Source: Prescottella equi (lineage in GTDB: Bacteria; Actinomycetota; Actinomycetes; Mycobacteriales; Mycobacteriaceae). Taken from it: a stretch of DNA of 64,000 nucleotides. The notes under the pieces were generated by a model. It made no database searches, was not told the origin of the DNA, and saw only the letters and a list, made by a program, of their open reading frames with translations. Location of the stretch: NCBI RefSeq assembly GCF_020171745.1, contig NZ_JAIVAH010000004.1, positions 186,001-250,000 on the forward strand, given 5' to 3'. Each line of letters starts with the position of its first letter. Within the stretch, counting starts at the first letter, position 1. Made by a program: the position numbers and the translations under genes. Below, piece after piece: positions 1-64,000 of the stretch.

Positions 1-2
1 AA

Positions 3-707
<705 letters not shown>

Positions 708-829
708 CCCACGGGCCGCGTCGATATCCGGCAAACGCGATCTCGCGTCCGGCCCTTTGGCGGTGGCGGCGACAGGTACGAGTTCAGGGTACGGTCGCCA
801 CCACGGCATGGGAGGTCGTGTGAGGACTA

Positions 830-1684
830 CTACTTGCCGCTGTAGACCGGAAAAACGCTGTCCTCGCCGTAGTCTCGGGCGCGCATGCCACGCAGGGTGT
901 CCATGTCCTCGCCGGAAATGACGAAGTCCACCTCGGCGTTGCTGCGCATGTGCTCCGGATTGGCCGTCTTGGGCAGCGACACGGTTCCCAGCTGTACGGT
1001 GTAGCGGATACACAGCTGTGGCACCGTCACCGAGTACCGATCGGCCATCGCTGCGACCTCCGGGTTCTTCAGGATCCTGCCATGAGCGATCGGCGAATAC
1101 GATTCCACGAGAATGGAATTGCTTTCGCAGTAGGCGAGGAGTTCGGTCGGGGTGTTGCCCGCGTGGACCAGCAACTGGTTCACGTGCGGTGCAACGGTAC
1201 AGACTTCGAGGACGTTCTCGAGATCCTGCTGCTCGAAGTTGGACACCCCGATGGAGCGAAGCTTGCCCGCGTTGAAGGCGTCTTCGAGGGCCCGCCAGGC
1301 CTCGCGGTTGCCCTCGGCGTAGTCACCGCCCCGGAAATCGTCCCACGGCTGCGGGCTGTGGATCAGCATCAGATCGATGTAATCGAGCCCCAGGGCGGCA
1401 AGCGAACCTTCGATGGCGGCGACCGCCCCGTCGTAGTTCTTGATCTCGGCGGCCAGCTTGGTGGACACGAACAGTTCGTCACGCGCGACGCCGCAGGTGC
1501 GGACTCCTTCGCCGACTCCACGCTCGTTGCCGTAGGCCTGCGCGGTGTCGATGTTGCGGTATCCGATCGCGACAGCGTCCTTCACCGCGCGAGCAGCTTT
1601 GTCGTCGTCGATGAACCAGGTACCCAAACCCAGCTTGGGGATCTGGACCCCACCCGTCAGTGTGTATGCCTCGTTCAAGATCAT
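830..1684 (-). CDS. Aldo/keto reductase (2,5-diketo-gluconate reductase type)
   Basis: A 284-residue cytosolic aldo/keto reductase. The ATG at 1684 is chosen because AAGGAG lies just upstream of it; an upstream in-frame extension to 1762 has no ribosome site and an arginine-rich, non-family sequence. The family order is intact: LGLGTWFIDDD near the N-terminus, the catalytic Asp-x-x-x-x-Tyr in DTAQAYGNERGVGEGV, Lys in FVSTKLAAEI, His in LMLIHSPQP, SIGVSNFEQQDL, and the cofactor loop VSLPKTANPEHMRSNAEVDF. It is related to, but clearly diverged from, the reductase at the left edge. The substrate is unknown; sugar aldehydes or carbonyl detoxification are generic options for this family. Confidence 0.93.
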   Translation of the reverse strand: MILNEAYTLTGGVQIPKLGLGTWFIDDDKAARAVKDAVAIGYRNIDTAQAYGNERGVGEGVRTCGVARDELFVSTKLAAEIKNYDGAVAAIEGSLAALGLDYIDLMLIHSPQPWDDFRGGDYAEGNREAWRALEDAFNAGKLRSIGVSNFEQQDLENVLEVCTVAPHVNQLLVHAGNTPTELLAYCESNSILVESYSPIAHGRILKNPEVAAMADRYSVTVPQLCIRYTVQLGTVSLPKTANPEHMRSNAEVDFVISGEDMDTLRGMRARDYGEDSVFPVYSGK

Positions 1685-2046
1685 GCGGCTCCGCTCCTTC
1701 CTATCCTTCGGAGCGCACCATCGAGGCCCGCGCGGTTCCGGGCGCCACGAACGCTCACCCACTTCACGCTACGGCGCGACACCCGTCGGCGGCAGACCCT
1801 GTCAGGACCCCTCACGGCCGGCTTCAATCAGATCGAGATCGGAGAGCTGCACATTCGGCTCTACAAAAGGAAGTCCGGCGCCGACCCCCTCCCCCGAGGA
1901 TCGACGCCGGACAGTCAAAGGCGGGAGCGGGCCACCACGATCCGGCTCCCGTGCACTTCACCCCCTACATCGGGCGCCCACTGCAACGTGTTACACCCGG
2001 ACACGACCAAATTTTCGGAAGAATTTCGGGCGCCTATGCTGCGTGC
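1685..2046. other. Divergent intergenic region with two inverted repeats
   Basis: This 362-base stretch separates the leftward aldo/keto reductase from the rightward sensor kinase. It carries two GC-rich inverted repeats: GTCCGGCG at 1873-1880 with CGCCGGAC at 1905-1912, and GGGAGC at 1923-1928 with GCTCCC at about 1945-1950. Neither is followed by a T-run, so they may be UTR structures rather than terminators. No DosR-type box or convincing promoter was recognised. Confidence 0.4.
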
Positions 2047-3732
2047 ATGGTGGAGAGCGGCAACTGGGACCTCGGGGAGTTCGACAACCTGGAGGAGCTC
2101 CTCGCCGACATGCGCAGTCGCCTCGTCGAGAGCGTCGCGACACCGGCCCGGCTGCGGGAACTGCTCGAAGCTGTCCTCGTCGTCGGCGCGGGGCTGGAAC
2201 TCGACTCGATCCTGCAACGCATCGTGCAGGCGGCGACGACGCTGCTCGACGCCCGCTACGGCGCGCTCGGCGTCCGCGATCCGGACGGCGGGCTGTCGGA
2301 GTTCGTGTACGAGGGCATCAGCACCGAGCAGCGGGCCCGGATGGGTCACCTCCCGGAGGGCCACGGACTCCTGGGGCTGCTGATGGAGCACCCCCGTCCG
2401 GTCCGCGTCTCGCACCTGGGCGCGCACCCGGCGTCGGTCGGCTTCCCACCGAACCATCCGCCGATGGACAGCTTCCTGGGCATGCCGATCATCGTGCGCG
2501 GCCAGGTGTTCGGCAGCATCTACCTCACCGAGAAGCGCACCGGACCCGAGTTCACCGACGAGGACGAGACGATCCTCGACGCGCTGGCCACCTCGGCGGG
2601 CGTCGCGATCGACAACGCGCACCTGTTCGAGGAATCCCGTACCCGGGAGCGCTGGGTGACCGCACTCCGGTCGGCGAACGCGCGCCTGCTGTCCGGCGGC
2701 TCCATCGACGAGGCGCTCGATCTGCTGGTGACCCGCACCCGCGACCTGTGCTCGGCCAGCGGGGCGTACGTCATGGTCGTCGAGCACGACGACGACGCGA
2801 CCATCGAGGCGGCGTCGTCCGACGGCGGGCCCCGGCCCGGCAGCCACGTCGACCTGTCCGAGACCGACCTGATGTCCGTGGTCCGCGGGCGGCGCCCGGC
2901 GCTGCTCGACGAGCACGACCGGATCGGACCGTTCGGCACCGACGAGCCGGTGCGGATCGCCGCGCTACCGCTGTCGACGACGTCGGGCGTCGCCGGAATG
3001 CTGGTGGTGACGCGTGCGGGTACCGCGAGTTGGGCCGCCGACGAGATCACCCGGCTCGGATCGATGGCCGATTCGACGGCGCTCGCGGTCGAGTTCGCCG
3101 ATCAGCAGCAGCGCCGACGCCAGCTCGATGTCCTCGCCGACCGGGACCGCATCGCCCGCGACCTGCACGACAACGTCATCCAGCAGTTGTTCGCGACCGG
3201 GATGAGCCTGCAGAGTCTGCTGCTCGACACCAAGTCGCCGCTTCCCGAGGCCACGGCCGGCACCATCGTCCAGTCGGTGTCCCAGCTGGACCGGATGATC
3301 CACGAGATCCGCACCACGATCTTCGATCTGCAGACCACCGGCGACCAGGCCGAAACGAGTCTGCGCCGACGGCTGCTCGACGCGATCGGCGACCTGACGA
3401 CCCGCTCCGAACTGGTGCCGAACGTCCAGTTCACCGGCGCGATCGACACGCTGGTGCCGTCACGGATCCACCCACACGCCGAGGCGGTGCTGCGAGAGGG
3501 GCTGAGCAACGCGCTCCGGCACGCCGGCGCCACGACGATCGACGTCGTGATCGACGCGGCCGACCGACTCACCATCCGGATCTGCGACGACGGCGTCGGG
3601 GTGCCCGAGACCACGCGGCGCAGCGGCCTGGACAACCTGGCCCGACGCGCCGAGCAGTGCGGTGGCACCTTCACTCTGCTGCCCGGAGTCAGCTGCGGCA
3701 CCGAACTGACGTGGCGGGTGCCGCTGCGGTAG
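2047..3732 (+). CDS. devS: DevS/DosT-like GAF-domain sensor histidine kinase
   Basis: A 561-residue cytoplasmic histidine kinase. Start at ATG 2047 (MVESGNWDLG); the frame is open further upstream but that part is not family-like. Two GAF domains (roughly residues 60-200 and 225-365) precede a HisKA_3 dimerisation segment with the phospho-acceptor His in RIARDLHDNVIQQLFATGM and an ATPase domain with the G box ICDDGVGVPE. The first GAF contains GFPPNHPPMDSFLG, closely resembling the heme-binding GAF of mycobacterial DevS/DosT, so an O2/NO/CO-sensing heme is expected. The likely partner is the DevR-like regulator at 5606-6244. Unusually, kinase and regulator are convergent and separated by an insert instead of forming one operon. 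Heme binding is inferred, not shown. Confidence 0.88.
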   Translation: MVESGNWDLGEFDNLEELLADMRSRLVESVATPARLRELLEAVLVVGAGLELDSILQRIVQAATTLLDARYGALGVRDPDGGLSEFVYEGISTEQRARMGHLPEGHGLLGLLMEHPRPVRVSHLGAHPASVGFPPNHPPMDSFLGMPIIVRGQVFGSIYLTEKRTGPEFTDEDETILDALATSAGVAIDNAHLFEESRTRERWVTALRSANARLLSGGSIDEALDLLVTRTRDLCSASGAYVMVVEHDDDATIEAASSDGGPRPGSHVDLSETDLMSVVRGRRPALLDEHDRIGPFGTDEPVRIAALPLSTTSGVAGMLVVTRAGTASWAADEITRLGSMADSTALAVEFADQQQRRRQLDVLADRDRIARDLHDNVIQQLFATGMSLQSLLLDTKSPLPEATAGTIVQSVSQLDRMIHEIRTTIFDLQTTGDQAETSLRRRLLDAIGDLTTRSELVPNVQFTGAIDTLVPSRIHPHAEAVLREGLSNALRHAGATTIDVVIDAADRLTIRICDDGVGVPETTRRSGLDNLARRAEQCGGTFTLLPGVSCGTELTWRVPLR

Positions 3733-3982
3733 GCAAATACGTGCCCAACAAGGCAATTCGTCGACCGATGCCTGGTATCGCATCAGGGAGAAAGTCACCC
3801 TTCGATGGGCACCGCTACACCATCGGCACTTGCGTCGGATTACACAGGTCCGGGCGGCCGTCAACACCGCTGGCTGCAGCGAGAGAGGCAGTGGATCCGC
3901 ACCTCTTCAAGACTTCGGCAGCATTCAGTTCGGCTTGGAGTGTGGCGATGAAGCGCATTCGAGCCATCACAACTGTAAGAGA

Positions 3983-4966
3983 TCAGACCATCGGCTTATG
4001 ACCGTGCTCGATATTCCACAGACGATTTGCGATGTCCTTCTCATGACTGACGGACTGTTTGGCCACACGAACCAACTCAGCGTTCTGCGATGCGGCCGCC
4101 GAGACGTGGCCACGCAGAACAGCAGATTGATTGTTCACCGCGCCCGCCAACGAACCAATCTCTTGGGACATACTCCCCAGACTGGCGTTCAAGGAAGAGA
4201 TCCGACTGGAGATGTTGATGGACATTTGGTTTACTGCCGTACGCAGATCACTGAAGCCTGCTGCCATAATTCGGTTTCCGTGCCAGTTTTCGTAGATACT
4301 TGCGAATTCAATGTCGCCCAGAGCTCGGCGCGTGTTCTTGGCAAGGGTGTCGTAGATCTTCTTGTAGGCATCCATCGCGTCGACCGATACTGACGAGACC
4401 ACGAACGGCGGAACTGGCCGGTCATATGCACTGGCAGCACTCTGGTACTGCCGAGCCAACGAGTGGATTAGCTCCACGTCCTTTTCGAAATCAGTCAACT
4501 TCACAGCACAGCCTTCGACTGAAGCCCAGAATGGGTTGTAGACACGCTCTTCCCAATCGACCTCAGCCTGACCCAGAAGGTTCGCGGCTTCCTCCAGGTG
4601 GACCGGAAGGCGATCAAGAGCTTGCGATGCACTCTGATTCGACCGCGTTACGGTCGCGAGGAGGTCCTCTTGACTCTTCGCATAATCCTCAGCAGCTCGC
4701 CGCTGTCGATCTTCTTCGCGTTCCCTCTCGGCGGCTTCACTCGCTGCCCGCGCCTCTGACTTCCTGAACTGTGATGCAGCGATGCTAAATGCAATCCCGC
4801 CGGCCAGCATGAAAACTGATAGGAAGAACCAGTTCGCTCCAGTCATTACGAGCCACTTGTCGGTGAACAAATAGCCCACAGCGCTAACGAACATCATCAC
4901 GAAACTTGCCGCCGCGCCAAAGTACGCCAAACCGGCGAACCGTGCCAACACCGTCGAGTTCTCCAT
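3983..4966 (-). CDS. Unknown membrane-anchored coiled-coil protein
   Basis: A 327-residue protein of unrecognised family. Two N-terminal membrane helices are visible (about residues 15-35 and 42-64), followed by a highly charged Glu/Arg/Ala-rich coiled coil (RAASEAAEREREEDRQRR) and a long soluble, Ser/Gln/Asn-rich helical region; the C-terminal third (ISSRISSLNASLGSMSQ) looks like another coiled coil of the kind seen in methyl-accepting or phage tape-measure-like helices. The ATG at 4966 is preceded by CAGGGAGT. Codon use is less GC-ending and more varied than in the neighbours, which with the nearby antitoxin relic suggests horizontal acquisition. It sits between the convergent devS- and devR-like genes. 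A short opposite-strand frame overlaps its 3' end and is taken as a shadow. Function unknown. Confidence 0.75.
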   Translation of the reverse strand: MENSTVLARFAGLAYFGAAASFVMMFVSAVGYLFTDKWLVMTGANWFFLSVFMLAGGIAFSIAASQFRKSEARAASEAAEREREEDRQRRAAEDYAKSQEDLLATVTRSNQSASQALDRLPVHLEEAANLLGQAEVDWEERVYNPFWASVEGCAVKLTDFEKDVELIHSLARQYQSAASAYDRPVPPFVVSSVSVDAMDAYKKIYDTLAKNTRRALGDIEFASIYENWHGNRIMAAGFSDLRTAVNQMSINISSRISSLNASLGSMSQEIGSLAGAVNNQSAVLRGHVSAAASQNAELVRVAKQSVSHEKDIANRLWNIEHGHKPMV

Positions 4967-5290
4967 GGCACTCCCTGTCCGTACGCATCCGGGCGGTTAA
5001 CCACGCCCTGGCGGAATGGTTCGCGCGCCACACTAGCATCGAGCACCCCACTCGAATGGCTCAATGATGTCATTCAAACAGCCGATACCCGACAGCATCC
5101 AAGCACCTGAAATGTTAGCTATTTTAAGCAGTTCGACGTCAGCCACTCCTGCTAGCGCTCACGCTCCGTGAGTACCTGTCTGACGTCCTCCGAATCACAC
5201 TCAATCTGAGGCTTGCGGGTTTGAAGCTCGGCTGTGAACTAAGGTTCGGTCATCACAGCAGTAAGGGGGCGGTGCGCGGGTAGGGTCCCG
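4967..5290. other. AT-richer spacer, no intact gene
   Basis: This is the 5' flank of the membrane coiled-coil gene and is clearly poorer in G+C than the window average (for example the run around 5110-5130). A short hairpin, CTCACG and CGTGAG separated by three bases, lies near 5158-5172. I find no supported gene. A 61-codon leftward frame overlapping the right edge is judged spurious. The stretch probably belongs to the same inserted segment as its neighbours. Confidence 0.4.
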
Positions 5291-5581
5291 ATCCCTGCCG
5301 CACCGGTCGAGATCCTCGACCAGGAGGACATCAAACCGCTCGGAATACCGCAGAGCACCTAGCGGTCGCGATCGAAGTTCCACCACGCAGCATCAACGAG
5401 GTCGTGCACGGTAAGCGCCGCATCTCCACGTGGTGCCCCACGACTGGCGCAGCACTTCTTGATCAGCGAACGGTTATGGATGAGCCTGCACGACCGCCGC
5501 GACATCGAAGTCGCGCGAATTGCGTCTCAGCTGACGCCATCGTCCCGGCCCTGTCGGCTTACGCGGAGCGCCCAGCTTTAG
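5291..5581 (+). pseudogene. Frameshifted relic of a HigA-type (XRE) antitoxin
   Basis: Reading the plus strand with frame changes recovers a nearly complete HigA-family antitoxin, a DNA-binding HTH protein that neutralises a RelE/HigB mRNA interferase. Segment one (from 5291) reads IPAAPVEILDQEDIKPLGIP, matching the usual N-terminal 'hPGEiLxEeflkPLGis'. After a stop at about 5359 the next frame gives LAVAIEVPPRSINEVVHGKR, the recognition-helix region. Near 5430-5441 the frame shifts again to RLAQHFLISERLWMSLHDRR DIEVAR, the conserved 'ALRLaryFgtsxxfWlnLQxxyDlevA' tail, ending at TAG 5579. Two frame breaks make a functional product unlikely. No HigB toxin was found upstream. The residue pattern is distinctive enough that I prefer this over every intact short frame in the region. 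Confidence 0.7.
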
Positions 5582-5605
5582 CGGCCCCACATCGTTGCTC
5601 CGCGC

Positions 5606-6244
5606 CTAGCTCCGCCGGTTGTTCCGCAGCTCCGTAGCGAGGACCGCGGCCTGGGTGCGTCGCTGCATGCCGAGCTTGGCGAGTAGGCGCGAGACGTAGT
5701 TCTTGATCGTCTTCTCGGCGAGGAACAGCCGCTCGGCGATCTCGCGGTTGGTCAGGCCCTGGCCGATGAGGTCGAAGACAGCCCGCTCCTGATCGGACAG
5801 TTCGGCGAGCGGGTCGGCGGTGCGCTCGGAGCGCATGCGCTGCATCAGCGCGGCGGTGGCGCGGCTGTCGAGCAGCGATCCGCCGGCGCCGACGGTCCGC
5901 ACGGCCGAGATCAGGTCGGTGCCGAGGATCTGCTTGAGCACGAACCCGGATGCGCCGGCCATGACGGCGTCGAACAACGCCTCGTCGTCGGCGAACGACG
6001 TGAGCATGAGGCAGCGCAGGTCGGGGAGCACGGTGCGCAGGTCACGGCACAGTTCGACGCCGTTGCCGTCGGGCAGTCGGACGTCGAGGACAGCCACGTC
6101 GGCGCCGCTGGACGGGATCCGGGCCATCGCCTCGCCGACCGACGCGGCCTCGCCGACCACGGTGAGGTCGGGCGCGCTGCCGAGTAGATCCACCAGTCCG
6201 CGCCGCACGATCTCGTGATCGTCGACGAGAAAGACCCGAGTCAT
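5606..6244 (-). CDS. devR: DevR/DosR-like response regulator (NarL/LuxR type)
   Basis: A 212-residue transcription regulator that would switch on the hypoxia/NO dormancy regulon when phosphorylated. The ATG at 6244 is preceded by GGAGGTGACACCG. Receiver residues are exactly placed as in mycobacterial DosR: Asp8-Asp9 (FLVDDHE), phosphorylated Asp54 ([12 protein letters not shown]), Thr82 (LTSF) and Lys104 (GFVLKQI). The C-terminal LuxR helix-turn-helix reads [20 protein letters not shown] followed by [18 protein letters not shown], almost the DosR sequence. The likely kinase is the DevS-like protein at 2047-3732, convergent with it. Candidate DosR-type boxes upstream of the 22-23 kb uspA gene are plausible targets. 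The assignment of orthology rests on remembered family motifs and is strong. Confidence 0.93.
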
Positions 6245-6394
6245 CGGTGTCACCTCCATGTCCGTTCTGGAAACGCTACCGCGCCGCGGTCCCTTTCCGG
6301 GCGTCGGACCTCCCGCTGCATGGAATCGGCCGTGGCGATGTCTCACACGCCACACCTAGCGTCGGCGTCGAGTTGCTGTGGTGAGAGGAGCCCG

Positions 6395-6751
6395 ATGACG
6401 CACACGGCGGAGGCCACCGTCTACATCGTCGACGAGATGGTGGTCCGGCCCGGCCGGGCCCGCGCCTTTCTCTCTGCCTATCTCGAGCGGTACGCACCGG
6501 GCGCGGAGAGCCGCGGCCTCACGCTCGAACGCGCCCTCGTCAGTCCGCCGGTGTGGCTCGACGACCAGTCGAACACCGTGACCGTCACGTGGACGGTCCC
6601 GGGAGCGGACGCATGGTGGCAGCAGCGATGGGCCGCCGGTCGCGACCCGGACGTCGCGCGGTGGTGGGCCGACGCCGACGACTGGCTGATCAGCCGCACC
6701 CGCAGCACGTCCTGCGCGGTCGAGGATCTCGCGGCGGTGGCCGGTGTTTGA
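6395..6751 (+). CDS. Small putative dimeric alpha/beta-barrel protein
   Basis: A 118-residue soluble protein. The ATG at 6395 is preceded by GAGAGGAG. The pattern of a beta strand (TVYIVDEMVVRPGRARAFL), a helix (SAYLERYAPGAES), two further strands (LERALVSPPVWLDDQSNTVT VTWTVPG) and a Trp-rich helix (DAWWQQRWAAGRDPDVARWW) resembles a ferredoxin-like dimeric alpha/beta barrel, the fold of EthD/Dabb proteins. The next gene overlaps its end by eight bases and has the same type of fold, so the two are probably translated together and may form one complex. No catalytic residues can be named; function unknown. Confidence 0.7.
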   Translation: MTHTAEATVYIVDEMVVRPGRARAFLSAYLERYAPGAESRGLTLERALVSPPVWLDDQSNTVTVTWTVPGADAWWQQRWAAGRDPDVARWWADADDWLISRTRSTSCAVEDLAAVAGV

Positions 6752-7382
6752 GGTCACCAAGCTGATCCGGTTCGGCGACGGCATCGACGAATCTGAAAGA
6801 GAGACAGTGCTTTCGGGCCTCGCGTCCGACGTCGCGCCGCACGCGCACAGCGTCCTGATCCGGCCCACGCTACCGGGCGGCATCGCCGCCGGTGACGCCA
6901 TCGCACGGTTCCGGTTCGACGTCGAATCCGATTGGCGCGCAGCACAGAACGACGTCGAACGACGGCTGTGGACGGCGGCGGTGGAGCACGTGGATTCGGT
7001 CACCCACACCGGGACGGCCCGGCCCGCGAAGCACGACGCACGGCCGACCGTATACCGGACGCTGCTGGTCGCGGTCGATCCGTCGACGGACCCGGAGTTG
7101 TTGCGGCAGTTCGAAATCGAGACCGCCGCCATGCCGGACTACATCAGCTCGATCGGTGCGTCGCAGCTCAGCCGCGTGCACGACGCGTCGGGCTCGGCCC
7201 GGTGGACGCACGTGTGGGAGCAGGAGTACGCGAGCCTCGACGGACTGACCGGCCCGTACATGGCGCACCCCTACCACTGGGCGCACGTCGACCGGTGGTT
7301 CGACTCCGAGACCGGACAACGCGTCGTGACCGCGCTGTGCCACAGCTTCTGCCGGATCGAGGAGCCGATCCTGCTCCCCTGA
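6744..7382 (+). CDS. Stress-responsive A/B-barrel (Dabb-like) protein
   Basis: A 212-residue protein starting at GTG 6744, which overlaps the upstream gene by eight bases. The C-terminal half looks like a Dabb domain: strand VYRTLLVAVDPSTDPELLRQ, then SIGASQLSRVHDASGSARWT, WEQEYASLDGLTGPYMAHPY and HWAHVDRWFDSETGQRVV, including the typical 'YxxHPxHxxHVxxWF' ending. The N-terminal half (EVTKLIRFGDGIDESERETV) looks like a diverged second copy. Such barrels occur in small catabolic or tailoring enzymes and in stress proteins. It converges on the large LuxR-ATPase regulator; whether that regulates it is not evident from the sequence. Confidence 0.75.
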   Translation: MFEVTKLIRFGDGIDESERETVLSGLASDVAPHAHSVLIRPTLPGGIAAGDAIARFRFDVESDWRAAQNDVERRLWTAAVEHVDSVTHTGTARPAKHDARPTVYRTLLVAVDPSTDPELLRQFEIETAAMPDYISSIGASQLSRVHDASGSARWTHVWEQEYASLDGLTGPYMAHPYHWAHVDRWFDSETGQRVVTALCHSFCRIEEPILLP

Positions 7383-7405
7383 CACGGGTACCCGAACACG
7401 ACCGA

Positions 7406-9778
7406 TCAGCGGGCTCCCCCTCGCTGCGCGACCATCCACGCCGCCACCTGTGTGCGGGACGTGAACCCGAGTTTGGCGAGGATGTGGTCGACGTGGCCCT
7501 CCACGGTTCGCGGGGCGATCACGAGCCGCTCGGCGATCGCCCGGTTGGTCATGCCCTCCGCGACGAGTTCGGCCACCTGCATCTCGCGGCGGGTCAGGCT
7601 GTGCGCGCTGTCGGTGGCCGACTCCGGGACGCCCAGTGGCTGTTCCCCGAGCGCATACGCGATGACCTCCTCGGTGTTCATGTCCACGCCGCGCTGCCGG
7701 GCCGCGTCGAAGGCGCCGTCGCCGAGCGCCTCGCGGGCCCGGCGGACGCACTGCTCGTGGTAGGCCACCAACGGCTGGAACGTCTCGATGGGACTGCCCG
7801 TCGCGGTGAACAGCACCTCGGCGGCGCCGAGGAACACCGCTGCCCGTTCCGGATCCTCCTCGACCGCGGTCCAGGCGAGCTGTTCGAAACACCAGGCCCC
7901 GCCGAACTGATTGTCCAGTGCCCGCAGAAGGGGAAGCGCCCCCTCGAGCATCGCCACACCACGCTCGTGATCCCCGTGCCGCCAGATCGCCGACCCGTAG
8001 TCGGACATGATCATCGCGCGCCACATGATCTCGCCGTGGGCTTCCGTGAGCGCGAGCGCCTCGTCGTAATGCGCGGACGCATTCGCGGGATCCCCCAGGA
8101 TGTCGATCACATAACCCTGCCAGTAGAGCGCCGGCACGAGGTCGTAGAGATCGTCGCCGGCGCGGAACTCCGCGATGGCCCGCCCCAGTCCCGCCTGCGC
8201 CGGTTCCAGGTCGCCCCGAGTGACTGCGGCATAGGCCACTGCCGCCTCCGCCCGCGCAACCGAAACCTCGTCTGGTGATTCCTCCGCCAGGCGACGCGCC
8301 CTGTCCGCCAACACTGTTGCCGCGACGATGTCCTGCTGCAGCGCAGCGAGCATGCTGTTCACGCACAGCGCCTCGATCCGATCGTCGATCGGCCCATCTT
8401 CGCTGTCCAGCGACCGACCCAACCAGTAGCGGCCCTCGTTGAACCTGCCCCGCACGATCCACGCCGGGTACAGCGCGGCCGTGATCCGCAGCGCCGCAGC
8501 CGAATCGGCCTCCGCCAGAGCGAACTCGATCGCCTCGCGGAGATTCGACTGCTCGACGTCCACAGCAGCGGCCCACTGGACCTGCCGGGGACCGATCCAG
8601 TCGGCCTTGGCGCGCAGGACGAGTCGCTCGAACCAGTCCAGATGCCGACGCCGCACGATGTCCGTCCAGCCGAAGGCGTCCAACTTCTCCTGTCCGTACT
8701 CACGGATGGTGTCGAGCATCCGGTATCGGGCGGGCACCCCGGCCGCGCCGGCCTCGTCGCGCCCCAGTATCGACTTGTCCACCAGCGCGGTCACGACGTC
8801 GAGGACGTCCACCGGTCCGGCGTCGTCGTGCAGCACGCTCTCGGCCGTCTCGAGATCGAAGCCGCCCGCGAACACCGACAGGCAGGCCCACAGCCGCCGT
8901 TCCGGATCCGTGCACAGGTCGTAGCTCCAATCGATACTCATCCGCAGGGTCTGCTGCCGGCCCGGACTGGTGCGCCCGCCGAGCGTCAGCAACCGGAAAC
9001 GGTCACTCAGCCGGTCCCGGATCTGCTCCACGGACAGCGCGCGCAGGCGGGCGGCCGCCAACTCGATCGGCAGCGGCAACCCCTCGAGCCGCGCACAGAT
9101 CTCCTCGACCACCGACCGGTTCTCGTCGGTGACGCGGAAATCGGGTACTGCGGCGCGCGCCCGCTCCTCGAACAGGAGGACCGCATCGGACATCTGCTCG
9201 TCCGAACCGGACCCCGCCGAATCCCCCGCCACCGTCAGCGGCGGCACCCGCACGACGGCCTCACCGCCGATACCGAGCGGCTCCCGACTCGTCGCCAGCA
9301 TCGACAACCCCGGGCACGCGCGGAGCAGCGTGTCTGAGAAGTTCGCGACGGCGTCGACGAGGTGCTCGCAGTTGTCGAGGATCAGCAGTGCGCGGCCGTC
9401 CGCGAGGTGCTCGACGAGCACGGCCTCCGGGGGACGTGCCGACCAGTCCTGCAGACCGAGGACGTCCGTCACCGTCTGCCACAGCAGGTCGGGGTCGCGC
9501 AGGTCCCCCAACTCGACGAACCAGGTGCCGCCGGTGAACACCTTCCGCGATTCGCGGCCCACCCGGAGCGCGAGCCGGGTCTTGCCCACACCACCGGGGC
9601 CGGTGAGCGTCACCAGACGCGACTCGGACAGCAGCCGCCGGGTCTCGGCCACCTCGCTCTGCCGTCCCACGAAGCTGTCCAGCTCCTCGGGAAGACTCGA
9701 CCTGCCGATCCCCGCGTCGGTCCGCACAGCACCGCGCACGATTCCAAGATACGTCGCACGGCGCCGTCGGAAAGCCAC
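7406..9778 (-). CDS. LuxR-family regulator with NB-ARC/AAA-type ATPase
   Basis: A 790-residue signal-transducing ATPase with DNA-binding tail. The N-terminal third carries a nucleotide-binding core: Walker A GPGGVGKTRLALRVG near residue 60 and Walker B ALLILDNCEHLVDAV with the sensor segment MLATSREPLGIGGEAV. This is followed by a winged-helix-like part (LWACLSVFAGGFDLETAESV) and a long helical TPR-like region (about residues 400-700). The C-terminus has a LuxR helix-turn-helix, LTRREMQVAELVAEGMTNRA followed by VIAPRTVEGHVDHILAKLGF. The architecture is that of actinobacterial 'predicted ATPase plus LuxR' regulators. The start is uncertain: GTG 9778 is used, but internal GTG codons 17-20 residues later could serve. 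The target genes are unknown. Confidence 0.85.
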   Translation of the reverse strand: MAFRRRRATYLGIVRGAVRTDAGIGRSSLPEELDSFVGRQSEVAETRRLLSESRLVTLTGPGGVGKTRLALRVGRESRKVFTGGTWFVELGDLRDPDLLWQTVTDVLGLQDWSARPPEAVLVEHLADGRALLILDNCEHLVDAVANFSDTLLRACPGLSMLATSREPLGIGGEAVVRVPPLTVAGDSAGSGSDEQMSDAVLLFEERARAAVPDFRVTDENRSVVEEICARLEGLPLPIELAAARLRALSVEQIRDRLSDRFRLLTLGGRTSPGRQQTLRMSIDWSYDLCTDPERRLWACLSVFAGGFDLETAESVLHDDAGPVDVLDVVTALVDKSILGRDEAGAAGVPARYRMLDTIREYGQEKLDAFGWTDIVRRRHLDWFERLVLRAKADWIGPRQVQWAAAVDVEQSNLREAIEFALAEADSAAALRITAALYPAWIVRGRFNEGRYWLGRSLDSEDGPIDDRIEALCVNSMLAALQQDIVAATVLADRARRLAEESPDEVSVARAEAAVAYAAVTRGDLEPAQAGLGRAIAEFRAGDDLYDLVPALYWQGYVIDILGDPANASAHYDEALALTEAHGEIMWRAMIMSDYGSAIWRHGDHERGVAMLEGALPLLRALDNQFGGAWCFEQLAWTAVEEDPERAAVFLGAAEVLFTATGSPIETFQPLVAYHEQCVRRAREALGDGAFDAARQRGVDMNTEEVIAYALGEQPLGVPESATDSAHSLTRREMQVAELVAEGMTNRAIAERLVIAPRTVEGHVDHILAKLGFTSRTQVAAWMVAQRGGAR

Positions 9779-9898
9779 TCCGACCAGCGGGCGAGCGTAA
9801 CGTTCGCGTCACGCGAACAACCGGCTCGTGCGGGCGTGGGCGGGCCGCTCAGCCGCTACCATCTGCGTCGAACGTTCTGCTGTCGAAGGGGACCACGA

Positions 9899-11863
9899 AT
9901 GACCACGGGTATCGAACAGCGCGAGTTCCAGACGGAGACTCGCCAGATTCTGGATCTGATGATCCACTCGGTGTACTCCAACAAGGACACCTTCCTCCGC
10001 GAGCTCGTCTCGAATGCGTCCGACGCGCTCGACAAGCTCAAGCTGGAGGCCTACCGCGACAAGGATCTCGAGGCGGACACCTCGGATCTGCACATCGAGC
10101 TCGAGGTGGACGCCGACGCCCGCACGCTGACGGTGCGCGACAACGGTATCGGCATGTCCCGCGACGAGGTGATCGACCTGATCGGCACCCTCGCCAAGTC
10201 GGGCACCGCCGAGCTGCGCCGCAAGCTGCGTGAGGCGAAGGACGCGGCGGCCTCCGAAGAGTTGATCGGCCAGTTCGGCATCGGCTTCTACTCGACGTTC
10301 ATGGTCGCCGACAAGGTCACGCTGCTCACCCGTAAGGCCGGCGAGAAGCACGGGACGCGGTGGGAGTCCAGCGGCGACGCCACCTACACGATCGAGACCG
10401 TCGACGACGCGCCGCAGGGCACGTCGGTGACGCTGCACCTCAAGCCCGAGGACGTAGAGGACCATCTGTACGACTACGCGTCCGAGCGCAAGCTCCGCGA
10501 GATCGTCAAGCGCTACTCGGATTTCATCGCGTACCCGGTCCGGATGCAGGTCGAGCGGCCGGCCCCGAAGACCGACGACGAGTCCGACGAGTCCGACGAG
10601 AACACTGCCGCCGAGACGGTGACCGAGACCGAGACCCTCAACTCGATGAAGGCACTGTGGGCCCGGCCGCGCAGCGAGGTCTCCGACGAGGAGTACAACG
10701 AGTTCTACAAGCACGTCAGCCACTCGTGGGACGACCCGCTCGAGGTCATCCCGATGAAGGCCGAGGGCACCTTCGAGTACCAGGCGTTGCTGTTCATTCC
10801 GACGCACGCGCCGTTCGACCTGTTCTCCCGCGAGCACCGTGCCGGCATCCACCTGTACGTCAAGCGGGTGTTCATCATGGACGACTGCCAGGAACTCATG
10901 CCCGAGTACCTGCGCTTCGTCACCGGTGTCGTGGACGCGCAGGACCTGTCGCTCAACGTCTCTCGCGAAATCCTGCAGCAGGATCGGCAGATCCGGGCGA
11001 TTCGGCGCCGGCTCACCAAGAAGGTCCTCACCACGATCAAGGACATGCTCTCGTCCGAGGACGAGGCGGCCCGGGAGAAGTACCGCACCGTGTGGTCGCA
11101 GTTCGGCCGGGTCCTCAAGGAGGGTCTGCTCTCGGACTTCGACAACCGCGACACCCTGCTGGAGATCTCGTCGTTCCCGTCGACGCACAGCGAGGACGAA
11201 CAGACCACCTTGGCGCAGTACGTCGAGCGGATGAAGGACGGCCAGGAGCAGATCTACTACCTCACCGGCGAGTCCCGCCAGCAGCTCGAGGCGTCGCCGC
11301 ACATGGAGGCGTTCCGCGCCCGCGGCCTCGAGGTGCTGCTGCTGACCGACCCGGTCGACGAGATGTGGGTGACGTCGGTCCCCGAGTTCGACGGCAAGCC
11401 GCTGCAGTCGATCGCGAAGGGCGAGGTGGACCTCGACACCGAGGAGGAGAAGAAGGACGCCGAGGCCAAGCGCGAGGAGCAGGACAAGCAGTTCGCCGAC
11501 GTCCTCGGCTGGCTCACCTCGACCCTCGAGGATCAGGTCAAGCAGGTGCGCCTGTCGACCCGCCTGACCGACTCCCCCGCCTGCATCGTCGGCGACGAGT
11601 TCGGCATGACACCGTCGCTCGAGCGGATGTACCGGGCGTCGGGCCAGGAGGTCCCGCACTTCAAGCGGATCCTCGAACTCAACCCGACGCACCCGCTGGT
11701 CGAGGGTCTGCGCGCCGCGCACGCCGAGCGCGGCGACGATCCGAGTCTCGCCGAGACCGCCGAATTGCTCTACGGCACCGCGCTTCTCGCTGAAGGTGGC
11801 GAGCTGGAAGACCCGGCACACTTCGCGAAAATGCTCGCGAATCGCCTGGCACGGACCATCTAG
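9899..11863 (+). CDS. htpG: Molecular chaperone HtpG (bacterial Hsp90)
   Basis: A 654-residue cytosolic Hsp90-family ATP-dependent chaperone. Start at ATG 9899 (MTTGIEQREFQTETRQILDL), with GAAGGGGA upstream. GHKL ATPase motifs are intact: FLRELVSNASDALDKL (motif I), VRDNGIGMSRDEVIDLIGTL (motif II) and LIGQFGIGFYSTFMVADKVT (lid and motif III). The middle domain includes LNVSREILQQDRQIRAIRRR, whose Arg acts on ATP. The C-terminal dimerisation domain ends in PAHFAKMLANRLARTI. An acidic linker (KTDDESDESDENTAAETVTE) between the N and middle domains is longer than in E. coli. It appears monocistronic, with a strong hairpin after the stop. Confidence 0.97.
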   Translation: MTTGIEQREFQTETRQILDLMIHSVYSNKDTFLRELVSNASDALDKLKLEAYRDKDLEADTSDLHIELEVDADARTLTVRDNGIGMSRDEVIDLIGTLAKSGTAELRRKLREAKDAAASEELIGQFGIGFYSTFMVADKVTLLTRKAGEKHGTRWESSGDATYTIETVDDAPQGTSVTLHLKPEDVEDHLYDYASERKLREIVKRYSDFIAYPVRMQVERPAPKTDDESDESDENTAAETVTETETLNSMKALWARPRSEVSDEEYNEFYKHVSHSWDDPLEVIPMKAEGTFEYQALLFIPTHAPFDLFSREHRAGIHLYVKRVFIMDDCQELMPEYLRFVTGVVDAQDLSLNVSREILQQDRQIRAIRRRLTKKVLTTIKDMLSSEDEAAREKYRTVWSQFGRVLKEGLLSDFDNRDTLLEISSFPSTHSEDEQTTLAQYVERMKDGQEQIYYLTGESRQQLEASPHMEAFRARGLEVLLLTDPVDEMWVTSVPEFDGKPLQSIAKGEVDLDTEEEKKDAEAKREEQDKQFADVLGWLTSTLEDQVKQVRLSTRLTDSPACIVGDEFGMTPSLERMYRASGQEVPHFKRILELNPTHPLVEGLRAAHAERGDDPSLAETAELLYGTALLAEGGELEDPAHFAKMLANRLARTI

Positions 11864-11883
11864 ACACGCTCACATGTTCGACG

Positions 11884-11917
11884 CAGCGCCCGCGGGAGTC
11901 AGCTTCCGCGGGCGCTG
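11884..11917 (+). terminator. Hairpin terminator after htpG
   Basis: A perfect 12-bp stem, CAGCGCCCGCGG at 11884-11895 and CCGCGGGCGCTG at 11906-11917, with a ten-base loop, lies about 20 bases after the htpG stop. No T-run follows, as is common for terminators in high-GC actinobacteria. Confidence 0.7.
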
Positions 11918-12026
11918 TCGCGTACGACGCCAATCGCTCCGAGCGCTGCCTCGGAAACCGGCCATGAACCTCCACGGTGTGCGTAGCATCTAACCCATCT
12001 CGTTCGATTCCCTTCGGGAGGCCGAC

Positions 12027-13016
12027 GTGCGTGGACTTGGCATCGATCTCGGAACTACCAATACTGTCGTCGGAACCCTCGACGGCGGAATCGTCCTGAA
12101 CGAACCGTCTTTCATGCTGGTGCGGAACAAAGATCCGCACAGAGCTCTCGCGATCGGCCAGGATGCGCGCAATCTCGTCGGCCGCACCCCGGCCGGCATC
12201 ACACAGGTTCGGCCCATGCGCGACGGCGTGATCGTGGACCTGGAATCGGCCCGGGCATTCGTCACGGCCGTCATCGAGCAGGTCGCCCCGAACCGCCGAT
12301 ACGGTCGGCGGCAGACGGCCGTCTTCTCGGCTCCCGCCGGGGCCACCCCGCTCGAACGCCGGGCGCTGCTCGAGGTCGGGCACGAGGCCGGCCTGCGCAA
12401 GGTCGGTCTGATCCCGGAACCGGTGGCGGGCGCTCTCGGATGCGGGGTCAACCCGCTCGAACCCCGCGCCCACCTCATCGTGAGCGTCGGTGGCGGCGTC
12501 TCGGAGGTCACCGCCATCAGCTTCGGCGGCGTGATCTCGCACCGCAGTTGCCAACTCGCGGGCGAGGAACTGACCGAGGCGCTGCACCACTACCTGCGCG
12601 AGGAGCACCAGATCATCGTCGGTGAGCTCACCGCGGAGCGCGCGAAGATGGGCGCCCCCGACACCGCCGACGACCAGTCACTCGTGGTGGAGGGACTGGA
12701 CGCCGTCACGGGCCGTGCCCGGCTGATCTCCCTCGACATCGAGGAGATCGTGGAGGCATTGCGGCCGACCACGACCGGCATCGTGCAGACGCTCACCGCC
12801 TGCCTGGAAGACCTTCCGCCGCAGGCGATCAGCGACGTGATGTCCGAGGGTGTCCTGATGATCGGGGGCGGCGCGATGCTCCGCGGGCTGTCCCAGCTGT
12901 TCGAAGAGTCGTTCGGCCTCCCGGTGAAGACCGCCGAGCGCCCGCTCACGTGCGTCGCCGAGGGCGCCACCGCCTGCCTGGATCACCCGGAGGTCGTCGC
13001 CGCATACAGCGGCTGA
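12027..13016 (+). CDS. MreB-like actin-fold protein (MreB/Hsp70 superfamily)
   Basis: A 329-residue cytoplasmic ATPase of the actin/Hsp70 superfamily, matching MreB in length and motif order. The GTG at 12027 is preceded by GGGAGG. Phosphate 1 loop: GIDLGTTNTVVGTLDGGIVL; then ALAIGQDARNLVGRTPAGIT and VRPMRDGVIVDLESARAFVT, a diverged MreB N-terminal lobe; connect/phosphate 2: PEPVAGALGCGVNP and LIVSVGGGVSEVTAISFGGV; adenosine loop: VLMIGGGAMLRGLSQLFEES. It lacks Hsp70's substrate domain. Mycolata usually grow from the poles without MreB, so this gene is noteworthy. It converges on a RodA-PBP fusion gene, fitting a cell-wall role, and the two share a terminator. Whether it polymerises is untested. 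Confidence 0.8.
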   Translation: MRGLGIDLGTTNTVVGTLDGGIVLNEPSFMLVRNKDPHRALAIGQDARNLVGRTPAGITQVRPMRDGVIVDLESARAFVTAVIEQVAPNRRYGRRQTAVFSAPAGATPLERRALLEVGHEAGLRKVGLIPEPVAGALGCGVNPLEPRAHLIVSVGGGVSEVTAISFGGVISHRSCQLAGEELTEALHHYLREEHQIIVGELTAERAKMGAPDTADDQSLVVEGLDAVTGRARLISLDIEEIVEALRPTTTGIVQTLTACLEDLPPQAISDVMSEGVLMIGGGAMLRGLSQLFEESFGLPVKTAERPLTCVAEGATACLDHPEVVAAYSG

Positions 13017-13030
13017 TCTCGGTTCCCCTT

Positions 13031-13065
13031 GATCCCCCGCAGCATCCGATCTGCTGCGGGGGATC
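13031..13065. terminator. Bidirectional hairpin between convergent genes
   Basis: A perfect 14-bp stem, GATCCCCCGCAGCA at 13031-13044 and TGCTGCGGGGGATC at 13052-13065, with a seven-base loop, sits between the stops of the MreB-like gene and the leftward SEDS-PBP fusion gene. Its position and symmetry suit termination in both directions. Confidence 0.75.
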
Positions 13066-13097
13066 ATCTGTGTTCCGGGATCATCGGCGACAGCTGA

Positions 13098-15974
13098 TCA
13101 CCGACCGGGCTCCGGAGCCGGCGCGGGAGCAGGCAGGGGACCCGGCCGCTCCGCGAGGTAGCGCTCGAGGATGGCCTTGACCACGGGACCGGATGTCGCC
13201 GAACCGAATCCACCGCCGCGAACCAGCGCTGTCACAACGATTTCGGGGGACTCGAAGGGCACTACGGCGGAGAACCAGGCGTTGAGGCCGCCCGGCGCCG
13301 ACGGATCCTCCGCCGTGCCGGTCTTGGCGCCGGCGGTCACCGGCAGGGTGGCGAGCTGACCGGCGGTGCCGGCGGAGGCCGACGCCCGCATCCCGGCACG
13401 GACGGGACCGAGCTTGTCGGCGAACGGAAGCCGCTGCGGCTCCCCCGTCGGAATCGGGGCGCCGTCGCCGGTCGCGTCGGCCGCGGCGATCTGAGGGGTG
13501 ACGAGCGCGCCGGTGGCGATGCCGGACGTCCACCGCGCCACCTGGATCGGGGTTGCGATCACGGTGCCCTGCCCGATGCCCATCAACAGCGTCGAGCCGG
13601 GATACCAGGTGCCACCGATGTCGCCGACGTTCTCCGGGGTGCCGAGGAAGCCCGCGGACTCGCCGGGCAGATCGATCCCGGATCGGCTGCCGACGCCGAG
13701 CTCGGAGGCGGTCCTCGCCATCCGCTCGGGGCCGAGCAGTTCACCGAGCTTGTAGAAGTACACGTTGTCCGACCACTGGATCGCGCCCAACAGTTTGTTG
13801 GGCCCCATCGGTTGCCAGTTCGCGAACGTGTGCCCGCCGTAGCTGTAGGCGGCGCCGGTCTCGATCACCTGCTCCGGGTCCAGGACCTGATCCTCCTGGT
13901 TCGCCGACGCCACGACGATCTTGAATGTGGAGCCGGGCGGCGCGGCGGTCTGGTAGGCGTGGTTGAGCATCTTGCCGGGCCCGGCCCCCTCGGTCTGCGC
14001 GGCCAGCGCAACGGCGTCGACGGGGGGACCGTAGACGTTGTTGTCGTACCCGGGCACGCTGGCGAGCGCGAGCACCCCACCGGTGCGCGCGTCCATCACC
14101 ACCGCCGCGCCGAGGTCACCTCCGCTGCTGCGGACCGCCTGGGCCAGCGCGTCCGTCGCCAGCGTCTGCAGACCGATGTCCAGGTGCAGCCGCAGGTCGT
14201 GACCCGGCACCGGGTCGACGCGCTCGGCGGGTCCGACGAGGTTGCCGGCGGGATCGACGTAGACGCACTGCCTGCCGTCGGTGCCGCGGAGCAGCGCGTC
14301 GTACTGCTTCTCGAGACCCGCCCGGCCCACCCGCGACCCCAGGGCGAGCTGCGGCCAGCGCTCCATGTCCTGCGGATCACCGACGCCGACGTAGCCGAGG
14401 ACGGAGGCGAGCGTGGCACCGTACGGGTAGTGCCGCTTTCCGGACGGCACGACGAGCACCCCGGGCAGCTTCGCGTCGATGATCCGACGCGCCTGCTCGG
14501 GGGGAACCCGGCCGACGACGGCCTGCATCTCCCCGTCGCCGCTGTCCCCCAGGGTCTTCGCCAGCTCGGCGTCCGGTTCACCGAGCAGCCCGGCCAGCAT
14601 GATGCGCTCCCCGGTGTCGTCCTCGTCGAACATTCGGCTGACCACCGAGATGGAGTACTCCGGCACGTTGGTCGCCAGCGGCACGCCGTTCCGGTCGAGG
14701 ATCTCGCCGCGTTCGGCGGGCAGTCGGATGCACCGGGTCATCTGGGTATCGCTCAGCGCGCGCAGCTCCGGACCGCGGCCGCTCTGCAGTTGCCACGCGA
14801 ACACCGACATCGCCACCAGCAGCGCGGTGACGGCGAGCGAGCCCGCCGTGACACCCCGCGGCCGCCCGCGCCGCGTCGACGGCTGCGCCCACAGCGGCCG
14901 CCCGACACCGTCGCGGCGCACAGCGAGCACGAGCCCGATGGCGACGAATCCGACGACCGCGACGGTACCGCCGTAGCTGAACATCGGGAGCGGCATTCCG
15001 GTCTGGGGCAGCACCGACAGGCTCGCCCCGATCGACAGCACGGCGTGGATCCCGAACAGCCCGCCGATACCCGCGGCCACGAGCGCGGCTTCCCGGGTCC
15101 GGGCGCGGCGCGCGGCGAGCGCGGCCCGCCACGTGATCACCAGGCTGGCCGCGATGACGGCGATACCGGCGAACAGTCCCCACCCGTACACGACGCTCGC
15201 GAACGCGAGGTCGTGCTCGGCCTCGGGAAGGTATGCCGCCCTGAGGTCGTAGATGGGGTCTCGCGCCAGGCCCCACAGACCGCCGCTGCCGATCGCGATG
15301 TCGGCCTGCATCGACGCCCAGCCCGAACCGCTCGGATCGGCATCGCTCGAGATGAACGTCTGGATCCGTTCGAGTTGGTACGGGCGGAGGAAGAGCACGG
15401 CGATGGGCAGCGCGGCGATCCCCAGTGCGAACAGCGGCATCAGCGGCGCCGCCGGCACCCGGGCCAGGACCAGCATCAACAGCGCGATCGCGACGAGCAC
15501 CACGGCACTCGACAGGTCGGGCTGCAGCGCGACGAGCGCGACGACGCCGCCCGCGATCGCCAACGCCGCCGTCAACCGACCGAACGTGTAGCCGCCGGCC
15601 AGGATGGTCGCCGACACCATGACCAGACCGAGCTTGGCGATCTCCGACGGCTGCACGGTGAACAGGCCGAAGTCCAGCCACCGCTGCGCGCCCTTGACCG
15701 CGACGCCGACGAGCGGCACGGCCGCCAGCATCACGACCGAGACCCCGAGCGTCACCCACCCGAACCGGGCCAGATTGTTCACCCGCATGCGCGAGACGAC
15801 CCACATCAACCCGAGTCCGATCACGGTGAAGAACGCATGGCGGATCGCCTGCGACGTGAAGCCGATCGATACCAGATTGAGCAGACCGAGGACCGCGAGA
15901 ACGATCGCCGCCCCGACGATCCAGGGGTCGGACTCCCGATCGTGTCCCCGAACCCGGCCGCCGTCGCCACTCAT
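13098..15974 (-). CDS. Natural RodA/FtsW (SEDS)-class B PBP fusion
   Basis: A 958-residue integral membrane peptidoglycan synthase combining glycosyltransferase and transpeptidase in one chain. Residues about 15-355 are a SEDS polymerase with some ten membrane helices, QPDLSSA (151-157), the catalytic Asp255 in PEAEHDLAFAS, and GMPLPMFSYGGT near 326-337. One more helix (about 375-393) leads into a class B PBP: RGEILDRNGVPLATNVPEYS in the pedestal, then active-site Ser682 in PGSTFKI, Ser735-Asp736-Asn737 (WSDN), and Lys884-Thr885-Gly886 (AGAKTGTAED). All catalytic motifs of both halves are present. The ATG start overlaps the upstream gene stop (ATGA), so the two are co-translated. The long Pro/Ala tail is unstructured. 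In most bacteria RodA and PBP2 are separate subunits. Confidence 0.95.
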   Translation of the reverse strand: MSGDGGRVRGHDRESDPWIVGAAIVLAVLGLLNLVSIGFTSQAIRHAFFTVIGLGLMWVVSRMRVNNLARFGWVTLGVSVVMLAAVPLVGVAVKGAQRWLDFGLFTVQPSEIAKLGLVMVSATILAGGYTFGRLTAALAIAGGVVALVALQPDLSSAVVLVAIALLMLVLARVPAAPLMPLFALGIAALPIAVLFLRPYQLERIQTFISSDADPSGSGWASMQADIAIGSGGLWGLARDPIYDLRAAYLPEAEHDLAFASVVYGWGLFAGIAVIAASLVITWRAALAARRARTREAALVAAGIGGLFGIHAVLSIGASLSVLPQTGMPLPMFSYGGTVAVVGFVAIGLVLAVRRDGVGRPLWAQPSTRRGRPRGVTAGSLAVTALLVAMSVFAWQLQSGRGPELRALSDTQMTRCIRLPAERGEILDRNGVPLATNVPEYSISVVSRMFDEDDTGERIMLAGLLGEPDAELAKTLGDSGDGEMQAVVGRVPPEQARRIIDAKLPGVLVVPSGKRHYPYGATLASVLGYVGVGDPQDMERWPQLALGSRVGRAGLEKQYDALLRGTDGRQCVYVDPAGNLVGPAERVDPVPGHDLRLHLDIGLQTLATDALAQAVRSSGGDLGAAVVMDARTGGVLALASVPGYDNNVYGPPVDAVALAAQTEGAGPGKMLNHAYQTAAPPGSTFKIVVASANQEDQVLDPEQVIETGAAYSYGGHTFANWQPMGPNKLLGAIQWSDNVYFYKLGELLGPERMARTASELGVGSRSGIDLPGESAGFLGTPENVGDIGGTWYPGSTLLMGIGQGTVIATPIQVARWTSGIATGALVTPQIAAADATGDGAPIPTGEPQRLPFADKLGPVRAGMRASASAGTAGQLATLPVTAGAKTGTAEDPSAPGGLNAWFSAVVPFESPEIVVTALVRGGGFGSATSGPVVKAILERYLAERPGPLPAPAPAPEPGR

Positions 15975-17233
15975 CGGCAGACCGCGTTCTCGGCGGGCAC
16001 GTACAGCGGCGCCGACGCGGCGACCGCCGGGGCGCTCGTGATCGCCGCGACGGCGAGTGCGGGACTGTTCGGCAGCGTGGTCCGGCTCAGGCCGTACACA
16101 CCGTCCCGCCCCTGCTCGGCCGGGATGGTGACGTCACCGCCCTCGCGCACCTCCCCGGTGCAGCGGTCGTAGACGTTCAGCTTCCAGGTGACCGCACCGG
16201 CCGCCGACGGGTCGAGGCGGACATCCACCCGTACCGCGCACGGCTTGCCGGGGCTGCACGAACCGTCGGCGAAACTTGCTGTGACCCCGGTGATCTGGCC
16301 CGCGGAGGCGGGGGCACCGGTATCGACCGGCGCCGGTGCGACGCCGCCCGCGGCGGCCGGGTCCTCGGGTGCGGGCGGCGGCGGCGACACCGGCTCGATG
16401 CGGTTCTGCGCGGACGAGGTGTTCACCGGATGGACCAAGGCATCCCAGCCCCGGCTCAACTGATCCCAGGCGCGTGGAGCCGCCACCGCCGATCCGGCGA
16501 GAACGACGAGGGCGAGTACGGCGTACAGGCCCTGACGTCGGGACGGGCGGCGCCGACGACTGTGCCAGGGGCTCCGCACCGGCGGATACCAACCGGTGCT
16601 CGTCACGAGCGATCCGGCCGGCACGGACGGACCGTTCCGTACCTCGGACCGATCGCGTTGCTCCTCCACGGCCTGGTCGCCCGGTGCGGGCCGGACGGTC
16701 GTCGCCCTGACGAGGTCACCGATCCGGCGTCGTCGTCGGGCCTCGCCGACGGGGTCGAGCTCGGGATCGATCACCCGACGAACCCGACGAATCAGCTCTT
16801 CCGGATCCGTTGCGCCGGAGACTGATTCACGCAGAAGATCACCGAAGCCCGAACCGCGACAGTTGGTCGCGACACTCCGGATCAGGCCGACGAGCCCGTC
16901 GTCCGGCTCGATACGGGAGGCGACACCGTCGATCGTGAGCCGCCCGCCGTCGGACACCGTGACGGCGTCGCCCCGCAGCGTCACCGGTCTGCCCCGGCGT
17001 GTACCTGCGAGTTCGACCTGGTCGACGAGGTCCGCGACCAGTTGTGCGGCCTGCGGCGGCGTCAGGCGGACGACCGCGAGCAGCGACGGTAGTGCGACGC
17101 CGGCACGGGTGACGTCGACGCCTGGGGCGGCGTCACCGCCACCCGAGTCGTCGTCGATCGGTTCGGACGATTCCGGTCGAGTCACGGCGGGCTTGCTCCC
17201 GTTCGCGTGGACTCCCAAGGCTGCTTCGTTCAT
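15971..17233 (-). CDS. Single-pass membrane protein co-translated with SEDS-PBP
   Basis: A 420-residue protein of unrecognised family. The N-terminal 230 residues are predicted cytosolic and include an alpha/beta region (LAVVRLTPPQAAQLVADLVD, TLRGDAVTVSDGGRLTIDGV) and an Arg-rich helix near GEARRRRRIGDLVRATTV. A basic stretch (SRRRRPSRRQ) precedes one membrane helix (LYAVLALVVLAGSAVAAPRA). After a Pro/Ala linker comes an extracytoplasmic beta-rich domain with paired Cys (DGSCSPGKPCAVRVDVRLD, YDRCTGEV). Its stop overlaps the SEDS-PBP start by four bases, which implies coupled expression. By topology and position it may be a regulator or scaffold of that synthase; this is inference. The ATG at 17233 follows CGGGGTG. 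Confidence 0.75.
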   Translation of the reverse strand: MNEAALGVHANGSKPAVTRPESSEPIDDDSGGGDAAPGVDVTRAGVALPSLLAVVRLTPPQAAQLVADLVDQVELAGTRRGRPVTLRGDAVTVSDGGRLTIDGVASRIEPDDGLVGLIRSVATNCRGSGFGDLLRESVSGATDPEELIRRVRRVIDPELDPVGEARRRRRIGDLVRATTVRPAPGDQAVEEQRDRSEVRNGPSVPAGSLVTSTGWYPPVRSPWHSRRRRPSRRQGLYAVLALVVLAGSAVAAPRAWDQLSRGWDALVHPVNTSSAQNRIEPVSPPPPAPEDPAAAGGVAPAPVDTGAPASAGQITGVTASFADGSCSPGKPCAVRVDVRLDPSAAGAVTWKLNVYDRCTGEVREGGDVTIPAEQGRDGVYGLSRTTLPNSPALAVAAITSAPAVAASAPLYVPAENAVCR

Positions 17234-17478
17234 CGCACACCCCGAAACGATCTGCCACCCGCAGACGGCAACCAGACCGGAGCGGGTAGGCGGTGGACTG
17301 GGCTCTGCCGTACTGACTCCTGTCGAAATCCCTTGCGCCTGTTCGAATCTATTTAACTCCGATCCGGTCTGTCCAGGGGAGGAATCGAGAAGGCGATGAG
17401 ACCCGAACGCCCGTTCGGCAACATTCCCGGTTTGCCTGATTCGATCGCACCCCCGGACGTTTCGTAACGTAAGGACCC

Positions 17479-19053
17479 GTGTCGATCGAAGCCCCTCCCC
17501 CGATTCCCACACCTGCGCGGCCCTGGCCCGCGCTGGTGCGCGTGCCGCGGGACGGGCGCCGGTGGCCGGGAACGGCACGGGCAGCCGCCGCCGTCGCGCT
17601 GCCCGGACTGCTCGGCATAGCGCTCGGCCACGGCCCGGCGGCCGCGACGGCGGCCCTCGGCGCGTTCGCGGTGGTGTACGGCGAGGGCCGGCCGTACCGG
17701 GTGCGGTGGCGGGCGGTCTCGGCGGCGGCGGGCGTGATGGTGGTCGCTGCCGCCCTCGGCGCGGTCGTCGGCAACGCCGTCCACGATGCGGCGTCCGCCG
17801 GTGGGTCCGCGCTGTGGCCGATGGCGCTGGTGCTCGCGATGTCGGTGTTCGTGGCCGTCGCCGCCTTCGTGGTCGACGCGCTGCGCATCGGCGCACCGGG
17901 CGCGTTCCTCCCCCTGCTCGCGGTGGAGATCGCGTCGGCCCTGCCCGCGGCCGGTGTTCCCGTCGGTCACGTCGTCGGCTGGACCGCGATCGGAGCTGCC
18001 ACCGCCGTGCCCGTCGCGATGTCGGGATGCGTGCTGCGGCCACGCACCCCCGAACGCGCCGCGGTCGCATCGGCGATCGCGGCGGTCGCGGCCCTCGACC
18101 ACGATCGGGGATCGACGGCGCGACGGCACGCGGCCGTCAAGTCCGTCCACGCCGCGTGGCAGTGCCTGCACGATGCCGGACTCGCCGCCCGCGACCATCC
18201 CCTCACCCGGGATCTGCTGATCGCGCAGGACCGCTGCGTCGCGCTGCTGCACGGCAGCGCGCCGATGCTCGACGCCGACGGCGAGGATCTGTCGCGGCGC
18301 GTCCCGGCTCCACGGCCGACGGTCCGGTTCCGGCTCGGTCGCGCGGCGCACCTGCGCGGCCGGTCGACGCTCATCGTGGTGCGCCTGCTCGTCGCCTGTC
18401 CGGCGGCGGGTGCGATCGCGATGCTTCTCGGTGTCGCCCGGCCGGACTGGGCCGTCATCACCGCGGCGATGATCCTGCACCAGGGTCCGGACCGGATCCT
18501 GGGCACGTACCGGGCGGTGCACCGCTTCGCGGGAACCGTGCTGGGCCTGGCGATCCTCGCCGCACTGGCCCCGCTCGACCCGACCGGCGTGACGCTGGTC
18601 CTCGTGCTGGCCGCGTCGATGGCCGGGATCCAGGCCTACCTCGTCCGCAACTACGGGTTGGCCATGGTGTTCATCACGGTCCTCGCGCTGCTGCTCGCCG
18701 GGCTCGGGTCGCCGGACGATCTCACCGGAGTGACGCGGGATCGACTGATCGAGACGGTGATCGGTGTGGTCGTCGCAGTCGTCGTGCTGTGGACGGTGCT
18801 GCCCGCGTCGTATCGTCGGATCCTCGACGACGCCGACGACCGGGTCGCTGCCACGATCGCGCAGATCGACGCCGCGCCCGACCCGGACGCGGCGCGCCAA
18901 CTGCGACGCGGACTCGAGTTCGACCTGCACTCGGCCACGACGGCCGCGCTGGTGGCCGCGCACACCGACCCCGGGTGGACCGAGACTCGGTGGGCGCGTC
19001 ATCACGAACTCAACGAGTCCGGCTATCGAGCCCTGGCACCGTCCGGGAACTGA
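17479..19053 (+). CDS. FUSC-family membrane protein
   Basis: A 524-residue inner-membrane protein of the fusaric-acid-resistance/aromatic-acid-exporter (FUSC/ArAE) superfamily. It has the typical duplicated layout: a first block of about six helices (residues 33-185), a cytosolic helical region with HAAVKSVHAAWQCLHDAGLA, then a second six-helix block (about 295-430) including RPDWAVITAAMILHQGPDRI, the family's conserved 'W..ltai...' segment, and a C-terminal soluble helix bundle. It starts at GTG 17479. A TAACGT hexamer at 17465-17470 is a plausible -10 element close enough that the transcript would have almost no leader. The substrate is unknown. Confidence 0.85.
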   Translation: MSIEAPPPIPTPARPWPALVRVPRDGRRWPGTARAAAAVALPGLLGIALGHGPAAATAALGAFAVVYGEGRPYRVRWRAVSAAAGVMVVAAALGAVVGNAVHDAASAGGSALWPMALVLAMSVFVAVAAFVVDALRIGAPGAFLPLLAVEIASALPAAGVPVGHVVGWTAIGAATAVPVAMSGCVLRPRTPERAAVASAIAAVAALDHDRGSTARRHAAVKSVHAAWQCLHDAGLAARDHPLTRDLLIAQDRCVALLHGSAPMLDADGEDLSRRVPAPRPTVRFRLGRAAHLRGRSTLIVVRLLVACPAAGAIAMLLGVARPDWAVITAAMILHQGPDRILGTYRAVHRFAGTVLGLAILAALAPLDPTGVTLVLVLAASMAGIQAYLVRNYGLAMVFITVLALLLAGLGSPDDLTGVTRDRLIETVIGVVVAVVVLWTVLPASYRRILDDADDRVAATIAQIDAAPDPDAARQLRRGLEFDLHSATTAALVAAHTDPGWTETRWARHHELNESGYRALAPSGN

Positions 19054-19068
19054 CCCGGGGAGACGGAG

Positions 19069-19761
19069 CTAGGCGATGACCAGGCTGTCGCGCGAGAGCG
19101 GTGTGCCGAAATAGCCCGCCTCGGGGTCGACGACCACGGTCTTGTTCTCCCCCTGCCGGGCGAGGACCTCGCGAGCCATCTGCTCGAACGGGATCTTCTC
19201 GGGTCCGCCGATGTTCTCGACGGCACCCAACGGCTCGCCTTCCGCCACTCCCGCGACCTCGGCGGCGAGGTCGTCGACGGCGATGGGCTGGATCAGCGCG
19301 TCCGGCACGCGCACCTCGTCGCCGACGGTCATCGAGGCCGTGATCCGGTCGGTGAACTCGGCGAACTGGGTGGAGCGGACGATCGAGTAGGGGATCCCCG
19401 CCTCCGCGATGAGCTTCTCCTGCGCAACCTTCGCCCGCAGGTATCCGCTCAGCGGCAGTTGGTCGGCGCCGACGATCGACACCGCGACGTAGTGCCCCAC
19501 GCCGGCCGCCTTCGCAGCCGCCTCCAGATTGGTGGTCGAGGTGGTGAAGAAGTCCATCACCGGACCGTCTTCGAACGACGGCGAGTTGGACACGTCGACC
19601 ACCACGTCGGCTCCGGTCAGGGCCTCGGCGAGGCCGTCCCCGGTGAGCGTGTCGATCCCGGTGTTCCGTGATGCCGCGACGGCTTCGTCGCCGCGCTCCC
19701 GCAGTTTGTCGACCACCTTCGATCCGAGCGTCCCGGTGCCACCGATCACGACGATCTTCAT
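19069..19761 (-). CDS. NAD(P)-binding SDR-like protein (NmrA/atypical SDR)
   Basis: A 230-residue soluble Rossmann-fold protein. The ATG at 19761 is preceded by CGGAGGGAAAGCC; an ATG six codons upstream is less well placed. The nucleotide-binding motif is KIVVIGGTGTLGSKVVDKLR, typical of atypical short-chain dehydrogenases that often lack the full Tyr-x-x-x-Lys site. VVVDVSNSPSFEDG and YVAVSIVGADQLPLSGYLRA show the NmrA/quinone-reductase-like pattern. It may act as a redox sensor or a quinone/flavin reductase. It converges with the FUSC gene and is followed leftward by 15 bases only. Confidence 0.85.
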   Translation of the reverse strand: MKIVVIGGTGTLGSKVVDKLRERGDEAVAASRNTGIDTLTGDGLAEALTGADVVVDVSNSPSFEDGPVMDFFTTSTTNLEAAAKAAGVGHYVAVSIVGADQLPLSGYLRAKVAQEKLIAEAGIPYSIVRSTQFAEFTDRITASMTVGDEVRVPDALIQPIAVDDLAAEVAGVAEGEPLGAVENIGGPEKIPFEQMAREVLARQGENKTVVVDPEAGYFGTPLSRDSLVIA

Positions 19762-19949
19762 GGCTTTCCCTCCGTACATCTCGGCCGGAGCACCCGGGAT
19801 TCACGCGGTCGTCCGCGGCATCGGGCGCAGAACCAGGCTAAGCCGTCCGGTGCCGGCGCCACAGCACGATCGGGTATCGCGCCCGGTATGTCGCTCGACG
19901 ACGCCGGGGCCGCGCGGCGAACCGCACGGCCCCGGTCGAAGGGTCGGCT

Positions 19950-20846
19950 CTAGGTGCCCGACGGCACGATCAGCACCGGGCAGTCGGCGGTGTGCAGCAT
20001 CGCCCGGCTGGTGGAGCCGAGCAGCATGCCCTTGAAGCCGCCGCGGCCACGGGTGCCGACGACGATCAGCTGCGCCTGCTCGGCGAACTCGCTGAGTACC
20101 CGGACCGGCCGGTCGCGGGCGACGACGCGCTGCACGTCGACATCCGGGTACCGCTCCTGCCAGCCCGCGAGGCGCTCGGCGAGCACCACTTCCTCGCCGG
20201 TCTGGATGCGGCTCCAGTGCGGGTCGTCCGGCGTCGCACCGAGCGACGGCTGCACGCTCACATCGCTCCACACGTTGACCGCGACCAGCGTGGCGCCGCG
20301 CATCGCGGCCTCCTCGAACGCCGCGGCGACCGCGGGCTTGCAGGATTCGGAGCCGTCGACGCCGACGACGATCGGCCCCGTGGTGGGCGGGCGGCCGTCG
20401 AGGGTGCGGCCACGGACCACGGCGACCGGGCACTCGGCGTGCGCGGCCACCGAGGCCGTCACCGAGCCGACGACCAGACCGGTGATCTCACCGTGGCCGT
20501 GCGAGCCGAGCGCCACCATCCACGCCTGCTTCGACAGGTCGATGAGCAGCGGCGCCGGCCGGCCCTCGAGTTCCTCGGTCGTGATCTCGATCGACGCGCC
20601 GTCGTCCACCGACTGCTTGGCCAGCACCTGCGCGCTGTCGAGTCGGGCCCGGGCGGTGTCGTGCAGTTCGTCCTGGAAGCTGCGCGCCAGGTAGGGCTCG
20701 GAGTAGTAGAACGCCGGGATGTGCACGGCGGTGACGATGTGCAGGCGACGCTGGTGGGCGGCGGCGGCACGAGCCGCCCACGCCACCGCGTTCGATGCCG
20801 CCTCGGAGCCGTCTACGGCGACGACGATCGCATCTGTTGCGCTCAT
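19950..20846 (-). CDS. Tandem-domain universal stress protein (UspA)
   Basis: A 298-residue cytosolic protein of two UspA domains (about 1-145 and 155-298). Each starts with the characteristic strand (IVVAVDGSEAASNAVAWAAR; IVVGVDGSESCKPAVAAAFE) and ends with an ATP-binding G-x2-G-x9-G-S/T motif: GSHGHGEITGLVVGSVTASV and GTRGRGGFKGMLLGSTSRAM. Such ATP-binding Usp proteins in mycobacteria belong to the DosR dormancy regulon. The ATG at 20846 follows GAAGGAGAAGC. A weak DosR-like palindrome lies about 80 bases upstream. It is paralogous to the protein at 22080-23015. Confidence 0.93.
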   Translation of the reverse strand: MSATDAIVVAVDGSEAASNAVAWAARAAAAHQRRLHIVTAVHIPAFYYSEPYLARSFQDELHDTARARLDSAQVLAKQSVDDGASIEITTEELEGRPAPLLIDLSKQAWMVALGSHGHGEITGLVVGSVTASVAAHAECPVAVVRGRTLDGRPPTTGPIVVGVDGSESCKPAVAAAFEEAAMRGATLVAVNVWSDVSVQPSLGATPDDPHWSRIQTGEEVVLAERLAGWQERYPDVDVQRVVARDRPVRVLSEFAEQAQLIVVGTRGRGGFKGMLLGSTSRAMLHTADCPVLIVPSGT

Positions 20847-20925
20847 GGATTCTGCTTCTCCTTCACACCCGTGGTGTGTTCCGGGACCTGTCGAGACCCA
20901 TTGTCCTGATTTCTGGTCGTCCCGG

Positions 20926-20945
20926 TGTGGGTCTTCGGTCCCGGG
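20926..20945. promoter_or_regulatory. Weak DosR-like box upstream of uspA
   Basis: TGTGGGTCTTCGGTCCCGGG matches the DosR consensus TTSGGGACTWWAGTCCCSAA at 13 of 20 positions, with a perfect right half (GTCCC) and a four-of-five left half. It lies 80 bases upstream of the uspA start at 20846. It is much weaker than the box at 23146 and may be a chance match. Confidence 0.35.
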
Positions 20946-20987
20946 CGAGCCGTGACGCTCGGCACGTCACGGCGCGCCCGGATTCCG

Positions 20988-22028
20988 TCAGTCGACGATC
21001 GCGCGCAGCTGCTCGATCAGCGCGACCCGACCGGCGCGATCCGCGGCCAGCGGCATCACGTTCAGCGTGGTGACGCCGGCGGCGGCGAACGCCGCGACCC
21101 GTTCCTTGACGTAGCTCTCGGTGCCGATGAGCGAGATCGCCCGGACGAGTTCGTCGGGCACCGCCGCGGCAGCCTCGTCCTTCTTGCCGGCGAGGTAGAG
21201 ATCCTGGATCTTCTCGGCCTCCTCCTCGTAGCCGTAGCGGCACGCGAGGTCGTTGTAGAAGTTCTTGCCCTTGGCACCCATGCCGCCGATGTAGAGCGCC
21301 AGGTGCGGCTTGATCCACTGCAGCATCGGCTCGACGTCGTCGCCGATCGCCAGCGTCGGGCTCGCATAGATCTGCAGGTCGCCCAGGCTCGGATCCCGCT
21401 TGGCCTTGCCCGCCGCGAGCGCGTCACCCCACACCGCGTCGGCCTTCTCGGGGTGGAAGAAGATCGGCTCCCAGCCCTCCGCGATCTCGGCCGTCAGCGC
21501 CACGTTCTTCGGCCCGAGCGAGGCGATGACGATCGGAATGCGATCGCGCACAGGGTGATTGATCAGCTTGAGCGGCTTGCCCAGGCCCGTGCCCTGATCG
21601 GCGGGCAGCGGCACCTGGTAGTACTTGCCCTGGTACTCGACCTTCTCGCGCCGCCACACCTGACGGCAGATGTCGACGAGTTCGCGGGTGCGGCCGAGCG
21701 GGGCGTCGTACTTGACGCCGTGGAAGCCTTCGATCACCTGCGGTCCCGACGCCCCGATGCCCATCACGAAGCGGCCGTTCGAGACGTAGTCCAGACCCGC
21801 CGCGGTCATCGCGGTCAGGCTCGGGGTGCGGGTGTAGATCTGGAAGATGCCCGACGCCAGTTCCACCGTCGACGTCTTCGCCGCGAGGAATCCGATCTGG
21901 CTGACCGCGTCGAACGAATACGCCTCGGGGACGAAGACGATGTCCAGGCCCGCCCGCTCCAGGTCGGCGACCTCCTCGACGGTCTCCGTGAATCCACCGC
22001 TGTAGTTCAAGCCCATACCGATGCGCAC
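20988..22028 (-). CDS. Luciferase-like, probably F420-dependent oxidoreductase
   Basis: A 346-residue cytosolic TIM-barrel protein of the luciferase-like monooxygenase superfamily. Actinobacterial members of this shape are usually F420-dependent. It starts at GTG 22028 (VRIGMGLNYSGGFTETVEEV). Recognisable segments are ERAGLDIVFVPEAYSFDAVS, the cofactor-side GRFVMGIGASGPQVIEGFHG and KLINHPVRDRIPIVIASLGP. The substrate is unknown. It sits between two uspA genes on the same strand, a setting that suggests the DosR-type stress regulon, although no box was recognised directly upstream. Confidence 0.87.
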   Translation of the reverse strand: MRIGMGLNYSGGFTETVEEVADLERAGLDIVFVPEAYSFDAVSQIGFLAAKTSTVELASGIFQIYTRTPSLTAMTAAGLDYVSNGRFVMGIGASGPQVIEGFHGVKYDAPLGRTRELVDICRQVWRREKVEYQGKYYQVPLPADQGTGLGKPLKLINHPVRDRIPIVIASLGPKNVALTAEIAEGWEPIFFHPEKADAVWGDALAAGKAKRDPSLGDLQIYASPTLAIGDDVEPMLQWIKPHLALYIGGMGAKGKNFYNDLACRYGYEEEAEKIQDLYLAGKKDEAAAAVPDELVRAISLIGTESYVKERVAAFAAAGVTTLNVMPLAADRAGRVALIEQLRAIVD

Positions 22029-22079
22029 TTGGGCGACCCCATTCCGTAATTACCTGTGACGGACGTTACGAAGTGGACT

Positions 22080-23015
22080 CTACGACCGCTCGGGCCGAAC
22101 CACCATCACGGGGCACTGCGCCTTCTGGACCAGCTCGTTACTGGTGGAGCCCAGCAGCAGTCCGCGGAATCCGCCGCGCCCGCGGCTGCCCACGACCACC
22201 AGCTGTGCCTTCTGCGACCACGCCATCAGGTGGGTGCGCGGGCCGTCGATGTACAGCTCGCGCTGGACCTCGACGTCCGGGTACCGATCGCGCCAGCCCG
22301 CGAGCCGCTCGGAGAGCACCTCGCGTTCGGCGTCCTCGAAGGCCCGGGGATCGCGGATGGCGCTGCGTCCGCCGGCGAGGGTGCCGTGCGGGGTGTCGCT
22401 CCACGCGTGGACGGCGATCAGCGGGACCCCGCGCAGCGCCGCCTCCTCGAACGCGACCGCGGTGGCGCGCTCACTCGTCTGGCTGCCGTCGATGCCGACG
22501 ACGACCGGGCCCTCGCTGGGTACCTCGCCGTCACGCTGATGCACCACGACCACCGGGCACACGCCGTGGCTGGCGGCGTTGACCGCCGTCGAACCGATGC
22601 CGCCCGCCGAGCCGCTGCCGGACGCGCCGAGGACGAGCGCGCGCGAGTCCTCCGACAGCGACACGAGCCAGCGCGCGCCGCCCATCGTGGAGATCTCGGT
22701 GGAGAGCTTCAGATCGGTGGAGACCTCGCGGGCCGCCGTGGCCGCGCGGGCGAGGATCTCCTTGCCCTCGTCCTCCATCCAGTCGTAGATGCCGGCGACG
22801 TCGAGGTACGGCGCGCCGTAGGTGTAGGGCGAGAAGTTGAGAGCGTGGATGATCCGCAGGGTGAGGTTGCGCTCCGCGCACATGCGCGCGGCCCAGACGA
22901 CGGCCGCCTGCGCGGCGTCCGATCCGTCGACACCCACGATCACCGAGTTCTCGTCCCGCGCGATCGACGGCTCCCTGACGCCCTGCTCCATGCCCTCTGC
23001 GGTCATCCCGCTCAC
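22080..23015 (-). CDS. Tandem-domain universal stress protein (UspA)
   Basis: A 311-residue protein with two UspA domains. Domain one begins VIVGVDGSDAAQAAVVWAAR and ends in GASGSGSAGGIGSTAVNAAS; domain two begins VVVGIDGSQTSERATAVAFE and ends in the ATP motif GSRGRGGFRGLLLGSTSNEL. It is paralogous to the protein at 19950-20846. The start is GTG 23015; ATG 23006 is an alternative behind GAGG. Twin DosR-type boxes lie 130-170 bases upstream, so DevR control under hypoxia or NO is likely. The luciferase-like gene follows 51 bases downstream on the same strand. Confidence 0.93.
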   Translation of the reverse strand: MSGMTAEGMEQGVREPSIARDENSVIVGVDGSDAAQAAVVWAARMCAERNLTLRIIHALNFSPYTYGAPYLDVAGIYDWMEDEGKEILARAATAAREVSTDLKLSTEISTMGGARWLVSLSEDSRALVLGASGSGSAGGIGSTAVNAASHGVCPVVVVHQRDGEVPSEGPVVVGIDGSQTSERATAVAFEEAALRGVPLIAVHAWSDTPHGTLAGGRSAIRDPRAFEDAEREVLSERLAGWRDRYPDVEVQRELYIDGPRTHLMAWSQKAQLVVVGSRGRGGFRGLLLGSTSNELVQKAQCPVMVVRPERS

Positions 23016-23145
23016 CCTCTTCCGTTTGCGACGAATCGGTGCGGCATTCGTGGTCGATCCTGCCTCGGATCGATCCGATCGAGGTGCCGCCTTCGACGTT
23101 AGTCACTCGAACCGGTTTGCGCGTGGATGCGACGGTCCCGAGTGG

Positions 23146-23165
23146 TTCGGGACCAAAGTCCCGCC
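23146..23165. promoter_or_regulatory. Strong DosR/DevR-type box
   Basis: TTCGGGACCAAAGTCCCGCC matches the 20-bp DosR consensus TTSGGGACTWWAGTCCCSAA at 17 positions, with both GGGAC and GTCCC half sites perfect. It lies in the divergent region between uspA (leftward) and nsrR-hmp (rightward), so either could be a target. Its position about 130 bases from the uspA start suits activation. Confidence 0.75.
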
Positions 23166-23167
23166 GG

Positions 23168-23187
23168 TCCGGGCCCAAGGTCGGGAC
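23168..23187. promoter_or_regulatory. Second, degenerate DosR-like box
   Basis: TCCGGGCCCAAGGTCGGGAC matches the DosR consensus at about 14 of 20 positions and repeats the core of the strong box (CGGG-CCAA-GTC) exactly 22 bases further on, two helical turns. Paired strong and weak boxes are the usual layout of DosR-activated promoters. Confidence 0.5.
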
Positions 23188-23220
23188 TTCGTCCAGGTCG
23201 GCGCGACCCGCGTCACATTT

Positions 23221-23243
23221 AATTGGAATCTGAGATACCAATT
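23221..23243. promoter_or_regulatory. NsrR-type operator palindrome
   Basis: A 23-bp near-perfect palindrome with arms AATTGG-A-ATCT and AGAT-A-CCAATT around a central G; only the A/A pair breaks symmetry. The length and the ATCT/AGAT core resemble NsrR operators known in Streptomyces. It ends 15 bases before the nsrR start, so it should mediate autorepression and NO-induced expression of nsrR-hmp. Confidence 0.75.
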
Positions 23244-23258
23244 TCCTACGGTCGAGGC

Positions 23259-23705
23259 ATGCAGCTGACGCAGTTCACCGATCTGGGCCTGCGGATCGTC
23301 ATGCGCCTGGCCGCCGATCCGGCCGGGTCCGGCGGCCCCAGCACCCGGACGGTCGCCGAGCAGCTCGCCGTCTCGTACACCCACGCGACGAAAGTGGTTG
23401 CGCGGCTGAGCGAACTCGGCGTGGTGACGACCCGCCGCGGCCGCGGCGGCGGGCTCGCGATCACCGAACTGGGCCGCACCGCATCGGTGGGCTGGCTGAC
23501 CCGCCAGCTCGAGGGCGACGGCGAGGTGGTCACCTGCGAGGGCGACAAGCCGTGCCCGCTGCGCAAGGGCTGCCGATTGCGGTCGGCACTGCGCGACGCG
23601 CAGGAGGCCTTCTACTCCGCGCTCGACGCGATGACCGTCCGCGACCTCACCTCCCCCACAACCGTGCTGCCGACACCCGTCGTGCCGGCAGTGACCGAAC
23701 CGTAG
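23259..23705 (+). CDS. nsrR: Rrf2-family [Fe-S] NO sensor NsrR
   Basis: A 148-residue transcription repressor. ATG 23259 is chosen (MQLTQFTDLGLRIVMRLAAD), the canonical NsrR N-terminus; a frame extension to 23223 would run through the operator. The winged helix reads TVAEQLAVSYTHATKVVARL and LGVVTTRRGRGGGLAI. Three cysteines in the C-X5-C-X5-C pattern (VVTCEGDKPCPLRKGC) match the iron-sulfur ligands of NsrR. NO would disrupt the cluster and release the operator at 23221-23243. The flavohemoglobin gene follows 25 bases downstream, the standard NsrR target. Some alternative Rrf2 regulators share the ligand spacing, but the context makes NsrR the best call. Confidence 0.92.
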   Translation: MQLTQFTDLGLRIVMRLAADPAGSGGPSTRTVAEQLAVSYTHATKVVARLSELGVVTTRRGRGGGLAITELGRTASVGWLTRQLEGDGEVVTCEGDKPCPLRKGCRLRSALRDAQEAFYSALDAMTVRDLTSPTTVLPTPVVPAVTEP

Positions 23706-23730
23706 AAACCCGACCGACAAGGAGAATCCG

Positions 23731-24954
23731 ATGCTCTCGGAGGCCTCGAAGGAAACCGTCCGCGCGACCCTGCCCGCCGTGGGCGCGGCGATCGGCGACA
23801 TCACGACGCTGTTCTACCGCAAGATGTTCGACGCCCATCCGGAGCTCGAGCGGGACCTGTTCAACCGGGGCAACCAGCGTCAGGGTGAGCAGCAGAAGGC
23901 ACTCGCGGGAGCGATCGCGGCCTTCGCGACACTGCAGCTCGACCCCGATCCGGAGCGGGTCGACGCGATCCTCTCGCGCATCGCGCACAAGCACGCCTCG
24001 CTGGGCATCACTGCCGACGAGTACTGGATCGTGCACAAGCACCTGTTCGAGGCGATCGTCGAGGTGCTGGGCGAGGCCGTCACGCCCGAGGTGGCGTCGG
24101 CCTGGGACGAGGTCTACTGGCTGATGGCGAACACGCTGATCGCGATGGAGGCCGGCCTGTACGAGAAGGCCGGGGTGGCCGCCGGTGACGTGTGTCGCTC
24201 CGTGCGGGTGACCGGCCGGGCACACCAGTCCGCGGACACGGTCTCCTTCACGCTGGCGGCCGCCGACGGCTCCGCGCTCCCGACGTTCGCACCGGGTCAG
24301 TACATTTCGGTCGCCGTCCACCTGCCCGACGGCGCCCGCCAGATCCGGCAGTACAGCCTCGCGTGCGGTCCCACCGACGCACAGTGGCGGATCACCGTCA
24401 AGCGCATCGCCGGCCAGGTACTGCCCGACGGCAGCGCCGCGCCCGCGGGTGAGGTGTCGAACTTCCTGTACGACAACGTCTTCGAGGGTGACGAGCTGAC
24501 CGTGTCGCTGCCGTTCGGCGACCTGGTCCTGCCCGACGACGACGCCCCGCTGCTGCTGGTCTCGGCCGGTATCGGCTGCACCCCGATGATCGGCATGCTC
24601 GAGCATCTCGCGTCCACCGAGGACAAGCGCAGCGTGTCCGTGCTGCACGCCGACCGCTCCGCCGCACAACACGCGCACCGCGCCGAGCTCACCGAGCTGG
24701 TCGAGAAGCTGCCGTCGGGCGTGGTACACCGTTGGTACGAGGACCTGGGGGCGCGTGAGGCGTTCGCCGGAACCCGTCTGGGCCGTGCGGATCTGACCGA
24801 CGTCACGCTCGAGCCGGGCACCCGCGCCTTCCTCTGCGGCCCGCTGCCGTTCATGTTGGCGATGAAGGAATCGCTGATCGCCCGCGACGTGCCGGAGGCG
24901 AACATCCACTACGAGGTGTTCGGCCCCGACAGCTGGGCCGGCGCCACCGCGTAG
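23731..24954 (+). CDS. hmp: Flavohemoglobin, nitric oxide dioxygenase
   Basis: A 407-residue cytosolic enzyme that converts NO and O2 to nitrate using NAD(P)H. The ATG at 23731 has an AAGGAG site. Residues 1-140 are the globin domain, with TLPAVGAAIGDITTLFYRKM at the start and the heme-ligand region DEYWIVHKHLFEAIVEVLGE. The FAD domain includes IRQYSLACGPT, and the NAD domain has LLLVSAGIGCTPMIGMLEHL and FLCGPLPFMLAMKE. Length and order are standard for Hmp. It is probably co-transcribed with nsrR and followed by a strong hairpin. Together with the DosR-type boxes upstream, the locus could respond to both NO and hypoxia. Confidence 0.96.
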   Translation: MLSEASKETVRATLPAVGAAIGDITTLFYRKMFDAHPELERDLFNRGNQRQGEQQKALAGAIAAFATLQLDPDPERVDAILSRIAHKHASLGITADEYWIVHKHLFEAIVEVLGEAVTPEVASAWDEVYWLMANTLIAMEAGLYEKAGVAAGDVCRSVRVTGRAHQSADTVSFTLAAADGSALPTFAPGQYISVAVHLPDGARQIRQYSLACGPTDAQWRITVKRIAGQVLPDGSAAPAGEVSNFLYDNVFEGDELTVSLPFGDLVLPDDDAPLLLVSAGIGCTPMIGMLEHLASTEDKRSVSVLHADRSAAQHAHRAELTELVEKLPSGVVHRWYEDLGAREAFAGTRLGRADLTDVTLEPGTRAFLCGPLPFMLAMKESLIARDVPEANIHYEVFGPDSWAGATA

Positions 24955-24970
24955 CGCCCCACCCCCCTCG

Positions 24971-25011
24971 ACCACGGCCGTCGGCGACATCACGTCGCCG
25001 GCGGCCGTGGT
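24971..25011 (+). terminator. Hairpin terminator after hmp
   Basis: A long stem formed by ACCACGGCCGTCGGCGAC and GTCGCCGGCGGCCGTGGT, with one mismatch and a short ATCAC loop, begins 17 bases after the hmp stop and separates it from the peroxidase-encapsulin operon. Confidence 0.75.
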
Positions 25012-25038
25012 TCCCGGGCGTCGCCGGGACGAGTGTTC

Positions 25039-25044
25039 TAACGT
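25039..25044 (+). promoter_or_regulatory. Candidate -10 element for a leaderless dyp transcript
   Basis: TAACGT fits the actinobacterial TANNNT -10 pattern and ends six bases before the GTG start of the peroxidase. Transcription would begin at or next to the start codon. No good Shine-Dalgarno precedes that GTG, which agrees with leaderless translation. Inference only. Confidence 0.45.
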
Positions 25045-25049
25045 GAGGT

Positions 25050-26072
25050 GTGGCCCGATCTCAGTTGATCCTGACGCCGCTGACGCCAGCGGCGATCTTC
25101 CTCGTGCTCACCATCGACGAGGGCGGTGAGAACGCCGTCCGCGACGTGCTCTCCGACGTCGACGGCCTGCGGAAGGCGGTCGGATTCCGAGTGCCCGACT
25201 CGGGATTGGTGTGTGTCACCTCGATCGGGTCGTCCGCGTGGGGCCGCCTGTTCGACGGCCCCCGGCCCGCGGAACTGCACGAGTTCGTCGAACTCGACGG
25301 CGGCCGGCACCGCGCCCCCGCGACCCCGGGCGACCTGCTCCTCCACGTCCGCGCGGTGTCGATGGACCTGTGTTTCGAGCTGGCGTCGAAGATCGTCGGA
25401 CGGCTCCGCGGCGCCGCGACCGTCGTCGACGAGACGCACGGCTTCCGCTACTTCGAGCAGCGCGATCTCCTCGGGTTCGTCGACGGCACCGAGAACCCGG
25501 AGGACATCGAAGCGGCCGAGGCCGCGCTCGTCGGCGACGAGGACCCCGACTTCACCGGTGGCAGCTACGTGATCGTGCAGAAGTACCTGCACGACATGGA
25601 TGCCTGGAACGCGATCTCGACCGAAGAGCAGGAGCGGGTCATCGGCCGCACCAAGCTCGACGACATCGAGCTCGACGACGACGTGAAGCCCGCGAATTCC
25701 CATGTCGCGCTGAACACCATCACCGACGAGAACGGCGACGAGCGCCAGATCCTGCGCGTGAACATGCCGTTCGGCAGCCTCGGCGACGACGAGTTCGGCA
25801 CGTACTTCATCGGATACGCGGCCACGCCGTCGGTCACCGAGGAAATGCTGCGCAACATGTTCATCGGCAAGCCCGAGGGCAACACCGATCGCATCCTCGA
25901 CTTCTCCACGGCCGTCACCGGCGGCCTGTTCTTCTCCCCCACCGTCGAGTTCCTCGACGACCTCCCACCGGCGCCGGGCATTCGGCAGGCCGGCACCGAA
26001 GACACGAGCCCGTCTCCCGCCGCTGACGGATCACTCGGAATTGGCAGTCTGAGAAGGAGTTCCACACGATGA
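25050..26072 (+). CDS. dyp: Dye-decolorizing peroxidase, encapsulin cargo
   Basis: A 340-residue heme peroxidase of the DyP family that uses hydrogen peroxide. It starts at GTG 25050 (ARSQLILTPLTPAA). The distal-side signature GFVDGTENPED (the GxxDG motif) is present, and the proximal heme His is probably in KPANSHVALNT. The conserved MPFGS and FFSPTVEFLDDLP segments follow. The final residues, DGSLGIGSLRRSSTR, are a textbook encapsulin cargo-loading peptide, so the enzyme should be packaged in the shell encoded next. Its stop overlaps the encapsulin start (ATGA), giving coupled translation. The role is peroxide detoxification inside a nanocompartment, as described for mycobacterial DyP-encapsulin pairs. 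Confidence 0.97.
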   Translation: MARSQLILTPLTPAAIFLVLTIDEGGENAVRDVLSDVDGLRKAVGFRVPDSGLVCVTSIGSSAWGRLFDGPRPAELHEFVELDGGRHRAPATPGDLLLHVRAVSMDLCFELASKIVGRLRGAATVVDETHGFRYFEQRDLLGFVDGTENPEDIEAAEAALVGDEDPDFTGGSYVIVQKYLHDMDAWNAISTEEQERVIGRTKLDDIELDDDVKPANSHVALNTITDENGDERQILRVNMPFGSLGDDEFGTYFIGYAATPSVTEEMLRNMFIGKPEGNTDRILDFSTAVTGGLFFSPTVEFLDDLPPAPGIRQAGTEDTSPSPAADGSLGIGSLRRSSTR

Positions 26073-26869
26073 ACAACCTCTACCGCGGTCTCGCCCCGAT
26101 CACCGACGCCGCCTGGGCGTCGATCGAGGAGGAGGCGACCCGAACCTTCAAGCGGCACATCGCGGGACGCACCGTCGTCGACGTCTCCGGCCCGCACGGC
26201 ACCGACTTCTCGGCGGTCGGACTCGGACGCACCACCACGATCGACGCCCCCGCCTCCGGCGTGCTGGCCCGGCAGCGCCGCGTCGCCCCGCTCGTCGAGC
26301 TGCGGGTGCCGTTCACGTTGTCGCGCGAGGAGATCGACAACGTCGAGCGCGGCGCGCAGGACGCCGACTGGGACGCGGTGAAGGATGCCGCCAAGAAGAT
26401 CGCGTTCGCCGAGGACCGCGCGATCTTCGAGGGCTACGCCGCGGCCGGCATCGAGGGCATCCGGGCGAGCTCGTCGAACCCGCCGCTGCAGCTGCCCGAG
26501 GACGTCCGCGACGTGCCCGAGGTCATCAGCCAGGCCCTGTCCGAACTGCGCCTGGCCGGCGTCGACGGCCCGTACTCGGTGCTGCTGAGCGCCGAGGCGT
26601 ACACGCAGGTGAGCGAGACGTCGGACCACGGCTACCCGATCCGCGAGCACATCCGCCGGCTCATCGACGGCGACATCATCTGGGCCCCGGCCATCGACGG
26701 GGCGTTCGTGCTCACCACCCGCGGCGGCGACTTCGACCTGCAGATCGGGCAGGACCTGTCGATCGGCTATCTGTCGCACGATTCGGAGACCGTCGAGCTG
26801 TACTTCCAGGAGTCGCTGACGTTCCTCACCTACACCGGCGAGGCCTCGGTCGCCCTGGCGACGCGCTGA
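26069..26869 (+). CDS. enc: Encapsulin nanocompartment shell protein (family 1)
   Basis: A 266-residue HK97-fold shell protein. It begins MNNLYRGLAPITDAAWASIE, the N-terminal helix that docks cargo peptides, and continues with RHIAGRTVVDVSGPHGTDFS, PLVELRVPFTLSREEIDNVE and FAEDRAIFEGYAAAGIEGI, all typical of family 1 shells. The C-terminus YFQESLTFLTYTGEASVALA matches the conserved end. Length fits the 60-subunit T=1 class. It is co-translated with the peroxidase through an ATGA overlap. This is a well-known two-gene system and nothing in the sequence is broken. Confidence 0.97.
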   Translation: MNNLYRGLAPITDAAWASIEEEATRTFKRHIAGRTVVDVSGPHGTDFSAVGLGRTTTIDAPASGVLARQRRVAPLVELRVPFTLSREEIDNVERGAQDADWDAVKDAAKKIAFAEDRAIFEGYAAAGIEGIRASSSNPPLQLPEDVRDVPEVISQALSELRLAGVDGPYSVLLSAEAYTQVSETSDHGYPIREHIRRLIDGDIIWAPAIDGAFVLTTRGGDFDLQIGQDLSIGYLSHDSETVELYFQESLTFLTYTGEASVALATR

Positions 26870-26909
26870 TCGACCCCGGAGTCGTTGCTCACACGAACGA
26901 AACAAGGGG

Positions 26910-26942
26910 TTGACAGCTCGCCAGGAGCGAAGGCTAACCTAA
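26910..26942 (+). promoter_or_regulatory. Promoter with half-perfect IdeR/DtxR iron box
   Basis: TTGACA at 26910-26915 and TAACCT at 26935-26940 (19-base spacer) form a plausible sigma-A promoter. The 19-mer at 26924-26942 matches the IdeR/DtxR consensus TTAGGTTAGGCTAACCTAA at 14 positions, the right 12 bases being perfect (AGGCTAACCTAA) and the left arm poor. Overlap with the -10 would suit iron-dependent repression of the small gene downstream. Confidence 0.5.
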
Positions 26943-27004
26943 TCTCCGTTGCCTGAACGGTGACGGAGGACCCGGGCGACCCGGGGGTACGAGGAGCAGC
27001 TTTC

Positions 27005-27253
27005 GTGATCGAGGACCTGATCGAACTCGCCCATAGCCAGGGCGTCGTGCGTGAGATGCTGGCCGGCCCCGACGGTTGCGACGAGTACGTCCTGGCCTGC
27101 GCGGACGGCGTGACGGCGATCCGGTTGTGGGTGCGCCCCGACGGCCGGTTCTCCCGCGCCCAGGGCAACGCGGGATCACTGAGCCTCGGTCAGGTCATGA
27201 CGGTGTGCGGGCTGTCCTACTCGGCCCGCACCGCCACCGCCCCGGCCGCCTGA
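27005..27253 (+). CDS. Small protein of unknown function
   Basis: An 82-residue soluble protein with no family I recognise. GTG 27005 (VIEDLIELAHSQGVVREMLA) is favoured because GAGGAGC precedes it; an in-frame ATG 15 codons upstream would lie in the untranslated leader. Visible parts: an N-terminal helix, a strand pair (CDEYVLACADGVTAIRLWVR) and a C-terminal helix ending GQVMTVCGLSYSARTATAPA. Three cysteines are present but without a metal-binding pattern. The promoter carries a partial iron box, and the encapsulin operon lies just upstream, so a link to iron or peroxide stress is possible. A strong terminator follows 18 bases after the stop. Confidence 0.65.
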   Translation: MIEDLIELAHSQGVVREMLAGPDGCDEYVLACADGVTAIRLWVRPDGRFSRAQGNAGSLSLGQVMTVCGLSYSARTATAPAA

Positions 27254-27270
27254 GCATCCACTCGAACGAG

Positions 27271-27300
27271 AAAGTCCCCGCCCATTCGGGCGGGGACTTT
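27271..27300. terminator. Bidirectional intrinsic terminator
   Basis: A perfect 13-bp stem, AAAGTCCCCGCCC and GGGCGGGGACTTT, with an ATTC loop separates the small gene at 27005 from the convergent M23 peptidase. A-rich and T-rich ends on the two sides fit termination in both directions. Confidence 0.85.
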
Positions 27301-27319
27301 CCTTGGTTTCGGGGCCGGA

Positions 27320-28171
27320 TCACATGGTGGCGGAGGCGCCTCGCCACGTGACCGCGACGCCGCGCTCCTCGAGCCACGAGGACGGATCGATCTTGGCGCC
27401 GCCCGGGCTCCACACCTCGAAGTGCAGGTGCGGGCCGGTGGACTGGCCGCGGTTGCCGACGGTGGCGATCTGCTGACCGGCGGCCACGTGCTGGCCGACG
27501 TGCACCTGGTAGTCGTTGACGTGGCCGTAGACCGTGGTGGTGCCGTCATCGTGCTTGACGCGCACCCACAGGCCGAAGCCGGACGCCGGACCGGCGTCGA
27601 CGACGACACCGTCCGCCGCCGCGTAGACCGGGGTGCCGATCGGCGCCGCGATGTCGAGGCCGCCGTGGTGGCTGCCCCAGCGCGGGCCGAAGTCGGAGGT
27701 GAGGGTGCCCGAGACCGGCTTCACGGCACGCGCGTTGGCCTTCCCCACCGAGCCGAAGGCGGCCTCGGCCGCGGCGGTGAGGTTGTCGACGACGTCCTGC
27801 ACCTGCGGAAGCTCGGCCGGGATCTCGATCGCCTTGGCCTGCTGGATCAGGTCCTGCGCCGACGGCAGCACCGGCGCCGCCGGGAGGGCGGGCAGCTCGA
27901 ACTGCGGGAGCGCGGGCAGCGACGGGAGTTCGACGCCCGCGGGCAGCAGGCCGGCGGGGATCTGGAGCGGTGCGGGAGCCGGGGCGGCGGCGGCACTGCC
28001 GGCACCGAGCTGGGCGCCGGCGGTGAGGATCGCGCCCGTTGCCGCGGCGACCGTGGCGGCCTTCAGGCCTGCGCCGGGACCGGAGGTCTCCTCACGGTGG
28101 CGGCCGCGCCGGAGCGTCGGGTCGAGCTCGATGAGAACAGCGTCTGCTGACGTCCGGTGATGGCGTCCCAC
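27320..28171 (-). CDS. Secreted M23 (LytM) peptidase family protein
   Basis: A 283-residue exported cell-wall protein. GTG 28171 is chosen because GAGGT lies eight bases before it. After a charged N-terminus, a hydrophobic signal segment (LKAATVAAATGAILTAGAQL) ends near AAAAPAPAPL. A Pro/Leu/Ala-rich wall-spanning linker and a helix (VQDVVDNLTAAAEAAFGSVG) lead to the C-terminal LytM domain: TSDFGPRWGSHHGGLDIAAP, VKHDDGTTTVYGHVNDYQVH and STGPHLHFEVW. The zinc pattern H-x3-D is HHGGLD and the H-x-H is HLHFE, so the metal site looks complete. It should cleave peptide crosslinks, or activate other hydrolases if inactive. An 8-bp inverted repeat (AGGTAAC/GTTACCT, 28248-28285) lies in its upstream region. 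Confidence 0.9.
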   Translation of the reverse strand: MGRHHRTSADAVLIELDPTLRRGRHREETSGPGAGLKAATVAAATGAILTAGAQLGAGSAAAAPAPAPLQIPAGLLPAGVELPSLPALPQFELPALPAAPVLPSAQDLIQQAKAIEIPAELPQVQDVVDNLTAAAEAAFGSVGKANARAVKPVSGTLTSDFGPRWGSHHGGLDIAAPIGTPVYAAADGVVVDAGPASGFGLWVRVKHDDGTTTVYGHVNDYQVHVGQHVAAGQQIATVGNRGQSTGPHLHFEVWSPGGAKIDPSSWLEERGVAVTWRGASATM

Positions 28172-28692
28172 AGTCAAATACCTCGTCAATCGGTTTCTTC
28201 GGCCGCACACTCCGGAGTGCACTCGATCTTGCTGCCGGGCCAAGGTAACAAATCCATATACGTCCCCGCCAGCGTTACCTGATCTTTATTTTCGGTGAAT
28301 CCGTATAGATGCTGGGAGGGCAGGTCGATCACGTCTCGGCCCGATCCCCGATGCCGGGCGTGTCGGCCTCCTGGTGTCACGAGAGTGAGCGCAATCCTGG
28401 ACCGGACGCGACCGTCGGCGGTTCTCGCAGCGGTACTGACGGCCGCCTCCGTGGCGATGGCCGCGCCCCCGGACGCCGCCATGGCGGGCCCAGGCACCCG
28501 CCGCAGGAGAGCACGGTCGGTATGGGGCCGCCGCAGACCAGGCACGGGCAGGTGGTCAGCTCGCCGTTCATGCTGGCGCTCAACGCGGGCGGCGACACCG
28601 GGGTGACCACCCGACCGATTCATCGCCGACGCCCCGCGGCCGCTACACTCCCTAACTGCGGAACAGCGCGAACCCGGTTCGCCCCCGCCCCC
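28172..28692. other. Intergenic region with inverted repeat and doubtful small gene
   Basis: This 520-base region separates the M23 peptidase from the tRNA. An inverted repeat GGTAAC at about 28250 and GTTACC at about 28280 may be a regulatory stem. No riboswitch could be matched. On the minus strand, codons from 28610 to about 28490 are strongly GC-ending, which supports the small frame listed separately, and this signal fades to the left. Confidence 0.35.
28377..28610 (-). CDS. Possible 77-residue cysteine-rich protein
   Basis: Starting at GTG 28610 (or ATG 28571), the minus strand encodes VTPVSPPALSASMNGELTTC then PCLVCGGPIPTVLSCGGCLG. The four-cysteine pattern C-x2-C ... C-x2-C resembles a small zinc ribbon, and the first 40 codons are overwhelmingly GC-ending as in real genes here. 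After about residue 44 the composition becomes Arg/Pro-rich and the codon signal weakens, so either the true product is short or a frameshift is present. There is no clear ribosome site. Function unknown. Confidence 0.3.
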   Translation of the reverse strand: MVTPVSPPALSASMNGELTTCPCLVCGGPIPTVLSCGGCLGPPWRRPGARPSPRRRPSVPLREPPTVASGPGLRSLS

Positions 28693-28765
28693 GCCCTCGT
28701 AGCTCAGGGGATAGAGCACGGCTCTCCTAAAGCCGGTGTCGCAGGTTCGAATCCTGCCGAGGGCA
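28693..28765 (+). tRNA. tRNA-Arg (anticodon CCT)
   Basis: A 73-base cloverleaf: acceptor GCCCTCG/CGAGGGC, D-arm GCTC-AGGGGATA-GAGC, anticodon arm CGGCT-CTCCTAA-AGCCG with anticodon CCT at 28726-28728, T-arm GCAGG-TTCGAAT-CCTGC, discriminator A at 28765; CCA is not encoded. It reads AGG codons. The DNA after it looks like accessory material, and tRNA 3' ends are common integration sites. Confidence 0.97.
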
Positions 28766-28921
28766 CACGGATTGTGCAGGTCAAAGGCCTGTTCAGCCTT
28801 CATCGCGCCTCATGTGCCTATTACATGCCGAATCGCTTCGCGTTCGTGCGTCCAAACAAGTGCGGCCCCGGCAGGTGTTCCCACACCGGCTAGTGCCTTG
28901 GACCAATCCATTGAGGATTGA

Positions 28922-29066
28922 GTGAGAAGCGTTGTGACCGCCGCCGTAATGGCAGTGGCCGTTTGTGTGTTCCGGGGTCACCACCTACGCATCCACCGGA
29001 CCTGTGACCCTCAAGATCGAGAACACGCGGGGTCCGTGGACGCTGCGCTTCGCGCCTCTGACGTAG
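28922..29066 (+). pseudogene. Frameshifted relic of a small secreted protein
   Basis: From GTG 28922 the frame reads RSVVTAAVMAVAVCV, a good signal-peptide core. A shift near 28960-28970 into the next frame gives CSGVTTYASTGPVTLKIENT then RGPWTLRFAPLT before TAG at 29064-29066. The two halves together look like one short exported protein (perhaps with a lipobox-like AVCSG), while each intact frame alone is nonsense. It lies about 160 bases after tRNA-Arg. The parent family is not recognised, and an alternative is that this is merely chance. Confidence 0.4.
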
Positions 29067-29137
29067 CACCGTCGAACGACGCTTCTCTCACTCGAACGGG
29101 GTCACACCGGGATTCCGAGCGCGCCGAGGTCGGAGTG

Positions 29138-29200
29138 CAACTACAAGAAAGTGGCCCGCCACAACCCATCAGTGGAGGTGGCGGGCCACTCTCATAGTTG
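29138..29200. terminator. Large two-tier hairpin
   Basis: An outer stem CAACTA (29138-29143) with TAGTTG (29195-29200) encloses a perfect 13-bp stem AGTGGCCCGCCAC (29150-29162) and GTGGCGGGCCACT (29178-29190). It ends directly at the stop of the leftward small membrane gene, so it is most likely its terminator, and would also stop rightward transcription from the tRNA side. Confidence 0.8.
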
Positions 29201-29410
29201 TCAGGCCGCGAGTTGATCAGTCCACACCTTGACCCGCGCCTCACGGTCCTCACTCCGCTTGCGCACGAGTTGAGCGACCGCACCCGCGAGGACTGCACCC
29301 CACACCGCAGCCAGCGCCATGTCGAACCACCCGAGTTGACGGTCACCGACCAGCACGAACGAGATACCAATCAGGACAAGGGAAACGACGGGCAGCGAGT
29401 AGCGCAGCAT
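29201..29410 (-). CDS. Small two-helix membrane protein
   Basis: A 69-residue inner-membrane protein: helix one LPVVSLVLIGISFVLVG, a short loop with DRQLGW, helix two FDMALAAVWGAVLAGAVAQL, and a charged cytosolic tail VRKRSEDREARVKVWTDQLA. The ATG at 29410 follows GAGAGG. No family recognised. Codon use is slightly less biased than in core genes. It lies in the accessory-looking stretch behind tRNA-Arg and ends at a large terminator hairpin. Confidence 0.7.
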   Translation of the reverse strand: MLRYSLPVVSLVLIGISFVLVGDRQLGWFDMALAAVWGAVLAGAVAQLVRKRSEDREARVKVWTDQLAA

Positions 29411-29491
29411 GGCGGGGGCCTCTCTGTTGGTCCTGCAACCAGGTTACTGCACGTCAACCCTCGAACATGCGAAAGGAGGCCCGTCGGACGG

Positions 29492-30421
29492 CTAGTCGAC
29501 CCGCACCTCCGCGGCACCGCTGAAGACCGGCACACCCTGCTGATTCCTCGTCATGAGTGCGAGGTCCGCGACGGTCCCGCCGTCGTCGCTCTTCCGGATT
29601 GCGATGATCTCGACGCGGGCGGTGAGGGTGTCCCCCGGCCACACCTGCGAGATGATCCGTCCGCCGAACGACAGGACATTCGCGTGGCCGAACCGGTCGG
29701 TGACGGCCCGGCCCGTCATGCCCATCGTGAGCATGCCGTGCGCAAAGACACCCGGGTGCCCGCGATCGCGCGCGTACACGTCGTCGCTGTGAAGAGGATG
29801 GAAGTCGCCGGAGGCCCCCGCATACATGACGATCTGGGCGCGGGTCAGCTCCTCGACCAGGACGACGGTCCACGCACTGCCGACCGCGAGATCCTTTGCC
29901 GCCGAGCATTCGTCGACGACCGGAACGTACGGATCCGACGAGCGCCCGGCCGTCGCAGTGGCCGCCGGCGCGTCGGGGTTGCGTTCGACCATGGCCGACA
30001 CCCAGCGCGCCGTCGCGACGAGTTCGCCGTCGGAATCGCAGTAGTCAGTGAAGGTCTCACTGAACGTCATGGTTCCCGCGCGGCGTCCGCTCTTCTCCCA
30101 CGTGGCACCGGGCCGCGATTCGGCCGTCAGGACGTCGCCCGCGCGGACGGGTCGACGAAACGTGAAGTGCTGCTCCATGTGGAACCCGGACTGCTGCTCA
30201 CTGCTGACCGGTCGCGACCCGAGCCACGACGCTCCCGGCCGCGGGCGACGGGCATAGCTGGGATCGAAGTGGTCCGCCGCCATCAGGAAGGTCGGCGGCG
30301 CGACCAGCGCGTCCGGACCGGTGGTGGACAGACGCCGAACATCCTCGAAGGCGGGATCGAAGTCGCCGACCGCACGCGCGAACTGCATGAGATGAGAACC
30401 GTGCACAACCAACCCGAACAT
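29492..30421 (-). CDS. Double hot-dog MaoC-like dehydratase/hydratase
   Basis: A 309-residue cytosolic protein with two hot-dog domains. The N-terminal one (about 1-150: VGDFDPAFEDVRRL, VAPPTFLMAADHFDPSYARR, HFTFRRPVRAGDVLTAESRP) resembles the FAS1 dehydratase-type N-domain. The C-terminal one (about 175-305) is a MaoC domain with the catalytic Asp/His motif in YAGASGDFHPLHSDDVYARD, then GVFAHGMLTMGMTGRAVTDR. It should hydrate enoyl-CoA or dehydrate 3-hydroxyacyl-CoA, in the manner of actinobacterial HadAB-like or sterol side-chain hydratases. The ATG at 30421 has CAGGTGG directly upstream. It stands alone, so the pathway cannot be told. Confidence 0.87.
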   Translation of the reverse strand: MFGLVVHGSHLMQFARAVGDFDPAFEDVRRLSTTGPDALVAPPTFLMAADHFDPSYARRPRPGASWLGSRPVSSEQQSGFHMEQHFTFRRPVRAGDVLTAESRPGATWEKSGRRAGTMTFSETFTDYCDSDGELVATARWVSAMVERNPDAPAATATAGRSSDPYVPVVDECSAAKDLAVGSAWTVVLVEELTRAQIVMYAGASGDFHPLHSDDVYARDRGHPGVFAHGMLTMGMTGRAVTDRFGHANVLSFGGRIISQVWPGDTLTARVEIIAIRKSDDGGTVADLALMTRNQQGVPVFSGAAEVRVD

Positions 30422-30533
30422 GCCACCTGCTTTCAGAGGGAGGAACGACCCGTGTACGCAAACGTGTTCAGGACAAAGTCACACAACGCCGACTCCGCGC
30501 GCGGAACGAGACTCGGTGAGTGGGATTGCCGAC

Positions 30534-31010
30534 TCACACCCGTGTGACCGGTTGCTGCAGTTCGGTCACCCACTCCGCTGGATCGTCCGAGTAGACGACG
30601 TACCGTTCCCGAGCCGGTCCGTCCGCGCGGTATCCGTTGACCTCGATCCAGTGATCCACCGACCGCCACGCCGGCAGCACGTCGTCCATCGCTCCGCGGT
30701 ACTCGAGCGTCACGGCCCGGGGAACGCGAGGCAGGTCGAGGATCGCGAAGTCGGTGCCCGCCCGGACGGAATCGGGAACCGGCACCGCCGCGTGGACCAC
30801 GACATCCCCGCCGACGGGAGTGCGCTCGTAGTAGGCCACCGCCGGTCCCGCCGGCTCGATCCCCTCGCGCGCCAGCCGCGCCATCAGCTCGCCGAACAGC
30901 GGACGCACCACCGGACCGATGTGAACCGGGTCGAATCCCGCTGCGGTCGAGGTCAACTCGGCCACCCTCACGCCGGGGATCGGCTTCACCACGATCTCGC
31001 CCTTCGGCAT
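30534..31010 (-). CDS. GyrI-like/effector-binding domain protein
   Basis: A 158-residue soluble protein of the SOUL/GyrI-like small-molecule-binding fold. ATG 31010 is chosen because GGAGGGG lies six bases upstream; an ATG five codons earlier overlaps that site. Segments typical of the fold are the N-terminal strand VVKPIPGVRVAELTSTAAGF, the helix VVRPLFGELMARLAREGIEP, AGPAVAYYERTPVGGDVVVH, and the C-terminal RYVVYSDDPAEWVTELQQPV. It has no DNA-binding domain. Such stand-alone proteins bind amphipathic ligands. It is followed upstream on the same strand by another small gene 30 bases away, so the two may be an operon. Confidence 0.75.
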   Translation of the reverse strand: MPKGEIVVKPIPGVRVAELTSTAAGFDPVHIGPVVRPLFGELMARLAREGIEPAGPAVAYYERTPVGGDVVVHAAVPVPDSVRAGTDFAILDLPRVPRAVTLEYRGAMDDVLPAWRSVDHWIEVNGYRADGPARERYVVYSDDPAEWVTELQQPVTRV

Positions 31011-31040
31011 TACGTACCCCTCCATGGCAGGGCTCCGAGG

Positions 31041-31418
31041 TCAGGACACCGGATCCGCGGTCTGCAGCACCACAGGGTCGACCGCCTCGTCACACGCCGC
31101 GACGACGAAGCTCTCGTGCGCCAGCGCCGCCTCTTCCTCCGTTGCGTACCAACGGTGTTCGAGCGTCGCGTGATCCCGATCGAACACCGCCGACTCGAAG
31201 ATCAGCGGGGGCCCGGGTTCGCCGCCCTCATCGAAAGCGAGGCCGATCCACACGGTCGAGACGTCCCGAATCCAGTCCAGGTCCGCCATGTCCATAACCG
31301 TGGTCGACCCGACCTTGTCGTAACCGGGTTGCCCGAGGAGACGCGCGGCCTCGTCCGCCGAGATGGGGCGTCCGGCGCGGTCGTACCACTGCCGGTTCGC
31401 ATCCACACGATCCGTCAT
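31041..31418 (-). CDS. Small acidic protein of unknown function
   Basis: A 125-residue soluble, acidic protein. ATG 31418 is favoured because GGAGGTGGCG precedes it; an ATG five codons upstream is possible. It reads MTDRVDANRQWYDRAGRPIS then DEAARLLGQPGYDKVGSTTV, a helical start, and a beta-rich centre (VSTVWIGLAFDEGGEPGPPL, VFDRDHATLEHRWYATEEEA). I recognise no family, although similar small proteins are widespread in actinobacteria. It lies in line with the GyrI-like gene. Confidence 0.7.
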   Translation of the reverse strand: MTDRVDANRQWYDRAGRPISADEAARLLGQPGYDKVGSTTVMDMADLDWIRDVSTVWIGLAFDEGGEPGPPLIFESAVFDRDHATLEHRWYATEEEAALAHESFVVAACDEAVDPVVLQTADPVS

Positions 31419-31512
31419 CGCCACCTCCGTCATCCGGCACAGGCGCGGCGCGCACGCCCGGTCACCCGAAATGTACCCGGCACGCGACAGCCCTGGTGTC
31501 ACCACAACTCAT

Positions 31513-31656
31513 TCACACCGCGATCGCCCCCAGCACCGACACCCCGAACACGACGAGCCCGCTGACGAACCCCGCGACGACCACGAACCCCGACGTCGGG
31601 TGATCGAGCAGCGAATCCACCCGCGCCTCTTGCCCCGAACTAGACACCGTCTTCAT
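31513..31656 (-). CDS. 47-residue single-pass membrane microprotein
   Basis: Too short for routine gene calling, but well supported by codon bias: nearly every third base is G or C. It reads MKTVSSSGQEARVDSLLDHP then a membrane helix TSGFVVVAGFVSGLVVFGVS VLGAIAV, to TGA at 31513-31515. The N-terminus is soluble and charged, the helix ends at the C-terminus. There is no strong ribosome site before ATG 31656. It is transcribed away from the paralogue gene at 31884 and shares with it a divergent region containing an inverted repeat. Function unknown. Confidence 0.6.
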   Translation of the reverse strand: MKTVSSSGQEARVDSLLDHPTSGFVVVAGFVSGLVVFGVSVLGAIAV

Positions 31657-31713
31657 CACGCACCACCGAATCTCACGACACCACCGACCGGACCGGTCGG
31701 ACGGAAGAGCATT

Positions 31714-31737
31714 AATCTATGCCGTATGGTATAGATT
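31714..31737. promoter_or_regulatory. AT-rich operator-like inverted repeat
   Basis: AATCTATGCC (31714-31723) and GGTATAGATT (31728-31737) form a 10-bp inverted repeat with one mismatch and a GTAT centre. The AT-richness stands out strongly from the surroundings. It lies between the 47-residue gene (leftward) and the gene at 31884 (rightward) and is probably a regulator site; the protein is unknown. Confidence 0.55.
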
Positions 31738-31883
31738 TACTAAGCGAAATGATTGAGACAAGATGCGCGGCATCAGATAGGAAAGCGACGAACCTCAGTT
31801 CACACGACGCGGACCCGGCACATGGATGCCGAGATTCGCGACCCGCCGGCAAGGTTCGGTGGCCCGAGAGAGAGACGAGCGAC

Positions 31884-32261
31884 ATGGCACGCAAGCACGA
31901 GTACTTCACGGACCTCTACACCGACGCCCTGATCGGGTTCGCCGCTTTCACCCACCTACCGGCATCCGTCGTGCAGACCGGCTCCGGATACGCGATCCGC
32001 GCCGACGCCGGATTCGGGCGCATCCTCCTCGCCACGAACAGCGAGCAGGGCTTGGCGCACACCCGCAGCGACCTCGACGTCTGGACCGTCCGGGTCCTGC
32101 AGAACTCCCCCGCAGGGGCGCATCCGATTGCGACGGAGTCCGACCGCGACCTGCTGGCCGCCTACGGCCGCGCGGTGGAACGCCTCGAACTCGAGGGCGC
32201 GTGGTCACCCGTCGAGGTCGCCCTCGACCGCCCGGTCACCCTGGTGGAGGGCGCCGCGTAG
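31884..32261 (+). CDS. Unknown protein, paralogue of the convergent gene
   Basis: A 125-residue soluble protein. ATG 31884 (MARKHEYFTDLYTDALIGFA) is chosen from the GAGAG site and because it aligns with the start of its paralogue; the frame is open further upstream. It shares with the gene at 32273-32662 the pattern DALI-x2-x-AA-x-TH-x-PA ... YAIR-x-D ... LATNS-x2-GL, then W-x-V-x3-Q-x-S. No known domain is recognised. The arrangement, two diverged copies tail to tail with an 11-base gap, indicates an old inverted duplication. Function unknown. Confidence 0.72.
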   Translation: MARKHEYFTDLYTDALIGFAAFTHLPASVVQTGSGYAIRADAGFGRILLATNSEQGLAHTRSDLDVWTVRVLQNSPAGAHPIATESDRDLLAAYGRAVERLELEGAWSPVEVALDRPVTLVEGAA

Positions 32262-32272
32262 CACGAAACCGC

Positions 32273-32662
32273 TCAGGCCCCGTCCGCCGCGGCGACCGGC
32301 GACTTCACGAGCTCCCCGAACTTGGCGTCGGAATCGATCCAGTTCACCGAGCAGCGGAGGGCATCGAGTGCCTGATCGAAGGCGTCAGCCAGCCACTCGT
32401 GCTCGGCCTCCGCGAGCAGTTCGTCCGCGGCCTCGTCGTCGGACTGCTGGAAGAACGCGACATGCCAGGCCTCGATCGCGTCGACGTCGCTGGTCAGACC
32501 GTCATCCGAGTTGGTTGCCAGAACGTAGCGATTGAACTCGAAGTCGACGCGAATCGCGTACCGATCGATGATGTTGACGATATTGGCGGGGCGGTGGGTG
32601 GCGGCCGCAAGAGCAATCAGAGCGTCGTTATAGCGATCGACATGTTCCTGCGTGCGGGGCAT
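32273..32662 (-). CDS. Unknown protein, paralogue of the convergent gene
   Basis: A 129-residue acidic protein starting at ATG 32662 (MPRTQEHVDRYNDALIALAA). It is the diverged partner of the gene at 31884-32261, sharing the DALI, TH-x-PA, YAIR and LATNS segments in the same order. The C-terminal half (DEAADELLAEAEHEWLADAF, CSVNWIDSDAKFGELVKSPV) is helical and differs from the partner. Nothing suggests membrane insertion or export. Function unknown. A hairpin lies just upstream at 32688-32710. Confidence 0.72.
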   Translation of the reverse strand: MPRTQEHVDRYNDALIALAAATHRPANIVNIIDRYAIRVDFEFNRYVLATNSDDGLTSDVDAIEAWHVAFFQQSDDEAADELLAEAEHEWLADAFDQALDALRCSVNWIDSDAKFGELVKSPVAAADGA

Positions 32663-32687
32663 ATGCCCTCATCTCTGACTTGAAGTG

Positions 32688-32710
32688 GCCACCGCAGAGC
32701 CCGCGGTGGC
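32688..32710. other. Short GC-rich hairpin
   Basis: GCCACCGC (32688-32695) and GCGGTGGC (32703-32710) with a seven-base loop lie 26 bases upstream of the leftward gene start at 32662. It could be a leader structure of that gene. The rest of the 270-base interval to the MerR gene shows nothing clear beyond a TTGACT hexamer at 32807-32812. Confidence 0.4.
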
Positions 32711-32933
32711 AGCCGGCGCACCGGGGTGGGTCCAAGCTTCCCCTTGCGTTTCGCCCGATCGATCGTAACGGCACCGACGACGATTCCGGCAAGTCACGGA
32801 CCAAGGTTGACTCGAGCGGAGGAGGTTACCTGTGTAGAAGAGAAACAGGTTTCGACCACAGGATCCGCATGCCCGACCGCTGCAATCAGCGTCCCCCGCA
32901 CGATTCGCAGCACTGCACGAAGCGGAGGATTCG

Positions 32934-33284
32934 ATGCGTACTCACACTCACGGGCGGTCGACCCGCTCCCCCGGTCCCACTGCCGCCCGCGTCGACCGCG
33001 GCGCGTACGACATCTCGGTCACCGCCGAACTCTCCGGGGTCGGCCCCCAGACCCTGCGCCTGTACGAGCGCCGCGGACTGCTCGCCCCGGACCGCACCAG
33101 CGGTGGCAGTCGGCGGTACAGCCGAGACGATCTCGAGCGGCTGCACCGCATCACCGAACTCGTCGAACTCGGTGTCAACCTCACCGGCGTCCGCGAGGTA
33201 CTCGTCCTCGAAGACCAGCAGTCCGAATTGCGTGCGGAGATCGCGCAACTCACGCACCGCCGTCCGGACCCGAGCGCCCGCTGA
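32934..33284 (+). CDS. MerR-family regulator (HspR-like N-terminus)
   Basis: A 116-residue DNA-binding protein. After about 25 polar residues, the winged helix reads AYDISVTAELSGVGPQTLRL then YERRGLLAPDRTSGGSRRYS, followed by RDDLERLHRITELVELGVNL and a short coiled coil ending EIAQLTHRRPDPSAR. The wording 'YdIsVaAELsGvhPQTLRlYerrGLl' is that of HspR-like MerR proteins, but no dnaK operon is near and no HAIR-type inverted repeat was seen. It lacks an effector domain. The start at ATG 32934 lacks a strong ribosome site; a later start is possible. It converges on ligD. Confidence 0.8.
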   Translation: MRTHTHGRSTRSPGPTAARVDRGAYDISVTAELSGVGPQTLRLYERRGLLAPDRTSGGSRRYSRDDLERLHRITELVELGVNLTGVREVLVLEDQQSELRAEIAQLTHRRPDPSAR

Positions 33285-33292
33285 TCGACGGT

Positions 33293-35539
33293 TCAGGCCT
33301 CTTCGAGTCGAACGTCCGAGGGAGACTTGTCGTCCCGCAGCCCACGCCACGCCGGGTGCCGCAGGCGCCCGGCGTCGGTGCGCTCCCGGTACCGCACCTC
33401 ACCGACGACGCTCGGCATCACCCACACGGTGTCCCGGTCGACGTCCGGTATGTCGCCGGCGAAGGGACTGGAGTCGCGTTCGAGGGGCTTCAGCAACTCG
33501 TACAAACGTTCGCGTTCGCGCTCACTGAATCCGGTGCCGACCCGCCCGACGTACTGCAGTCCGGCCTTCTCGGGAATGCCGAGCAGCAGTGACCCGATGC
33601 CGGCGCCACGCGCGCCCCGGCCCCGCCGCCACCCGCCGATCACCACTTCCTGCGTGAGCCAGTTCTTCGTCTTGATCCACGCCGACCCGCGCCGTCCCGG
33701 CAGGTAGATCGAGTCGCGACGCTTCGCCACGACGCCCTCGAGGTCCGCGCTCTGCGCGCGCACGTCCGCGACGGTGCCGGTCAGTTGCGCCGGCACGTCG
33801 AGCCCGTCGGTGGCCGCCGCCAGGGCGTCGAGGATGCGCCGACGGTCGTCGTAGCGTTTTCGCAGCAGCGAGACACCGTCGAGGTACAGCACGTCGAACG
33901 CCCAGAACTGCGGCGCGCCACCGGCCTGCAGCGCGGGAAAGCTGGTGCGGCCGCGGGCGTCCAGACTCACCACCTCGCCGTCCAGTACCACCCGATGATC
34001 GTCCAGGATCGTGGCAAGCTCCTGCAACGCCGGATAGCGATCGGTCACATCGTTGCCCGCGCGACCCCGCAATCGCACTGTCGTACCGTCGAATTCGACG
34101 ATCAGGCGGATACCGTCCCACTTGCCCTCGAATGCCCACTGCTCGGGGTCCAGCCCGTCGAGGGTGCCGGCGGTGGCGAGCATCGGGGCGAGTCCGCGGG
34201 GCAACTCGGCCGCGCCGTCGTCGTCCCTCATCAGGTGCATCAACCACTGGTCGCCCTCGGTGCGGATGAGCGCATACCGCCCCCGCACCCGCTGCCCATC
34301 CAAACGCACGATCACTTCGTCGTCGAGCCACTTCTCCGGCTCGTACGTTCCCGCGTCCCAGATGCTCACGGATCCACCGCCGTACTCGCCCTTGGGGATC
34401 GAGCCCGCGAAGCTCGCGTACTCGAGCGGGTGATCCTCGGTGTGGACGGCGAGACGGTTCTCCTTCGACGACGTCGGCAGTCCCCGGGGCACGGCCCACG
34501 ACACCATGACGCCGTCGCGTTCGAGGCGGAAGTCGTAGTGCAGGCGTCGGGCGTGGTGCTCCTGGATCACGAACGAATTTCCCTCGCCGCCTTCGTCCGC
34601 GGTCTGCGGGATCGGCTCGGGTGTACGGTCGGCGTCCCGCTTGCGGCGGTACTCGGTGAGCGCGTCCATCCGCGGGTCGAGGTCGGCGATGAGGTCGCCG
34701 TCCCGTCGGAACCGGTCGAGCACCTCGTCGAACCGCAGATGCCGCAGCTCCGGATCCTCGAGTTCGTCCCACGTCCGGGGGGCCGCGACGGTGGGTGCGC
34801 TGCGCCCGCGCAGCGAGTACGGCGCGATGGTGGTCTTGGCCGCGTTGTTCTGGCTCCAGTCGACGAACACCCGGCCCGCCCGTACCGATTTCGCCATCGT
34901 CGCCGTCACCAGATCGGGGTGCAACTGTTCCAGGCTGGTCGCGACCTTCCGCGCGACGGTGGACGCACCGCCCGGCGCCAGCGTCCGGTCCAGCGGCACG
35001 TAGACGTGGATTCCCTTGCTGCCGCTGGTGACCGGGTACGCCGTCCAGCCGAGGGTCGCCACCAGGTCCCGTACCGCGGCGGCCACCCGCGCGCACTCCG
35101 GAAGGCCCACCCCGTCGCCGGGATCGAGGTCGAACACCAGCCGCGTCGCCGGTCCCGGTTCGCCGTCGACGAACCGCCACTGCGGGACGTGGACCTCGAG
35201 CGCGGCCTGCTGACCGATCCACACCAGGGCCGCGGCGGAATCGATCACCGGGTAGCGCACCGTCCGGTCCTTGTGGTGGACGGCGTGGCGCGCGAGCCAG
35301 TCCGGCGCGGACGCCGCGAGATTCTTCTCGAAGAACGACGGCTCGTCGACCCCGTTGGGCCAGCGCTTGCGGGTCACCGGACGATCCACGACGTGCGGCA
35401 GCATCGCCGGGGCGATCGCGGCGTAGTAGTCGATCACCTCGCCCTTCGTCACGGCGGGGTCGGTCGCGGTGGCCGGATAGAGCACCTTGTCGAGGCGGCT
35501 CAGCGCCACCCGTCGTCCGTCGATGGTGCGCGTCGGCAT
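33293..35539 (-). CDS. ligD: ATP-dependent DNA ligase LigD (Pol-PE-Lig)
   Basis: A 748-residue multifunctional end-joining enzyme acting with Ku in double-strand-break repair. The ATG (MPTRTIDGRRVALSRLDKVL) follows GGGAGGTGGCC. The order is polymerase/primase (about 1-285), with RLVFDLDPGDGVGLPE carrying the metal Asp pair and SGSKGIHVYVPLD; 3'-phosphoesterase (about 310-430), FVIQEHHARRLHYDFRLERD and LAVHTEDHPLEYASFAGSIP; and ATP ligase (about 440-748), with the adenylation Lys in FEGKWDGIRLIVEF and C-terminal WIKTKNWLTQEVVIGGWRRG. This is the mycobacterial LigD order with all domains intact. No ku gene is in the window. Confidence 0.95.
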   Translation of the reverse strand: MPTRTIDGRRVALSRLDKVLYPATATDPAVTKGEVIDYYAAIAPAMLPHVVDRPVTRKRWPNGVDEPSFFEKNLAASAPDWLARHAVHHKDRTVRYPVIDSAAALVWIGQQAALEVHVPQWRFVDGEPGPATRLVFDLDPGDGVGLPECARVAAAVRDLVATLGWTAYPVTSGSKGIHVYVPLDRTLAPGGASTVARKVATSLEQLHPDLVTATMAKSVRAGRVFVDWSQNNAAKTTIAPYSLRGRSAPTVAAPRTWDELEDPELRHLRFDEVLDRFRRDGDLIADLDPRMDALTEYRRKRDADRTPEPIPQTADEGGEGNSFVIQEHHARRLHYDFRLERDGVMVSWAVPRGLPTSSKENRLAVHTEDHPLEYASFAGSIPKGEYGGGSVSIWDAGTYEPEKWLDDEVIVRLDGQRVRGRYALIRTEGDQWLMHLMRDDDGAAELPRGLAPMLATAGTLDGLDPEQWAFEGKWDGIRLIVEFDGTTVRLRGRAGNDVTDRYPALQELATILDDHRVVLDGEVVSLDARGRTSFPALQAGGAPQFWAFDVLYLDGVSLLRKRYDDRRRILDALAAATDGLDVPAQLTGTVADVRAQSADLEGVVAKRRDSIYLPGRRGSAWIKTKNWLTQEVVIGGWRRGRGARGAGIGSLLLGIPEKAGLQYVGRVGTGFSERERERLYELLKPLERDSSPFAGDIPDVDRDTVWVMPSVVGEVRYRERTDAGRLRHPAWRGLRDDKSPSDVRLEEA

Positions 35540-35618
35540 CGGCCACCTCCCGTCGCAGGTACGCACATTGTGCGCCCGCGGGCACCCGTTCTTGTCGCAT
35601 TCCGGGCGCGAAGGCAAG

Positions 35619-36518
35619 ATGACTGCGGTGTTGACCCCTCGACGACGCTCCGCGGTTCTCGCCGCGATCTGCCTCGCCGTCGTTCCCGCGACCGCGTGCA
35701 CCATTTCCGACCCCGCCGACGCGGCGGACACCTCCGCTGCCGGGGACACCGCATCGCAGTCGGGCACGTGCGGCCCCGGGGGCGGGCTCACCTGGGCGCC
35801 CGGTGTTCTCACGATCGCAGCCGACGACCCCGCGCACGCGCCGTGGATCGTCGACAACGACCCCTCGAACGGTCTGGGCTACGAGGGCGCCGTGGCACGC
35901 GCGGTGTCGCAGCGCCTGGGGTACGCGCCCGATCAGGTGCGGTTCACCCGCGTCGACTTCGAGGACGCCCTCGCCCCGGGGCCGAAGAGCTTCGACTTCG
36001 ACATCAACCAGTTCACGATCGTCGGCGACCGGCGGGACAGCGTCGACTTCTCGGCGCCGTACTACGCGGTGGCGCAGTCGGTGGTGGCGTTGTCCACCAA
36101 TCCCGCGGCGCGGTCACGTTCCCTCGCCGATCTGACGGAGCTGCGCCTGGGCGCCCAGCGGAATTCGACGAGCCTGGCCGCGATCGAGGGCACCATCCGT
36201 CCCGCGAAGGCACCGAAGCCGTTCGACACCACCGACGCCGCGAAGGCGGCGCTGCAGGCCGGCGAGGTCGACGCGATCGTCGTGGACCTGCCCACCGGAT
36301 TCCACATCACCAAGGAGCAGATCCCGGGCAGCGTCATCGTCGGGCAGTTCCCCCGCCCCAACGATGTCACCGAGTTCTACGGCGTGGTGCTCGAGAAGGA
36401 CAGCCCGCTGACCGGGTGCGTGTCCGCAGCACTGGACGGCCTGTACGACGACGGCACCCTCGACGCCCTGATCGGGCAGTGGCTCACCGACAGCGCCGGT
36501 GCGCGGGTGCTGCAGTAG
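35619..36518 (+). CDS. ABC-transporter solute-binding lipoprotein (amino-acid type)
   Basis: A 299-residue exported lipoprotein. The signal peptide LTPRRRSAVLAAICLAVVPA leads to the lipobox ATAC, with Cys as the lipid anchor. The mature part is a family-3 solute-binding protein: GVLTIAADDPAHAPWIVDND at the start of lobe one, YEGAVARAVSQRLGY, FDFDINQFTIVGDRRDSVDF and SAPYYAVAQSVVAL at the hinge, then LTELRLGAQRNSTSLAAIEG of lobe two, and the C-terminal YDDGTLDALIGQWL. It probably binds a polar amino acid or related solute. No permease or ATPase gene is adjacent, so it is an orphan component here. Confidence 0.88.
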   Translation: MTAVLTPRRRSAVLAAICLAVVPATACTISDPADAADTSAAGDTASQSGTCGPGGGLTWAPGVLTIAADDPAHAPWIVDNDPSNGLGYEGAVARAVSQRLGYAPDQVRFTRVDFEDALAPGPKSFDFDINQFTIVGDRRDSVDFSAPYYAVAQSVVALSTNPAARSRSLADLTELRLGAQRNSTSLAAIEGTIRPAKAPKPFDTTDAAKAALQAGEVDAIVVDLPTGFHITKEQIPGSVIVGQFPRPNDVTEFYGVVLEKDSPLTGCVSAALDGLYDDGTLDALIGQWLTDSAGARVLQ

Positions 36519-36548
36519 CAGGCCCCGCGGCCGGCGCCGCCGATCGGC

Positions 36549-37694
36549 TCAGAGGTCGAGATCGCGACCGATGATCTCCTTCATGATCTCGTTGGATCCG
36601 GCCCAGATCTTCGTGACGCGGGCGTCCATCCAGGCGCGCGCGACGCGGTACTCGCGCATGAACCCGTAGCCGCCGTGCAGCTGCACGCAGTGATCGAGCA
36701 CCTCGTTCTGCACCTGCGCCGACCACCACTTGGCCTTGGCCGCGTCGACGGCGCTCAGACCGGCGTCGGCGTGCTCGGCCACCGCGGCGTCGATGTACGC
36801 CTGGGCGACCTCGATCTTCGTGACCAGTTCGGCCAGCAGGAACTTGTTGTGCTGGAACGAGCCGATCGAGTTCCCGAATGCCTTGCGCTCCTTGGCGTAC
36901 TCGATCGTCTCGAGCAGGATCTGCTTGGCGTGCGCGACGTTGGTGATGGCGGCGCCGATCCGCTCCTGCGGCAGGCGCTCCATCATGGAGACGAACCCGG
37001 TGCCGGGCTCGCCCAGCATCGCGTCGGCGGGCAGCCGGACGTCGTCGAAGAACAGTTCCGCGGTGTCCGCCTCGGGCTGGCCCACCTTGTCGAGCTTGCG
37101 TCCGCGCTCGAAGCCGGGCAGCGAGGTGTCGACGAGGAAGAGGCTGATGCCCTTGGACCGCTGGGTCGGGTCGGTGCGCGCCGCCACCACCACGACGTCG
37201 GCGGTGTAGCCGTTGGTGATGAACGTCTTGGAGCCGTTGAGGATCCAGTCGGAGCCGTCCCGGACCGCCGTGGACTTCAGGCTGGCCAGGTCCGAGCCGG
37301 CGGACGGCTCGGTCATGCCGATCGCGGCCACCGCCTCACCGGCGGCCATCCGCGGCAGCCACTGCTGCTTCTGCTCCTCGGACGCGAGATCGACGACGTA
37401 CGGGGTGACGATGTCGAAGTGGATGCCGAAGCTCGACGCCAGCGCCATGTTGACGGCGGCCAGCTCCTCGGTGGCGACCGCGTTGAACCGGTAGTCGCCG
37501 GCCTCGCCGCCGCCGTACGCCTCCGGGATCTCGAGCCCGAGGATGCCCTGCTTGCCGGCCTCGTGCCAGACCTCGCGCGCGATGAGCTTGTTCTCCGCGT
37601 ACTCGTCCACGTTCGGCACCACATCGCGGGCCAGGAAATCGCGGACGGCCGAACGGAACTCCTCGTGATCGGCCGTGAAAACTGCTCTCTTCAC
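36549..37694 (-). CDS. Acyl-CoA dehydrogenase
   Basis: A 381-residue FAD-dependent acyl-CoA dehydrogenase. It begins MKRAVFTADHEEFRSAVRDF. Family signatures are AIGMTEPSAGSDLASLKSTA (FAD side), GSKTFITNGYTADVVVVAAR, and RIGAAITNVAHAKQILLETI; the C-terminal QLHGGYGFMREYRVARAWMD and KIWAGSNEIMKEIIGRDLDL include the ACAD signature 2, with the catalytic Glu region SNEIM. It oxidises an acyl-CoA to the trans-2-enoyl-CoA, with a straight-chain or substituted substrate unresolved. It is divergent from a TetR gene, and a perfect palindrome, CTAAGCGTTCGCTTAG, lies between them, so it is likely repressed by that TetR. Confidence 0.95.
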   Translation of the reverse strand: MKRAVFTADHEEFRSAVRDFLARDVVPNVDEYAENKLIAREVWHEAGKQGILGLEIPEAYGGGEAGDYRFNAVATEELAAVNMALASSFGIHFDIVTPYVVDLASEEQKQQWLPRMAAGEAVAAIGMTEPSAGSDLASLKSTAVRDGSDWILNGSKTFITNGYTADVVVVAARTDPTQRSKGISLFLVDTSLPGFERGRKLDKVGQPEADTAELFFDDVRLPADAMLGEPGTGFVSMMERLPQERIGAAITNVAHAKQILLETIEYAKERKAFGNSIGSFQHNKFLLAELVTKIEVAQAYIDAAVAEHADAGLSAVDAAKAKWWSAQVQNEVLDHCVQLHGGYGFMREYRVARAWMDARVTKIWAGSNEIMKEIIGRDLDL

Positions 37695-37725
37695 TTCGCA
37701 ACCCTTTCCGACTGAGCACTATCTG

Positions 37726-37741
37726 CTAAGCGTTCGCTTAG
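37726..37741. promoter_or_regulatory. TetR-type operator, copy 1
   Basis: CTAAGCGTTCGCTTAG is a palindrome with perfect 7-bp arms around TT, placed 32 bases upstream of the acyl-CoA dehydrogenase start and 76 bases before the tetR start. A very similar palindrome lies after the tetR gene at 38463-38478. The probable ligand is an acyl-CoA; inference. Confidence 0.7.
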
Positions 37742-37816
37742 TTTGCGATGAGAGTGTGCGAAAGTCAACGCGGAAACGTCGACACCGGGTCGACGGAGCG
37801 GCGGAGGTCGGAACGG

Positions 37817-38440
37817 ATGACATCGCGAACAGGAACCCGATCGGGCACGGCGGAGACGGACCGCCCGGCGGTCGAGGCCGAACAGCGACTGCTCGACGCC
37901 GCCCGCGACGCGTTCGCCGCGAAGGGCTACCACGGCACGAGCACGCGGGAGATCGCCGCCGGGGCCGGCATGAGCCCCGCCGCGATGTACATCCACTTCC
38001 GGTCCAAGCAGGACGTCCTCGCGAGGCTGAGCATCGAGGGGCACATCTCCGCACTCGCCGATCTCACCGCCGCCGTCGAATCACCCGGATCGCCTACCAA
38101 ACGCCTGCGTGCGGCGGTGTATGCGTTCGCCTACTGGCACGCCGAGAACACCACGACCGCCCGGGTGGTGCAGTACGAATTGTCCCATCTGGACCCCGAC
38201 AGTCATGCGCAGGTGGTGCGGTTGCGCCGCGACATTGTGAACACCGTGCGCTCGATCGTCGCAGACGGGTCGCGCAGCGGCGAGTTCGCGGTGGCCGACG
38301 TCGACGCCACCACCCTGGCGGTGCTGTCGCTGTGCATCGACACCGCCCGCTGGTACCCGTCGCGTGAACTGCACACCCCCGACGCGGTCGGCGCCGCGTT
38401 CGCGGCCCTCGCGGAGCGGATGGTCGGGGCGAACGGCTGA
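37817..38440 (+). CDS. TetR-family transcriptional regulator
   Basis: A 207-residue repressor. ATG 37817 (MTSRTGTRSGTAETDRP) follows GGAGG; the frame is open 23 codons further upstream but that would run close to the operator. The HTH is AARDAFAAKGYHGTSTREIA then AGAGMSPAAMYIHFRSKQDV, typical of TetR. The C-terminal ligand domain (LRAAVYAFAYWHAENTTTAR, QVVRLRRDIVNTVRSIVADG) resembles regulators of fatty-acid or branched-chain acyl-CoA genes. It faces an acyl-CoA dehydrogenase and its gene is flanked by two matching palindromes, so autoregulation and control of the dehydrogenase are likely. Confidence 0.9.
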   Translation: MTSRTGTRSGTAETDRPAVEAEQRLLDAARDAFAAKGYHGTSTREIAAGAGMSPAAMYIHFRSKQDVLARLSIEGHISALADLTAAVESPGSPTKRLRAAVYAFAYWHAENTTTARVVQYELSHLDPDSHAQVVRLRRDIVNTVRSIVADGSRSGEFAVADVDATTLAVLSLCIDTARWYPSRELHTPDAVGAAFAALAERMVGANG

Positions 38441-38462
38441 GCCCGCCCTCCCCGACCCACCG

Positions 38463-38478
38463 CTAAGCGATCGCTCAG
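38463..38478. promoter_or_regulatory. TetR-type operator-like palindrome, copy 2
   Basis: CTAAGCGATCGCTCAG repeats the palindrome at 37726-37741 with two changes outside the CTAAGCG left arm. It lies 22 bases after the tetR stop and overlaps the last bases of the convergent GH5 gene. Its place downstream of both genes is unusual; looping with copy 1, or a hairpin role in the RNA, are possible readings. Confidence 0.55.
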
Positions 38479-39941
38479 AGTGCGGCGACCGAGTACTCCC
38501 CGGCGGCCTGACCGGTCAGGCGCCAGCCGCCGTCGATGCGGGTGAGCTCGGCGTCGGTGACGTTCACCGTGTCCAGTCGTGGCTGCTCGGCGCCCGGGTA
38601 CCAGGCCTCGATGCGTCCGGTGCCGTTGCCGTGGAACCCTGTCCCCGTCACCTCGGTCAGGCCTGGAACGGCCCGCGGGTACGCGCGGGAGAGCGGCTCC
38701 GCGAACCCCTCGACGAGCCCCTGCTCTTCACCCGACGGGCAGTCGATGCGATTGAGGTTGCCCTGCGGCTTGGCCGTGTTGCCGTCCTTCACCGCGTGCG
38801 GGTCGCCACACGCCTGAGTCCACGACCACCACGCGCCCCCGATCCGGTGCGCGTTCATCGCATCGACGAACCGATGGACCTCACCCGCCTGGTCGTCCGG
38901 CTCACCGAACCAGCCCCACTCACCGGTCCACAGCGGCGCGCCGTACCAGTCCGCCGCCATCGCGGCGATCCGGAATCCGTCTTCGATCGAGGGGAATTCA
39001 CTGCTGACGTTGATCGACTGGCTGTAGAGGTGCGGCGAGAACACGACCAGCGGATCGGCGAGATAGTGCCGCGGCGGCAGCGCATCGAATCCGAACGCCG
39101 ACCAGAGCGCGCTGGGCTCGAAGATCACCAGATGCGGGAAGCCGCCCGCCTCGGCCTGCCGGATCGCCGCGATCGCCCGCTGGTAGAAGCGTCCGATCTG
39201 ATCGGCCGCGGTGAACGGGTCCCGCAGGCCGGGGTTCGGCTCGTTGAGCAGGTCGTAGCCCACCACCGCAGGCTCGTCCTTGAACTCTGCGGCCAGGCGC
39301 GCCCACGTCTGCACCAGGTGGCCCTGCACGCCCTGTTCGTCGTCGTAGAACGCCTGGAATGCCCTGGCGACGGCCGGCGATGCCTCCCGCTGACCGCCGA
39401 TGTTGCACGTCGTCCACCCACCGGTGAGCGTCGCCCATTCGGGAGCCCCGTCCCACCCGATCCCACGCTGCAGGAGCGGCGGGCAGTCCTGACCCTCGGG
39501 CGTTCCCACGTAGGGCCCCCACGCGTCCTGATGCATGTCGAGGACGGTGTAGATGCCGTTGTCCTTCGCATCCTGCACGGCGTCACGGATCCGGCCGACG
39601 TACGCGGCGTCGAAGGCGCCGGGGGTCGGCTCCAGCGCCGACCACGCGACGTTCAACCGCACCACGTTGAAGCCGAGCGCCGCCATATCTTCGAAGTCCG
39701 TCCGGTCCAGCGGCGCGACCGTCGGCAGTCCGGTCCCGTTGGACGCGTAGTCGTTGAGCCCGTTGACGTTGGCACCGCGCAGCAGCACAGTCCGCCCGTC
39801 GACGTCCTTGATGGTGCCGTCCTCGACAGTCAGCCGCGGAAGCGTCCAGCCGTCGGACACCGGCGGGACCGGCGCCGCTACCGCGGCCGGCACGGCCTGG
39901 AGAGTCAGAGCCGCGAGGGCGACCATCAGCAGTACGCGCAC
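38475..39941 (-). CDS. Secreted GH5 endoglycoceramidase-like glycosidase
   Basis: A 488-residue exported glycoside hydrolase family 5 enzyme. GTG 39941 is chosen because AGGAAGG lies six bases before it; it starts a signal peptide, VRVLLMVALAALTLQAVPAA, cleaved near AVAAP. The TIM barrel begins RTVLLRGANVNGLNDYASNG. The acid/base Glu234 is in YDLLNEPNPG, and the nucleophile Glu341 in LWTGEWGWFGEPDD; MHQDAWGPY and FSPHLYSQS add conserved catalytic-site residues. A C-terminal beta-sandwich ends at EYSVAAL. This pattern matches endoglycoceramidases and endogalactosylceramidases, first characterised in Rhodococcus equi, that release whole glycans from glycosphingolipids. Which lipid class is cut cannot be told. 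It stands alone. Confidence 0.85.
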   Translation of the reverse strand: MRVLLMVALAALTLQAVPAAVAAPVPPVSDGWTLPRLTVEDGTIKDVDGRTVLLRGANVNGLNDYASNGTGLPTVAPLDRTDFEDMAALGFNVVRLNVAWSALEPTPGAFDAAYVGRIRDAVQDAKDNGIYTVLDMHQDAWGPYVGTPEGQDCPPLLQRGIGWDGAPEWATLTGGWTTCNIGGQREASPAVARAFQAFYDDEQGVQGHLVQTWARLAAEFKDEPAVVGYDLLNEPNPGLRDPFTAADQIGRFYQRAIAAIRQAEAGGFPHLVIFEPSALWSAFGFDALPPRHYLADPLVVFSPHLYSQSINVSSEFPSIEDGFRIAAMAADWYGAPLWTGEWGWFGEPDDQAGEVHRFVDAMNAHRIGGAWWSWTQACGDPHAVKDGNTAKPQGNLNRIDCPSGEEQGLVEGFAEPLSRAYPRAVPGLTEVTGTGFHGNGTGRIEAWYPGAEQPRLDTVNVTDAELTRIDGGWRLTGQAAGEYSVAAL

Positions 39942-40059
39942 GAGGAGCCTTCCTGTACAACCGTCCAAGTGAACGAGAGCTTAGGTCGACGCCCGGGGCA
40001 GTACGGGTGAAACGTCCAAAGTCTCACTCACGAAACGTCTCTCGCCAGGCTTCCGCGAA

Positions 40060-41604
40060 TCACGCCAGCTCGCGCTTGAGGATCTTCCCGGTAGCGGTCA
40101 TCGGTAGTTGCTCGACGAGCCGGACCTCGCGCGGGTACTTGTAACTCGCCATCCGCTCCTTCGACCACGCGATGAGATCCGCGGCGGAGACCTCGGTTCC
40201 GGGTGCCGGGATCACATAGGCCCGCACCTCCTCGCCGTGGCGCTCGTGTGGGATGCCGACGACGGCGGCCAGCGACACCGCGTCGTGCGTCATGAGGACC
40301 TCCTCGATCTCGCGCGGGTAGACGTTGAACCCACCGCGCACGATCATGTCCTTGGCCCGGTCCACGATGTAGTAGAAGCCGTCCGCGTCCCGGCGTGCGA
40401 GGTCGCCGGTGCGGAACCACCCGTCCCGCATCGCCTCCGCGGTCGCCTCCGGTCGGCCGTGATAGCCCTTCATGACGTTGTGACCGCGGATGGCGATCTC
40501 GCCCACGGTGTCCGCGCCCTCGACGGTGTTCCAGTCCCGGTCGACCAGGCGCACGTCCACGCCCCACAGCGGGACGCCGATCGATCCGGCCCGCGGGGCC
40601 TGCTCCGGATCGCTGAACAGCGCGACCGGCGACGTCTCCGACAGCCCGTAGCCCTCCAGGATCTGCACCCCGAACCGCGCCGCGAAACGCTCGAGGATCT
40701 CGACGGGCAGCGCGGCACCCCCGGAGATCGCCTTGCGGAGATTTCCGGCGATCCGCTCGACGTCCACCGAATCGTCGACGGCACCGAGCAGACCCCAGTA
40801 CATCGTCGGCACGCCCGCGAACATCGTGATCGACTCGCGCTCCATGATCTCCAGCGCCGCGCCGGCGTCGAAGCGTGGCAACAGCACCAGAGTCGCACCC
40901 ACCGAGAAGCCGGCGTTCATGTTGATCGTCTGCCCGAAGGAATGGAACAGCGGCAGGGTGAGCAGATGGGTGTCCGGCAGGCTCGGTGTGCTGTCGAACA
41001 ACCGGTCGGCGGCGATCGCGTTCATCACCATGTTCGAGTGGGTGAGCTCCGCACCCTTGGGCTGACCTGTGGTTCCGCTCGTGTAGAGGATCACCGCGGT
41101 GTCGGTCGCCTCGCACGCCGCCGCCTCGAACGTCGTCGGCTGTGCGGGAAGCACGTCCGACAGCGAGGTGACGCCGTCCCCGGCGAGGACCGCCGAGCCG
41201 TCGATGACGAACATCGTGCGGCACGATCCGGCGGCCCGGAAGCCCTCCCGCCCGTACTCCCCGATCGGCAACTCCGGCCCACCCTCGAAGCAGAAGTACG
41301 CCGCCGCCCCGCAGTCCTGCAGGTGGTACGCGATCTCGCGACCCTTCAGCAGAACGTTGAGCGGCACGACGACCGCACCGGCCTTGAGGATCCCGTAGTA
41401 GACGATCGGGAACCACGGGAGGTTCGGACACGAGATCGCGACCCGGTCGCCGGGCTCGATCCCGGACGCGACGAGGAGGTTCGCGATCTGGTTCGCGAGG
41501 CCATCGGTCTCGGCGTAGGTGAACCGGGCATCCCCCAGCACCAGCGCGTCGCGGTTCGGGTACTTGCGGGCCGAGTCTTCCAGGAACATGGACAGATTGA
41601 GCAT
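40060..41604 (-). CDS. Acyl-CoA synthetase (AMP-forming)
   Basis: A 514-residue ATP-dependent acid:CoA ligase. ATG 41604 (MLNLSMFLEDSARKYPNRDA) is a typical start for the family; a weak GAGAGAAG site precedes it. The P-loop-like motif is LYTSGTTGQPKGAELTHSN; the adenylation motif GYGLSETSPVALFSDPEQAP and the hinge region GWFRTGDLARRDADGFYYIV with DRAKDMIVRGGFNVYPREIE follow; the catalytic Lys is near the end in TGKILKRELA. The substrate may be a medium or long-chain, or an unusual, acid. It is the last gene of the leftward 40-45 kb cluster and could activate the acid made there. Confidence 0.93.
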   Translation of the reverse strand: MLNLSMFLEDSARKYPNRDALVLGDARFTYAETDGLANQIANLLVASGIEPGDRVAISCPNLPWFPIVYYGILKAGAVVVPLNVLLKGREIAYHLQDCGAAAYFCFEGGPELPIGEYGREGFRAAGSCRTMFVIDGSAVLAGDGVTSLSDVLPAQPTTFEAAACEATDTAVILYTSGTTGQPKGAELTHSNMVMNAIAADRLFDSTPSLPDTHLLTLPLFHSFGQTINMNAGFSVGATLVLLPRFDAGAALEIMERESITMFAGVPTMYWGLLGAVDDSVDVERIAGNLRKAISGGAALPVEILERFAARFGVQILEGYGLSETSPVALFSDPEQAPRAGSIGVPLWGVDVRLVDRDWNTVEGADTVGEIAIRGHNVMKGYHGRPEATAEAMRDGWFRTGDLARRDADGFYYIVDRAKDMIVRGGFNVYPREIEEVLMTHDAVSLAAVVGIPHERHGEEVRAYVIPAPGTEVSAADLIAWSKERMASYKYPREVRLVEQLPMTATGKILKRELA

Positions 41605-41639
41605 CGAAGCGTTCTTCTCTCGGGCGGCGATCGTGACGG

Positions 41640-42233
41640 TCAGTGGCTCGGCGCGGGCGCGGCGCCGATCGTGGTGAGCAGTTCGTCGAGAAGTTCGCCG
41701 GCGCGCGGCCATTCGCCGTAGCCGGAGGCCGGGTTGAGGTGCCCGACCTCACCGAGGTCGACGAGCCTGCTGCCCCACGCGTGTGCCATATCGACCACGG
41801 CGGTGAACTCGGCGAGCGGATCGTTGCGGCTGGCGGCGACAATGCTCGGGAACGGCAACATGCTGCGCGGGACCGGGTTCCATCCGTTCGCGTCGAGATC
41901 CGACAGCGTCGGATAGCCGGCAGGCAGCGGCGTGGAGAAGTCCGGCGGGGTGGCCAGGATCGCGCCCGCGACCGGGCGGTCGTGTCGGGCGGCCCAGTGC
42001 ACGGTGATCATCACCCCGGCGCTGTGCGCAACCAGCACGACGGGGCCGTCGATGTCGGTCAGGACGGCGTCCAGCGCGGCCACGCGTGCGTCCAGGCCGA
42101 GCCTGTCGTGCTCGAGTGTCGGGACGATGCGGACGCTGTCCAGGCCGGCGGCCAACAGGGTCTGCCAGTGATCCTCGACGTGATCGCGCAGTCCGGGAAC
42201 GATCACGACGGTCGGGGAAACGGAGCTGCTCAA
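41640..42233 (-). CDS. RBBP9/YdeN-family serine hydrolase
   Basis: A 197-residue alpha/beta-hydrolase. TTG 42233 is favoured by GGAGGG six bases before it; earlier starts would add a proline-rich tail. It begins with the strand VIVPGLRDHVEDHWQTLLAA, the RBBP9 signature, and has the nucleophile elbow LVAHSAGVMITVHWAARHDR with catalytic Ser, Asp in ASRNDPLAEF and His in EVGHLNPASGYGEWP. Members cleave esters or thioesters; here it could release a CoA or an ester substrate in the pathway. A hairpin lies between it and the upstream cleavage-enzyme gene, which may reduce its transcription. Confidence 0.88.
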   Translation of the reverse strand: MSSSVSPTVVIVPGLRDHVEDHWQTLLAAGLDSVRIVPTLEHDRLGLDARVAALDAVLTDIDGPVVLVAHSAGVMITVHWAARHDRPVAGAILATPPDFSTPLPAGYPTLSDLDANGWNPVPRSMLPFPSIVAASRNDPLAEFTAVVDMAHAWGSRLVDLGEVGHLNPASGYGEWPRAGELLDELLTTIGAAPAPSH

Positions 42234-42268
42234 GGCATGCCCTCCAGGAGAAATCGATGCGGACGGAC

Positions 42269-42300
42269 GGGGCGGGGACACCTGTGGGCGTCCCCGCCCC
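42269..42300 (-). terminator. Intra-cluster hairpin (attenuator or terminator)
   Basis: A perfect 11-bp stem, GGGGCGGGGAC (42269-42279) and GTCCCCGCCCC (42290-42300), with a ten-base loop lies between the beta-keto acid cleavage enzyme gene and the hydrolase. It may end the main transcript or lower expression of the last two genes. Confidence 0.55.
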
Positions 42301-42335
42301 ACCGAGGGGTGCTGTCGCAGACGGGTGACAGCGGG

Positions 42336-43391
42336 TCAGGCGTGCTGGGTGAAGCCGACCTGGCCGGGCTGACGGTTCGGCGCGTAGCCGAGCTTGGCGA
42401 GGGTCTCGTCGGCGTCGGCGTACGTGGTGCCGATCCTGTAGATGTCGCGGGCCTCCTTGCCGGTAGCCACCTCGCGGCCGAGTTCCTTGGCGACGCGTAC
42501 CAGCTGTCGGACCTGCTCGGCGGAGGTGATCTTGACCTCGCCGTTCGGTTCCCACAGGTTGTCCTCGTTGCCGCAGCGGGTGTGCAGACCCATCGCCATC
42601 GCCATCGTGTTGACCGGGAGCACGCTGCGCATCAGCGTCTCGAGGGTCAGGCACGCGCCGTCCGGGACCCGGTCGATGAACTGCATCATGTTGTACGGGT
42701 TGGGGCCGTCGAAGCCACCGCCGATCGCAACCCACGTCAGGTTCAACGGCCCGGTGTAGACGCCGCGGCGGATCAACCGTTCGACCGTCTCGAGCTGCGG
42801 GATGGACGAGAGCTGGAAGTGCGGCTGGATGCCGGCGGCCTGCAGACGACGCAGGTGCTCCTCGACCCACTCGGGTCCGGCGGGAACGGTCATCTCGCGG
42901 TAGGTCGCGGCGAGGTCGGCGTTCTCCAGCGAGGTGCCCTTGATGTCACCCGGCGTCATCAGCTCCATGATGTTCATCTGGCTGGTGTTGATCGCGATCG
43001 TGACCTGGTCCGGCTTCGGGTCCAGTTCGGCGAGCATGTGACGGACGTTGTCCGGCAGCCACTTCGCGTCGGCTCCGTCACCTTCCGGTGCGAACGAGAT
43101 GGAGCCGCCGACCTGCAGGATCATGTCCGGCACAGCCTCCCGCAAACGGCCGAGGAGCTCGTTGAACTTCGACAGCCGCTTCGAACCCTTGCCGTCCTCC
43201 TCGCGGACGTGGATGTGCAGCACGGTCGCGCCGGCCTCGTAGCAGTCGACGGCCTGCTGGACATGCTCGTCCATCGTCAGCGGCAGGTCCTCGGGGAAGT
43301 CCTCCACCGCCCATTCCGGGCCGTACGGCGCGACGGTGATGACCAGCTTGTCCTGGTTCTCGGGGAAGAGTGCATCGTCATGGAAATGCAT
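42336..43391 (-). CDS. Beta-keto acid cleavage enzyme (BKACE, DUF849)
   Basis: A 351-residue TIM-barrel zinc enzyme. ATG 43391 follows CGGAG. Family members condense a beta-keto acid with acetyl-CoA and split it into acetoacetate and a new acyl-CoA. The N-terminal strand is LVITVAPYGPEW and the zinc ligands are in ATVLHIHVREEDG (the H-x-H pair); AINTSQMNIMELMTPGDIKG, QLSSIPQLETVERLIRRGVY and GLHTRCGNEDNLWEPNGEV are the usual substrate-loop and C-terminal motifs. No 3-keto-5-aminohexanoate or carnitine neighbour is seen, so the beta-keto acid is unknown. The 3-oxoacid CoA-transferase at 48764-50172 would activate the acetoacetate released. Confidence 0.92.
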   Translation of the reverse strand: MHFHDDALFPENQDKLVITVAPYGPEWAVEDFPEDLPLTMDEHVQQAVDCYEAGATVLHIHVREEDGKGSKRLSKFNELLGRLREAVPDMILQVGGSISFAPEGDGADAKWLPDNVRHMLAELDPKPDQVTIAINTSQMNIMELMTPGDIKGTSLENADLAATYREMTVPAGPEWVEEHLRRLQAAGIQPHFQLSSIPQLETVERLIRRGVYTGPLNLTWVAIGGGFDGPNPYNMMQFIDRVPDGACLTLETLMRSVLPVNTMAMAMGLHTRCGNEDNLWEPNGEVKITSAEQVRQLVRVAKELGREVATGKEARDIYRIGTTYADADETLAKLGYAPNRQPGQVGFTQHA

Positions 43392-43434
43392 TGCGTAACT
43401 CCGTTTCTGAATAGGTGTGCGGCTGAAGCAAGAC

Positions 43435-44334
43435 TCAGAAGGGACGGTCGCCGACGATCCCGGCACGCTCCATCTTTCGAACCGCCGGCCAGTAGTCCTG
43501 GACCGCGTAGTGCTGCGTCGAACGGTTGTCCCAGATCGCGACGCTGTTCCGGGTCCAGCGCCAGCGCACCTGGTATTCCGGGATGGTGGCCTGACTCTGC
43601 AGGTACCGCAGCAGCTCGCCGGCGCCGGGCGCGTAATCGATTCCGCACCTGACGTTCTCGGCGGTGTGGAAGTTCGTCAGGTGCGTCGTGAAGCTGTTGA
43701 CGAACAGGATCTTCTCCCCTGTCTCCGGGTGGATGCGGACCACCGGGTGCTCCGCGTCCGGGAAGCGGTCCTTGAGTTCGAGGCGCTTGTCCATCGGCAG
43801 CCGGGCACCGAACGACGCTTCGATGCTGTGCCGCGCCCGCAGACCCTCGATCTTCTCCTTGACGTCCTGGGGCAGTCGCTCGTACGCCAGGGCCATGTTG
43901 ACCCAGATCGTGTCGCCACCGACGGCGGGACCCTCGACGCACCGCAGCACGCATCCCATCGGCGGGTTCGCGCGCCACGTCGCATCGCAGTGGTAGGCGT
44001 TCTCGAACGCCTCGGGGGCGCTGTCGAGATCCTTGTAGATCCGGACCAGACCGGGATGGTCCGGATCGCTCCCGACGACGGGGTGGTCCTCGAGCGCACC
44101 GAACCGCTGTGCGAGCGCCACATGCTCGTCGCGGCTCATGTCCTGGTCGCGGAAGAACAGCACCTTGTGCTCGAGCAGACGCGACTTCAGTTCCGCGAAG
44201 AGGTCGTCGTCACGGGCGACGTCCGCGAGATCGACACCGTGAACTTCCGCACCGATACTGCAGGTCAGGGGGCGTGCGTCCATCGACGCGAGGGGCGTCG
44301 GACGAGCGTGCGCGAGGCTTTCGACGATGGTCAT
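43435..44334 (-). CDS. TauD/TfdA-type Fe(II)/2-oxoglutarate dioxygenase
   Basis: A 299-residue cytosolic oxygenase. ATG 44334 follows AGGAGAGAG. The N-terminal strand GAEVHGVDLADVARDDDLFA and RLLEHKVLFFRDQDMSRDEH are typical of TauD. The iron ligands are His and Asp in NAYHCDATWRANPPMG and the distal His in RSTQHYAVQDYWPAVRKMER; the 2-oxoglutarate Arg is in the same segment. It hydroxylates a carbon next to a charged group, often leading to its loss (taurine, 2,4-D, trimethyllysine, betaine). Situated between a cleavage enzyme and an oxidoreductase, it is a good first-step enzyme. The substrate is unknown. Confidence 0.93.
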   Translation of the reverse strand: MTIVESLAHARPTPLASMDARPLTCSIGAEVHGVDLADVARDDDLFAELKSRLLEHKVLFFRDQDMSRDEHVALAQRFGALEDHPVVGSDPDHPGLVRIYKDLDSAPEAFENAYHCDATWRANPPMGCVLRCVEGPAVGGDTIWVNMALAYERLPQDVKEKIEGLRARHSIEASFGARLPMDKRLELKDRFPDAEHPVVRIHPETGEKILFVNSFTTHLTNFHTAENVRCGIDYAPGAGELLRYLQSQATIPEYQVRWRWTRNSVAIWDNRSTQHYAVQDYWPAVRKMERAGIVGDRPF

Positions 44335-44366
44335 CGACTCTCTCCTGTTCATGCTCGGAAGAAGGA

Positions 44367-45344
44367 TCAGAACGAGAAGACGGACGAGCCGATGCTGATG
44401 CCCGACTCCAGGTCTCGGTGAGCCTGTTCGGCCTCCTCGAGCGCGTAGTGCTGGTTGATCTCGATCCGGATGCGGCCGGCCGCGACGTGGCCGAACAGTT
44501 CGCCCGCGAGTTCGGCGCGTTCGGCCGGATCGGCGATGTAGTCGGCGAGCGCCGGGCGGGTCACGAAGAGAGAGCCCTTGACCGCGAGCTCCATGGCGTT
44601 GATCGGCGGGATCGGACCGGACGCCGTCCCGAACGCCACGAGCAGGCCGCGGCGCGCCAGCGAGTCGATCGACGACTGGTAAGTGGTCGCGCCGATGCTG
44701 TCGTAGACGACGGGCACACCGGCGCCGTCGGTGAGTTCACGGACCCGCTCGGCGACGTTCTCCCGCTTGTAGACGATGACCTCACCGCAGCCGTGGGCGC
44801 GGGCCACCTCGGCCTTCTCGTCGCTGGATACGGTGCCGATGACGTTGATCCCCAGCAGCTTTGCCCACTGACAGAAGATCAGACCGACACCGCCGGCGGC
44901 GGCGTGCAGCAGCACGGTGTCGCCCGCCTTCAGTGAAGGAGCGATCCGGCGCAACAGGTACGACGTGGTGAGCCCGCGCATCGTCATCGCGGCCGCGGTC
45001 TCGAACGCGATGCCGTCCGGCAGCGCGATCAGGTGTTCGGCGGGCATCACGCGCTCGGTGCTGTATGCGCCCAGTGGGCTGCCGGTGTAGGTGACCCGGT
45101 CGCCCTCCGCGAAGCCCTCCACCCCGACGCCGACCGCCTCGACGACGCCCGCCGCCTCGACGCCCATTCCCGCAGGCAGCGGGGCCGGGTAGAGCCCGGT
45201 GCGGAAGTACGTGTCGGCGAAGTTCAGCCCGACCGCCTCGTGCCGGACCCGGACCTCGCCCGGACCTGGATCGCCGACGTCCACGGCTTCCCACTTCAGG
45301 ACTTCCGGTCCACCGGTCTCGTAGAAGCGGATCGCTTTTGCCAT
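44367..45344 (-). CDS. Quinone oxidoreductase-like MDR protein
   Basis: A 325-residue NADPH-dependent oxidoreductase of the zinc-free medium-chain dehydrogenase/reductase class. ATG 45344 follows AAGGAGAAGG. It begins AIRFYETGGPEVLKWEAVDV, has GEVRVRHEAVGLNFADTYFR, and the NADPH motif VLLHAAAGGVGLIFCQWAKL with AHGCGEVIVYKRENVAERVR. No zinc-ligand cysteines are present. It could reduce an enal, quinone or keto intermediate. It is the first gene of the leftward cluster, with CGGGACA repeats in the region upstream. Confidence 0.93.
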   Translation of the reverse strand: MAKAIRFYETGGPEVLKWEAVDVGDPGPGEVRVRHEAVGLNFADTYFRTGLYPAPLPAGMGVEAAGVVEAVGVGVEGFAEGDRVTYTGSPLGAYSTERVMPAEHLIALPDGIAFETAAAMTMRGLTTSYLLRRIAPSLKAGDTVLLHAAAGGVGLIFCQWAKLLGINVIGTVSSDEKAEVARAHGCGEVIVYKRENVAERVRELTDGAGVPVVYDSIGATTYQSSIDSLARRGLLVAFGTASGPIPPINAMELAVKGSLFVTRPALADYIADPAERAELAGELFGHVAAGRIRIEINQHYALEEAEQAHRDLESGISIGSSVFSF

Positions 45345-45563
45345 TGCCTTCTCCTTGATCTCGAATCGACGCCGAGCGGGCCGGCTCACCTGCGCGACTG
45401 TGCGGAACAATCCGCGCAGCAACCCCTTTCGAGTCTCGACGCCCACCGAACCGGATCCCGCGAACTCGCCTCGACCGAGAACGGCCGGCGAATCGCGGGA
45501 CAACGCCGGTGTGACTCATCTGACACGACACTATCGATCCGTGACGCACCACACATGCCCTCA

Positions 45564-45592
45564 CGGGACATATTTCTTTCCTTTTCGGGACA
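45564..45592. promoter_or_regulatory. Direct-repeat pair, likely AraC-regulator site
   Basis: CGGGACA occurs at 45564-45570 and again at 45586-45592, exactly 22 bases (two helical turns) apart; a third copy lies at 45496-45502. On the minus strand these read TGTCCCG. A TAGTGT hexamer (minus strand, 45533-45528) could be the -10 for the leftward operon. The rest of the 356-base divergent region shows nothing else clear. Confidence 0.6.
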
Positions 45593-45700
45593 CCAGTGTG
45601 ATCCAGGCAATATGCCCGCCGACACACTCTCGACTCGACTGTGCCCGGTCGCACACTTACCCTCGGGGGACATCACGACCATCCCGAGGAGGTGGTGCGG

Positions 45701-46729
45701 GTGGCCAAGCCTCTCGCGCGGTACGCCGCCCTGACCGGATACATCGAGGTCAGCCGCACGCTGGGCATCGATCCGGTACAGCTGCTGCGAACGGTCGGCC
45801 TCGACCCGTCGAGCCTGGATCTCCAGGATCGATGGATCCCCGCCGCGTCCGTGGCGCGACTGCTCGAACTGTCGTCGGCAGCCTCCGGCCGTCCCGACTT
45901 CGCACTCAAGCTCGCCGAGCACCGGCGTCTGTCCACCCTGGGGCCGCTCAGCGTGAGCATCCGCGAGGAACCGGACGCGCGGAGCGCACTCCGGATGCTG
46001 ATCCGGTACCAGCACATGTACAACGAGGCCCTGCACATCCGCATGACCGAGAGGGACGGACTGTCCGCGATCCAGGTCAGCATCGAACCCGGCGAACCGA
46101 TGCCGGTCCGGCAGTCGATCGAGCTCGCCGTGACGGTCGTTCACCAACTGCTCCGCAACCTGCTCGGGGAGCGATGGCACCCGGTCTCCGTCTGCTTCGA
46201 GCACGGCCGGCCCGCGGACGATTCCACGCATCGCCGCATGTTCGGCACACCGCCGACCTTCGACAGCGACTTCAGCGGGATCGTCACCTACACAGGCGAT
46301 CTGAACGAGCCGAATCGCCTGTCGGATCCCGGACTGCGCTCGTACGCCAAGCAGTTCCTCGACACGTTGTCGGAGCCCGCACAGCCCACGATCGAGGGAC
46401 GCGTCCGCGAACTGGTCGAACTACTGCTTCCGACGGGCCGGTGCTCCATCGACCAGGTGGCCCGCAGCCTCGGGGTCGACCGGCGCACGGTCCATCGTCA
46501 TCTCGCGAAGTCGGGTCAGACGTTCACCGGCGTCCTCGACACGACGCGTGCCGAACTCGCGAACCGGATGGTGCGCGGGACCCGGTACTCGTTCACGGAG
46601 ATCTCCGAGATGCTCGCCTTCTCGACACCGAGCAGCTTCTCGCGCTGGTTCCACCAGCAGTTCGGCACCAGTCCGCGGGAGTGGCGCAAGCAGGCCGCGG
46701 CGAGCGGCGCCGCCAGGGTCGGCGCCTGA
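45701..46729 (+). CDS. AraC-family regulator of the catabolic cluster
   Basis: A 342-residue transcription factor. GTG 45701 is chosen because GAGGAGGT lies at 45686-45693. The N-terminal half (YAALTGYIEVSRTLGIDPVQ, VARLLELSSAASGRPDFALK, GPLSVSIREEPDARSALRML) is the arabinose-binding-like domain of OruR/AraC-type activators (DUF4156-type layout not assumed). The C-terminal DNA-binding domain reads CSIDQVARSLGVDRRTVHRH and SFTEISEMLAFSTPSSFSRW, the two AraC helices, ending FGTSPREWRKQ. It lies between the leftward and rightward halves of the cluster, and matching 22-base-spaced repeats occur on both sides, so it probably activates both in response to a pathway substrate. Confidence 0.92.
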   Translation: MAKPLARYAALTGYIEVSRTLGIDPVQLLRTVGLDPSSLDLQDRWIPAASVARLLELSSAASGRPDFALKLAEHRRLSTLGPLSVSIREEPDARSALRMLIRYQHMYNEALHIRMTERDGLSAIQVSIEPGEPMPVRQSIELAVTVVHQLLRNLLGERWHPVSVCFEHGRPADDSTHRRMFGTPPTFDSDFSGIVTYTGDLNEPNRLSDPGLRSYAKQFLDTLSEPAQPTIEGRVRELVELLLPTGRCSIDQVARSLGVDRRTVHRHLAKSGQTFTGVLDTTRAELANRMVRGTRYSFTEISEMLAFSTPSSFSRWFHQQFGTSPREWRKQAAASGAARVGA

Positions 46730-46770
46730 CCGACCGGCACCCCCGGAAACGGGCATCGAGCGCACACAGG

Positions 46771-46815
46771 TGTCCCGAGATGCACAGAATGACGTCCCAG
46801 AGGGGTAATTAATGT
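46771..46815 (+). promoter_or_regulatory. Direct-repeat operator and -10 for the CMD-MFS-CoA transferase operon
   Basis: TGTCCCG at 46771-46777 and CGTCCCA at 46793-46799 are again 22 bases apart, with the same core TGTCCC as the minus-strand reading of the pair at 45564. A TAATGT hexamer at 46810-46815 is a plausible -10, placing the proximal repeat over the -35 region as expected for an AraC-type activator. Confidence 0.6.
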
Positions 46816-46911
46816 GAACAGAGTCGATATAGCGTGATGTGCGCCACTTCTCATCGCGCGCTGTAGCGCGCACCACATCCGCATTCGACTTTCGGTGAAA
46901 CGAGCGCTGCC

Positions 46912-47295
46912 ATGACCATGAGCCCAGAGCCGACACCCACCCCGACGATCGACCGCATGCAGCAAGAGGGAAACTGGAATCCACTGTGGGACAGACTCTC
47001 CCAGTGGGATCCCGAATGGACCGAACAGTTCATGGCGATGAACGCCACGCCGATTCGACGCGGGGTGTTTCCGCCGGAGTTCGTCGAACTGCTCAGTATC
47101 GCGATCGACGCCGCGGCCACGCACCTGTACGCCCCCGGCGTTCGCCGGCACATCCGAGCGGCACTCGAACTCGGTGTCACCCGCGAGCAGATTCTCACGG
47201 TGCTCCAGATGGTCAGCGTCCTCGGGATCCACGCCTGCAACCTCGGGGTGCCGATCCTCGAGGAGGAACTCGCCGCGTTCGAAGCCCGGCCGTAG
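46912..47295 (+). CDS. Carboxymuconolactone decarboxylase-like protein
   Basis: A 127-residue all-helical AhpD/CMD-fold protein. It reads WDPEWTEQFMAMNATPIRRG then FPPEFVELLSIAIDAAATHL YAPGVRRHIRAALELGVTRE and QILTVLQMVSVLGIHACNLG. The family helix pattern (E-x-L-x-I, H-x-R-A-A-L, T-R-E-x-I-x-x-V-L-Q) is complete, but the redox Cys-x-x-Cys of AhpD is absent, so it is probably not a peroxidase. In catabolic operons such proteins act as decarboxylases or accessory isomerases. It is the first gene of the rightward operon; the AraC-type repeats lie upstream. Confidence 0.88.
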   Translation: MTMSPEPTPTPTIDRMQQEGNWNPLWDRLSQWDPEWTEQFMAMNATPIRRGVFPPEFVELLSIAIDAAATHLYAPGVRRHIRAALELGVTREQILTVLQMVSVLGIHACNLGVPILEEELAAFEARP

Positions 47296-47358
47296 CGCCG
47301 CGCGCCGCCGCGAACCGCCTCTCCCTCTCCCCCAGTCCATCCGCCTTCAGGAGCAACC

Positions 47359-48723
47359 ATGGGACTGCCTCTCACCTCGACCGACCAGCACGCCGGTACC
47401 ACCGACGCCGACGACACCGGCCAGGCGGTCACCGCCGCGCCCCTCCGCCCCCGATCCCGGCTCTATCCGTGGATCGTCGCCGCTCTGGCGTTCGCGCTGC
47501 TGCTGTCGGACTACATGTCCCGCCAGGTCCTCAGCGCGGTCTTCCCGATGCTCAAGGCCGAGTGGGCGCTGTCCGATTCCCAGTTGGCATCGCTCACCAG
47601 CGTCGTCGCACTGATGGTCGGCCTGTTGACGTTCCCACTGTCCCTGCTCGCCGACAGGTGGGGTCGGGTCCGCAGTCTGGTCCTCATGGCCGTGATGTGG
47701 AGCCTCGCAACGCTGTGCTGTGCGATCGCGTCCAACTACGAACAGATGTTGGCGGCGCGGTTCTTCGTGGGCGTCGGCGAGGCCGCGTACGGCAGTGTCG
47801 GCATCGCCGTGGTGCTGAGCGTGTTCTCCCCCCGGCTGCACTCGTCGCTCAGCGGCGCCTTCATGGCCGGCGGATCCTTCGGTTCCGTGGTCGGAGTCTC
47901 GCTCGGTGGCGTGATCGCCGTGAACGTCGGATGGCGGTGGTCGTTCACCGCGATGGCGGTACTGGGACTGATCCTCGCCGCACTGTTCCGGGCCGTGGTC
48001 ACCGAGTCCCGGCTCGCGAGGTACGCCGTGCACGACGATCCCGTCGCCCCGTCCGACGCCTCCGCCCCGACCGCACCGGTCATCCGCGTCCCTGTGTCGA
48101 CCCTGTTCACGAATCGTGCCGTGTGGTGCGCCTACCTCGCCGGCGGCTTCCAGATGTTCACCGCGGCCGTCCTGTTGTCGTGGACACCCAGCTTCTTCAA
48201 CCGGTACTACGGCATGGCACCGGACAAGGCCGGCGGGGTCGCCGCGCTGTTCGTCCTGTTGGTCGGCACGGGAATGGTGGTGTGCGGCATGATCACCGAC
48301 CGCGTGAGCCGCACCGATCCGGCCCGCAAGTGGATGGCCGCCGTCGCGTACTGCACGATCGCCCTGCTGTCACTCGGCATCGGGCTCCAGCTCGGTACCG
48401 GCGCACCCCAGCTGATCCTCCTCGGGATCGGCGCCTTCTTCTCGGCCGGGTGCTCGGGTCCGACGGCCGCCATGGTCGCCGGCCTCACCCACGAATCGGT
48501 CCGTTCGTCGGCTCTGGGTACACTCACCATCGCCAACAATGTTCTCGGTTTGGCGTTGGGCCCCTTCGTCATCGGCATCCTCGCCGATCGACTGGGACTT
48601 CTCGAGTCGCTGCAGCTCGCGCCTCTCTTCTACGTCCTCGCCATCGTCGTGCTGCTCGTCGGCAAGCGCGTCTACCCTGCGGGACTGCGCAAGCTCGCAT
48701 CGCAGAGCACTGCCTCCGCCTGA
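47359..48723 (+). CDS. MFS transporter (12 helices)
   Basis: A 454-residue inner-membrane carrier of the major facilitator superfamily. ATG 47359 follows CAGGAG. About 12 helices are visible, beginning LYPWIVAALAFALLLSDYMS; the loop 2-3 motif is LLADRWGRVRSLVLMAVMW (the D-R-x-G-R-x-R signature) and helix 4 has ARFFVGVGEAAYGSVGIAVV. A central loop (RLARYAVHDDPVAPSDASAP) joins the halves. The pattern is close to the anion:cation symporter or metabolite:H+ symporter families, which take up organic acids. Within the operon it probably imports the pathway substrate. Confidence 0.92.
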   Translation: MGLPLTSTDQHAGTTDADDTGQAVTAAPLRPRSRLYPWIVAALAFALLLSDYMSRQVLSAVFPMLKAEWALSDSQLASLTSVVALMVGLLTFPLSLLADRWGRVRSLVLMAVMWSLATLCCAIASNYEQMLAARFFVGVGEAAYGSVGIAVVLSVFSPRLHSSLSGAFMAGGSFGSVVGVSLGGVIAVNVGWRWSFTAMAVLGLILAALFRAVVTESRLARYAVHDDPVAPSDASAPTAPVIRVPVSTLFTNRAVWCAYLAGGFQMFTAAVLLSWTPSFFNRYYGMAPDKAGGVAALFVLLVGTGMVVCGMITDRVSRTDPARKWMAAVAYCTIALLSLGIGLQLGTGAPQLILLGIGAFFSAGCSGPTAAMVAGLTHESVRSSALGTLTIANNVLGLALGPFVIGILADRLGLLESLQLAPLFYVLAIVVLLVGKRVYPAGLRKLASQSTASA

Positions 48724-48763
48724 CCCCACGATCGCCGAGACAGTCGGAGACGGAAAGGTATTC

Positions 48764-49528
48764 ATGAGCAAGATCTATGCATCGGCCGCTGCGGCGGTCG
48801 CGGACATCCCGTCCGGAGCGTCCCTCGCCGTCGGAGGGTTCGGGCTGTGCGGCATCCCCGACATCCTGATCGCCGCCCTCGCGGCCGGCCCGGAGACGGA
48901 CTTCGAGGTGTTCTCGAACAACTGCGGCACCGACGGGCACGGCCTCGGAATCCTGCTCGAGGACGGCAGGATTCGCCGGGTCACGGCGTCCTACGTCGGG
49001 GAGAACAAGGAGTTCGCGCGCCGGTACCTGTCGGGCGAACTCGAGGTGGAGTTGACCCCGCAGGGCACACTCGCAGAGAAGATGCGGGCGGGCGGGGCCG
49101 GGATCCCGGCGTTCTTCACGCCGTCGGGCGTCGGCACCCCCATCTCGGAGGGCGGACTGCCGTGGCGCTATGCCCCGGACGGTTCGGTGGCACTCGCGTC
49201 GCCGCCCAAGGAGGTGCGGGCGTTCGGCGGTCGCGACTACGTGTTGGAGGAGGCGATCACCGCCGACTTCTCGCTGGTGCACGCCATGGTCGGCGACACC
49301 GAGGGAAACCTGGTCTTCAACAAGGCCGCGATGAACTTCAACCCGCTCGCCGCGATGGCCGGCCGGGTGTGCATCGCCCAGGTCGAGGTGATCGTCGAGG
49401 CCGGGGAACTCGATCCCGAGCAGGTGCATCTGCCGGGCATCTTCGTCGACAGGATCGTCCACATCGGACAGCAGGACAAGAAGATCGAGAAGCGGACCGT
49501 CTCGGCCGCGAAGGAGGGCACCCGATGA
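48764..49528 (+). CDS. scoA: 3-oxoacid CoA-transferase, subunit A
   Basis: A 254-residue subunit of succinyl-CoA:3-ketoacid (acetoacetate) CoA-transferase. ATG 48764 follows GGAAAGG. It reads [60 protein letters not shown] and [37 protein letters not shown], all SCOT alpha-subunit motifs. Its stop overlaps the start of subunit B (ATGA). It would take CoA from succinyl-CoA to acetoacetate, giving acetoacetyl-CoA for thiolysis. This links to the beta-keto acid cleavage enzyme in the same regulon, which produces acetoacetate. Confidence 0.94.
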
Positions 49529-50172
49529 CCGCGGTGGTGGAGACCGTCGGCTGGACGCGCGAGCAGATGGCCGCGCGGGCCGCACGCGAACTCGTGTCCG
49601 GCGAGTACGTCAACCTCGGAATCGGCTTGCCCACAATGATTCCGAACCATCTGCCCGACGGCGTCGCGGTGACGCTGCACAGCGAGAACGGCATCCTCGG
49701 CACCGGCCCCTACCCCACCGAGGCCGAGGTGGACCCGGACCTGATCAACGCCGGCAAGGAGACCGTGACCGTCGACGCCGGAGCGTCGTTCTTCGACTCC
49801 GCCACCAGTTTCGGGATGATCCGCGGCGGCCACATCGACACCGCGGTGCTCGGCGGCATGCAGGTCTCCGCGACCGGCGACCTCGCCAACTGGATGGTGC
49901 CGGGGAGGATGGTCAAGGGCATGGGCGGGGCGATGGACCTGGTGCACGGTGCCCGCCGGGTCATCGTGCTCATGGAACACACCGACAAGACCGGGGCCTC
50001 GAAGGTCGTCGGACGCTGCACGCTGCCGCTCACCGGACGCGCCGTGGTCGACCGCATCATCACCGACCTTGCGGTGATCGACGTGACCGATGCCGGCCTC
50101 GTCCTCCGCGAGTGCGCTCCGGGGGTGACCGAGGACGCGGTCCGCGCGGCCACCGACACCGTCCTGATCTGA
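49525..50172 (+). CDS. scoB: 3-oxoacid CoA-transferase, subunit B
   Basis: A 215-residue subunit, starting at ATG 49525 inside the ATGA overlap with subunit A. It reads [20 protein letters not shown] and [20 protein letters not shown], the catalytic Glu lying in [47 protein letters not shown] and [15 protein letters not shown] are the standard subunit B motifs. The two subunits form a heterotetramer. It is the last gene of the rightward operon; a terminator hairpin follows at once. Confidence 0.95.
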
Positions 50173-50179
50173 CGGCATC

Positions 50180-50211
50180 CGGGTGGGCTGCGCACGGGGG
50201 CAGCCCACCCG
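50180..50211. terminator. Hairpin between convergent scoB and VWA genes
   Basis: A perfect 12-bp stem, CGGGTGGGCTGC (50180-50191) and GCAGCCCACCCG (50200-50211), with an eight-base loop lies between the scoB stop and the stop of the VWA gene, and should end transcription from both sides. Confidence 0.8.
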
Positions 50212-50215
50212 AATG

Positions 50216-51850
50216 TCAGCTGGTGGCCCGGCTGCGCATCGCGTCGACGAACACACCGGGGATCTCGGCGGGCGTGCGCGCAACGTGGCTGGTTCCGCCG
50301 GTGGCGGCCGAGATCTTCTGCAGGACAGCCGCGTCGGCGTCCTCGGTGATGCCGATCGTGACGATGATGACCGGACGTGCCGGGTCCTGCTCCCGCTTCA
50401 GGGTCGCGAGCAGTTCGTCGAGCGAGATCGTCGACGGGTCCTCGTTGGCGCCGTCGGTGAGCAGGATGACGCTGTTGATCGCGGCCGGGTCGTAGCCCTC
50501 CTTGACCTTTCGGAACGCGGCGAGCGTCGTGTCGTACAGCCCGGTGCCGCCCTTGACGAGCGTGGGCAGCGTGCGGACCGCGTCGGTCAGGCGCTGCCGG
50601 TGGCTGACGCCGTCGACCGTCTCGTCCAGACGGCGGATCGGGGCCAGTTCCTTGTAGTCCTGTCCTCCCCCGCCCAGCCCGATCGAGAACGCCCACAGCC
50701 CCAGCTGTGCGTTGTCCGGGAACAGCCGGGCGCCGGTCTCGCTGGCCTGGACCGTCAGCGCGATCCGGGTCTCGGGACCGGCCTGCTCGGCCATCGAACC
50801 CGAGACGTCCTCCACCACGAGCGCGCGGGACGGCAACGCCAGCACCGCGTACCGGCGCAACACCTTCGCCGTCTCCGTCGGGTCCGCGACCGTCAGCACC
50901 GCGACGTCTCCGACACCGCGACCGGCGTCGAGCGGCGCCCGGTCCGGTTCACGGAACCCGCGCTGCGTCAGGGCGGCCCGGCCCGAATCGGATCCCATCG
51001 CCTCGGCCAGCGCGACGCCGGCCTTGCGGGCGTCGTCGTGCTCGGACCCGGCTGCGGTCGCCACGACCGGGTAGTCGAGGAACACCGCTCCCGAGTTCGG
51101 CGTCGTCATCTCGAGCCGAACGGTCGAGTCACCCGCGTTCTGCCCCACCACCTGCTGCTCGGTAGCGATGGCGATGCCGCCGTCCGATGCGACGGCCGCG
51201 AGCCGCGCCGCGGGATCGGTCTGGTGCATGTTGGCGGCCTGAGCCTGGGCGAGCGGGACGAGCGCCCCGGGCACCGCGTCGGCGGCGATGGTGCCCGCGT
51301 CGGCCTCCGACAGGGCGCCGACGATGGGGGCGCCCGAGATGCTGCTGGTGAGCGGGTCACCGATCTTCAGGCCCTGCAACTGCAGTGCGCTCAGCCATGT
51401 CGCGAAGAACGGCATGTCACCCTCGCGGGACGCGATGACGACCGGTGTCGCGGCGATCGACGGGGCCGCGACGTCGAAGAGGGTGCCCGTGCCGCTGCTG
51501 GCCTTCGCGACCCACTGGGTCGAATCCGGAATCCACAGGTCCGGGCCGGCCTGCTGCCCGGGCTCGCCGAGCGCGTCCATCCCGGAGGCGGCCTCGATCC
51601 GGAAGCTGCGGCAGCCGAGATCCTCGGCCGACGCCGACGAGGTGACTTCGGTGAGGACCGGCGAGATCGACGGGTCCGCGGCCACCACGTACTCGGTCAC
51701 CGAATCGCACCCGCCGCCCATCCGGTCGACGACGAAATACGCGCCGACGCCCACGACGACCACCGCCGCGAGGCCGATCGCCCCGTACTTCACGAGCGGC
51801 GACGTCGCCGCCGCGGATTTCGCGCGCGGCGCGCTGTGACGACCGGCCAT
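50216..51850 (-). CDS. Membrane-anchored solute-binding-like/VWA protein
   Basis: A 544-residue protein with an N-terminal membrane helix (LVKYGAIGLAAVVVVGVGAY) and a large extracytoplasmic part. Residues about 50-300 resemble a periplasmic binding-protein fold (EYVVAADPSISPVLTEVTSS, GEPGQQAGPDLWIPDSTQWV). Residues about 335-540 form a von Willebrand A domain with a good metal site: ALVVEDVSGSMAEQAGPETR (D-x-S-x-S), GGTGLYDTTLAAFRKVKEGY and NSVILLTDGANEDPSTISL. Such combined proteins are frequent in mycolata and are probably surface-exposed adhesion or assembly proteins; ligand unknown. The ATG is at 51850. Confidence 0.88.
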   Translation of the reverse strand: MAGRHSAPRAKSAAATSPLVKYGAIGLAAVVVVGVGAYFVVDRMGGGCDSVTEYVVAADPSISPVLTEVTSSASAEDLGCRSFRIEAASGMDALGEPGQQAGPDLWIPDSTQWVAKASSGTGTLFDVAAPSIAATPVVIASREGDMPFFATWLSALQLQGLKIGDPLTSSISGAPIVGALSEADAGTIAADAVPGALVPLAQAQAANMHQTDPAARLAAVASDGGIAIATEQQVVGQNAGDSTVRLEMTTPNSGAVFLDYPVVATAAGSEHDDARKAGVALAEAMGSDSGRAALTQRGFREPDRAPLDAGRGVGDVAVLTVADPTETAKVLRRYAVLALPSRALVVEDVSGSMAEQAGPETRIALTVQASETGARLFPDNAQLGLWAFSIGLGGGGQDYKELAPIRRLDETVDGVSHRQRLTDAVRTLPTLVKGGTGLYDTTLAAFRKVKEGYDPAAINSVILLTDGANEDPSTISLDELLATLKREQDPARPVIIVTIGITEDADAAVLQKISAATGGTSHVARTPAEIPGVFVDAMRSRATS

Positions 51851-51919
51851 GTCTTCGAGACCTCCGTAGGGATCGCGTTCCGGCCGGGCCGCCGGTCGCG
51901 TTGTGCGGGTTCCGCCGGA

Positions 51920-52351
51920 TCAGGCGTAGAGGGTGACGAACTTCTGCAGCGAGCCTTCGATGTCGCCGCGCAGCGCCTTCGCCACGCCCGACCCGATGGG
52001 GCCGAACAGCGGCGCGCCGCCGAGATCGATGTCGAGCGCGACGACCGCGCCGACCGCGGACGGCTCGACGCTGAGCACCAGGCCGAGCTTCACGCCGCCC
52101 TTGCCGTCCCCCTTCAGGACCAGGCTTCGCGGCGGGTTGTACTGCTTCAATGTCCACTTCACACGGTTACGCAGGCCCTTGACGGAGACGACCGAGCTGA
52201 CGACGGTCCCGGCGCGCAGTTCCTCGGGGAGATCGCTGCGCCAGCCCTCGTGAATGCTGAGCCACTGTTCGAACTCGCTCAGATCCGACGCCCGATTCCA
52301 CGCGTCCTCCGGACTCAGCGGCACGTCGACGGACACCTTCAGCTTGGCCAT
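51920..52351 (-). CDS. SRPBCC-family (polyketide cyclase-like) protein
   Basis: A 143-residue START/SRPBCC-fold protein with a hydrophobic ligand pocket. It begins at ATG 52351, AKLKVSVDVPLSPEDAWNRA, then SDLSEFEQWLSIHEGWRSDL, TVVSSVVSVKGLRNRVKWTL, GGVKLGLVLSVEPSAVGAVV and the long C-terminal helix GVAKALRGDIEGSLQKFVTL. Such small proteins act as lipid-binding or stress proteins in actinobacteria. It stands between the VWA protein gene and the acetate-permease-like genes, all on the same strand. Function not determined. Confidence 0.87.
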   Translation of the reverse strand: MAKLKVSVDVPLSPEDAWNRASDLSEFEQWLSIHEGWRSDLPEELRAGTVVSSVVSVKGLRNRVKWTLKQYNPPRSLVLKGDGKGGVKLGLVLSVEPSAVGAVVALDIDLGGAPLFGPIGSGVAKALRGDIEGSLQKFVTLYA

Positions 52352-52446
52352 TGTCGGATCGTAACCAAAAGGTGACGTAGGCGACAGTGCGCCCCGCGAC
52401 GCGACTGCGTCACGGGGCACACCAGAGGCTGGTGGGGCCGACGAGG

Positions 52447-54087
52447 CTAGTGGGACACGGCCTTCTCGACGCCGACACCGGTGAGCGAGCGGACCTCCAT
52501 CTCGGCCTGCTTGAACGGATCCTCGAGCTTGTTCCGGCCCACCCAGGTGCCGACGATGCCGAGCACGAACGCCAGCGGGATCGACACGATGCCGGGGTTG
52601 GCCAGCGGGAACCAGGCGAAGTCGACGTTCGGGAACATCGACGTCTTGGCGCCCGAGACGGCCGGCGAGAAGACGATCAGCACGAGGCAGGAGATCAGGC
52701 CGCCGTAGATGCTGAACAGCGCGCCGGTGGTGTTGAACTTCTTCCAGAACAGCGAGTACAGCAGCGTCGGCAGGTTCGCCGACGCGGCGACCGCGAAGGC
52801 GAGTGCGACCAGGAACGCGATGTTCTGCCCCATCGCGAGGATGCCGAGGACGATCGCGACGATGCCGATGACGACCACGGTGATCCGCGAGACCCGGACC
52901 TGCTCCTCCTCCGACGCCTTGCCGCGCTTGATGACGCTGGCGTAGATGTCGTGGGCGAACGACGCCGACGCGGTGATCGCCAGGCCGGCGACGACCGCGA
53001 GGATCGTCGCGAACGCGACCGCCGAGATGATGCCGAGGAAGATCGTGCCGCCGAGTTCGAACGCGAGCAGCGGGGCCGCCGAGTTCTCCTTGCCGGGAGC
53101 GGCCAGGATCTTGTCCGGGCCGACCATCTTCGCCGCGCCGTAGCCGAGGACGAGCGTGAACAGGTAGAAGGCGCCGATCAGTCCGATCGCCCACGTCACC
53201 GAGCGGCGGGCCTCCTTCGCGGTGGGCACCGTGTAGAAGCGCATCAGTACGTGCGGCAGACCGGCGGTGCCGAGCACCAGCGCGATGCCGAGCGAGACGA
53301 AGTCCAGCCGCGACATGTCGCTGATGCCGTACTTGGCGCCCGGCGCCAGCACGTCGCGTCCGGCGACGGCCTCGTTGGCGGAACCGTTCACCATGGTCTG
53401 CGCGTCCGCCAGCAACTGCGAGAAGTTGCCCTTCACCGCGAACAGTACGAGGACGAACATGATTCCGGCGCCGGCGATGAGCAGGACGGCCTTGACCATC
53501 TGGACGTAGGTGGTGCCCTTCATGCCACCGATCAGCACGTACACGATCATCAGCACGCCGACGACCGCGACGACGATCGCCTGGCCCGCAAAGTCCTTGA
53601 TGTTCAACAGGAGAGCGACCAGGCCGCCCGCACCGGCCATCTGTGCGAGCAGGTAGAACAGCGACACGACGAGCGTCGACAGCGCCGCCGCCATGCGGAC
53701 CGGACGCTGCTTCAGCCGGAAGCTCAGGACGTCGGCCATCGTGAATCGTCCTGTGTTGCGAAGCAGTTCGGCCACCAGCAGCAGCGCGACGAGCCACGCG
53801 ACGAGGAAGCCGATCGAGTACAGGAAGCCGTCGTAGCCGTAGACCGCGATCGCGCCGGCGATACCGAGGAACGACGCCGCCGACAGGTAGTCGCCGGCGA
53901 TGGCGAAACCGTTCTGCGGGCCGGAGAACTGGCCGCCGCCGGTGTAGAAGTCCGATGCCTTCTTGGTCGACTTGCTGGCGCGGATCACCAGGGTCATGGT
54001 GCCGACGACGAACGCGACGAAGATCGCGATGTTGAACAGCGGATTGCCGACGTCGGTCGCAGACTCCTGCGCGAGCGTGGTGATCAC
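52447..54087 (-). CDS. Acetate/monocarboxylate permease-like SSS symporter (ActP/MctC type)
   Basis: A 546-residue sodium:solute symporter with about 13 helices. It begins with helix NPLFNIAIFVAFVVGTMTLV, has GGGQFSGPQNGFAIAGDYLS and AASFLGIAGAIAVYGYDGFL, the typical substrate-side motifs of ActP, and GLPHVLMRFYTVPTAKEARR in the middle. SFAHDIYASVIKRG and VALAFAVAASANLPTLLYSL follow. Known relatives take up acetate, propionate or pyruvate. Its ATG at 54087 overlaps the stop of the DUF485 gene by four bases, the usual arrangement of this pair (yjcH-actP). Confidence 0.93.
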   Translation of the reverse strand: MITTLAQESATDVGNPLFNIAIFVAFVVGTMTLVIRASKSTKKASDFYTGGGQFSGPQNGFAIAGDYLSAASFLGIAGAIAVYGYDGFLYSIGFLVAWLVALLLVAELLRNTGRFTMADVLSFRLKQRPVRMAAALSTLVVSLFYLLAQMAGAGGLVALLLNIKDFAGQAIVVAVVGVLMIVYVLIGGMKGTTYVQMVKAVLLIAGAGIMFVLVLFAVKGNFSQLLADAQTMVNGSANEAVAGRDVLAPGAKYGISDMSRLDFVSLGIALVLGTAGLPHVLMRFYTVPTAKEARRSVTWAIGLIGAFYLFTLVLGYGAAKMVGPDKILAAPGKENSAAPLLAFELGGTIFLGIISAVAFATILAVVAGLAITASASFAHDIYASVIKRGKASEEEQVRVSRITVVVIGIVAIVLGILAMGQNIAFLVALAFAVAASANLPTLLYSLFWKKFNTTGALFSIYGGLISCLVLIVFSPAVSGAKTSMFPNVDFAWFPLANPGIVSIPLAFVLGIVGTWVGRNKLEDPFKQAEMEVRSLTGVGVEKAVSH

Positions 54088-54446
54088 TGTGCCGGTCCTT
54101 CCAGTTCCTCGCGGATCGCCGACGACCGCGGATCCAGCTCACGGTTCGCGAACTTCACGTACAGCGCCGTGATCACGAACGTCGTGACGAACTGACCCAG
54201 CCCGAGCACGATTCCGAGGTTGACGTTGCCGAACACCTTGGTGGCCATGAAGTCCGACGCATACGTCGCGAGCAGGACGTAGACGCCGTACCACGTCAGG
54301 AAGAACGCGGTCATCGGAAAGACGAAGCGCCGCAGACGGTGCCGGAGTTCCTGGAACTCCGGACTGGCCTGCATGTCGACGAAGGCCTGCGCGTCGGGAG
54401 CCGGCCGCTGCGGCGGCGCTCCCGAACCGAGGTCGGTGGTGGTCAT
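54084..54446 (-). CDS. DUF485 membrane partner of the SSS symporter
   Basis: A 120-residue inner-membrane protein. ATG 54446 follows GGAGGAG. Two helices are visible: FVFPMTAFFLTWYGVYVLLA and VNLGIVLGLGQFVTTFVITA, with SPEFQELRHRLRRFVFPMTA before the first, a DUF485 signature, and ALYVKFANRELDPRSSAIRE after the second. It overlaps the permease start by four bases and is thought to be an accessory subunit. Family and gene pair are standard. Confidence 0.93.
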   Translation of the reverse strand: MTTTDLGSGAPPQRPAPDAQAFVDMQASPEFQELRHRLRRFVFPMTAFFLTWYGVYVLLATYASDFMATKVFGNVNLGIVLGLGQFVTTFVITALYVKFANRELDPRSSAIREELEGPAQ

Positions 54447-54801
54447 GAGCGGGGCTCCTCCGATGGCGGGCGACCTGCGTCGCGGGGTATGCCAAGCGAC
54501 GCTAGTGAGAGCCAGGTCACAGGAGAAGCATGTGGCGCCAGTCACACGCCGAGCTGTCGGCGCGTGCGCCGAACGGTCGGTCGGCCGCGACGAGCGGTTC
54601 GTGCGTGGGAATTGCAGCTAGGGCCACTGCCAGCACCAGTAGTCGACAGCACTGCCGCCTGGCGGGCATTGCTGATGTCGGACGCTGGAGGGCGCGGGTA
54701 TTTCTGGACGGATGTCCGTTATGTTCTTTCCCGGTGCCCGCGTCGTCTGTGGGCTACTGCGCGCCCCGGGGCGCGGAACGCTCCGGAAGGGAACATCCTC
54801 T
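54447..54801. other. Intergenic region between DUF485 and YVTN genes
   Basis: A 355-base divergent region without a supported gene. Short frames are GC-rich but lack codon bias. GTGAGAGCCAGGTCACA near 54506-54522 is a loose inverted repeat resembling a CRP-type site, but the spacer is too long for GlxR. A moderate promoter for the beta-propeller gene was not identified. Confidence 0.35.
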
Positions 54802-56088
54802 ATGGCCATCCTCGATCGGCCACGCCCGCGGCGGCTGGCTCGCGGCGCGGCGGCACTCAGCGCCGGCGCGCTGACGATCGCCGCGGTCCTGACCACCACC
54901 GTTGCCGGTCCGGCCGGCGCGGACACCGTCACCGCGACCGTCCCGGTCGGCGCGTCTCCGTCCGGGGTGGCGGTCAGCGGCGACCGCGCCTACGTCACCA
55001 ACCGGGGCAGCGGCACGGTGTCGGTGATCGACACCGCCACCAACACGGTCATCGGCGACCCCATCCGGGTCGGCGCGGGGCCGTCCGGGGTGGCGGTCAG
55101 CGGCGACCGCGCCTACGTCACCAATCTGGGCAGCGGGGGCTCGGTGTCGGTGATCGACACCGCCACCAACACGGTCATCGGCGACCCCATCCGGGTCGGC
55201 GCGGGGCCGTCCGGGGTGGCCGTCATCGGCGACCGCGCCTACGTCACCAATCTGGGCAGCGGCACGGTGTCGGTGATCGACACCGCCGCCACCACGGTCA
55301 TCGACACCGTCGCGGTCGGCGCGCAGCCGTGGGGGGTGGCGGTCAGCGACGGTCGCGCCTACGTCACCAACTGGGGCAGTGGCACGGTCTCGGTGATCGA
55401 CACCGCCACCAACACGGTCGCCGACACCGTCACGGTCGGCGCGGGGCCGTTCGGGGTGGCGGTCAGCGGTGGTCGCGCCTACGTCACCAACCAGAACAGT
55501 GGCACGGTGTCGGTGATCGACACCGCCACCACCACGGTCGCCGACACCGTCACGGTCGGCGCGTTGCCGGTCGGGGTGGCGGTCAGCGGTGGTCGCGCCT
55601 ACGTCACCGACTGGGGCAGTGGCACGGTGTCGGTGATCGACACCGCCACCACCACGGTCATCGACACCGTCACGGTCGGCGCGTGGCCGTACGGGGTGGC
55701 GGTCAGCGACGACCGTGCCTATGTCACCAACCAGAACAGCGGCACGGTGTCGGTGATCGCGATCGAGCAGGCGCCCGCCCTCGCCGGAACCCCCATCCCG
55801 GGAACGGTAGGCCAGCCCTACAACTACGCGTTCACCGTCACCGGGCGGCCCGCCCCCATCGTGACCGCCGCCCCCGGCGCCCTGCCCGACGGCCTCACCC
55901 TCTCGCAAGACGGGGTGCTGACCGGAACCCCCACCACCGCCGGACGATTCGAATTCACCCTCACCGCATCGAACGGCATCGGCGAACCCGCCGACCTGCC
56001 CGTGGTCCTCGAAATCACCGACACCCCGACCCCGGCCGGATCCCTCGGCTCGTTCGGATCCTTCGGATCGGCGACCTGGACCTCCTGA
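54802..56088 (+). CDS. Secreted seven-bladed YVTN beta-propeller with Ig-like domain
   Basis: A 428-residue exported protein. ATG 54802 follows GGAAGGG. The N-terminus ([20 protein letters not shown]) continues to a signal peptide cleaved near PAGADTVTA. Seven repeats of about 40 residues follow, each with RAYVTN-x2[11 protein letters not shown] then a V-x-VGA-x-P-x-GVAVS link, forming one beta-propeller. The C-terminal 110 residues ([60 protein letters not shown]) are a putative Ig-like (He-PIG) domain, and it ends in a Gly/Ser tail [15 protein letters not shown]. It is probably a surface protein. The repeats are nearly identical in DNA, so unequal crossing-over could change their number. 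Confidence 0.9.
54941..55769 (+). repeat. Tandem coding repeats of 117-126 bases
   Basis: Seven consecutive units encode the blades of the YVTN propeller. They share long near-identical blocks such as CGCGCCTACGTCACCAA and GGTGTCGGTGATCGACACCG. Unit lengths vary by a few codons (a GS or a GDPI insertion in the first copies). The degree of conservation suggests recent homogenisation. Confidence 0.85.
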
Positions 56089-56110
56089 CACCGGCACCAC
56101 CACACACCTA

Positions 56111-56147
56111 GTGGCCGCCCACCCCCATCGACGGGGTGGGCGGCCAC
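56111..56147. terminator. Strong hairpin after the beta-propeller gene
   Basis: A perfect 15-bp stem, GTGGCCGCCCACCCC (56111-56125) and GGGGTGGGCGGCCAC (56133-56147), with a seven-base loop follows the propeller gene by 22 bases. The next 180 bases to the hydrolase gene show nothing clear. Confidence 0.85.
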
Positions 56148-56329
56148 CGGCGTTCGACCGTCGAATGCGCACCACTTCACAATCCACCGAGCAGCCCACT
56201 TCTCGAATCGACAGGCGCCGAACAAACGAACGGCCCGAAATCGCAACTCACTGACACGGTGTCCAGTTAGTCTGACGACTGTCATCGAGATGGACGACAT
56301 AGCCGGTCGACGGTCAGCGAGGAGTGGAA

Positions 56330-58066
56330 ATGGCTTTCTCTCTTGTGATCTCCAACGGGACAGTGGTGGACGGGACCGGCGGCGAACCCTACGTCGCCGA
56401 CATCGGCGTCCGGGACGGCCTCATCGTGGCCGTCGCGGCGGGCGGCGAGTTGAGCGGCGCGGACGCCGACGAGGTCATCGACGCGACGGGACTGCTGGTC
56501 ACCCCGGGATTCGTGGACATCCACACCCACTACGACGGCCAGGTCACCTGGGACCCGATGCTCACGCCGAGTTGCTGGCACGGTGTCACCACCGCGGTGA
56601 TGGGCAACTGCGGCGTGGGTTTCGCGCCGGTGGCCGACACCGACCGTGAGTGGCTGATCGGCCTGATGGAGGGTGTCGAGGACATCCCGGGCGCCGCGCT
56701 GTCCGCCGGGATCCGGTGGGGCTGGCAGTCGTTCCCGCAGTACCTCGACGCACTCGACCGGCTGCCGCTGGCCATCGACGTGGGCACCCACGTCCCGCAC
56801 GGGGCCGTACGGGCGTACGTGATGGGTGCGCGCGGTGCCCGCAACGAGGCCGCGTCGACCGAGGACATCGCGTTGATGGCCAAGCTGGTCCGCGAGGGCC
56901 TCGAGGCCGGCGCGCTCGGGTTCTCGACGTCGCGGACCATCGTGCACCGGGCGATCGACGGGGAGCCGGTGCCGGGAACCTTCGCGGCCGAGGACGAGCT
57001 GTTCGGCATCGGGCAGGCGATGGCCGCCGCCGGCACCGGGGTGTTCGAACTGGCACCGGCGGGCATCATGGGCGAGGACCTCGCCGCCCCCGACCGGGAA
57101 CTCGACTGGATGCTGCGGCTGGCCGAACTGACCGGCCGGACAGTGTGTTTCGGCCTGATGCAGCACGACAACGTGCCGAACGACTGGAAGCGACTGCTCG
57201 ACGCGGCCGCCGCCGCGTACGAGTCCGGCATTCCGCTCCGGCCGCAGGTCCCGGCGCGCCCACTGGGCCTGCTGACCGGGCTGCAGTCGTTCAACGCGTT
57301 CAACACCCGGCCGAGCTACGTCGCGGCCGCCGCGCGCGCCGGCGGCGACCTGGACGCGCTGGTGGCGGCGCTGCGGGACCCGGCAACCCGCAGGGCGATC
57401 CTCGACGAATCCGATTCTCCCGACAACCGGATGCCGTACCTGAGCAGGCTCGACCGGACATTCGACCTCGGTCACCCACCGCAGTACGAGCCCGATCCCG
57501 ACACCAGCCTCGCCCGCGAGGCCGAGCGCGCCGGGAAGGATCCGTTCGAGTACGCCTACGACCTGATGCTCTCGGACGAGGGCCGCGCGCTGTTCTTCCG
57601 TCCGCTGCTGGGCTACTCGGACTTCACGCTCGATCCGACCCGGGAGATGCTGATGCACCCCGCGACCGCGATCGGACTCGGCGACGGCGGCGCGCACGTG
57701 GGCGCGATCTGCGACGCGTCGAACACCACGTTCATGCTCACGCACTGGGCCCGCGACCGCAGCCGCGGCGACCTGATACCGCTGGCGACCGCGGTCCGGA
57801 AGATGACCCTCGACACCGCGACGATCTACGGGCTCGGCGATCGCGGCGTGATCGCCGAGGGCAAGAAGGCCGACCTCAACGTGATCGACTTCGAACGGCT
57901 GCAACTGCAGTCGCCGACGATGGTGCACGATCTGCCCGGCGGGGCCCGGCGCCTGCTGCAGGGGGCCGACGGCTACCGGGCCACCATCGTGTCCGGTCAG
58001 GTGGTGCTCCGCGACGGCGTCGACACCGGGGCCCGTCCCGGCGCCCTGATCCGCGGGGCACGCTGA
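56330..58066 (+). CDS. D-aminoacylase-like amidohydrolase
   Basis: A 578-residue metal-dependent hydrolase of the N-acyl-D-amino-acid deacylase (amidohydrolase) family. ATG 56330 follows GAGGAG at 56319-56324; GTG 56324 is a possible start. It begins FSLVISNGTVVDGTGGEPYV, then the metal motif LLVTPGFVDIHTHYDGQVTW (H-x-H), TPSCWHGVTTAVMGNCGVGF, ARGARNEAASTEDIAL and IGLGDGGAHVGAICDASNTT, and the C-terminal KADLNVIDFERLQLQSPTMV. It may cleave an N-acyl-D-amino acid or a related amide; the exact substrate is not inferable. It seems to be a single gene. Confidence 0.9.
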   Translation: MAFSLVISNGTVVDGTGGEPYVADIGVRDGLIVAVAAGGELSGADADEVIDATGLLVTPGFVDIHTHYDGQVTWDPMLTPSCWHGVTTAVMGNCGVGFAPVADTDREWLIGLMEGVEDIPGAALSAGIRWGWQSFPQYLDALDRLPLAIDVGTHVPHGAVRAYVMGARGARNEAASTEDIALMAKLVREGLEAGALGFSTSRTIVHRAIDGEPVPGTFAAEDELFGIGQAMAAAGTGVFELAPAGIMGEDLAAPDRELDWMLRLAELTGRTVCFGLMQHDNVPNDWKRLLDAAAAAYESGIPLRPQVPARPLGLLTGLQSFNAFNTRPSYVAAAARAGGDLDALVAALRDPATRRAILDESDSPDNRMPYLSRLDRTFDLGHPPQYEPDPDTSLAREAERAGKDPFEYAYDLMLSDEGRALFFRPLLGYSDFTLDPTREMLMHPATAIGLGDGGAHVGAICDASNTTFMLTHWARDRSRGDLIPLATAVRKMTLDTATIYGLGDRGVIAEGKKADLNVIDFERLQLQSPTMVHDLPGGARRLLQGADGYRATIVSGQVVLRDGVDTGARPGALIRGAR

Positions 58067-58082
58067 GGACCGCGCTCACACA

Positions 58083-58099
58083 GTGAGCCGTCGGCTCAC
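58083..58099. terminator. Small convergent hairpin
   Basis: GTGAGCC (58083-58089) and GGCTCAC (58093-58099) form a 7-bp stem with a three-base loop between the amidohydrolase stop and the stop of the Rieske gene, whose last codons it overlaps. A weak convergent terminator. Confidence 0.5.
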
Positions 58100-58458
58100 C
58101 ACCAGGCGTTGGCGGCTCTCATCGGCCGACCGGTGGGCGGGGCGTCGGACTGCTGCAGGTACAGCAGTCCGTCCCGCTCCTCGGTCGTCCACGAGCGGAT
58201 CGGGAGGAGCTTGGGCGAGCCGCCGACGCACTTCCCGTGCCCGTTCCAGCGCCACCGGTGCGCCGGGCAGTCGATGGTGTCGCCGACGACCCGGCCCTTG
58301 CTCAGGTCGGCGCCCATGTGCGGGCAGCGGGAGTCGAGGATGTGGATGACGCCGGCGCGGTCGGAGTAGGCGACGAGGTCGGTGTCGAACGCCCGCACGG
58401 CGTGCGGTTTGCCGTCTCGGTAGTCGTCGGCGGTTCCGAGGCAGTGCCAGTCCGACAC
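58096..58458 (-). CDS. Rieske [2Fe-2S] ferredoxin-type protein
   Basis: A 120-residue soluble Rieske protein. GTG 58458 (VSDWHCLGTADDYRDGKPHA) is chosen because GGAGAG lies upstream. The cluster ligands are in the two boxes CPHMGADLSKG (C-x-H) and IDCPAHRWRWNGHGKC (C-x2-H), separated by VVGDTIDC, so a complete 2Fe-2S site is present. The surrounding sequence (AYSDRAGVIHILDSRCPHMG) is that of Rieske domains at the N-terminus of KshA-type and aromatic-ring oxygenases, and there is no catalytic domain here. It could serve as electron donor to an oxygenase encoded elsewhere. Confidence 0.9.
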   Translation of the reverse strand: MSDWHCLGTADDYRDGKPHAVRAFDTDLVAYSDRAGVIHILDSRCPHMGADLSKGRVVGDTIDCPAHRWRWNGHGKCVGGSPKLLPIRSWTTEERDGLLYLQQSDAPPTGRPMRAANAWW

Positions 58459-58567
58459 AGGCTCTCCTTCTTCCGGGGCGTGCACACCGGAAGCACACGC
58501 AGACTGGTCACGTTCGCCGATACCCGCGACGGGCGTCAATCGCGAGACCCACCCACCGGAACCCGAA

Positions 58568-60322
58568 TCACGTCGACCGCAGGTCGCCCTCGCGGTCGCG
58601 GCCCATGCCGAGGCGTTCCGGCGCGTGCATGCGCGTGAAGATGCGGCCCACGTCGCGCGGGATCTGCCGTCGGGTCGCGAGGCTGACGAACACCATCGCC
58701 GCGAACGACAGCGGGACACTGACCACCGCCGGATACCCGATGAGCACCGACGGCCAACCGTTCCACAGGGTTTCGGACGGCACACCGAGCACCGCGAGCA
58801 GCGCCGCTCCCCCGCCCGTCACCAGCCCGACGACCAGTCCGGCCGTCGCGCCCGCCGCGGTGAGCCCGCGCCACCAGATCCCGAGGACCAGCAGCGGGCA
58901 CAGCGTCGACGCCGCGACCGCGAACACCAGACCCACCGAGCGGGACAGGTCGAGTGACGCGGCGCCGAGCGCGAGGGCCAGCGGCACCGTTCCGGCGAGC
59001 ACCGCGGCGATCCGGAAGTCCCGGACCCGGCCGCGCAGCACGTCGGTGCTCAGCACGCCGGCGATGCTCACCAGCAGCCCGGACGACGTGGACAGGAACG
59101 CCGCGATCGCACCGGCCGCCACGAGCGCCGCGAGCAGTTGGCCGCCCCATCCGGAGAACACCGCGACCGGCAGCAACAGCACCGCCGCGTCCGACGTCCC
59201 GGTGATGAGCAACTGCGGGACGTACAGCCGCGCGAAGACCCCCAACAGCACCGGGAACAGGTAGAACACGCCCACGAGCGCGATCACGACCAGCGACGTC
59301 AACCGGGCGGCGCGCCCGTCCGGGTTGGTGTAGAACCGCACCAGCACGTGCGGCAGGCCCATCGCGCCGAGGAACGTGGCGAGGATCAGCGAGTACACCT
59401 GGACCATCGGGTGCGGGCCGCCGAAACCACCGCCCGGATCGGCCCACCCGGCGCCGTCGGCGGGCGCCCCGGCGACCACCGGAACCGCCGATCCCGCGGG
59501 CAGCACCAGCGTCGTCCCCTTGCCGAGTTCGTGCCGGCCGACGCCGAGTCGGAGGTCGCCGGACACCGCTCGTCCGTCGAGTTCGCCGTTCACCGTCACG
59601 TCGGTCGTGGTGGCCACCTGCACGACGACGTCGGTGGTGATGTCCACCGACGTCTGCGCCGCGACGGTGGGCGGGGCGGGCGCGCCGACCGGCCGTTCGT
59701 CGGCGAAGAAGTGCCCGGCCAGCACCAGCGCCGGGACCGCGACGGCGGTGAGTTTGAGCCAGTACTGGAACCCCTGGACGAACGTGATGGACCGCATGCC
59801 GCCGCCCACGACGTTGCCGATCACGATCACCCCGACCACCACGACACCCACCCAACCGGGCACGCCCAGCAGGATGTTCAGCGTCAGGCCGGCGCCCTGG
59901 AACTGCGGCACCATGTACAGCCCGCACACCAGCGCCACCACCACCATCGCGACGCGGCGCACCCGCACCGAGCCGAGCCGGAACTCCGCGAAGTCCGGCA
60001 CCGTGTACGCGCCGGAGCGGCGCAGCGGTGCCGCGACGAACAGCAGCAGCCCGAGGTAGCCGGCGGTGAACCCGATCGGGTACCACAGCGCGTCCGCACC
60101 GTACTTGGCGATGAGCCCGGCGACGCCGAGAAATGATGCCGCCGAAAGGTATTCACCGGAGATCGCCGCCGCGTTCCACCGCGGCCCGACGCTGCGGGAC
60201 GCCACCAGGAAGTCGGACGTGGTCCGCGCCAGGCGCACCCCGTAGATGCCGATGCCGACGGTGGCGACGGCGGCGGCGACGAGCGCGAGCACCGTCAGGA
60301 GGGGTATCGGCTGTCCGGTCAT
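58568..60322 (-). CDS. SSS-family symporter with an extracytoplasmic insert
   Basis: A 584-residue sodium:solute symporter. It begins TGQPIPLLTVLALVAAAVAT, has RSVGPRWNAAAISGEYLSAA and SFLGVAGLIAKYGADALWYP, and MGLPHVLVRFYTNPDGRAAR, like ActP. Unlike its relatives, it has an insertion of about 90 residues after helix 6 (roughly residues 210-300: HFFADERPVGAPAPPTVAAQ, TSVDITTDVVVQVATTTDVT), predicted to be beta-rich and outside the membrane. The gene is the last of an overlapping run with a LytR-type regulator and LytS-type kinase, a layout seen for carboxylate-sensing systems, so the substrate may be pyruvate, acetate or lactate; inference. Confidence 0.92.
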   Translation of the reverse strand: MTGQPIPLLTVLALVAAAVATVGIGIYGVRLARTTSDFLVASRSVGPRWNAAAISGEYLSAASFLGVAGLIAKYGADALWYPIGFTAGYLGLLLFVAAPLRRSGAYTVPDFAEFRLGSVRVRRVAMVVVALVCGLYMVPQFQGAGLTLNILLGVPGWVGVVVVGVIVIGNVVGGGMRSITFVQGFQYWLKLTAVAVPALVLAGHFFADERPVGAPAPPTVAAQTSVDITTDVVVQVATTTDVTVNGELDGRAVSGDLRLGVGRHELGKGTTLVLPAGSAVPVVAGAPADGAGWADPGGGFGGPHPMVQVYSLILATFLGAMGLPHVLVRFYTNPDGRAARLTSLVVIALVGVFYLFPVLLGVFARLYVPQLLITGTSDAAVLLLPVAVFSGWGGQLLAALVAAGAIAAFLSTSSGLLVSIAGVLSTDVLRGRVRDFRIAAVLAGTVPLALALGAASLDLSRSVGLVFAVAASTLCPLLVLGIWWRGLTAAGATAGLVVGLVTGGGAALLAVLGVPSETLWNGWPSVLIGYPAVVSVPLSFAAMVFVSLATRRQIPRDVGRIFTRMHAPERLGMGRDREGDLRST

Positions 60323-60332
60323 CGGTGCCGCC

Positions 60333-60707
60333 TCAGTCGTCGACCAGGTCGGCGAAGTCCTGTTCGTTGCGCTCCGCGGCGCGGATGTAGAACCAGCCCG
60401 CCCCCAGCAGCACCGGGAGCGGGACGATCGCGGCCAGCAACCACGGCAGGCGGACCCCGAACACCACGACGTCCGCGACGCCGGGGAACACGAGCAGCAG
60501 GACGGGCACCACGCCGAAGAGCAGTCCGACCGCTGCCGCGACCCGCGCGGCCAGACTGAGCTGGGCGCGGACGAGCCCGCGGATCATCGCGTCGCCGACC
60601 TCGGTCTGCTCCTGCACCTCGACCCGGGTCCGCACCATCCGGGCGCCGCGCCGCTTCGCGAGCACCACCCGCTCGCGGGCGGGTGGGACGGCGCCCGGCG
60701 ACGTCAC
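60333..60707 (-). CDS. Small two-helix membrane protein of the SSS/LytTR operon
   Basis: A 124-residue membrane protein starting at GTG 60707, which overlaps the stop of the regulator gene (GTGA). It has a charged N-terminus (VLAKRRGARMVRTRVEVQEQ), an amphipathic segment IRGLVRAQLSLAARVAAAVG, two helices (about LLFGVVPVLLLVFPGVADVV and LPWLLAAIVPLPVLLGAGWF) and a short tail RAAERNEQDFADLVDD. This is the position and shape of a DUF485-type partner, though the sequence is too diverged for a firm call. It ends ten bases before the symporter start, so a complex with it is likely. Confidence 0.8.
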   Translation of the reverse strand: MTSPGAVPPARERVVLAKRRGARMVRTRVEVQEQTEVGDAMIRGLVRAQLSLAARVAAAVGLLFGVVPVLLLVFPGVADVVVFGVRLPWLLAAIVPLPVLLGAGWFYIRAAERNEQDFADLVDD

Positions 60708-61501
60708 CTCGACGTCCAGTTCTGCCGCGGACCGCGGATGAGTTTGTCCTTCAGTTCCCGGGTGTGCCGACGGCTCACCGGCAGTTCCACCGAGGGCGCG
60801 GCGCCCTGCGGACGCAGGCACACCACCAGGCCCGAGCCGACGCTGCGGATGCCGGTCACCTCGCCGAGCGACACCAGGTACGAGCGGTGCACGCGCAGGA
60901 ACCCGGCGTCCGCCCAGCGACTCTCGAGCGACGAGATGGGGATGCGGACGAGATGCGATCCGGTGGCGGTGTGCAGGCGGGCGTAGTCGCCGTCGGCCTC
61001 CACCCACTTGACCGTCGACCGCGGCACGAGCGTGGTGACGCCGCCGAGCTCGACGGGGATCACCTCGTCGGCCGACGACTCGTCGTCGGTGGCGTCGACG
61101 GTGCGGCGCCGACGCTCGACGATCCGGCGCACCGACTCGGCGAGGCGCTCCTCGCGCAGCGGCTTGAGCAGGTAGTCGACGGCCCCGAGGTCGAACGCCG
61201 CCACGGCCCGGTCCTCGTGCGCGGTCACGAACACCACCGACGGCGGGTTCGCGAACTGGGTCAGGATCCCGGCCAGCTCGAGCCCGTCGAGTCCGGGCAT
61301 GTTGATGTCGAGGAAGACGGCGTCGACGCCGCCGTCCCGCAGGATGCGCAGCGCGGTGGTTGCGTCCCCCGCGGTGAGGATCCCCCCGATCTCGTCGCGG
61401 GCACGGAGTAGGAAGGCCAGCTCGTCGAGGGCAGGTCGCTCGTCGTCGACTGCCAGCACGGTCAGGAGGCCGTCGGTGGGCCCGTCAGAGATCTCGTTCA
61501 C
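60704..61501 (-). CDS. LytTR-type response regulator
   Basis: A 265-residue regulator. GTG 61501 (VNEISDGPTDGLLTVLAVDD) lies after the kinase gene; there is no strong ribosome site. The receiver domain shows VDDERPALDELAFLL, the phospho-Asp in AVFLDINMPGLDGLELAG, the Thr in VFVTAHEDRAVAAF and Lys in YLLKPL. The C-terminal LytTR domain reads VKWVEADGDYARLHTATGSH, SLESRWADAGFLRVHRSYLV and LVVCLRPQGAAPSVELPVSR. It is the partner of the kinase at 61563-62771 and should regulate the membrane-transport genes it is coupled to. Its stop overlaps the next start. Confidence 0.93.
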   Translation of the reverse strand: MNEISDGPTDGLLTVLAVDDERPALDELAFLLRARDEIGGILTAGDATTALRILRDGGVDAVFLDINMPGLDGLELAGILTQFANPPSVVFVTAHEDRAVAAFDLGAVDYLLKPLREERLAESVRRIVERRRRTVDATDDESSADEVIPVELGGVTTLVPRSTVKWVEADGDYARLHTATGSHLVRIPISSLESRWADAGFLRVHRSYLVSLGEVTGIRSVGSGLVVCLRPQGAAPSVELPVSRRHTRELKDKLIRGPRQNWTSR

Positions 61502-61562
61502 AACGGATCCATCGTGCCATGTTGCGCGGCCGGTTCGGACGAGGCGGGGCGAACGCTCGGGA

Positions 61563-62771
61563 TCAGGCCCGGATGCCCGGCCGGAACTTGGGGACCCGCA
61601 TGCTGACCTTGGTTCCGGCGCCGGGGGCCGTCTCGACCACCAGGCCGTAGTCGTTGCCGAACGCGGCCCGCAGCCGGTCGTCGACGTTGGCCAGGCCCAC
61701 GTGCGCGGCCTCCGACGCGCTCGGTCCACCGGTGCCGGACGCGACGGCGTCGAGTTCCCCGGACCGGAGCAGCTCCGGATCCATCCCCACCCCGTCGTCC
61801 TCGACGCTGATCACGCAGTCCGGCCCCGCATCCGACGCCACGATCGAGACGGTGCCCCCGGCAGACTTGCCGGACAGCCCGTGCCGCACCGCGTTCTCCA
61901 CCAGCGGCTGCAGCGCCAGGAACGGCAGCACGACGCTGAGCACCTCGGGCGCCACCTGCAGCCGCACCTGCAGGTTGTCGCCGAAACGCGCACGTTCGAG
62001 CGTCAGGTAGCGGTCGATGTTGCGCAGTTCGTCCGCGAGCACGGTGTACTCGCCGGCGGACCGGAACGAGTAGCGCGTGAAGTCGGCGAACTCGAGCACC
62101 AGTTCCCGCGCCCGCTCCGGGTCGGTCCGCACGAACGACGCGATGGTGCCGAGCGCGTTGTAGATGAAGTGCGGGCTGATCTGCGCGCGCAGCGCACGCA
62201 CCTCGGCGCGGTCGAGCCGGGCCCGCGACGAGTCGAGGTCGGCGAGCTCGAGCTGACCGCACGCGTACCGCGCGACCTCGGTGAGCGCGCCGAGCATCGC
62301 CGGGCCGGGCTCGGTGGTGGTGACGACGACCAGGGCTCCGACGACGCCGGTGCCCTCGATCAGCAGCGGCTGCGCGACGAGGGCGCGCACGTCGTGCTCG
62401 CCGGCGCCGCGTTCGAGGTCGGCGTGCCCGACGAGGACGCGCCGGCCGCCGTCGATCGCGCGTCCGGCCGCGGCCGTCACCTGCGCCGACAGCGCGTCGT
62501 GCGGTCCCGTCCACGCCAGCAGACCGCCGTCCGGTCCCAGGATCGCGAGCGACTGCGCCCCGGTCAGCACCCGCAGGTGCGGCGCCGCCTCCCGCGCCGA
62601 CGTCTCGTCGAGGCCGCGGCGCAGCGGCCTCGCGGCCAACGACGCGGTGTGCAGGGTGTCGTGCACGGCGCGCTCGGCGGGCGTGGTGAGCACGCGGCGC
62701 GTCCGCATCGCGACGTAGGTGAGCGACACCGCGACCGCGACGACGATCGCGGTCCAGACGAGCGCGCTCAC
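61563..62771 (-). CDS. LytS-type sensor histidine kinase
   Basis: A 402-residue membrane kinase. GTG 62771 overlaps the stop of the lipase gene (GTGA), so co-translation is likely. It starts with one helix (ALVWTAIVVAVAVSLTYVAM), then a GAF-like sensory region (about 60-200: LRVLTGAQSLAILGPDGGLL). The phosphoacceptor region is ALRAQISPHFIYNALGTIAS, the His_kinase/LytS motif, and the ATPase part has LALQPLVENAVRHGLSGK and VEDDGVGMDP, G-box GLANVDDRLRAAFGNDYGL. It lacks the multi-pass 5TM domain of true LytS and is more like YpdA/BtsS-type sensors of small carboxylates. Confidence 0.92.
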   Translation of the reverse strand: MSALVWTAIVVAVAVSLTYVAMRTRRVLTTPAERAVHDTLHTASLAARPLRRGLDETSAREAAPHLRVLTGAQSLAILGPDGGLLAWTGPHDALSAQVTAAAGRAIDGGRRVLVGHADLERGAGEHDVRALVAQPLLIEGTGVVGALVVVTTTEPGPAMLGALTEVARYACGQLELADLDSSRARLDRAEVRALRAQISPHFIYNALGTIASFVRTDPERARELVLEFADFTRYSFRSAGEYTVLADELRNIDRYLTLERARFGDNLQVRLQVAPEVLSVVLPFLALQPLVENAVRHGLSGKSAGGTVSIVASDAGPDCVISVEDDGVGMDPELLRSGELDAVASGTGGPSASEAAHVGLANVDDRLRAAFGNDYGLVVETAPGAGTKVSMRVPKFRPGIRA

Positions 62772-63970
62772 CGCGGCGCCTGCCCGACGCAGGTCGACAC
62801 CGCGGGGACCCCGGCGAACCGGTCCGCGATCCAGTCCACTGCCCCGGGCAGCGCCTTGGAGTCGGCGTGCACGTCGTCGGCGCGGTAGCGCAGTTCGACG
62901 ACGTCGCCCTGCCCGCAGGCATGGCCGACCGCCGTGGTGGTCCAGTCGGGTCGGATGAGGTTGTCGCGCCCGGCGACGACCACGAGCAGCGGACCGGACG
63001 CCGGTTGCTGCGGTAGCGCGTCCTCGGTGAGCCACTCCCGCATCTGCACGACGTCACTCTCGCTGCGCGGCAACGTGTCCGCCGGTGTGAGGTTCAGCGC
63101 GACCGACAGCTTGCGCGATGCGAGCGCGCCGGTACACGACCGGATCACGTCGCGGTTCTCGGCGAGCGGGCCGCGGATGTAGGCGCTGGCATCGAGGTTG
63201 GGGTGCGACACGGTGAGCCCGTCGAGCAGCATCGGCAGGAAGATCTGTTGCGGGATGTCGAGCGTGACCGGGCCGCCGGACACGATCGGGGTGAGGTCGG
63301 CGGGCGGCGACAGGCTCGCGGCGCCGACGAACTCGAGTCCGTCGCCGTACTGTCCCGCGCGTTCGGCGGCGGCCCACGACGCCTGCCCGCCCTGCGACAC
63401 CCCGATCGCCGCCCAGCGGGTGGAGGCGTCGGGCACGAGCGTCCGCGCGGCCCGGACCGCGTCGATCAGGTTGTAGGCCGCGGTGATCGGTTCGAGGTAG
63501 GGGTGCGGGCCGTCGGTGCCGAGGCCCTCGTAGTCGGTGACCGCGACGACGTATCCGCGGGCCAGCAGGTCCTGTACCAACCCGGCGGAGCCCAGCAGGT
63601 TGCCGTGCCGCGAGGGCGCGCACTCGTCGAGCAGACCGGTCGTGGGATGGCCGACGGTGACGACCGGCCACCCGCCCGGCGGTGCCTGGCCGGGCGGTGC
63701 GAACACCGTGCCCGACACCTCGGTGCCGCGCCCGTCGATCCCGGACGTCGACCGGTACAGGATCTTCTGCCCCGCCAACCCCTCCCCGGTGAACGGCTCG
63801 GCGGAGGCCACCACGCCGCGCTCGGCGGGGTCGGGCGAAGTCACGGTCTGCGAGGTCTGTGAGTTCTGCGTCGCCGTGGTCCGCGGCGTCTGGTCGTCGG
63901 CGGTGGCCGAGCAGCCCACCAGGGCCGCCGTGCACAGCAGCACGGCGAGCAGGGCACCGATTCGGGTCAC
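62768..63970 (-). CDS. Secretory lipase-family lipoprotein
   Basis: A 400-residue exported alpha/beta-hydrolase of the secretory lipase (LIP) family. Signal peptide RIGALLAVLLCTAALVGC with a lipobox (LVGC) anchors it to the membrane. A low-complexity Thr/Ser linker (TTATQNSQTSQTVTSPDPAE) precedes the catalytic part, with GWPVVTVGHPTTGLLDECAP, YVVAVTDYEGLGTDGPHPYL, the nucleophile Ser in AAIGVSQGGQASWAAAERAG, probable Asp in VVAGRDNLIRPDW and His in ADDVHADSKALPG. Mycolata use such lipases on triacylglycerols or mycolate esters. It is the first gene of a chain of start-stop overlaps leading to the sensor kinase. Confidence 0.92.
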   Translation of the reverse strand: MTRIGALLAVLLCTAALVGCSATADDQTPRTTATQNSQTSQTVTSPDPAERGVVASAEPFTGEGLAGQKILYRSTSGIDGRGTEVSGTVFAPPGQAPPGGWPVVTVGHPTTGLLDECAPSRHGNLLGSAGLVQDLLARGYVVAVTDYEGLGTDGPHPYLEPITAAYNLIDAVRAARTLVPDASTRWAAIGVSQGGQASWAAAERAGQYGDGLEFVGAASLSPPADLTPIVSGGPVTLDIPQQIFLPMLLDGLTVSHPNLDASAYIRGPLAENRDVIRSCTGALASRKLSVALNLTPADTLPRSESDVVQMREWLTEDALPQQPASGPLLVVVAGRDNLIRPDWTTTAVGHACGQGDVVELRYRADDVHADSKALPGAVDWIADRFAGVPAVSTCVGQAPR

Positions 63971-64000
63971 GGATCGATTGTGCCCGTCAGGACCCCGTCT

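Follow-up and report, generated by a model that had tools for sequence, protein, structure and literature searches.

Gene content and distribution of the locus

Between positions 40060 and 50172, the window (the whole 64,000-nucleotide stretch of DNA analysed) carries nine catabolic genes and an AraC-family regulator in two divergent operons, an arrangement put forward in a preliminary description and confirmed here by Pfam and NCBIfam family assignments (Table 1). The DUF849/BKACE-family gene is the single PF05853 match across the whole genome. The catabolic gene set is real, and no description of it was found in the open-access literature searched.

Table 1. Features of the locus in window coordinates; in several ORFs the likely true start is internal to the ORF, and the starts given are estimates.
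Feature	Coordinates	Strand	Evidence and remarks
Acyl-CoA dehydrogenase	36549..37694	-	Pfam; possible accessory, would oxidise an acyl-CoA product
AMP-forming acyl-CoA ligase	40060..41712	-	PF00501 311.6 bits; likely start 41604
Serine hydrolase, RBBP9/YdeN type	41640..42302	-	PF06821 140.8 bits; HSAG motif, ORF residue 93
DUF849/BKACE-family enzyme	42336..43466	-	PF05853 219.4 bits (cut-off 24.8); likely start 43391
TauD-type Fe(II)/2-oxoglutarate dioxygenase	43435..44352	-	PF02668 222.7 bits; best PDB match 5vn6; predicted sulfonate dioxygenase
QOR-type NADPH:quinone/enone reductase	44367..45503	-	NF008024 368.6 (cut-off 348), passed; likely start 45344
AraC-family regulator	45641..46729	+	N-terminal PF12625 and HTH; divergent from QOR operon
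CMD/AhpD-like protein	46912..47295	+	PF02627 33.4 bits
MFS importer, anion/aromatic-acid symporter-like	47359..48723	+	PF07690 153.9 bits; best NCBIfam subfamilies below cut-off
3-oxoacid CoA-transferase subunit A (scoA)	about 48764..49528	+	PF01144 225.6 bits
3-oxoacid CoA-transferase subunit B (scoB)	about 49525..50172	+	TIGR02428 326.9 (cut-off 243.55), passed

The grouping of these genes is not a product of chance. Among 60 own-family regions, a set chosen with the nearest and most varied first and holding several regions from single genomes (G003 being 79% complete), 47 have TauD as the immediate upstream neighbour of the DUF849/BKACE gene. Near the BKACE gene in these regions, as defined by set thresholds and a 12 kb reach, are TauD and QOR together in 47, an MFS carrier in 53, the hydrolase in 49, AraC in 59, CMD in 35, and SCOT or an acetoacetate-CoA ligase in 32. 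The same TauD–BKACE adjacency recurs in 66 of 80 named-genome loci, mostly from Proteobacteria. These loci are the top 80 out of 578 confirmed stretches, and 25 of the 80 are shorter than 20 kb, so that absences are lower bounds. The core of the left operon is very constant, and SCOT and CMD are less so.

The cassette is present in Actinomycetota and Proteobacteria, with the core only in Polyangium, and is partly plasmid-borne, one such plasmid being typed as conjugative. Near copies in the same gene order lie on Rhodococcus and Tsukamurella plasmids, for which reason the own-family genomes were taken as Mycobacteriaceae-like. The cassette is horizontally shared among bacteria. Its functional extent may reach left of 40060, since the acyl-CoA dehydrogenase family found at locus L042, whose member there is 97% identical to the window protein, occurs in 9 of 70 clustered loci, one of them on a Rhodococcus plasmid. 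The top-scoring profile for the L042 protein is NF042972 (AcrC), below its cut-off.

Across 157 loci, the acetoacetate-activating gene near BKACE is SCOT only in 34, acetoacetate-CoA ligase only in 12, both in none and neither in 111; the one ligase scored passed TIGR01217 (771.3 against 520.9). That the two enzymes stand in for each other and never occur together lends support to acetoacetate as the pathway product, feeding a CoA-activating step. The comparison of neighbourhoods favours the single pathway envisaged in the preliminary description as far as QOR, TauD, BKACE, the MFS carrier and the hydrolase are concerned, which stay together, but SCOT is less constant, and 111 of the 157 loci have neither activating gene nearby.

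Active-site residues of the DUF849 protein

We aligned 163 clade proteins, the window protein included, with duplicates retained (L107 and L111 possibly being counted two times each) and with members at named loci chosen by the motif GGS[IV][ST]F. The zinc ligands His46, His48 and Glu230, as well as Arg226 and Asp231, are kept in all 163, a likeness to Kce and the other BKACEs of PF05853 that extends to the acetoacetate-activating gene near some cassette loci. The catalytic base position, Glu143 (Cca)/Glu171 (Pd), is retained in Kce/BKACE, whereas in the clade it is Gln in 152, Met in 7, Ala in 3 and Val in 1. Glu occupies this position in four of four solved references and in all six other DUF849 proteins recovered from 20 fetched regions, the remaining 14 having no ORF that passed the filter. 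Tyr145 (Cca)/Tyr173 (Pd) is likewise replaced in 124 of the 163, with Ser in the window protein and Tyr in 39; a smaller set had lacked it in 70 of 70, and the six other DUF849 proteins have Tyr in four and Phe in two. Ser82-Thr83 is missing from all 70 clade proteins of the smaller comparison.

Judged by these residues, the DUF849 protein is not a canonical BKACE, its zinc site being kept and its base lost throughout the clade examined. The public label "3-keto-5-aminohexanoate cleavage protein" is probably wrong for this clade. The closed BKACE–SCOT loop of the preliminary description stands in one half: acetoacetate and its activation with CoA gain support from the exchange of SCOT for the ligase, and the textbook BKACE reaction does not, given a base absent in 163 of 163. 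The window BKACE reached no NCBIfam equivalog cut-off. The lysine-fermentation Kce role, which had already been set aside, is rejected by a score of 138.6 against the NF052387 cut-off of 382, and the scores for the beta-ketoadipate and 3,5-dioxohexanoate roles fall far below their cut-offs. Carnitine and deoxyribonate pathways also employ a BKACE with acetoacetate as product; neither is known to include a TauD–QOR module such as that of the cassette.

A substitute base could still allow the DUF849 protein to perform the BKACE reaction if, for example, Glu14 or the Glu103 found in the SFAPE loop took the place of Glu143, and we regard this as a possibility of some substance, though the less probable outcome. 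This reading concerns the enzyme alone and is compatible with either of the pathways considered below. It draws on the invariant zinc site, Arg226 and Asp231, on the invariance of Glu103 in two clade alignments (12 and 16 proteins) and on the acetoacetate-activating genes near 46 of the 157 loci. Position 14, where a Glu contacts the ammonium of the substrate in Kce, is Glu in 145 of the 163 clade proteins, and its loss in the other 18 argues against it as a general replacement. Against substitution also stands the Paracoccus enzyme, in which E171L is reported to have abolished activity and E171D to have left 5% (PMC11961710). The flavophos paper says that the Tyr is in all BKACEs (PMC12871164). 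BsfD of the flavophos pathway is a divergent DUF849 enzyme that, like most of the clade here, is without it; BsfD keeps Glu and serves phosphonate biosynthesis, whereas the present clade has lost Glu and lies in a catabolic-looking cassette.

The TauD-type dioxygenase and its YeiH-type neighbours

The dioxygenase shares with taurine dioxygenase TauD its family, its iron site (His99, Asp101, His255) and the 2-oxoglutarate ligand Arg266, all kept in 144 of 144 clade TauDs. It also retains the sulfonate-site residues of TauD, with His70, Arg270 and Phe159 in all 144 and Phe206 in 143; Ser or Thr occupies position 158 in 142. His70 and Arg270 alone are not diagnostic, as the non-taurine homologue PlaO1 also appears to align with both. 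Taurine itself is an unlikely substrate, because the Asn95 position is Glu in 144 of 144 (the alignment is gapped there) and Tyr73 is Ala, Val or Leu in 139 of 144. Taurine catabolism proper was rejected on this altered pocket and on the window enzyme's score of 237 against a cut-off of 313 for the equivalog NF007104. The cassette enzyme further differs from TauD in its AraC-linked operon and in composition: Cys plus Met average 3.97% (1.4-6.3) in clade TauDs, whereas two TauD segments have 0.37 and 0.74%, so the clade enzymes are not sulfur-sparing, which fits use of the substrate for carbon. As a separate observation, a sulfite dehydrogenase adjoins a TauD relative at L114, a type without a match in the other loci searched.

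A second line of evidence comes from the surroundings of the cassette. In 77 chosen genomes with a clade BKACE, 28 of 86 PF03601 copies lie within 15 kb of that gene against 0.59 expected, a count that treats related genomes as independent, carries no exact P, and leaves out G044, G167, G220 and G269 (clade matches) as well as two G230 fragment rows. PF03601 is above cut-off in 63 of the 77 genomes. Of the 55 named loci that span 20 kb or more, taken from the 80 top-ranked of 578 confirmed stretches, 23 contain a PF03601 gene. Own-family and proteobacterial loci alike show the association, with two query types that are about 30-37% alike. Novosphingobium sp. ES2-1, an environmental strain, has the complete core together with a YeiH-type gene. 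The YeiH-type protein of L066 passes PF03601 (218.7 against 24.5); both proteins scored against the NCBIfam YeiH subfamily TIGR00698 fall below its cut-off of 232.6 (L066 163.1, L102 164.7), and the two may for that reason differ in function from Salmonella YeiH, itself a putative transporter. The window cassette has no PF03601 gene nearby, the sole copy in its genome being on another contig.

In Salmonella, sulfite resistance is reported to depend chiefly on YeiH, which is regulated by the LysR protein YeiE encoded next to it (PMC12880088). A similar pair lies near the cassette in the own family, where 10 of 14 loci having a PF03601 gene carry a LysR gene within 500 bp of it; outside the own family, our LysR query found the pair in none of 28 YeiH-bearing loci. 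The cassette pair differs from YeiE–YeiH in adjoining catabolic genes, in scoring below the YeiH cut-off where scored, and in being absent near the window cassette. YeiH-type genes also lie near 4 of 30 TauD-less BKACE copies (loci of at least 12 kb), so sulfite may have sources besides TauD.

The PF03601 genes might instead be co-mobile and functionally separate passengers, leaving the cassette as a general beta-keto-acid or diketone pathway. Most loci are without a nearby PF03601 gene, the YeiH subfamily cut-off was missed, and carriage on plasmids, one of them conjugative, makes passengers likely. We nevertheless consider this explanation unlikely, since divergent PF03601 sequences show the association both within the own family and among Proteobacteria, at distances of 3-14 kb from the module.

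A proposed route from a sulfonate to acetoacetate

Sulfonates are a large soil organic-sulfur pool, and surfactants and pollutants commonly belong to this class; few routes are known by which they serve as a carbon source. TauD chemistry hydroxylates the sulfonate-bearing carbon to an alpha-hydroxysulfonate, which gives a carbonyl and sulfite. We tentatively propose, with somewhat less than even confidence, that the cassette is a carbon-catabolic operon for the oxygenolytic desulfonation of an organosulfonate with formation of acetoacetate from part of the carbon. The gene set, its conservation, the exchange of SCOT for the ligase, the PF03601 association and the residue patterns are observed, and we infer all of the reactions. 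The MFS carrier would import the sulfonate, and the TauD-type enzyme, as its pocket residues and context suggest, would hydroxylate the sulfonate-bearing carbon, with collapse to a carbonyl and sulfite. The sulfite would be exported or tolerated by way of the YeiH-type protein, whose gene many relatives carry close to the cassette and the window genome carries on another contig. QOR would reduce an enone or quinone-like intermediate, a role at which we guess. Were the sulfonate beta to a carboxylate, R-CH(SO3-)-CH2-COO-, TauD would directly make the beta-keto acid R-CO-CH2-COO-, a BKACE-type substrate, which would explain the adjacency of tauD and duf849. The DUF849 enzyme and the serine hydrolase would then split this acid into acetoacetate, activated by SCOT here and by acetoacetate-CoA ligase elsewhere, and an R-CO unit that the CoA ligase and acyl-CoA dehydrogenase would pass into beta-oxidation.

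Release of sulfite from a sulfonate is favoured by the PF03601 neighbours together with the conserved taurine-site residues. The proposal is weakened by YeiH-type neighbours that fall below the TIGR00698 cut-off, by the want of a PF03601 gene near the window cassette and by the many loci with neither SCOT nor the ligase nearby, and a canonical BKACE step is problematic because it needs the base that the clade lacks. In a further reading, which we hold to be speculative and rather improbable, the base-less enzyme may carry out a split reaction in a new sulfonate pathway: it would transfer acetyl, as BsfD does, to the beta-keto acid made by TauD from a beta-sulfo acid, the RBBP9-type hydrolase would cleave the C-C bond to acetoacetate and a free acid, and the CoA ligase would re-activate the acid. 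If true, this would explain why a hydrolase and a ligase accompany an enzyme that would require no such partners for its canonical reaction.

Gamma-butyrobetaine hydroxylase acts as a plain hydroxylase, and the dioxygenase of the cassette could be one too. The preliminary description had it hydroxylate a charged acid or amine before oxidation; in the fuller scheme, the substrate is a sulfur-free acid or betaine, a dehydrogenase converts the hydroxylated product to a beta-keto acid, a canonical BKACE yields an acyl-CoA and acetoacetate, and SCOT recycles the acetoacetate. Gene content fits, the acetoacetate product is supported, and the Glu14 kept by most clade proteins would suit a cationic substrate. 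The scheme is nonetheless doubtful and not favoured, as it leaves both the PF03601 association and the retained Phe159 and Phe206 unexplained, calls for an oxidation although QOR is of the reductase type, and depends on the missing BKACE base.

For the desulfonation route, we considered capnine-type sulfonolipids, secondary alkanesulfonates, lignosulfonates and 3-sulfopropanoate as substrates, and the data favour none. If the route is correct, the cassette would be an unnoticed branch of the sulfonate cycle, desulfonating and making acetoacetate across Actinomycetota, Proteobacteria and Polyangium, and the clade would offer a natural test of BKACE-fold chemistry without the base. The module of Caballeronia grimmiae is followed by a methylcitrate operon, a hint of propionyl-CoA, but the prpB and prpC genes of that operon had no match at any further locus scanned.

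Gene content and spread of the cassette

The gene set proposed in the preliminary description, a DUF849/BKACE enzyme with a TauD dioxygenase, a quinone oxidoreductase (QOR), an RBBP9-type hydrolase, an AMP-forming CoA ligase, an AraC regulator, a CMD/AhpD-like protein (CMD), an MFS carrier and a 3-oxoacid CoA-transferase (SCOT), was confirmed in the window in full, in both position and orientation, and the window's genome holds a single PF05853 match. The nearby acyl-CoA dehydrogenase may be part of the cassette's pathway, and the cluster of its counterpart in the compared locus L042 is present in 9 of 70 loci. The glycoside hydrolase family 5 protein belongs to a cluster found in 7 loci; the solute-binding protein, whose cluster occurs in 7 loci of the window's genus only, is probably unrelated to the cassette.

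Features of the cassette and its surroundings (window positions unless a locus is named)
Feature	Position	Strand	Remark
Acyl-CoA dehydrogenase	36549-37694		97% identical to L042 acyl-CoA dehydrogenase
Glycoside hydrolase family 5 (cellulase) protein	38475-39968		between acyl-CoA dehydrogenase and ligase
AMP-forming CoA ligase		minus	
RBBP9-type hydrolase		minus	
DUF849/BKACE enzyme		minus	
TauD		minus	
QOR		minus	
AraC		plus	
CMD		plus	
MFS		plus	
scoA		plus	
scoB		plus	
Solute-binding and von Willebrand A domain protein	50216-51850		
prpB, prpC, acnD, prpF (methylcitrate cycle)	L104:6038-11998		Caballeronia grimmiae, after cassette

The BKACE query (E 0.001) matched in 113 of 401 genomes of the window's family, probably the Mycobacteriaceae, weak matches to other DUF849 proteins included. 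Among 60 regions drawn from these matches, the enzyme was accompanied by AraC in 59, MFS in 53, the RBBP9-type hydrolase in 49, both TauD and QOR in 47, CMD in 35 and SCOT or acetoacetate-CoA ligase in 32. In the best 80 of 578 confirmed stretches from named genomes (Cupriavidus, Dechloromonas, Pseudomonas, Variovorax, Caulobacter, Mesorhizobium, Dyella, two Polyangium and others), the corresponding counts were 71 for TauD, 61 for QOR, 42 for MFS, 40 for the hydrolase and 11 for SCOT or acetoacetate-CoA ligase; just the DUF849 enzyme, QOR and TauD were seen in the Polyangium loci. TauD lay directly upstream of the DUF849 gene on the same strand in 47/60 own-family, 7/22 plasmid-record and 66/80 named loci (best 80 of 578). 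The set is thus present on plasmid records as well, among them one from Novosphingobium ES2-1 typed as conjugative, and it also occurs in Streptomyces. Because a close TauD (E ≤1e-90) is patchy outside the family, occurring in 4 of 396 genomes sampled across the phylum, the window's own among them, the spread would suit horizontal transfer. No published description of the cassette was found in the open-access literature searched.

Active sites of the DUF849 and TauD enzymes

Alignment of 163 clade DUF849 proteins did not bear out a canonical BKACE. All 163 share the zinc ligands and the Arg226 and Asp231 of canonical BKACE, but none has Glu at position 143, where Gln, Met, Ala or Val stands instead, and only 39 retain Tyr145. 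By comparison, the six further DUF849 proteins obtained from the window's family have Glu in 6/6 and Tyr in 4/6. The Glu143 position corresponds to Glu171 of the Paracoccus enzyme, for which the available text of PMC11961710 gives E171L as inactive and E171D as 5% active. BsfD, as described in the accessible part of PMC12871164, transfers acetyl without cleavage and has Phe in place of Tyr, but retains the Glu that is absent throughout the clade. Given this uniform loss of Glu143, the clade should not, as judged from sequence, be classed as canonical BKACE, and the name '3-keto-5-aminohexanoate cleavage protein' that public records give to clade members in L102-L110 is not supported by their active site.

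The closest solved structure to the window's TauD is 5vn6 (466.8 bits), labelled 'taurine dioxygenase' and presumably from Burkholderia. Across 144 aligned clade TauD proteins, the iron and 2-oxoglutarate residues, His70, Arg270 and Phe159 are invariant, as in taurine dioxygenase, and Phe206 is kept in 143; in contrast, 139 have Ala, Val or Leu at the Tyr73 position, and all 144 have Glu at the Asn95 position, where the alignment is gapped. His70, Tyr73, Asn95, Phe159, Phe206 and Arg270 take part in taurine binding. Retention of the other four with replacement of Tyr73 and Asn95 points to a sulfonate that is not taurine and is perhaps larger. Clade TauDs average 3.97% Cys+Met, while two TauD segments have 0.37% and 0.74%; the clade's content fits a carbon pathway yielding surplus sulfite. 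Tau and Ssu proteins are low in sulfur amino acids according to PMC11022551. A second TauD module is found in L113, L114 and L137, where a related TauD (54-61% to the window's) accompanies a 2,4'-dihydroxyacetophenone-dioxygenase-type cupin and alpha/beta hydrolases.

Front-end gene sets and acetoacetate

If TauD hydroxylated a beta-sulfo acid at the carbon that carries the sulfonate, sulfite would be released and a beta-keto acid formed in a single step, which would make sense of the TauD–DUF849 pairing. Roles proposed for QOR, hydrolase, CMD and ligase are guesses. Of the 163 clade copies whose loci span 12 kb or more, TauD was within 6 kb of 133. QOR tracks TauD, accompanying 122 of these 133 copies versus 1 of the 30 without TauD; CMD and a related SDR accompanied 21 and 3 of the former and 19 and 12 of the latter. 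The same DUF849 enzyme therefore also occurs in another gene set. Four loci of the window's genus (L046, L047, L050, L051) carry such second copies, 95-97% identical to the window's enzyme, with CMD and in three of four an AroE-type dehydrogenase in place of TauD and QOR, and with SsuA-like and TauC-like transporter genes beside them, both of which score below family cut-offs and are therefore weak evidence.

Acetoacetate formation handled by SCOT, as previously proposed, held in part. Of 157 clade loci, 34 carry only SCOT, 12 only acetoacetate-CoA ligase and none both, and neither gene was seen in 111. The ligase from Streptomyces scores above the cut-off of the acetoacetate-CoA ligase equivalog, and the others were assigned by identity to it. 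Because two unrelated acetoacetate-activating enzymes replace each other, there is good evidence that acetoacetate is the pathway product in loci carrying either.

The methylcitrate genes in L104 hint that propionyl-CoA is involved. DUF1302- and/or DUF1329-type genes near the cassette in six proteobacterial loci (L103, L132, L134, L141, L143, L157), some also with YCF48-like, MMPL and large LuxR genes, are perhaps a hint of a hydrophobic or ester-type substrate.

PF03601 (YeiH-type) neighbours

PF03601 genes occur near the cassette in both own-family and named-genome loci, including 23 of the 55 named loci that are 20 kb or longer (drawn from the best 80 of 578). In 77 chosen genomes with a clade DUF849 enzyme, 28 of 86 PF03601 copies, spread over 27 genomes, are found no more than 15 kb from such an enzyme, versus 0.59 expected with relatives treated as independent. 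PF03601 genes are commoner beside TauD-linked (45/133) than TauD-less copies (4/30; Fisher p 0.028). Counting against a sulfite link, neither of two cassette-neighbour PF03601 proteins scored reached the NCBIfam YeiH subfamily cut-off, and the single copy in the window's genome is on a different contig from the cassette. In Salmonella, the available text of PMC12880088 describes YeiH as the chief driver of sulfite resistance, controlled by the adjacent LysR regulator YeiE, and offers a transport role as a suggestion.

Six Pseudomonas loci (L144, L153-L155, L160, L164) carry two tandem TauD–DUF849 pairs followed by a YeiH-type gene and, in five loci, also by SCOT. Seven loci (L116, L153-L155, L160, L164, L177) share a conserved ORF, roughly 597 aa long, which by eye is a putative PHA synthase.
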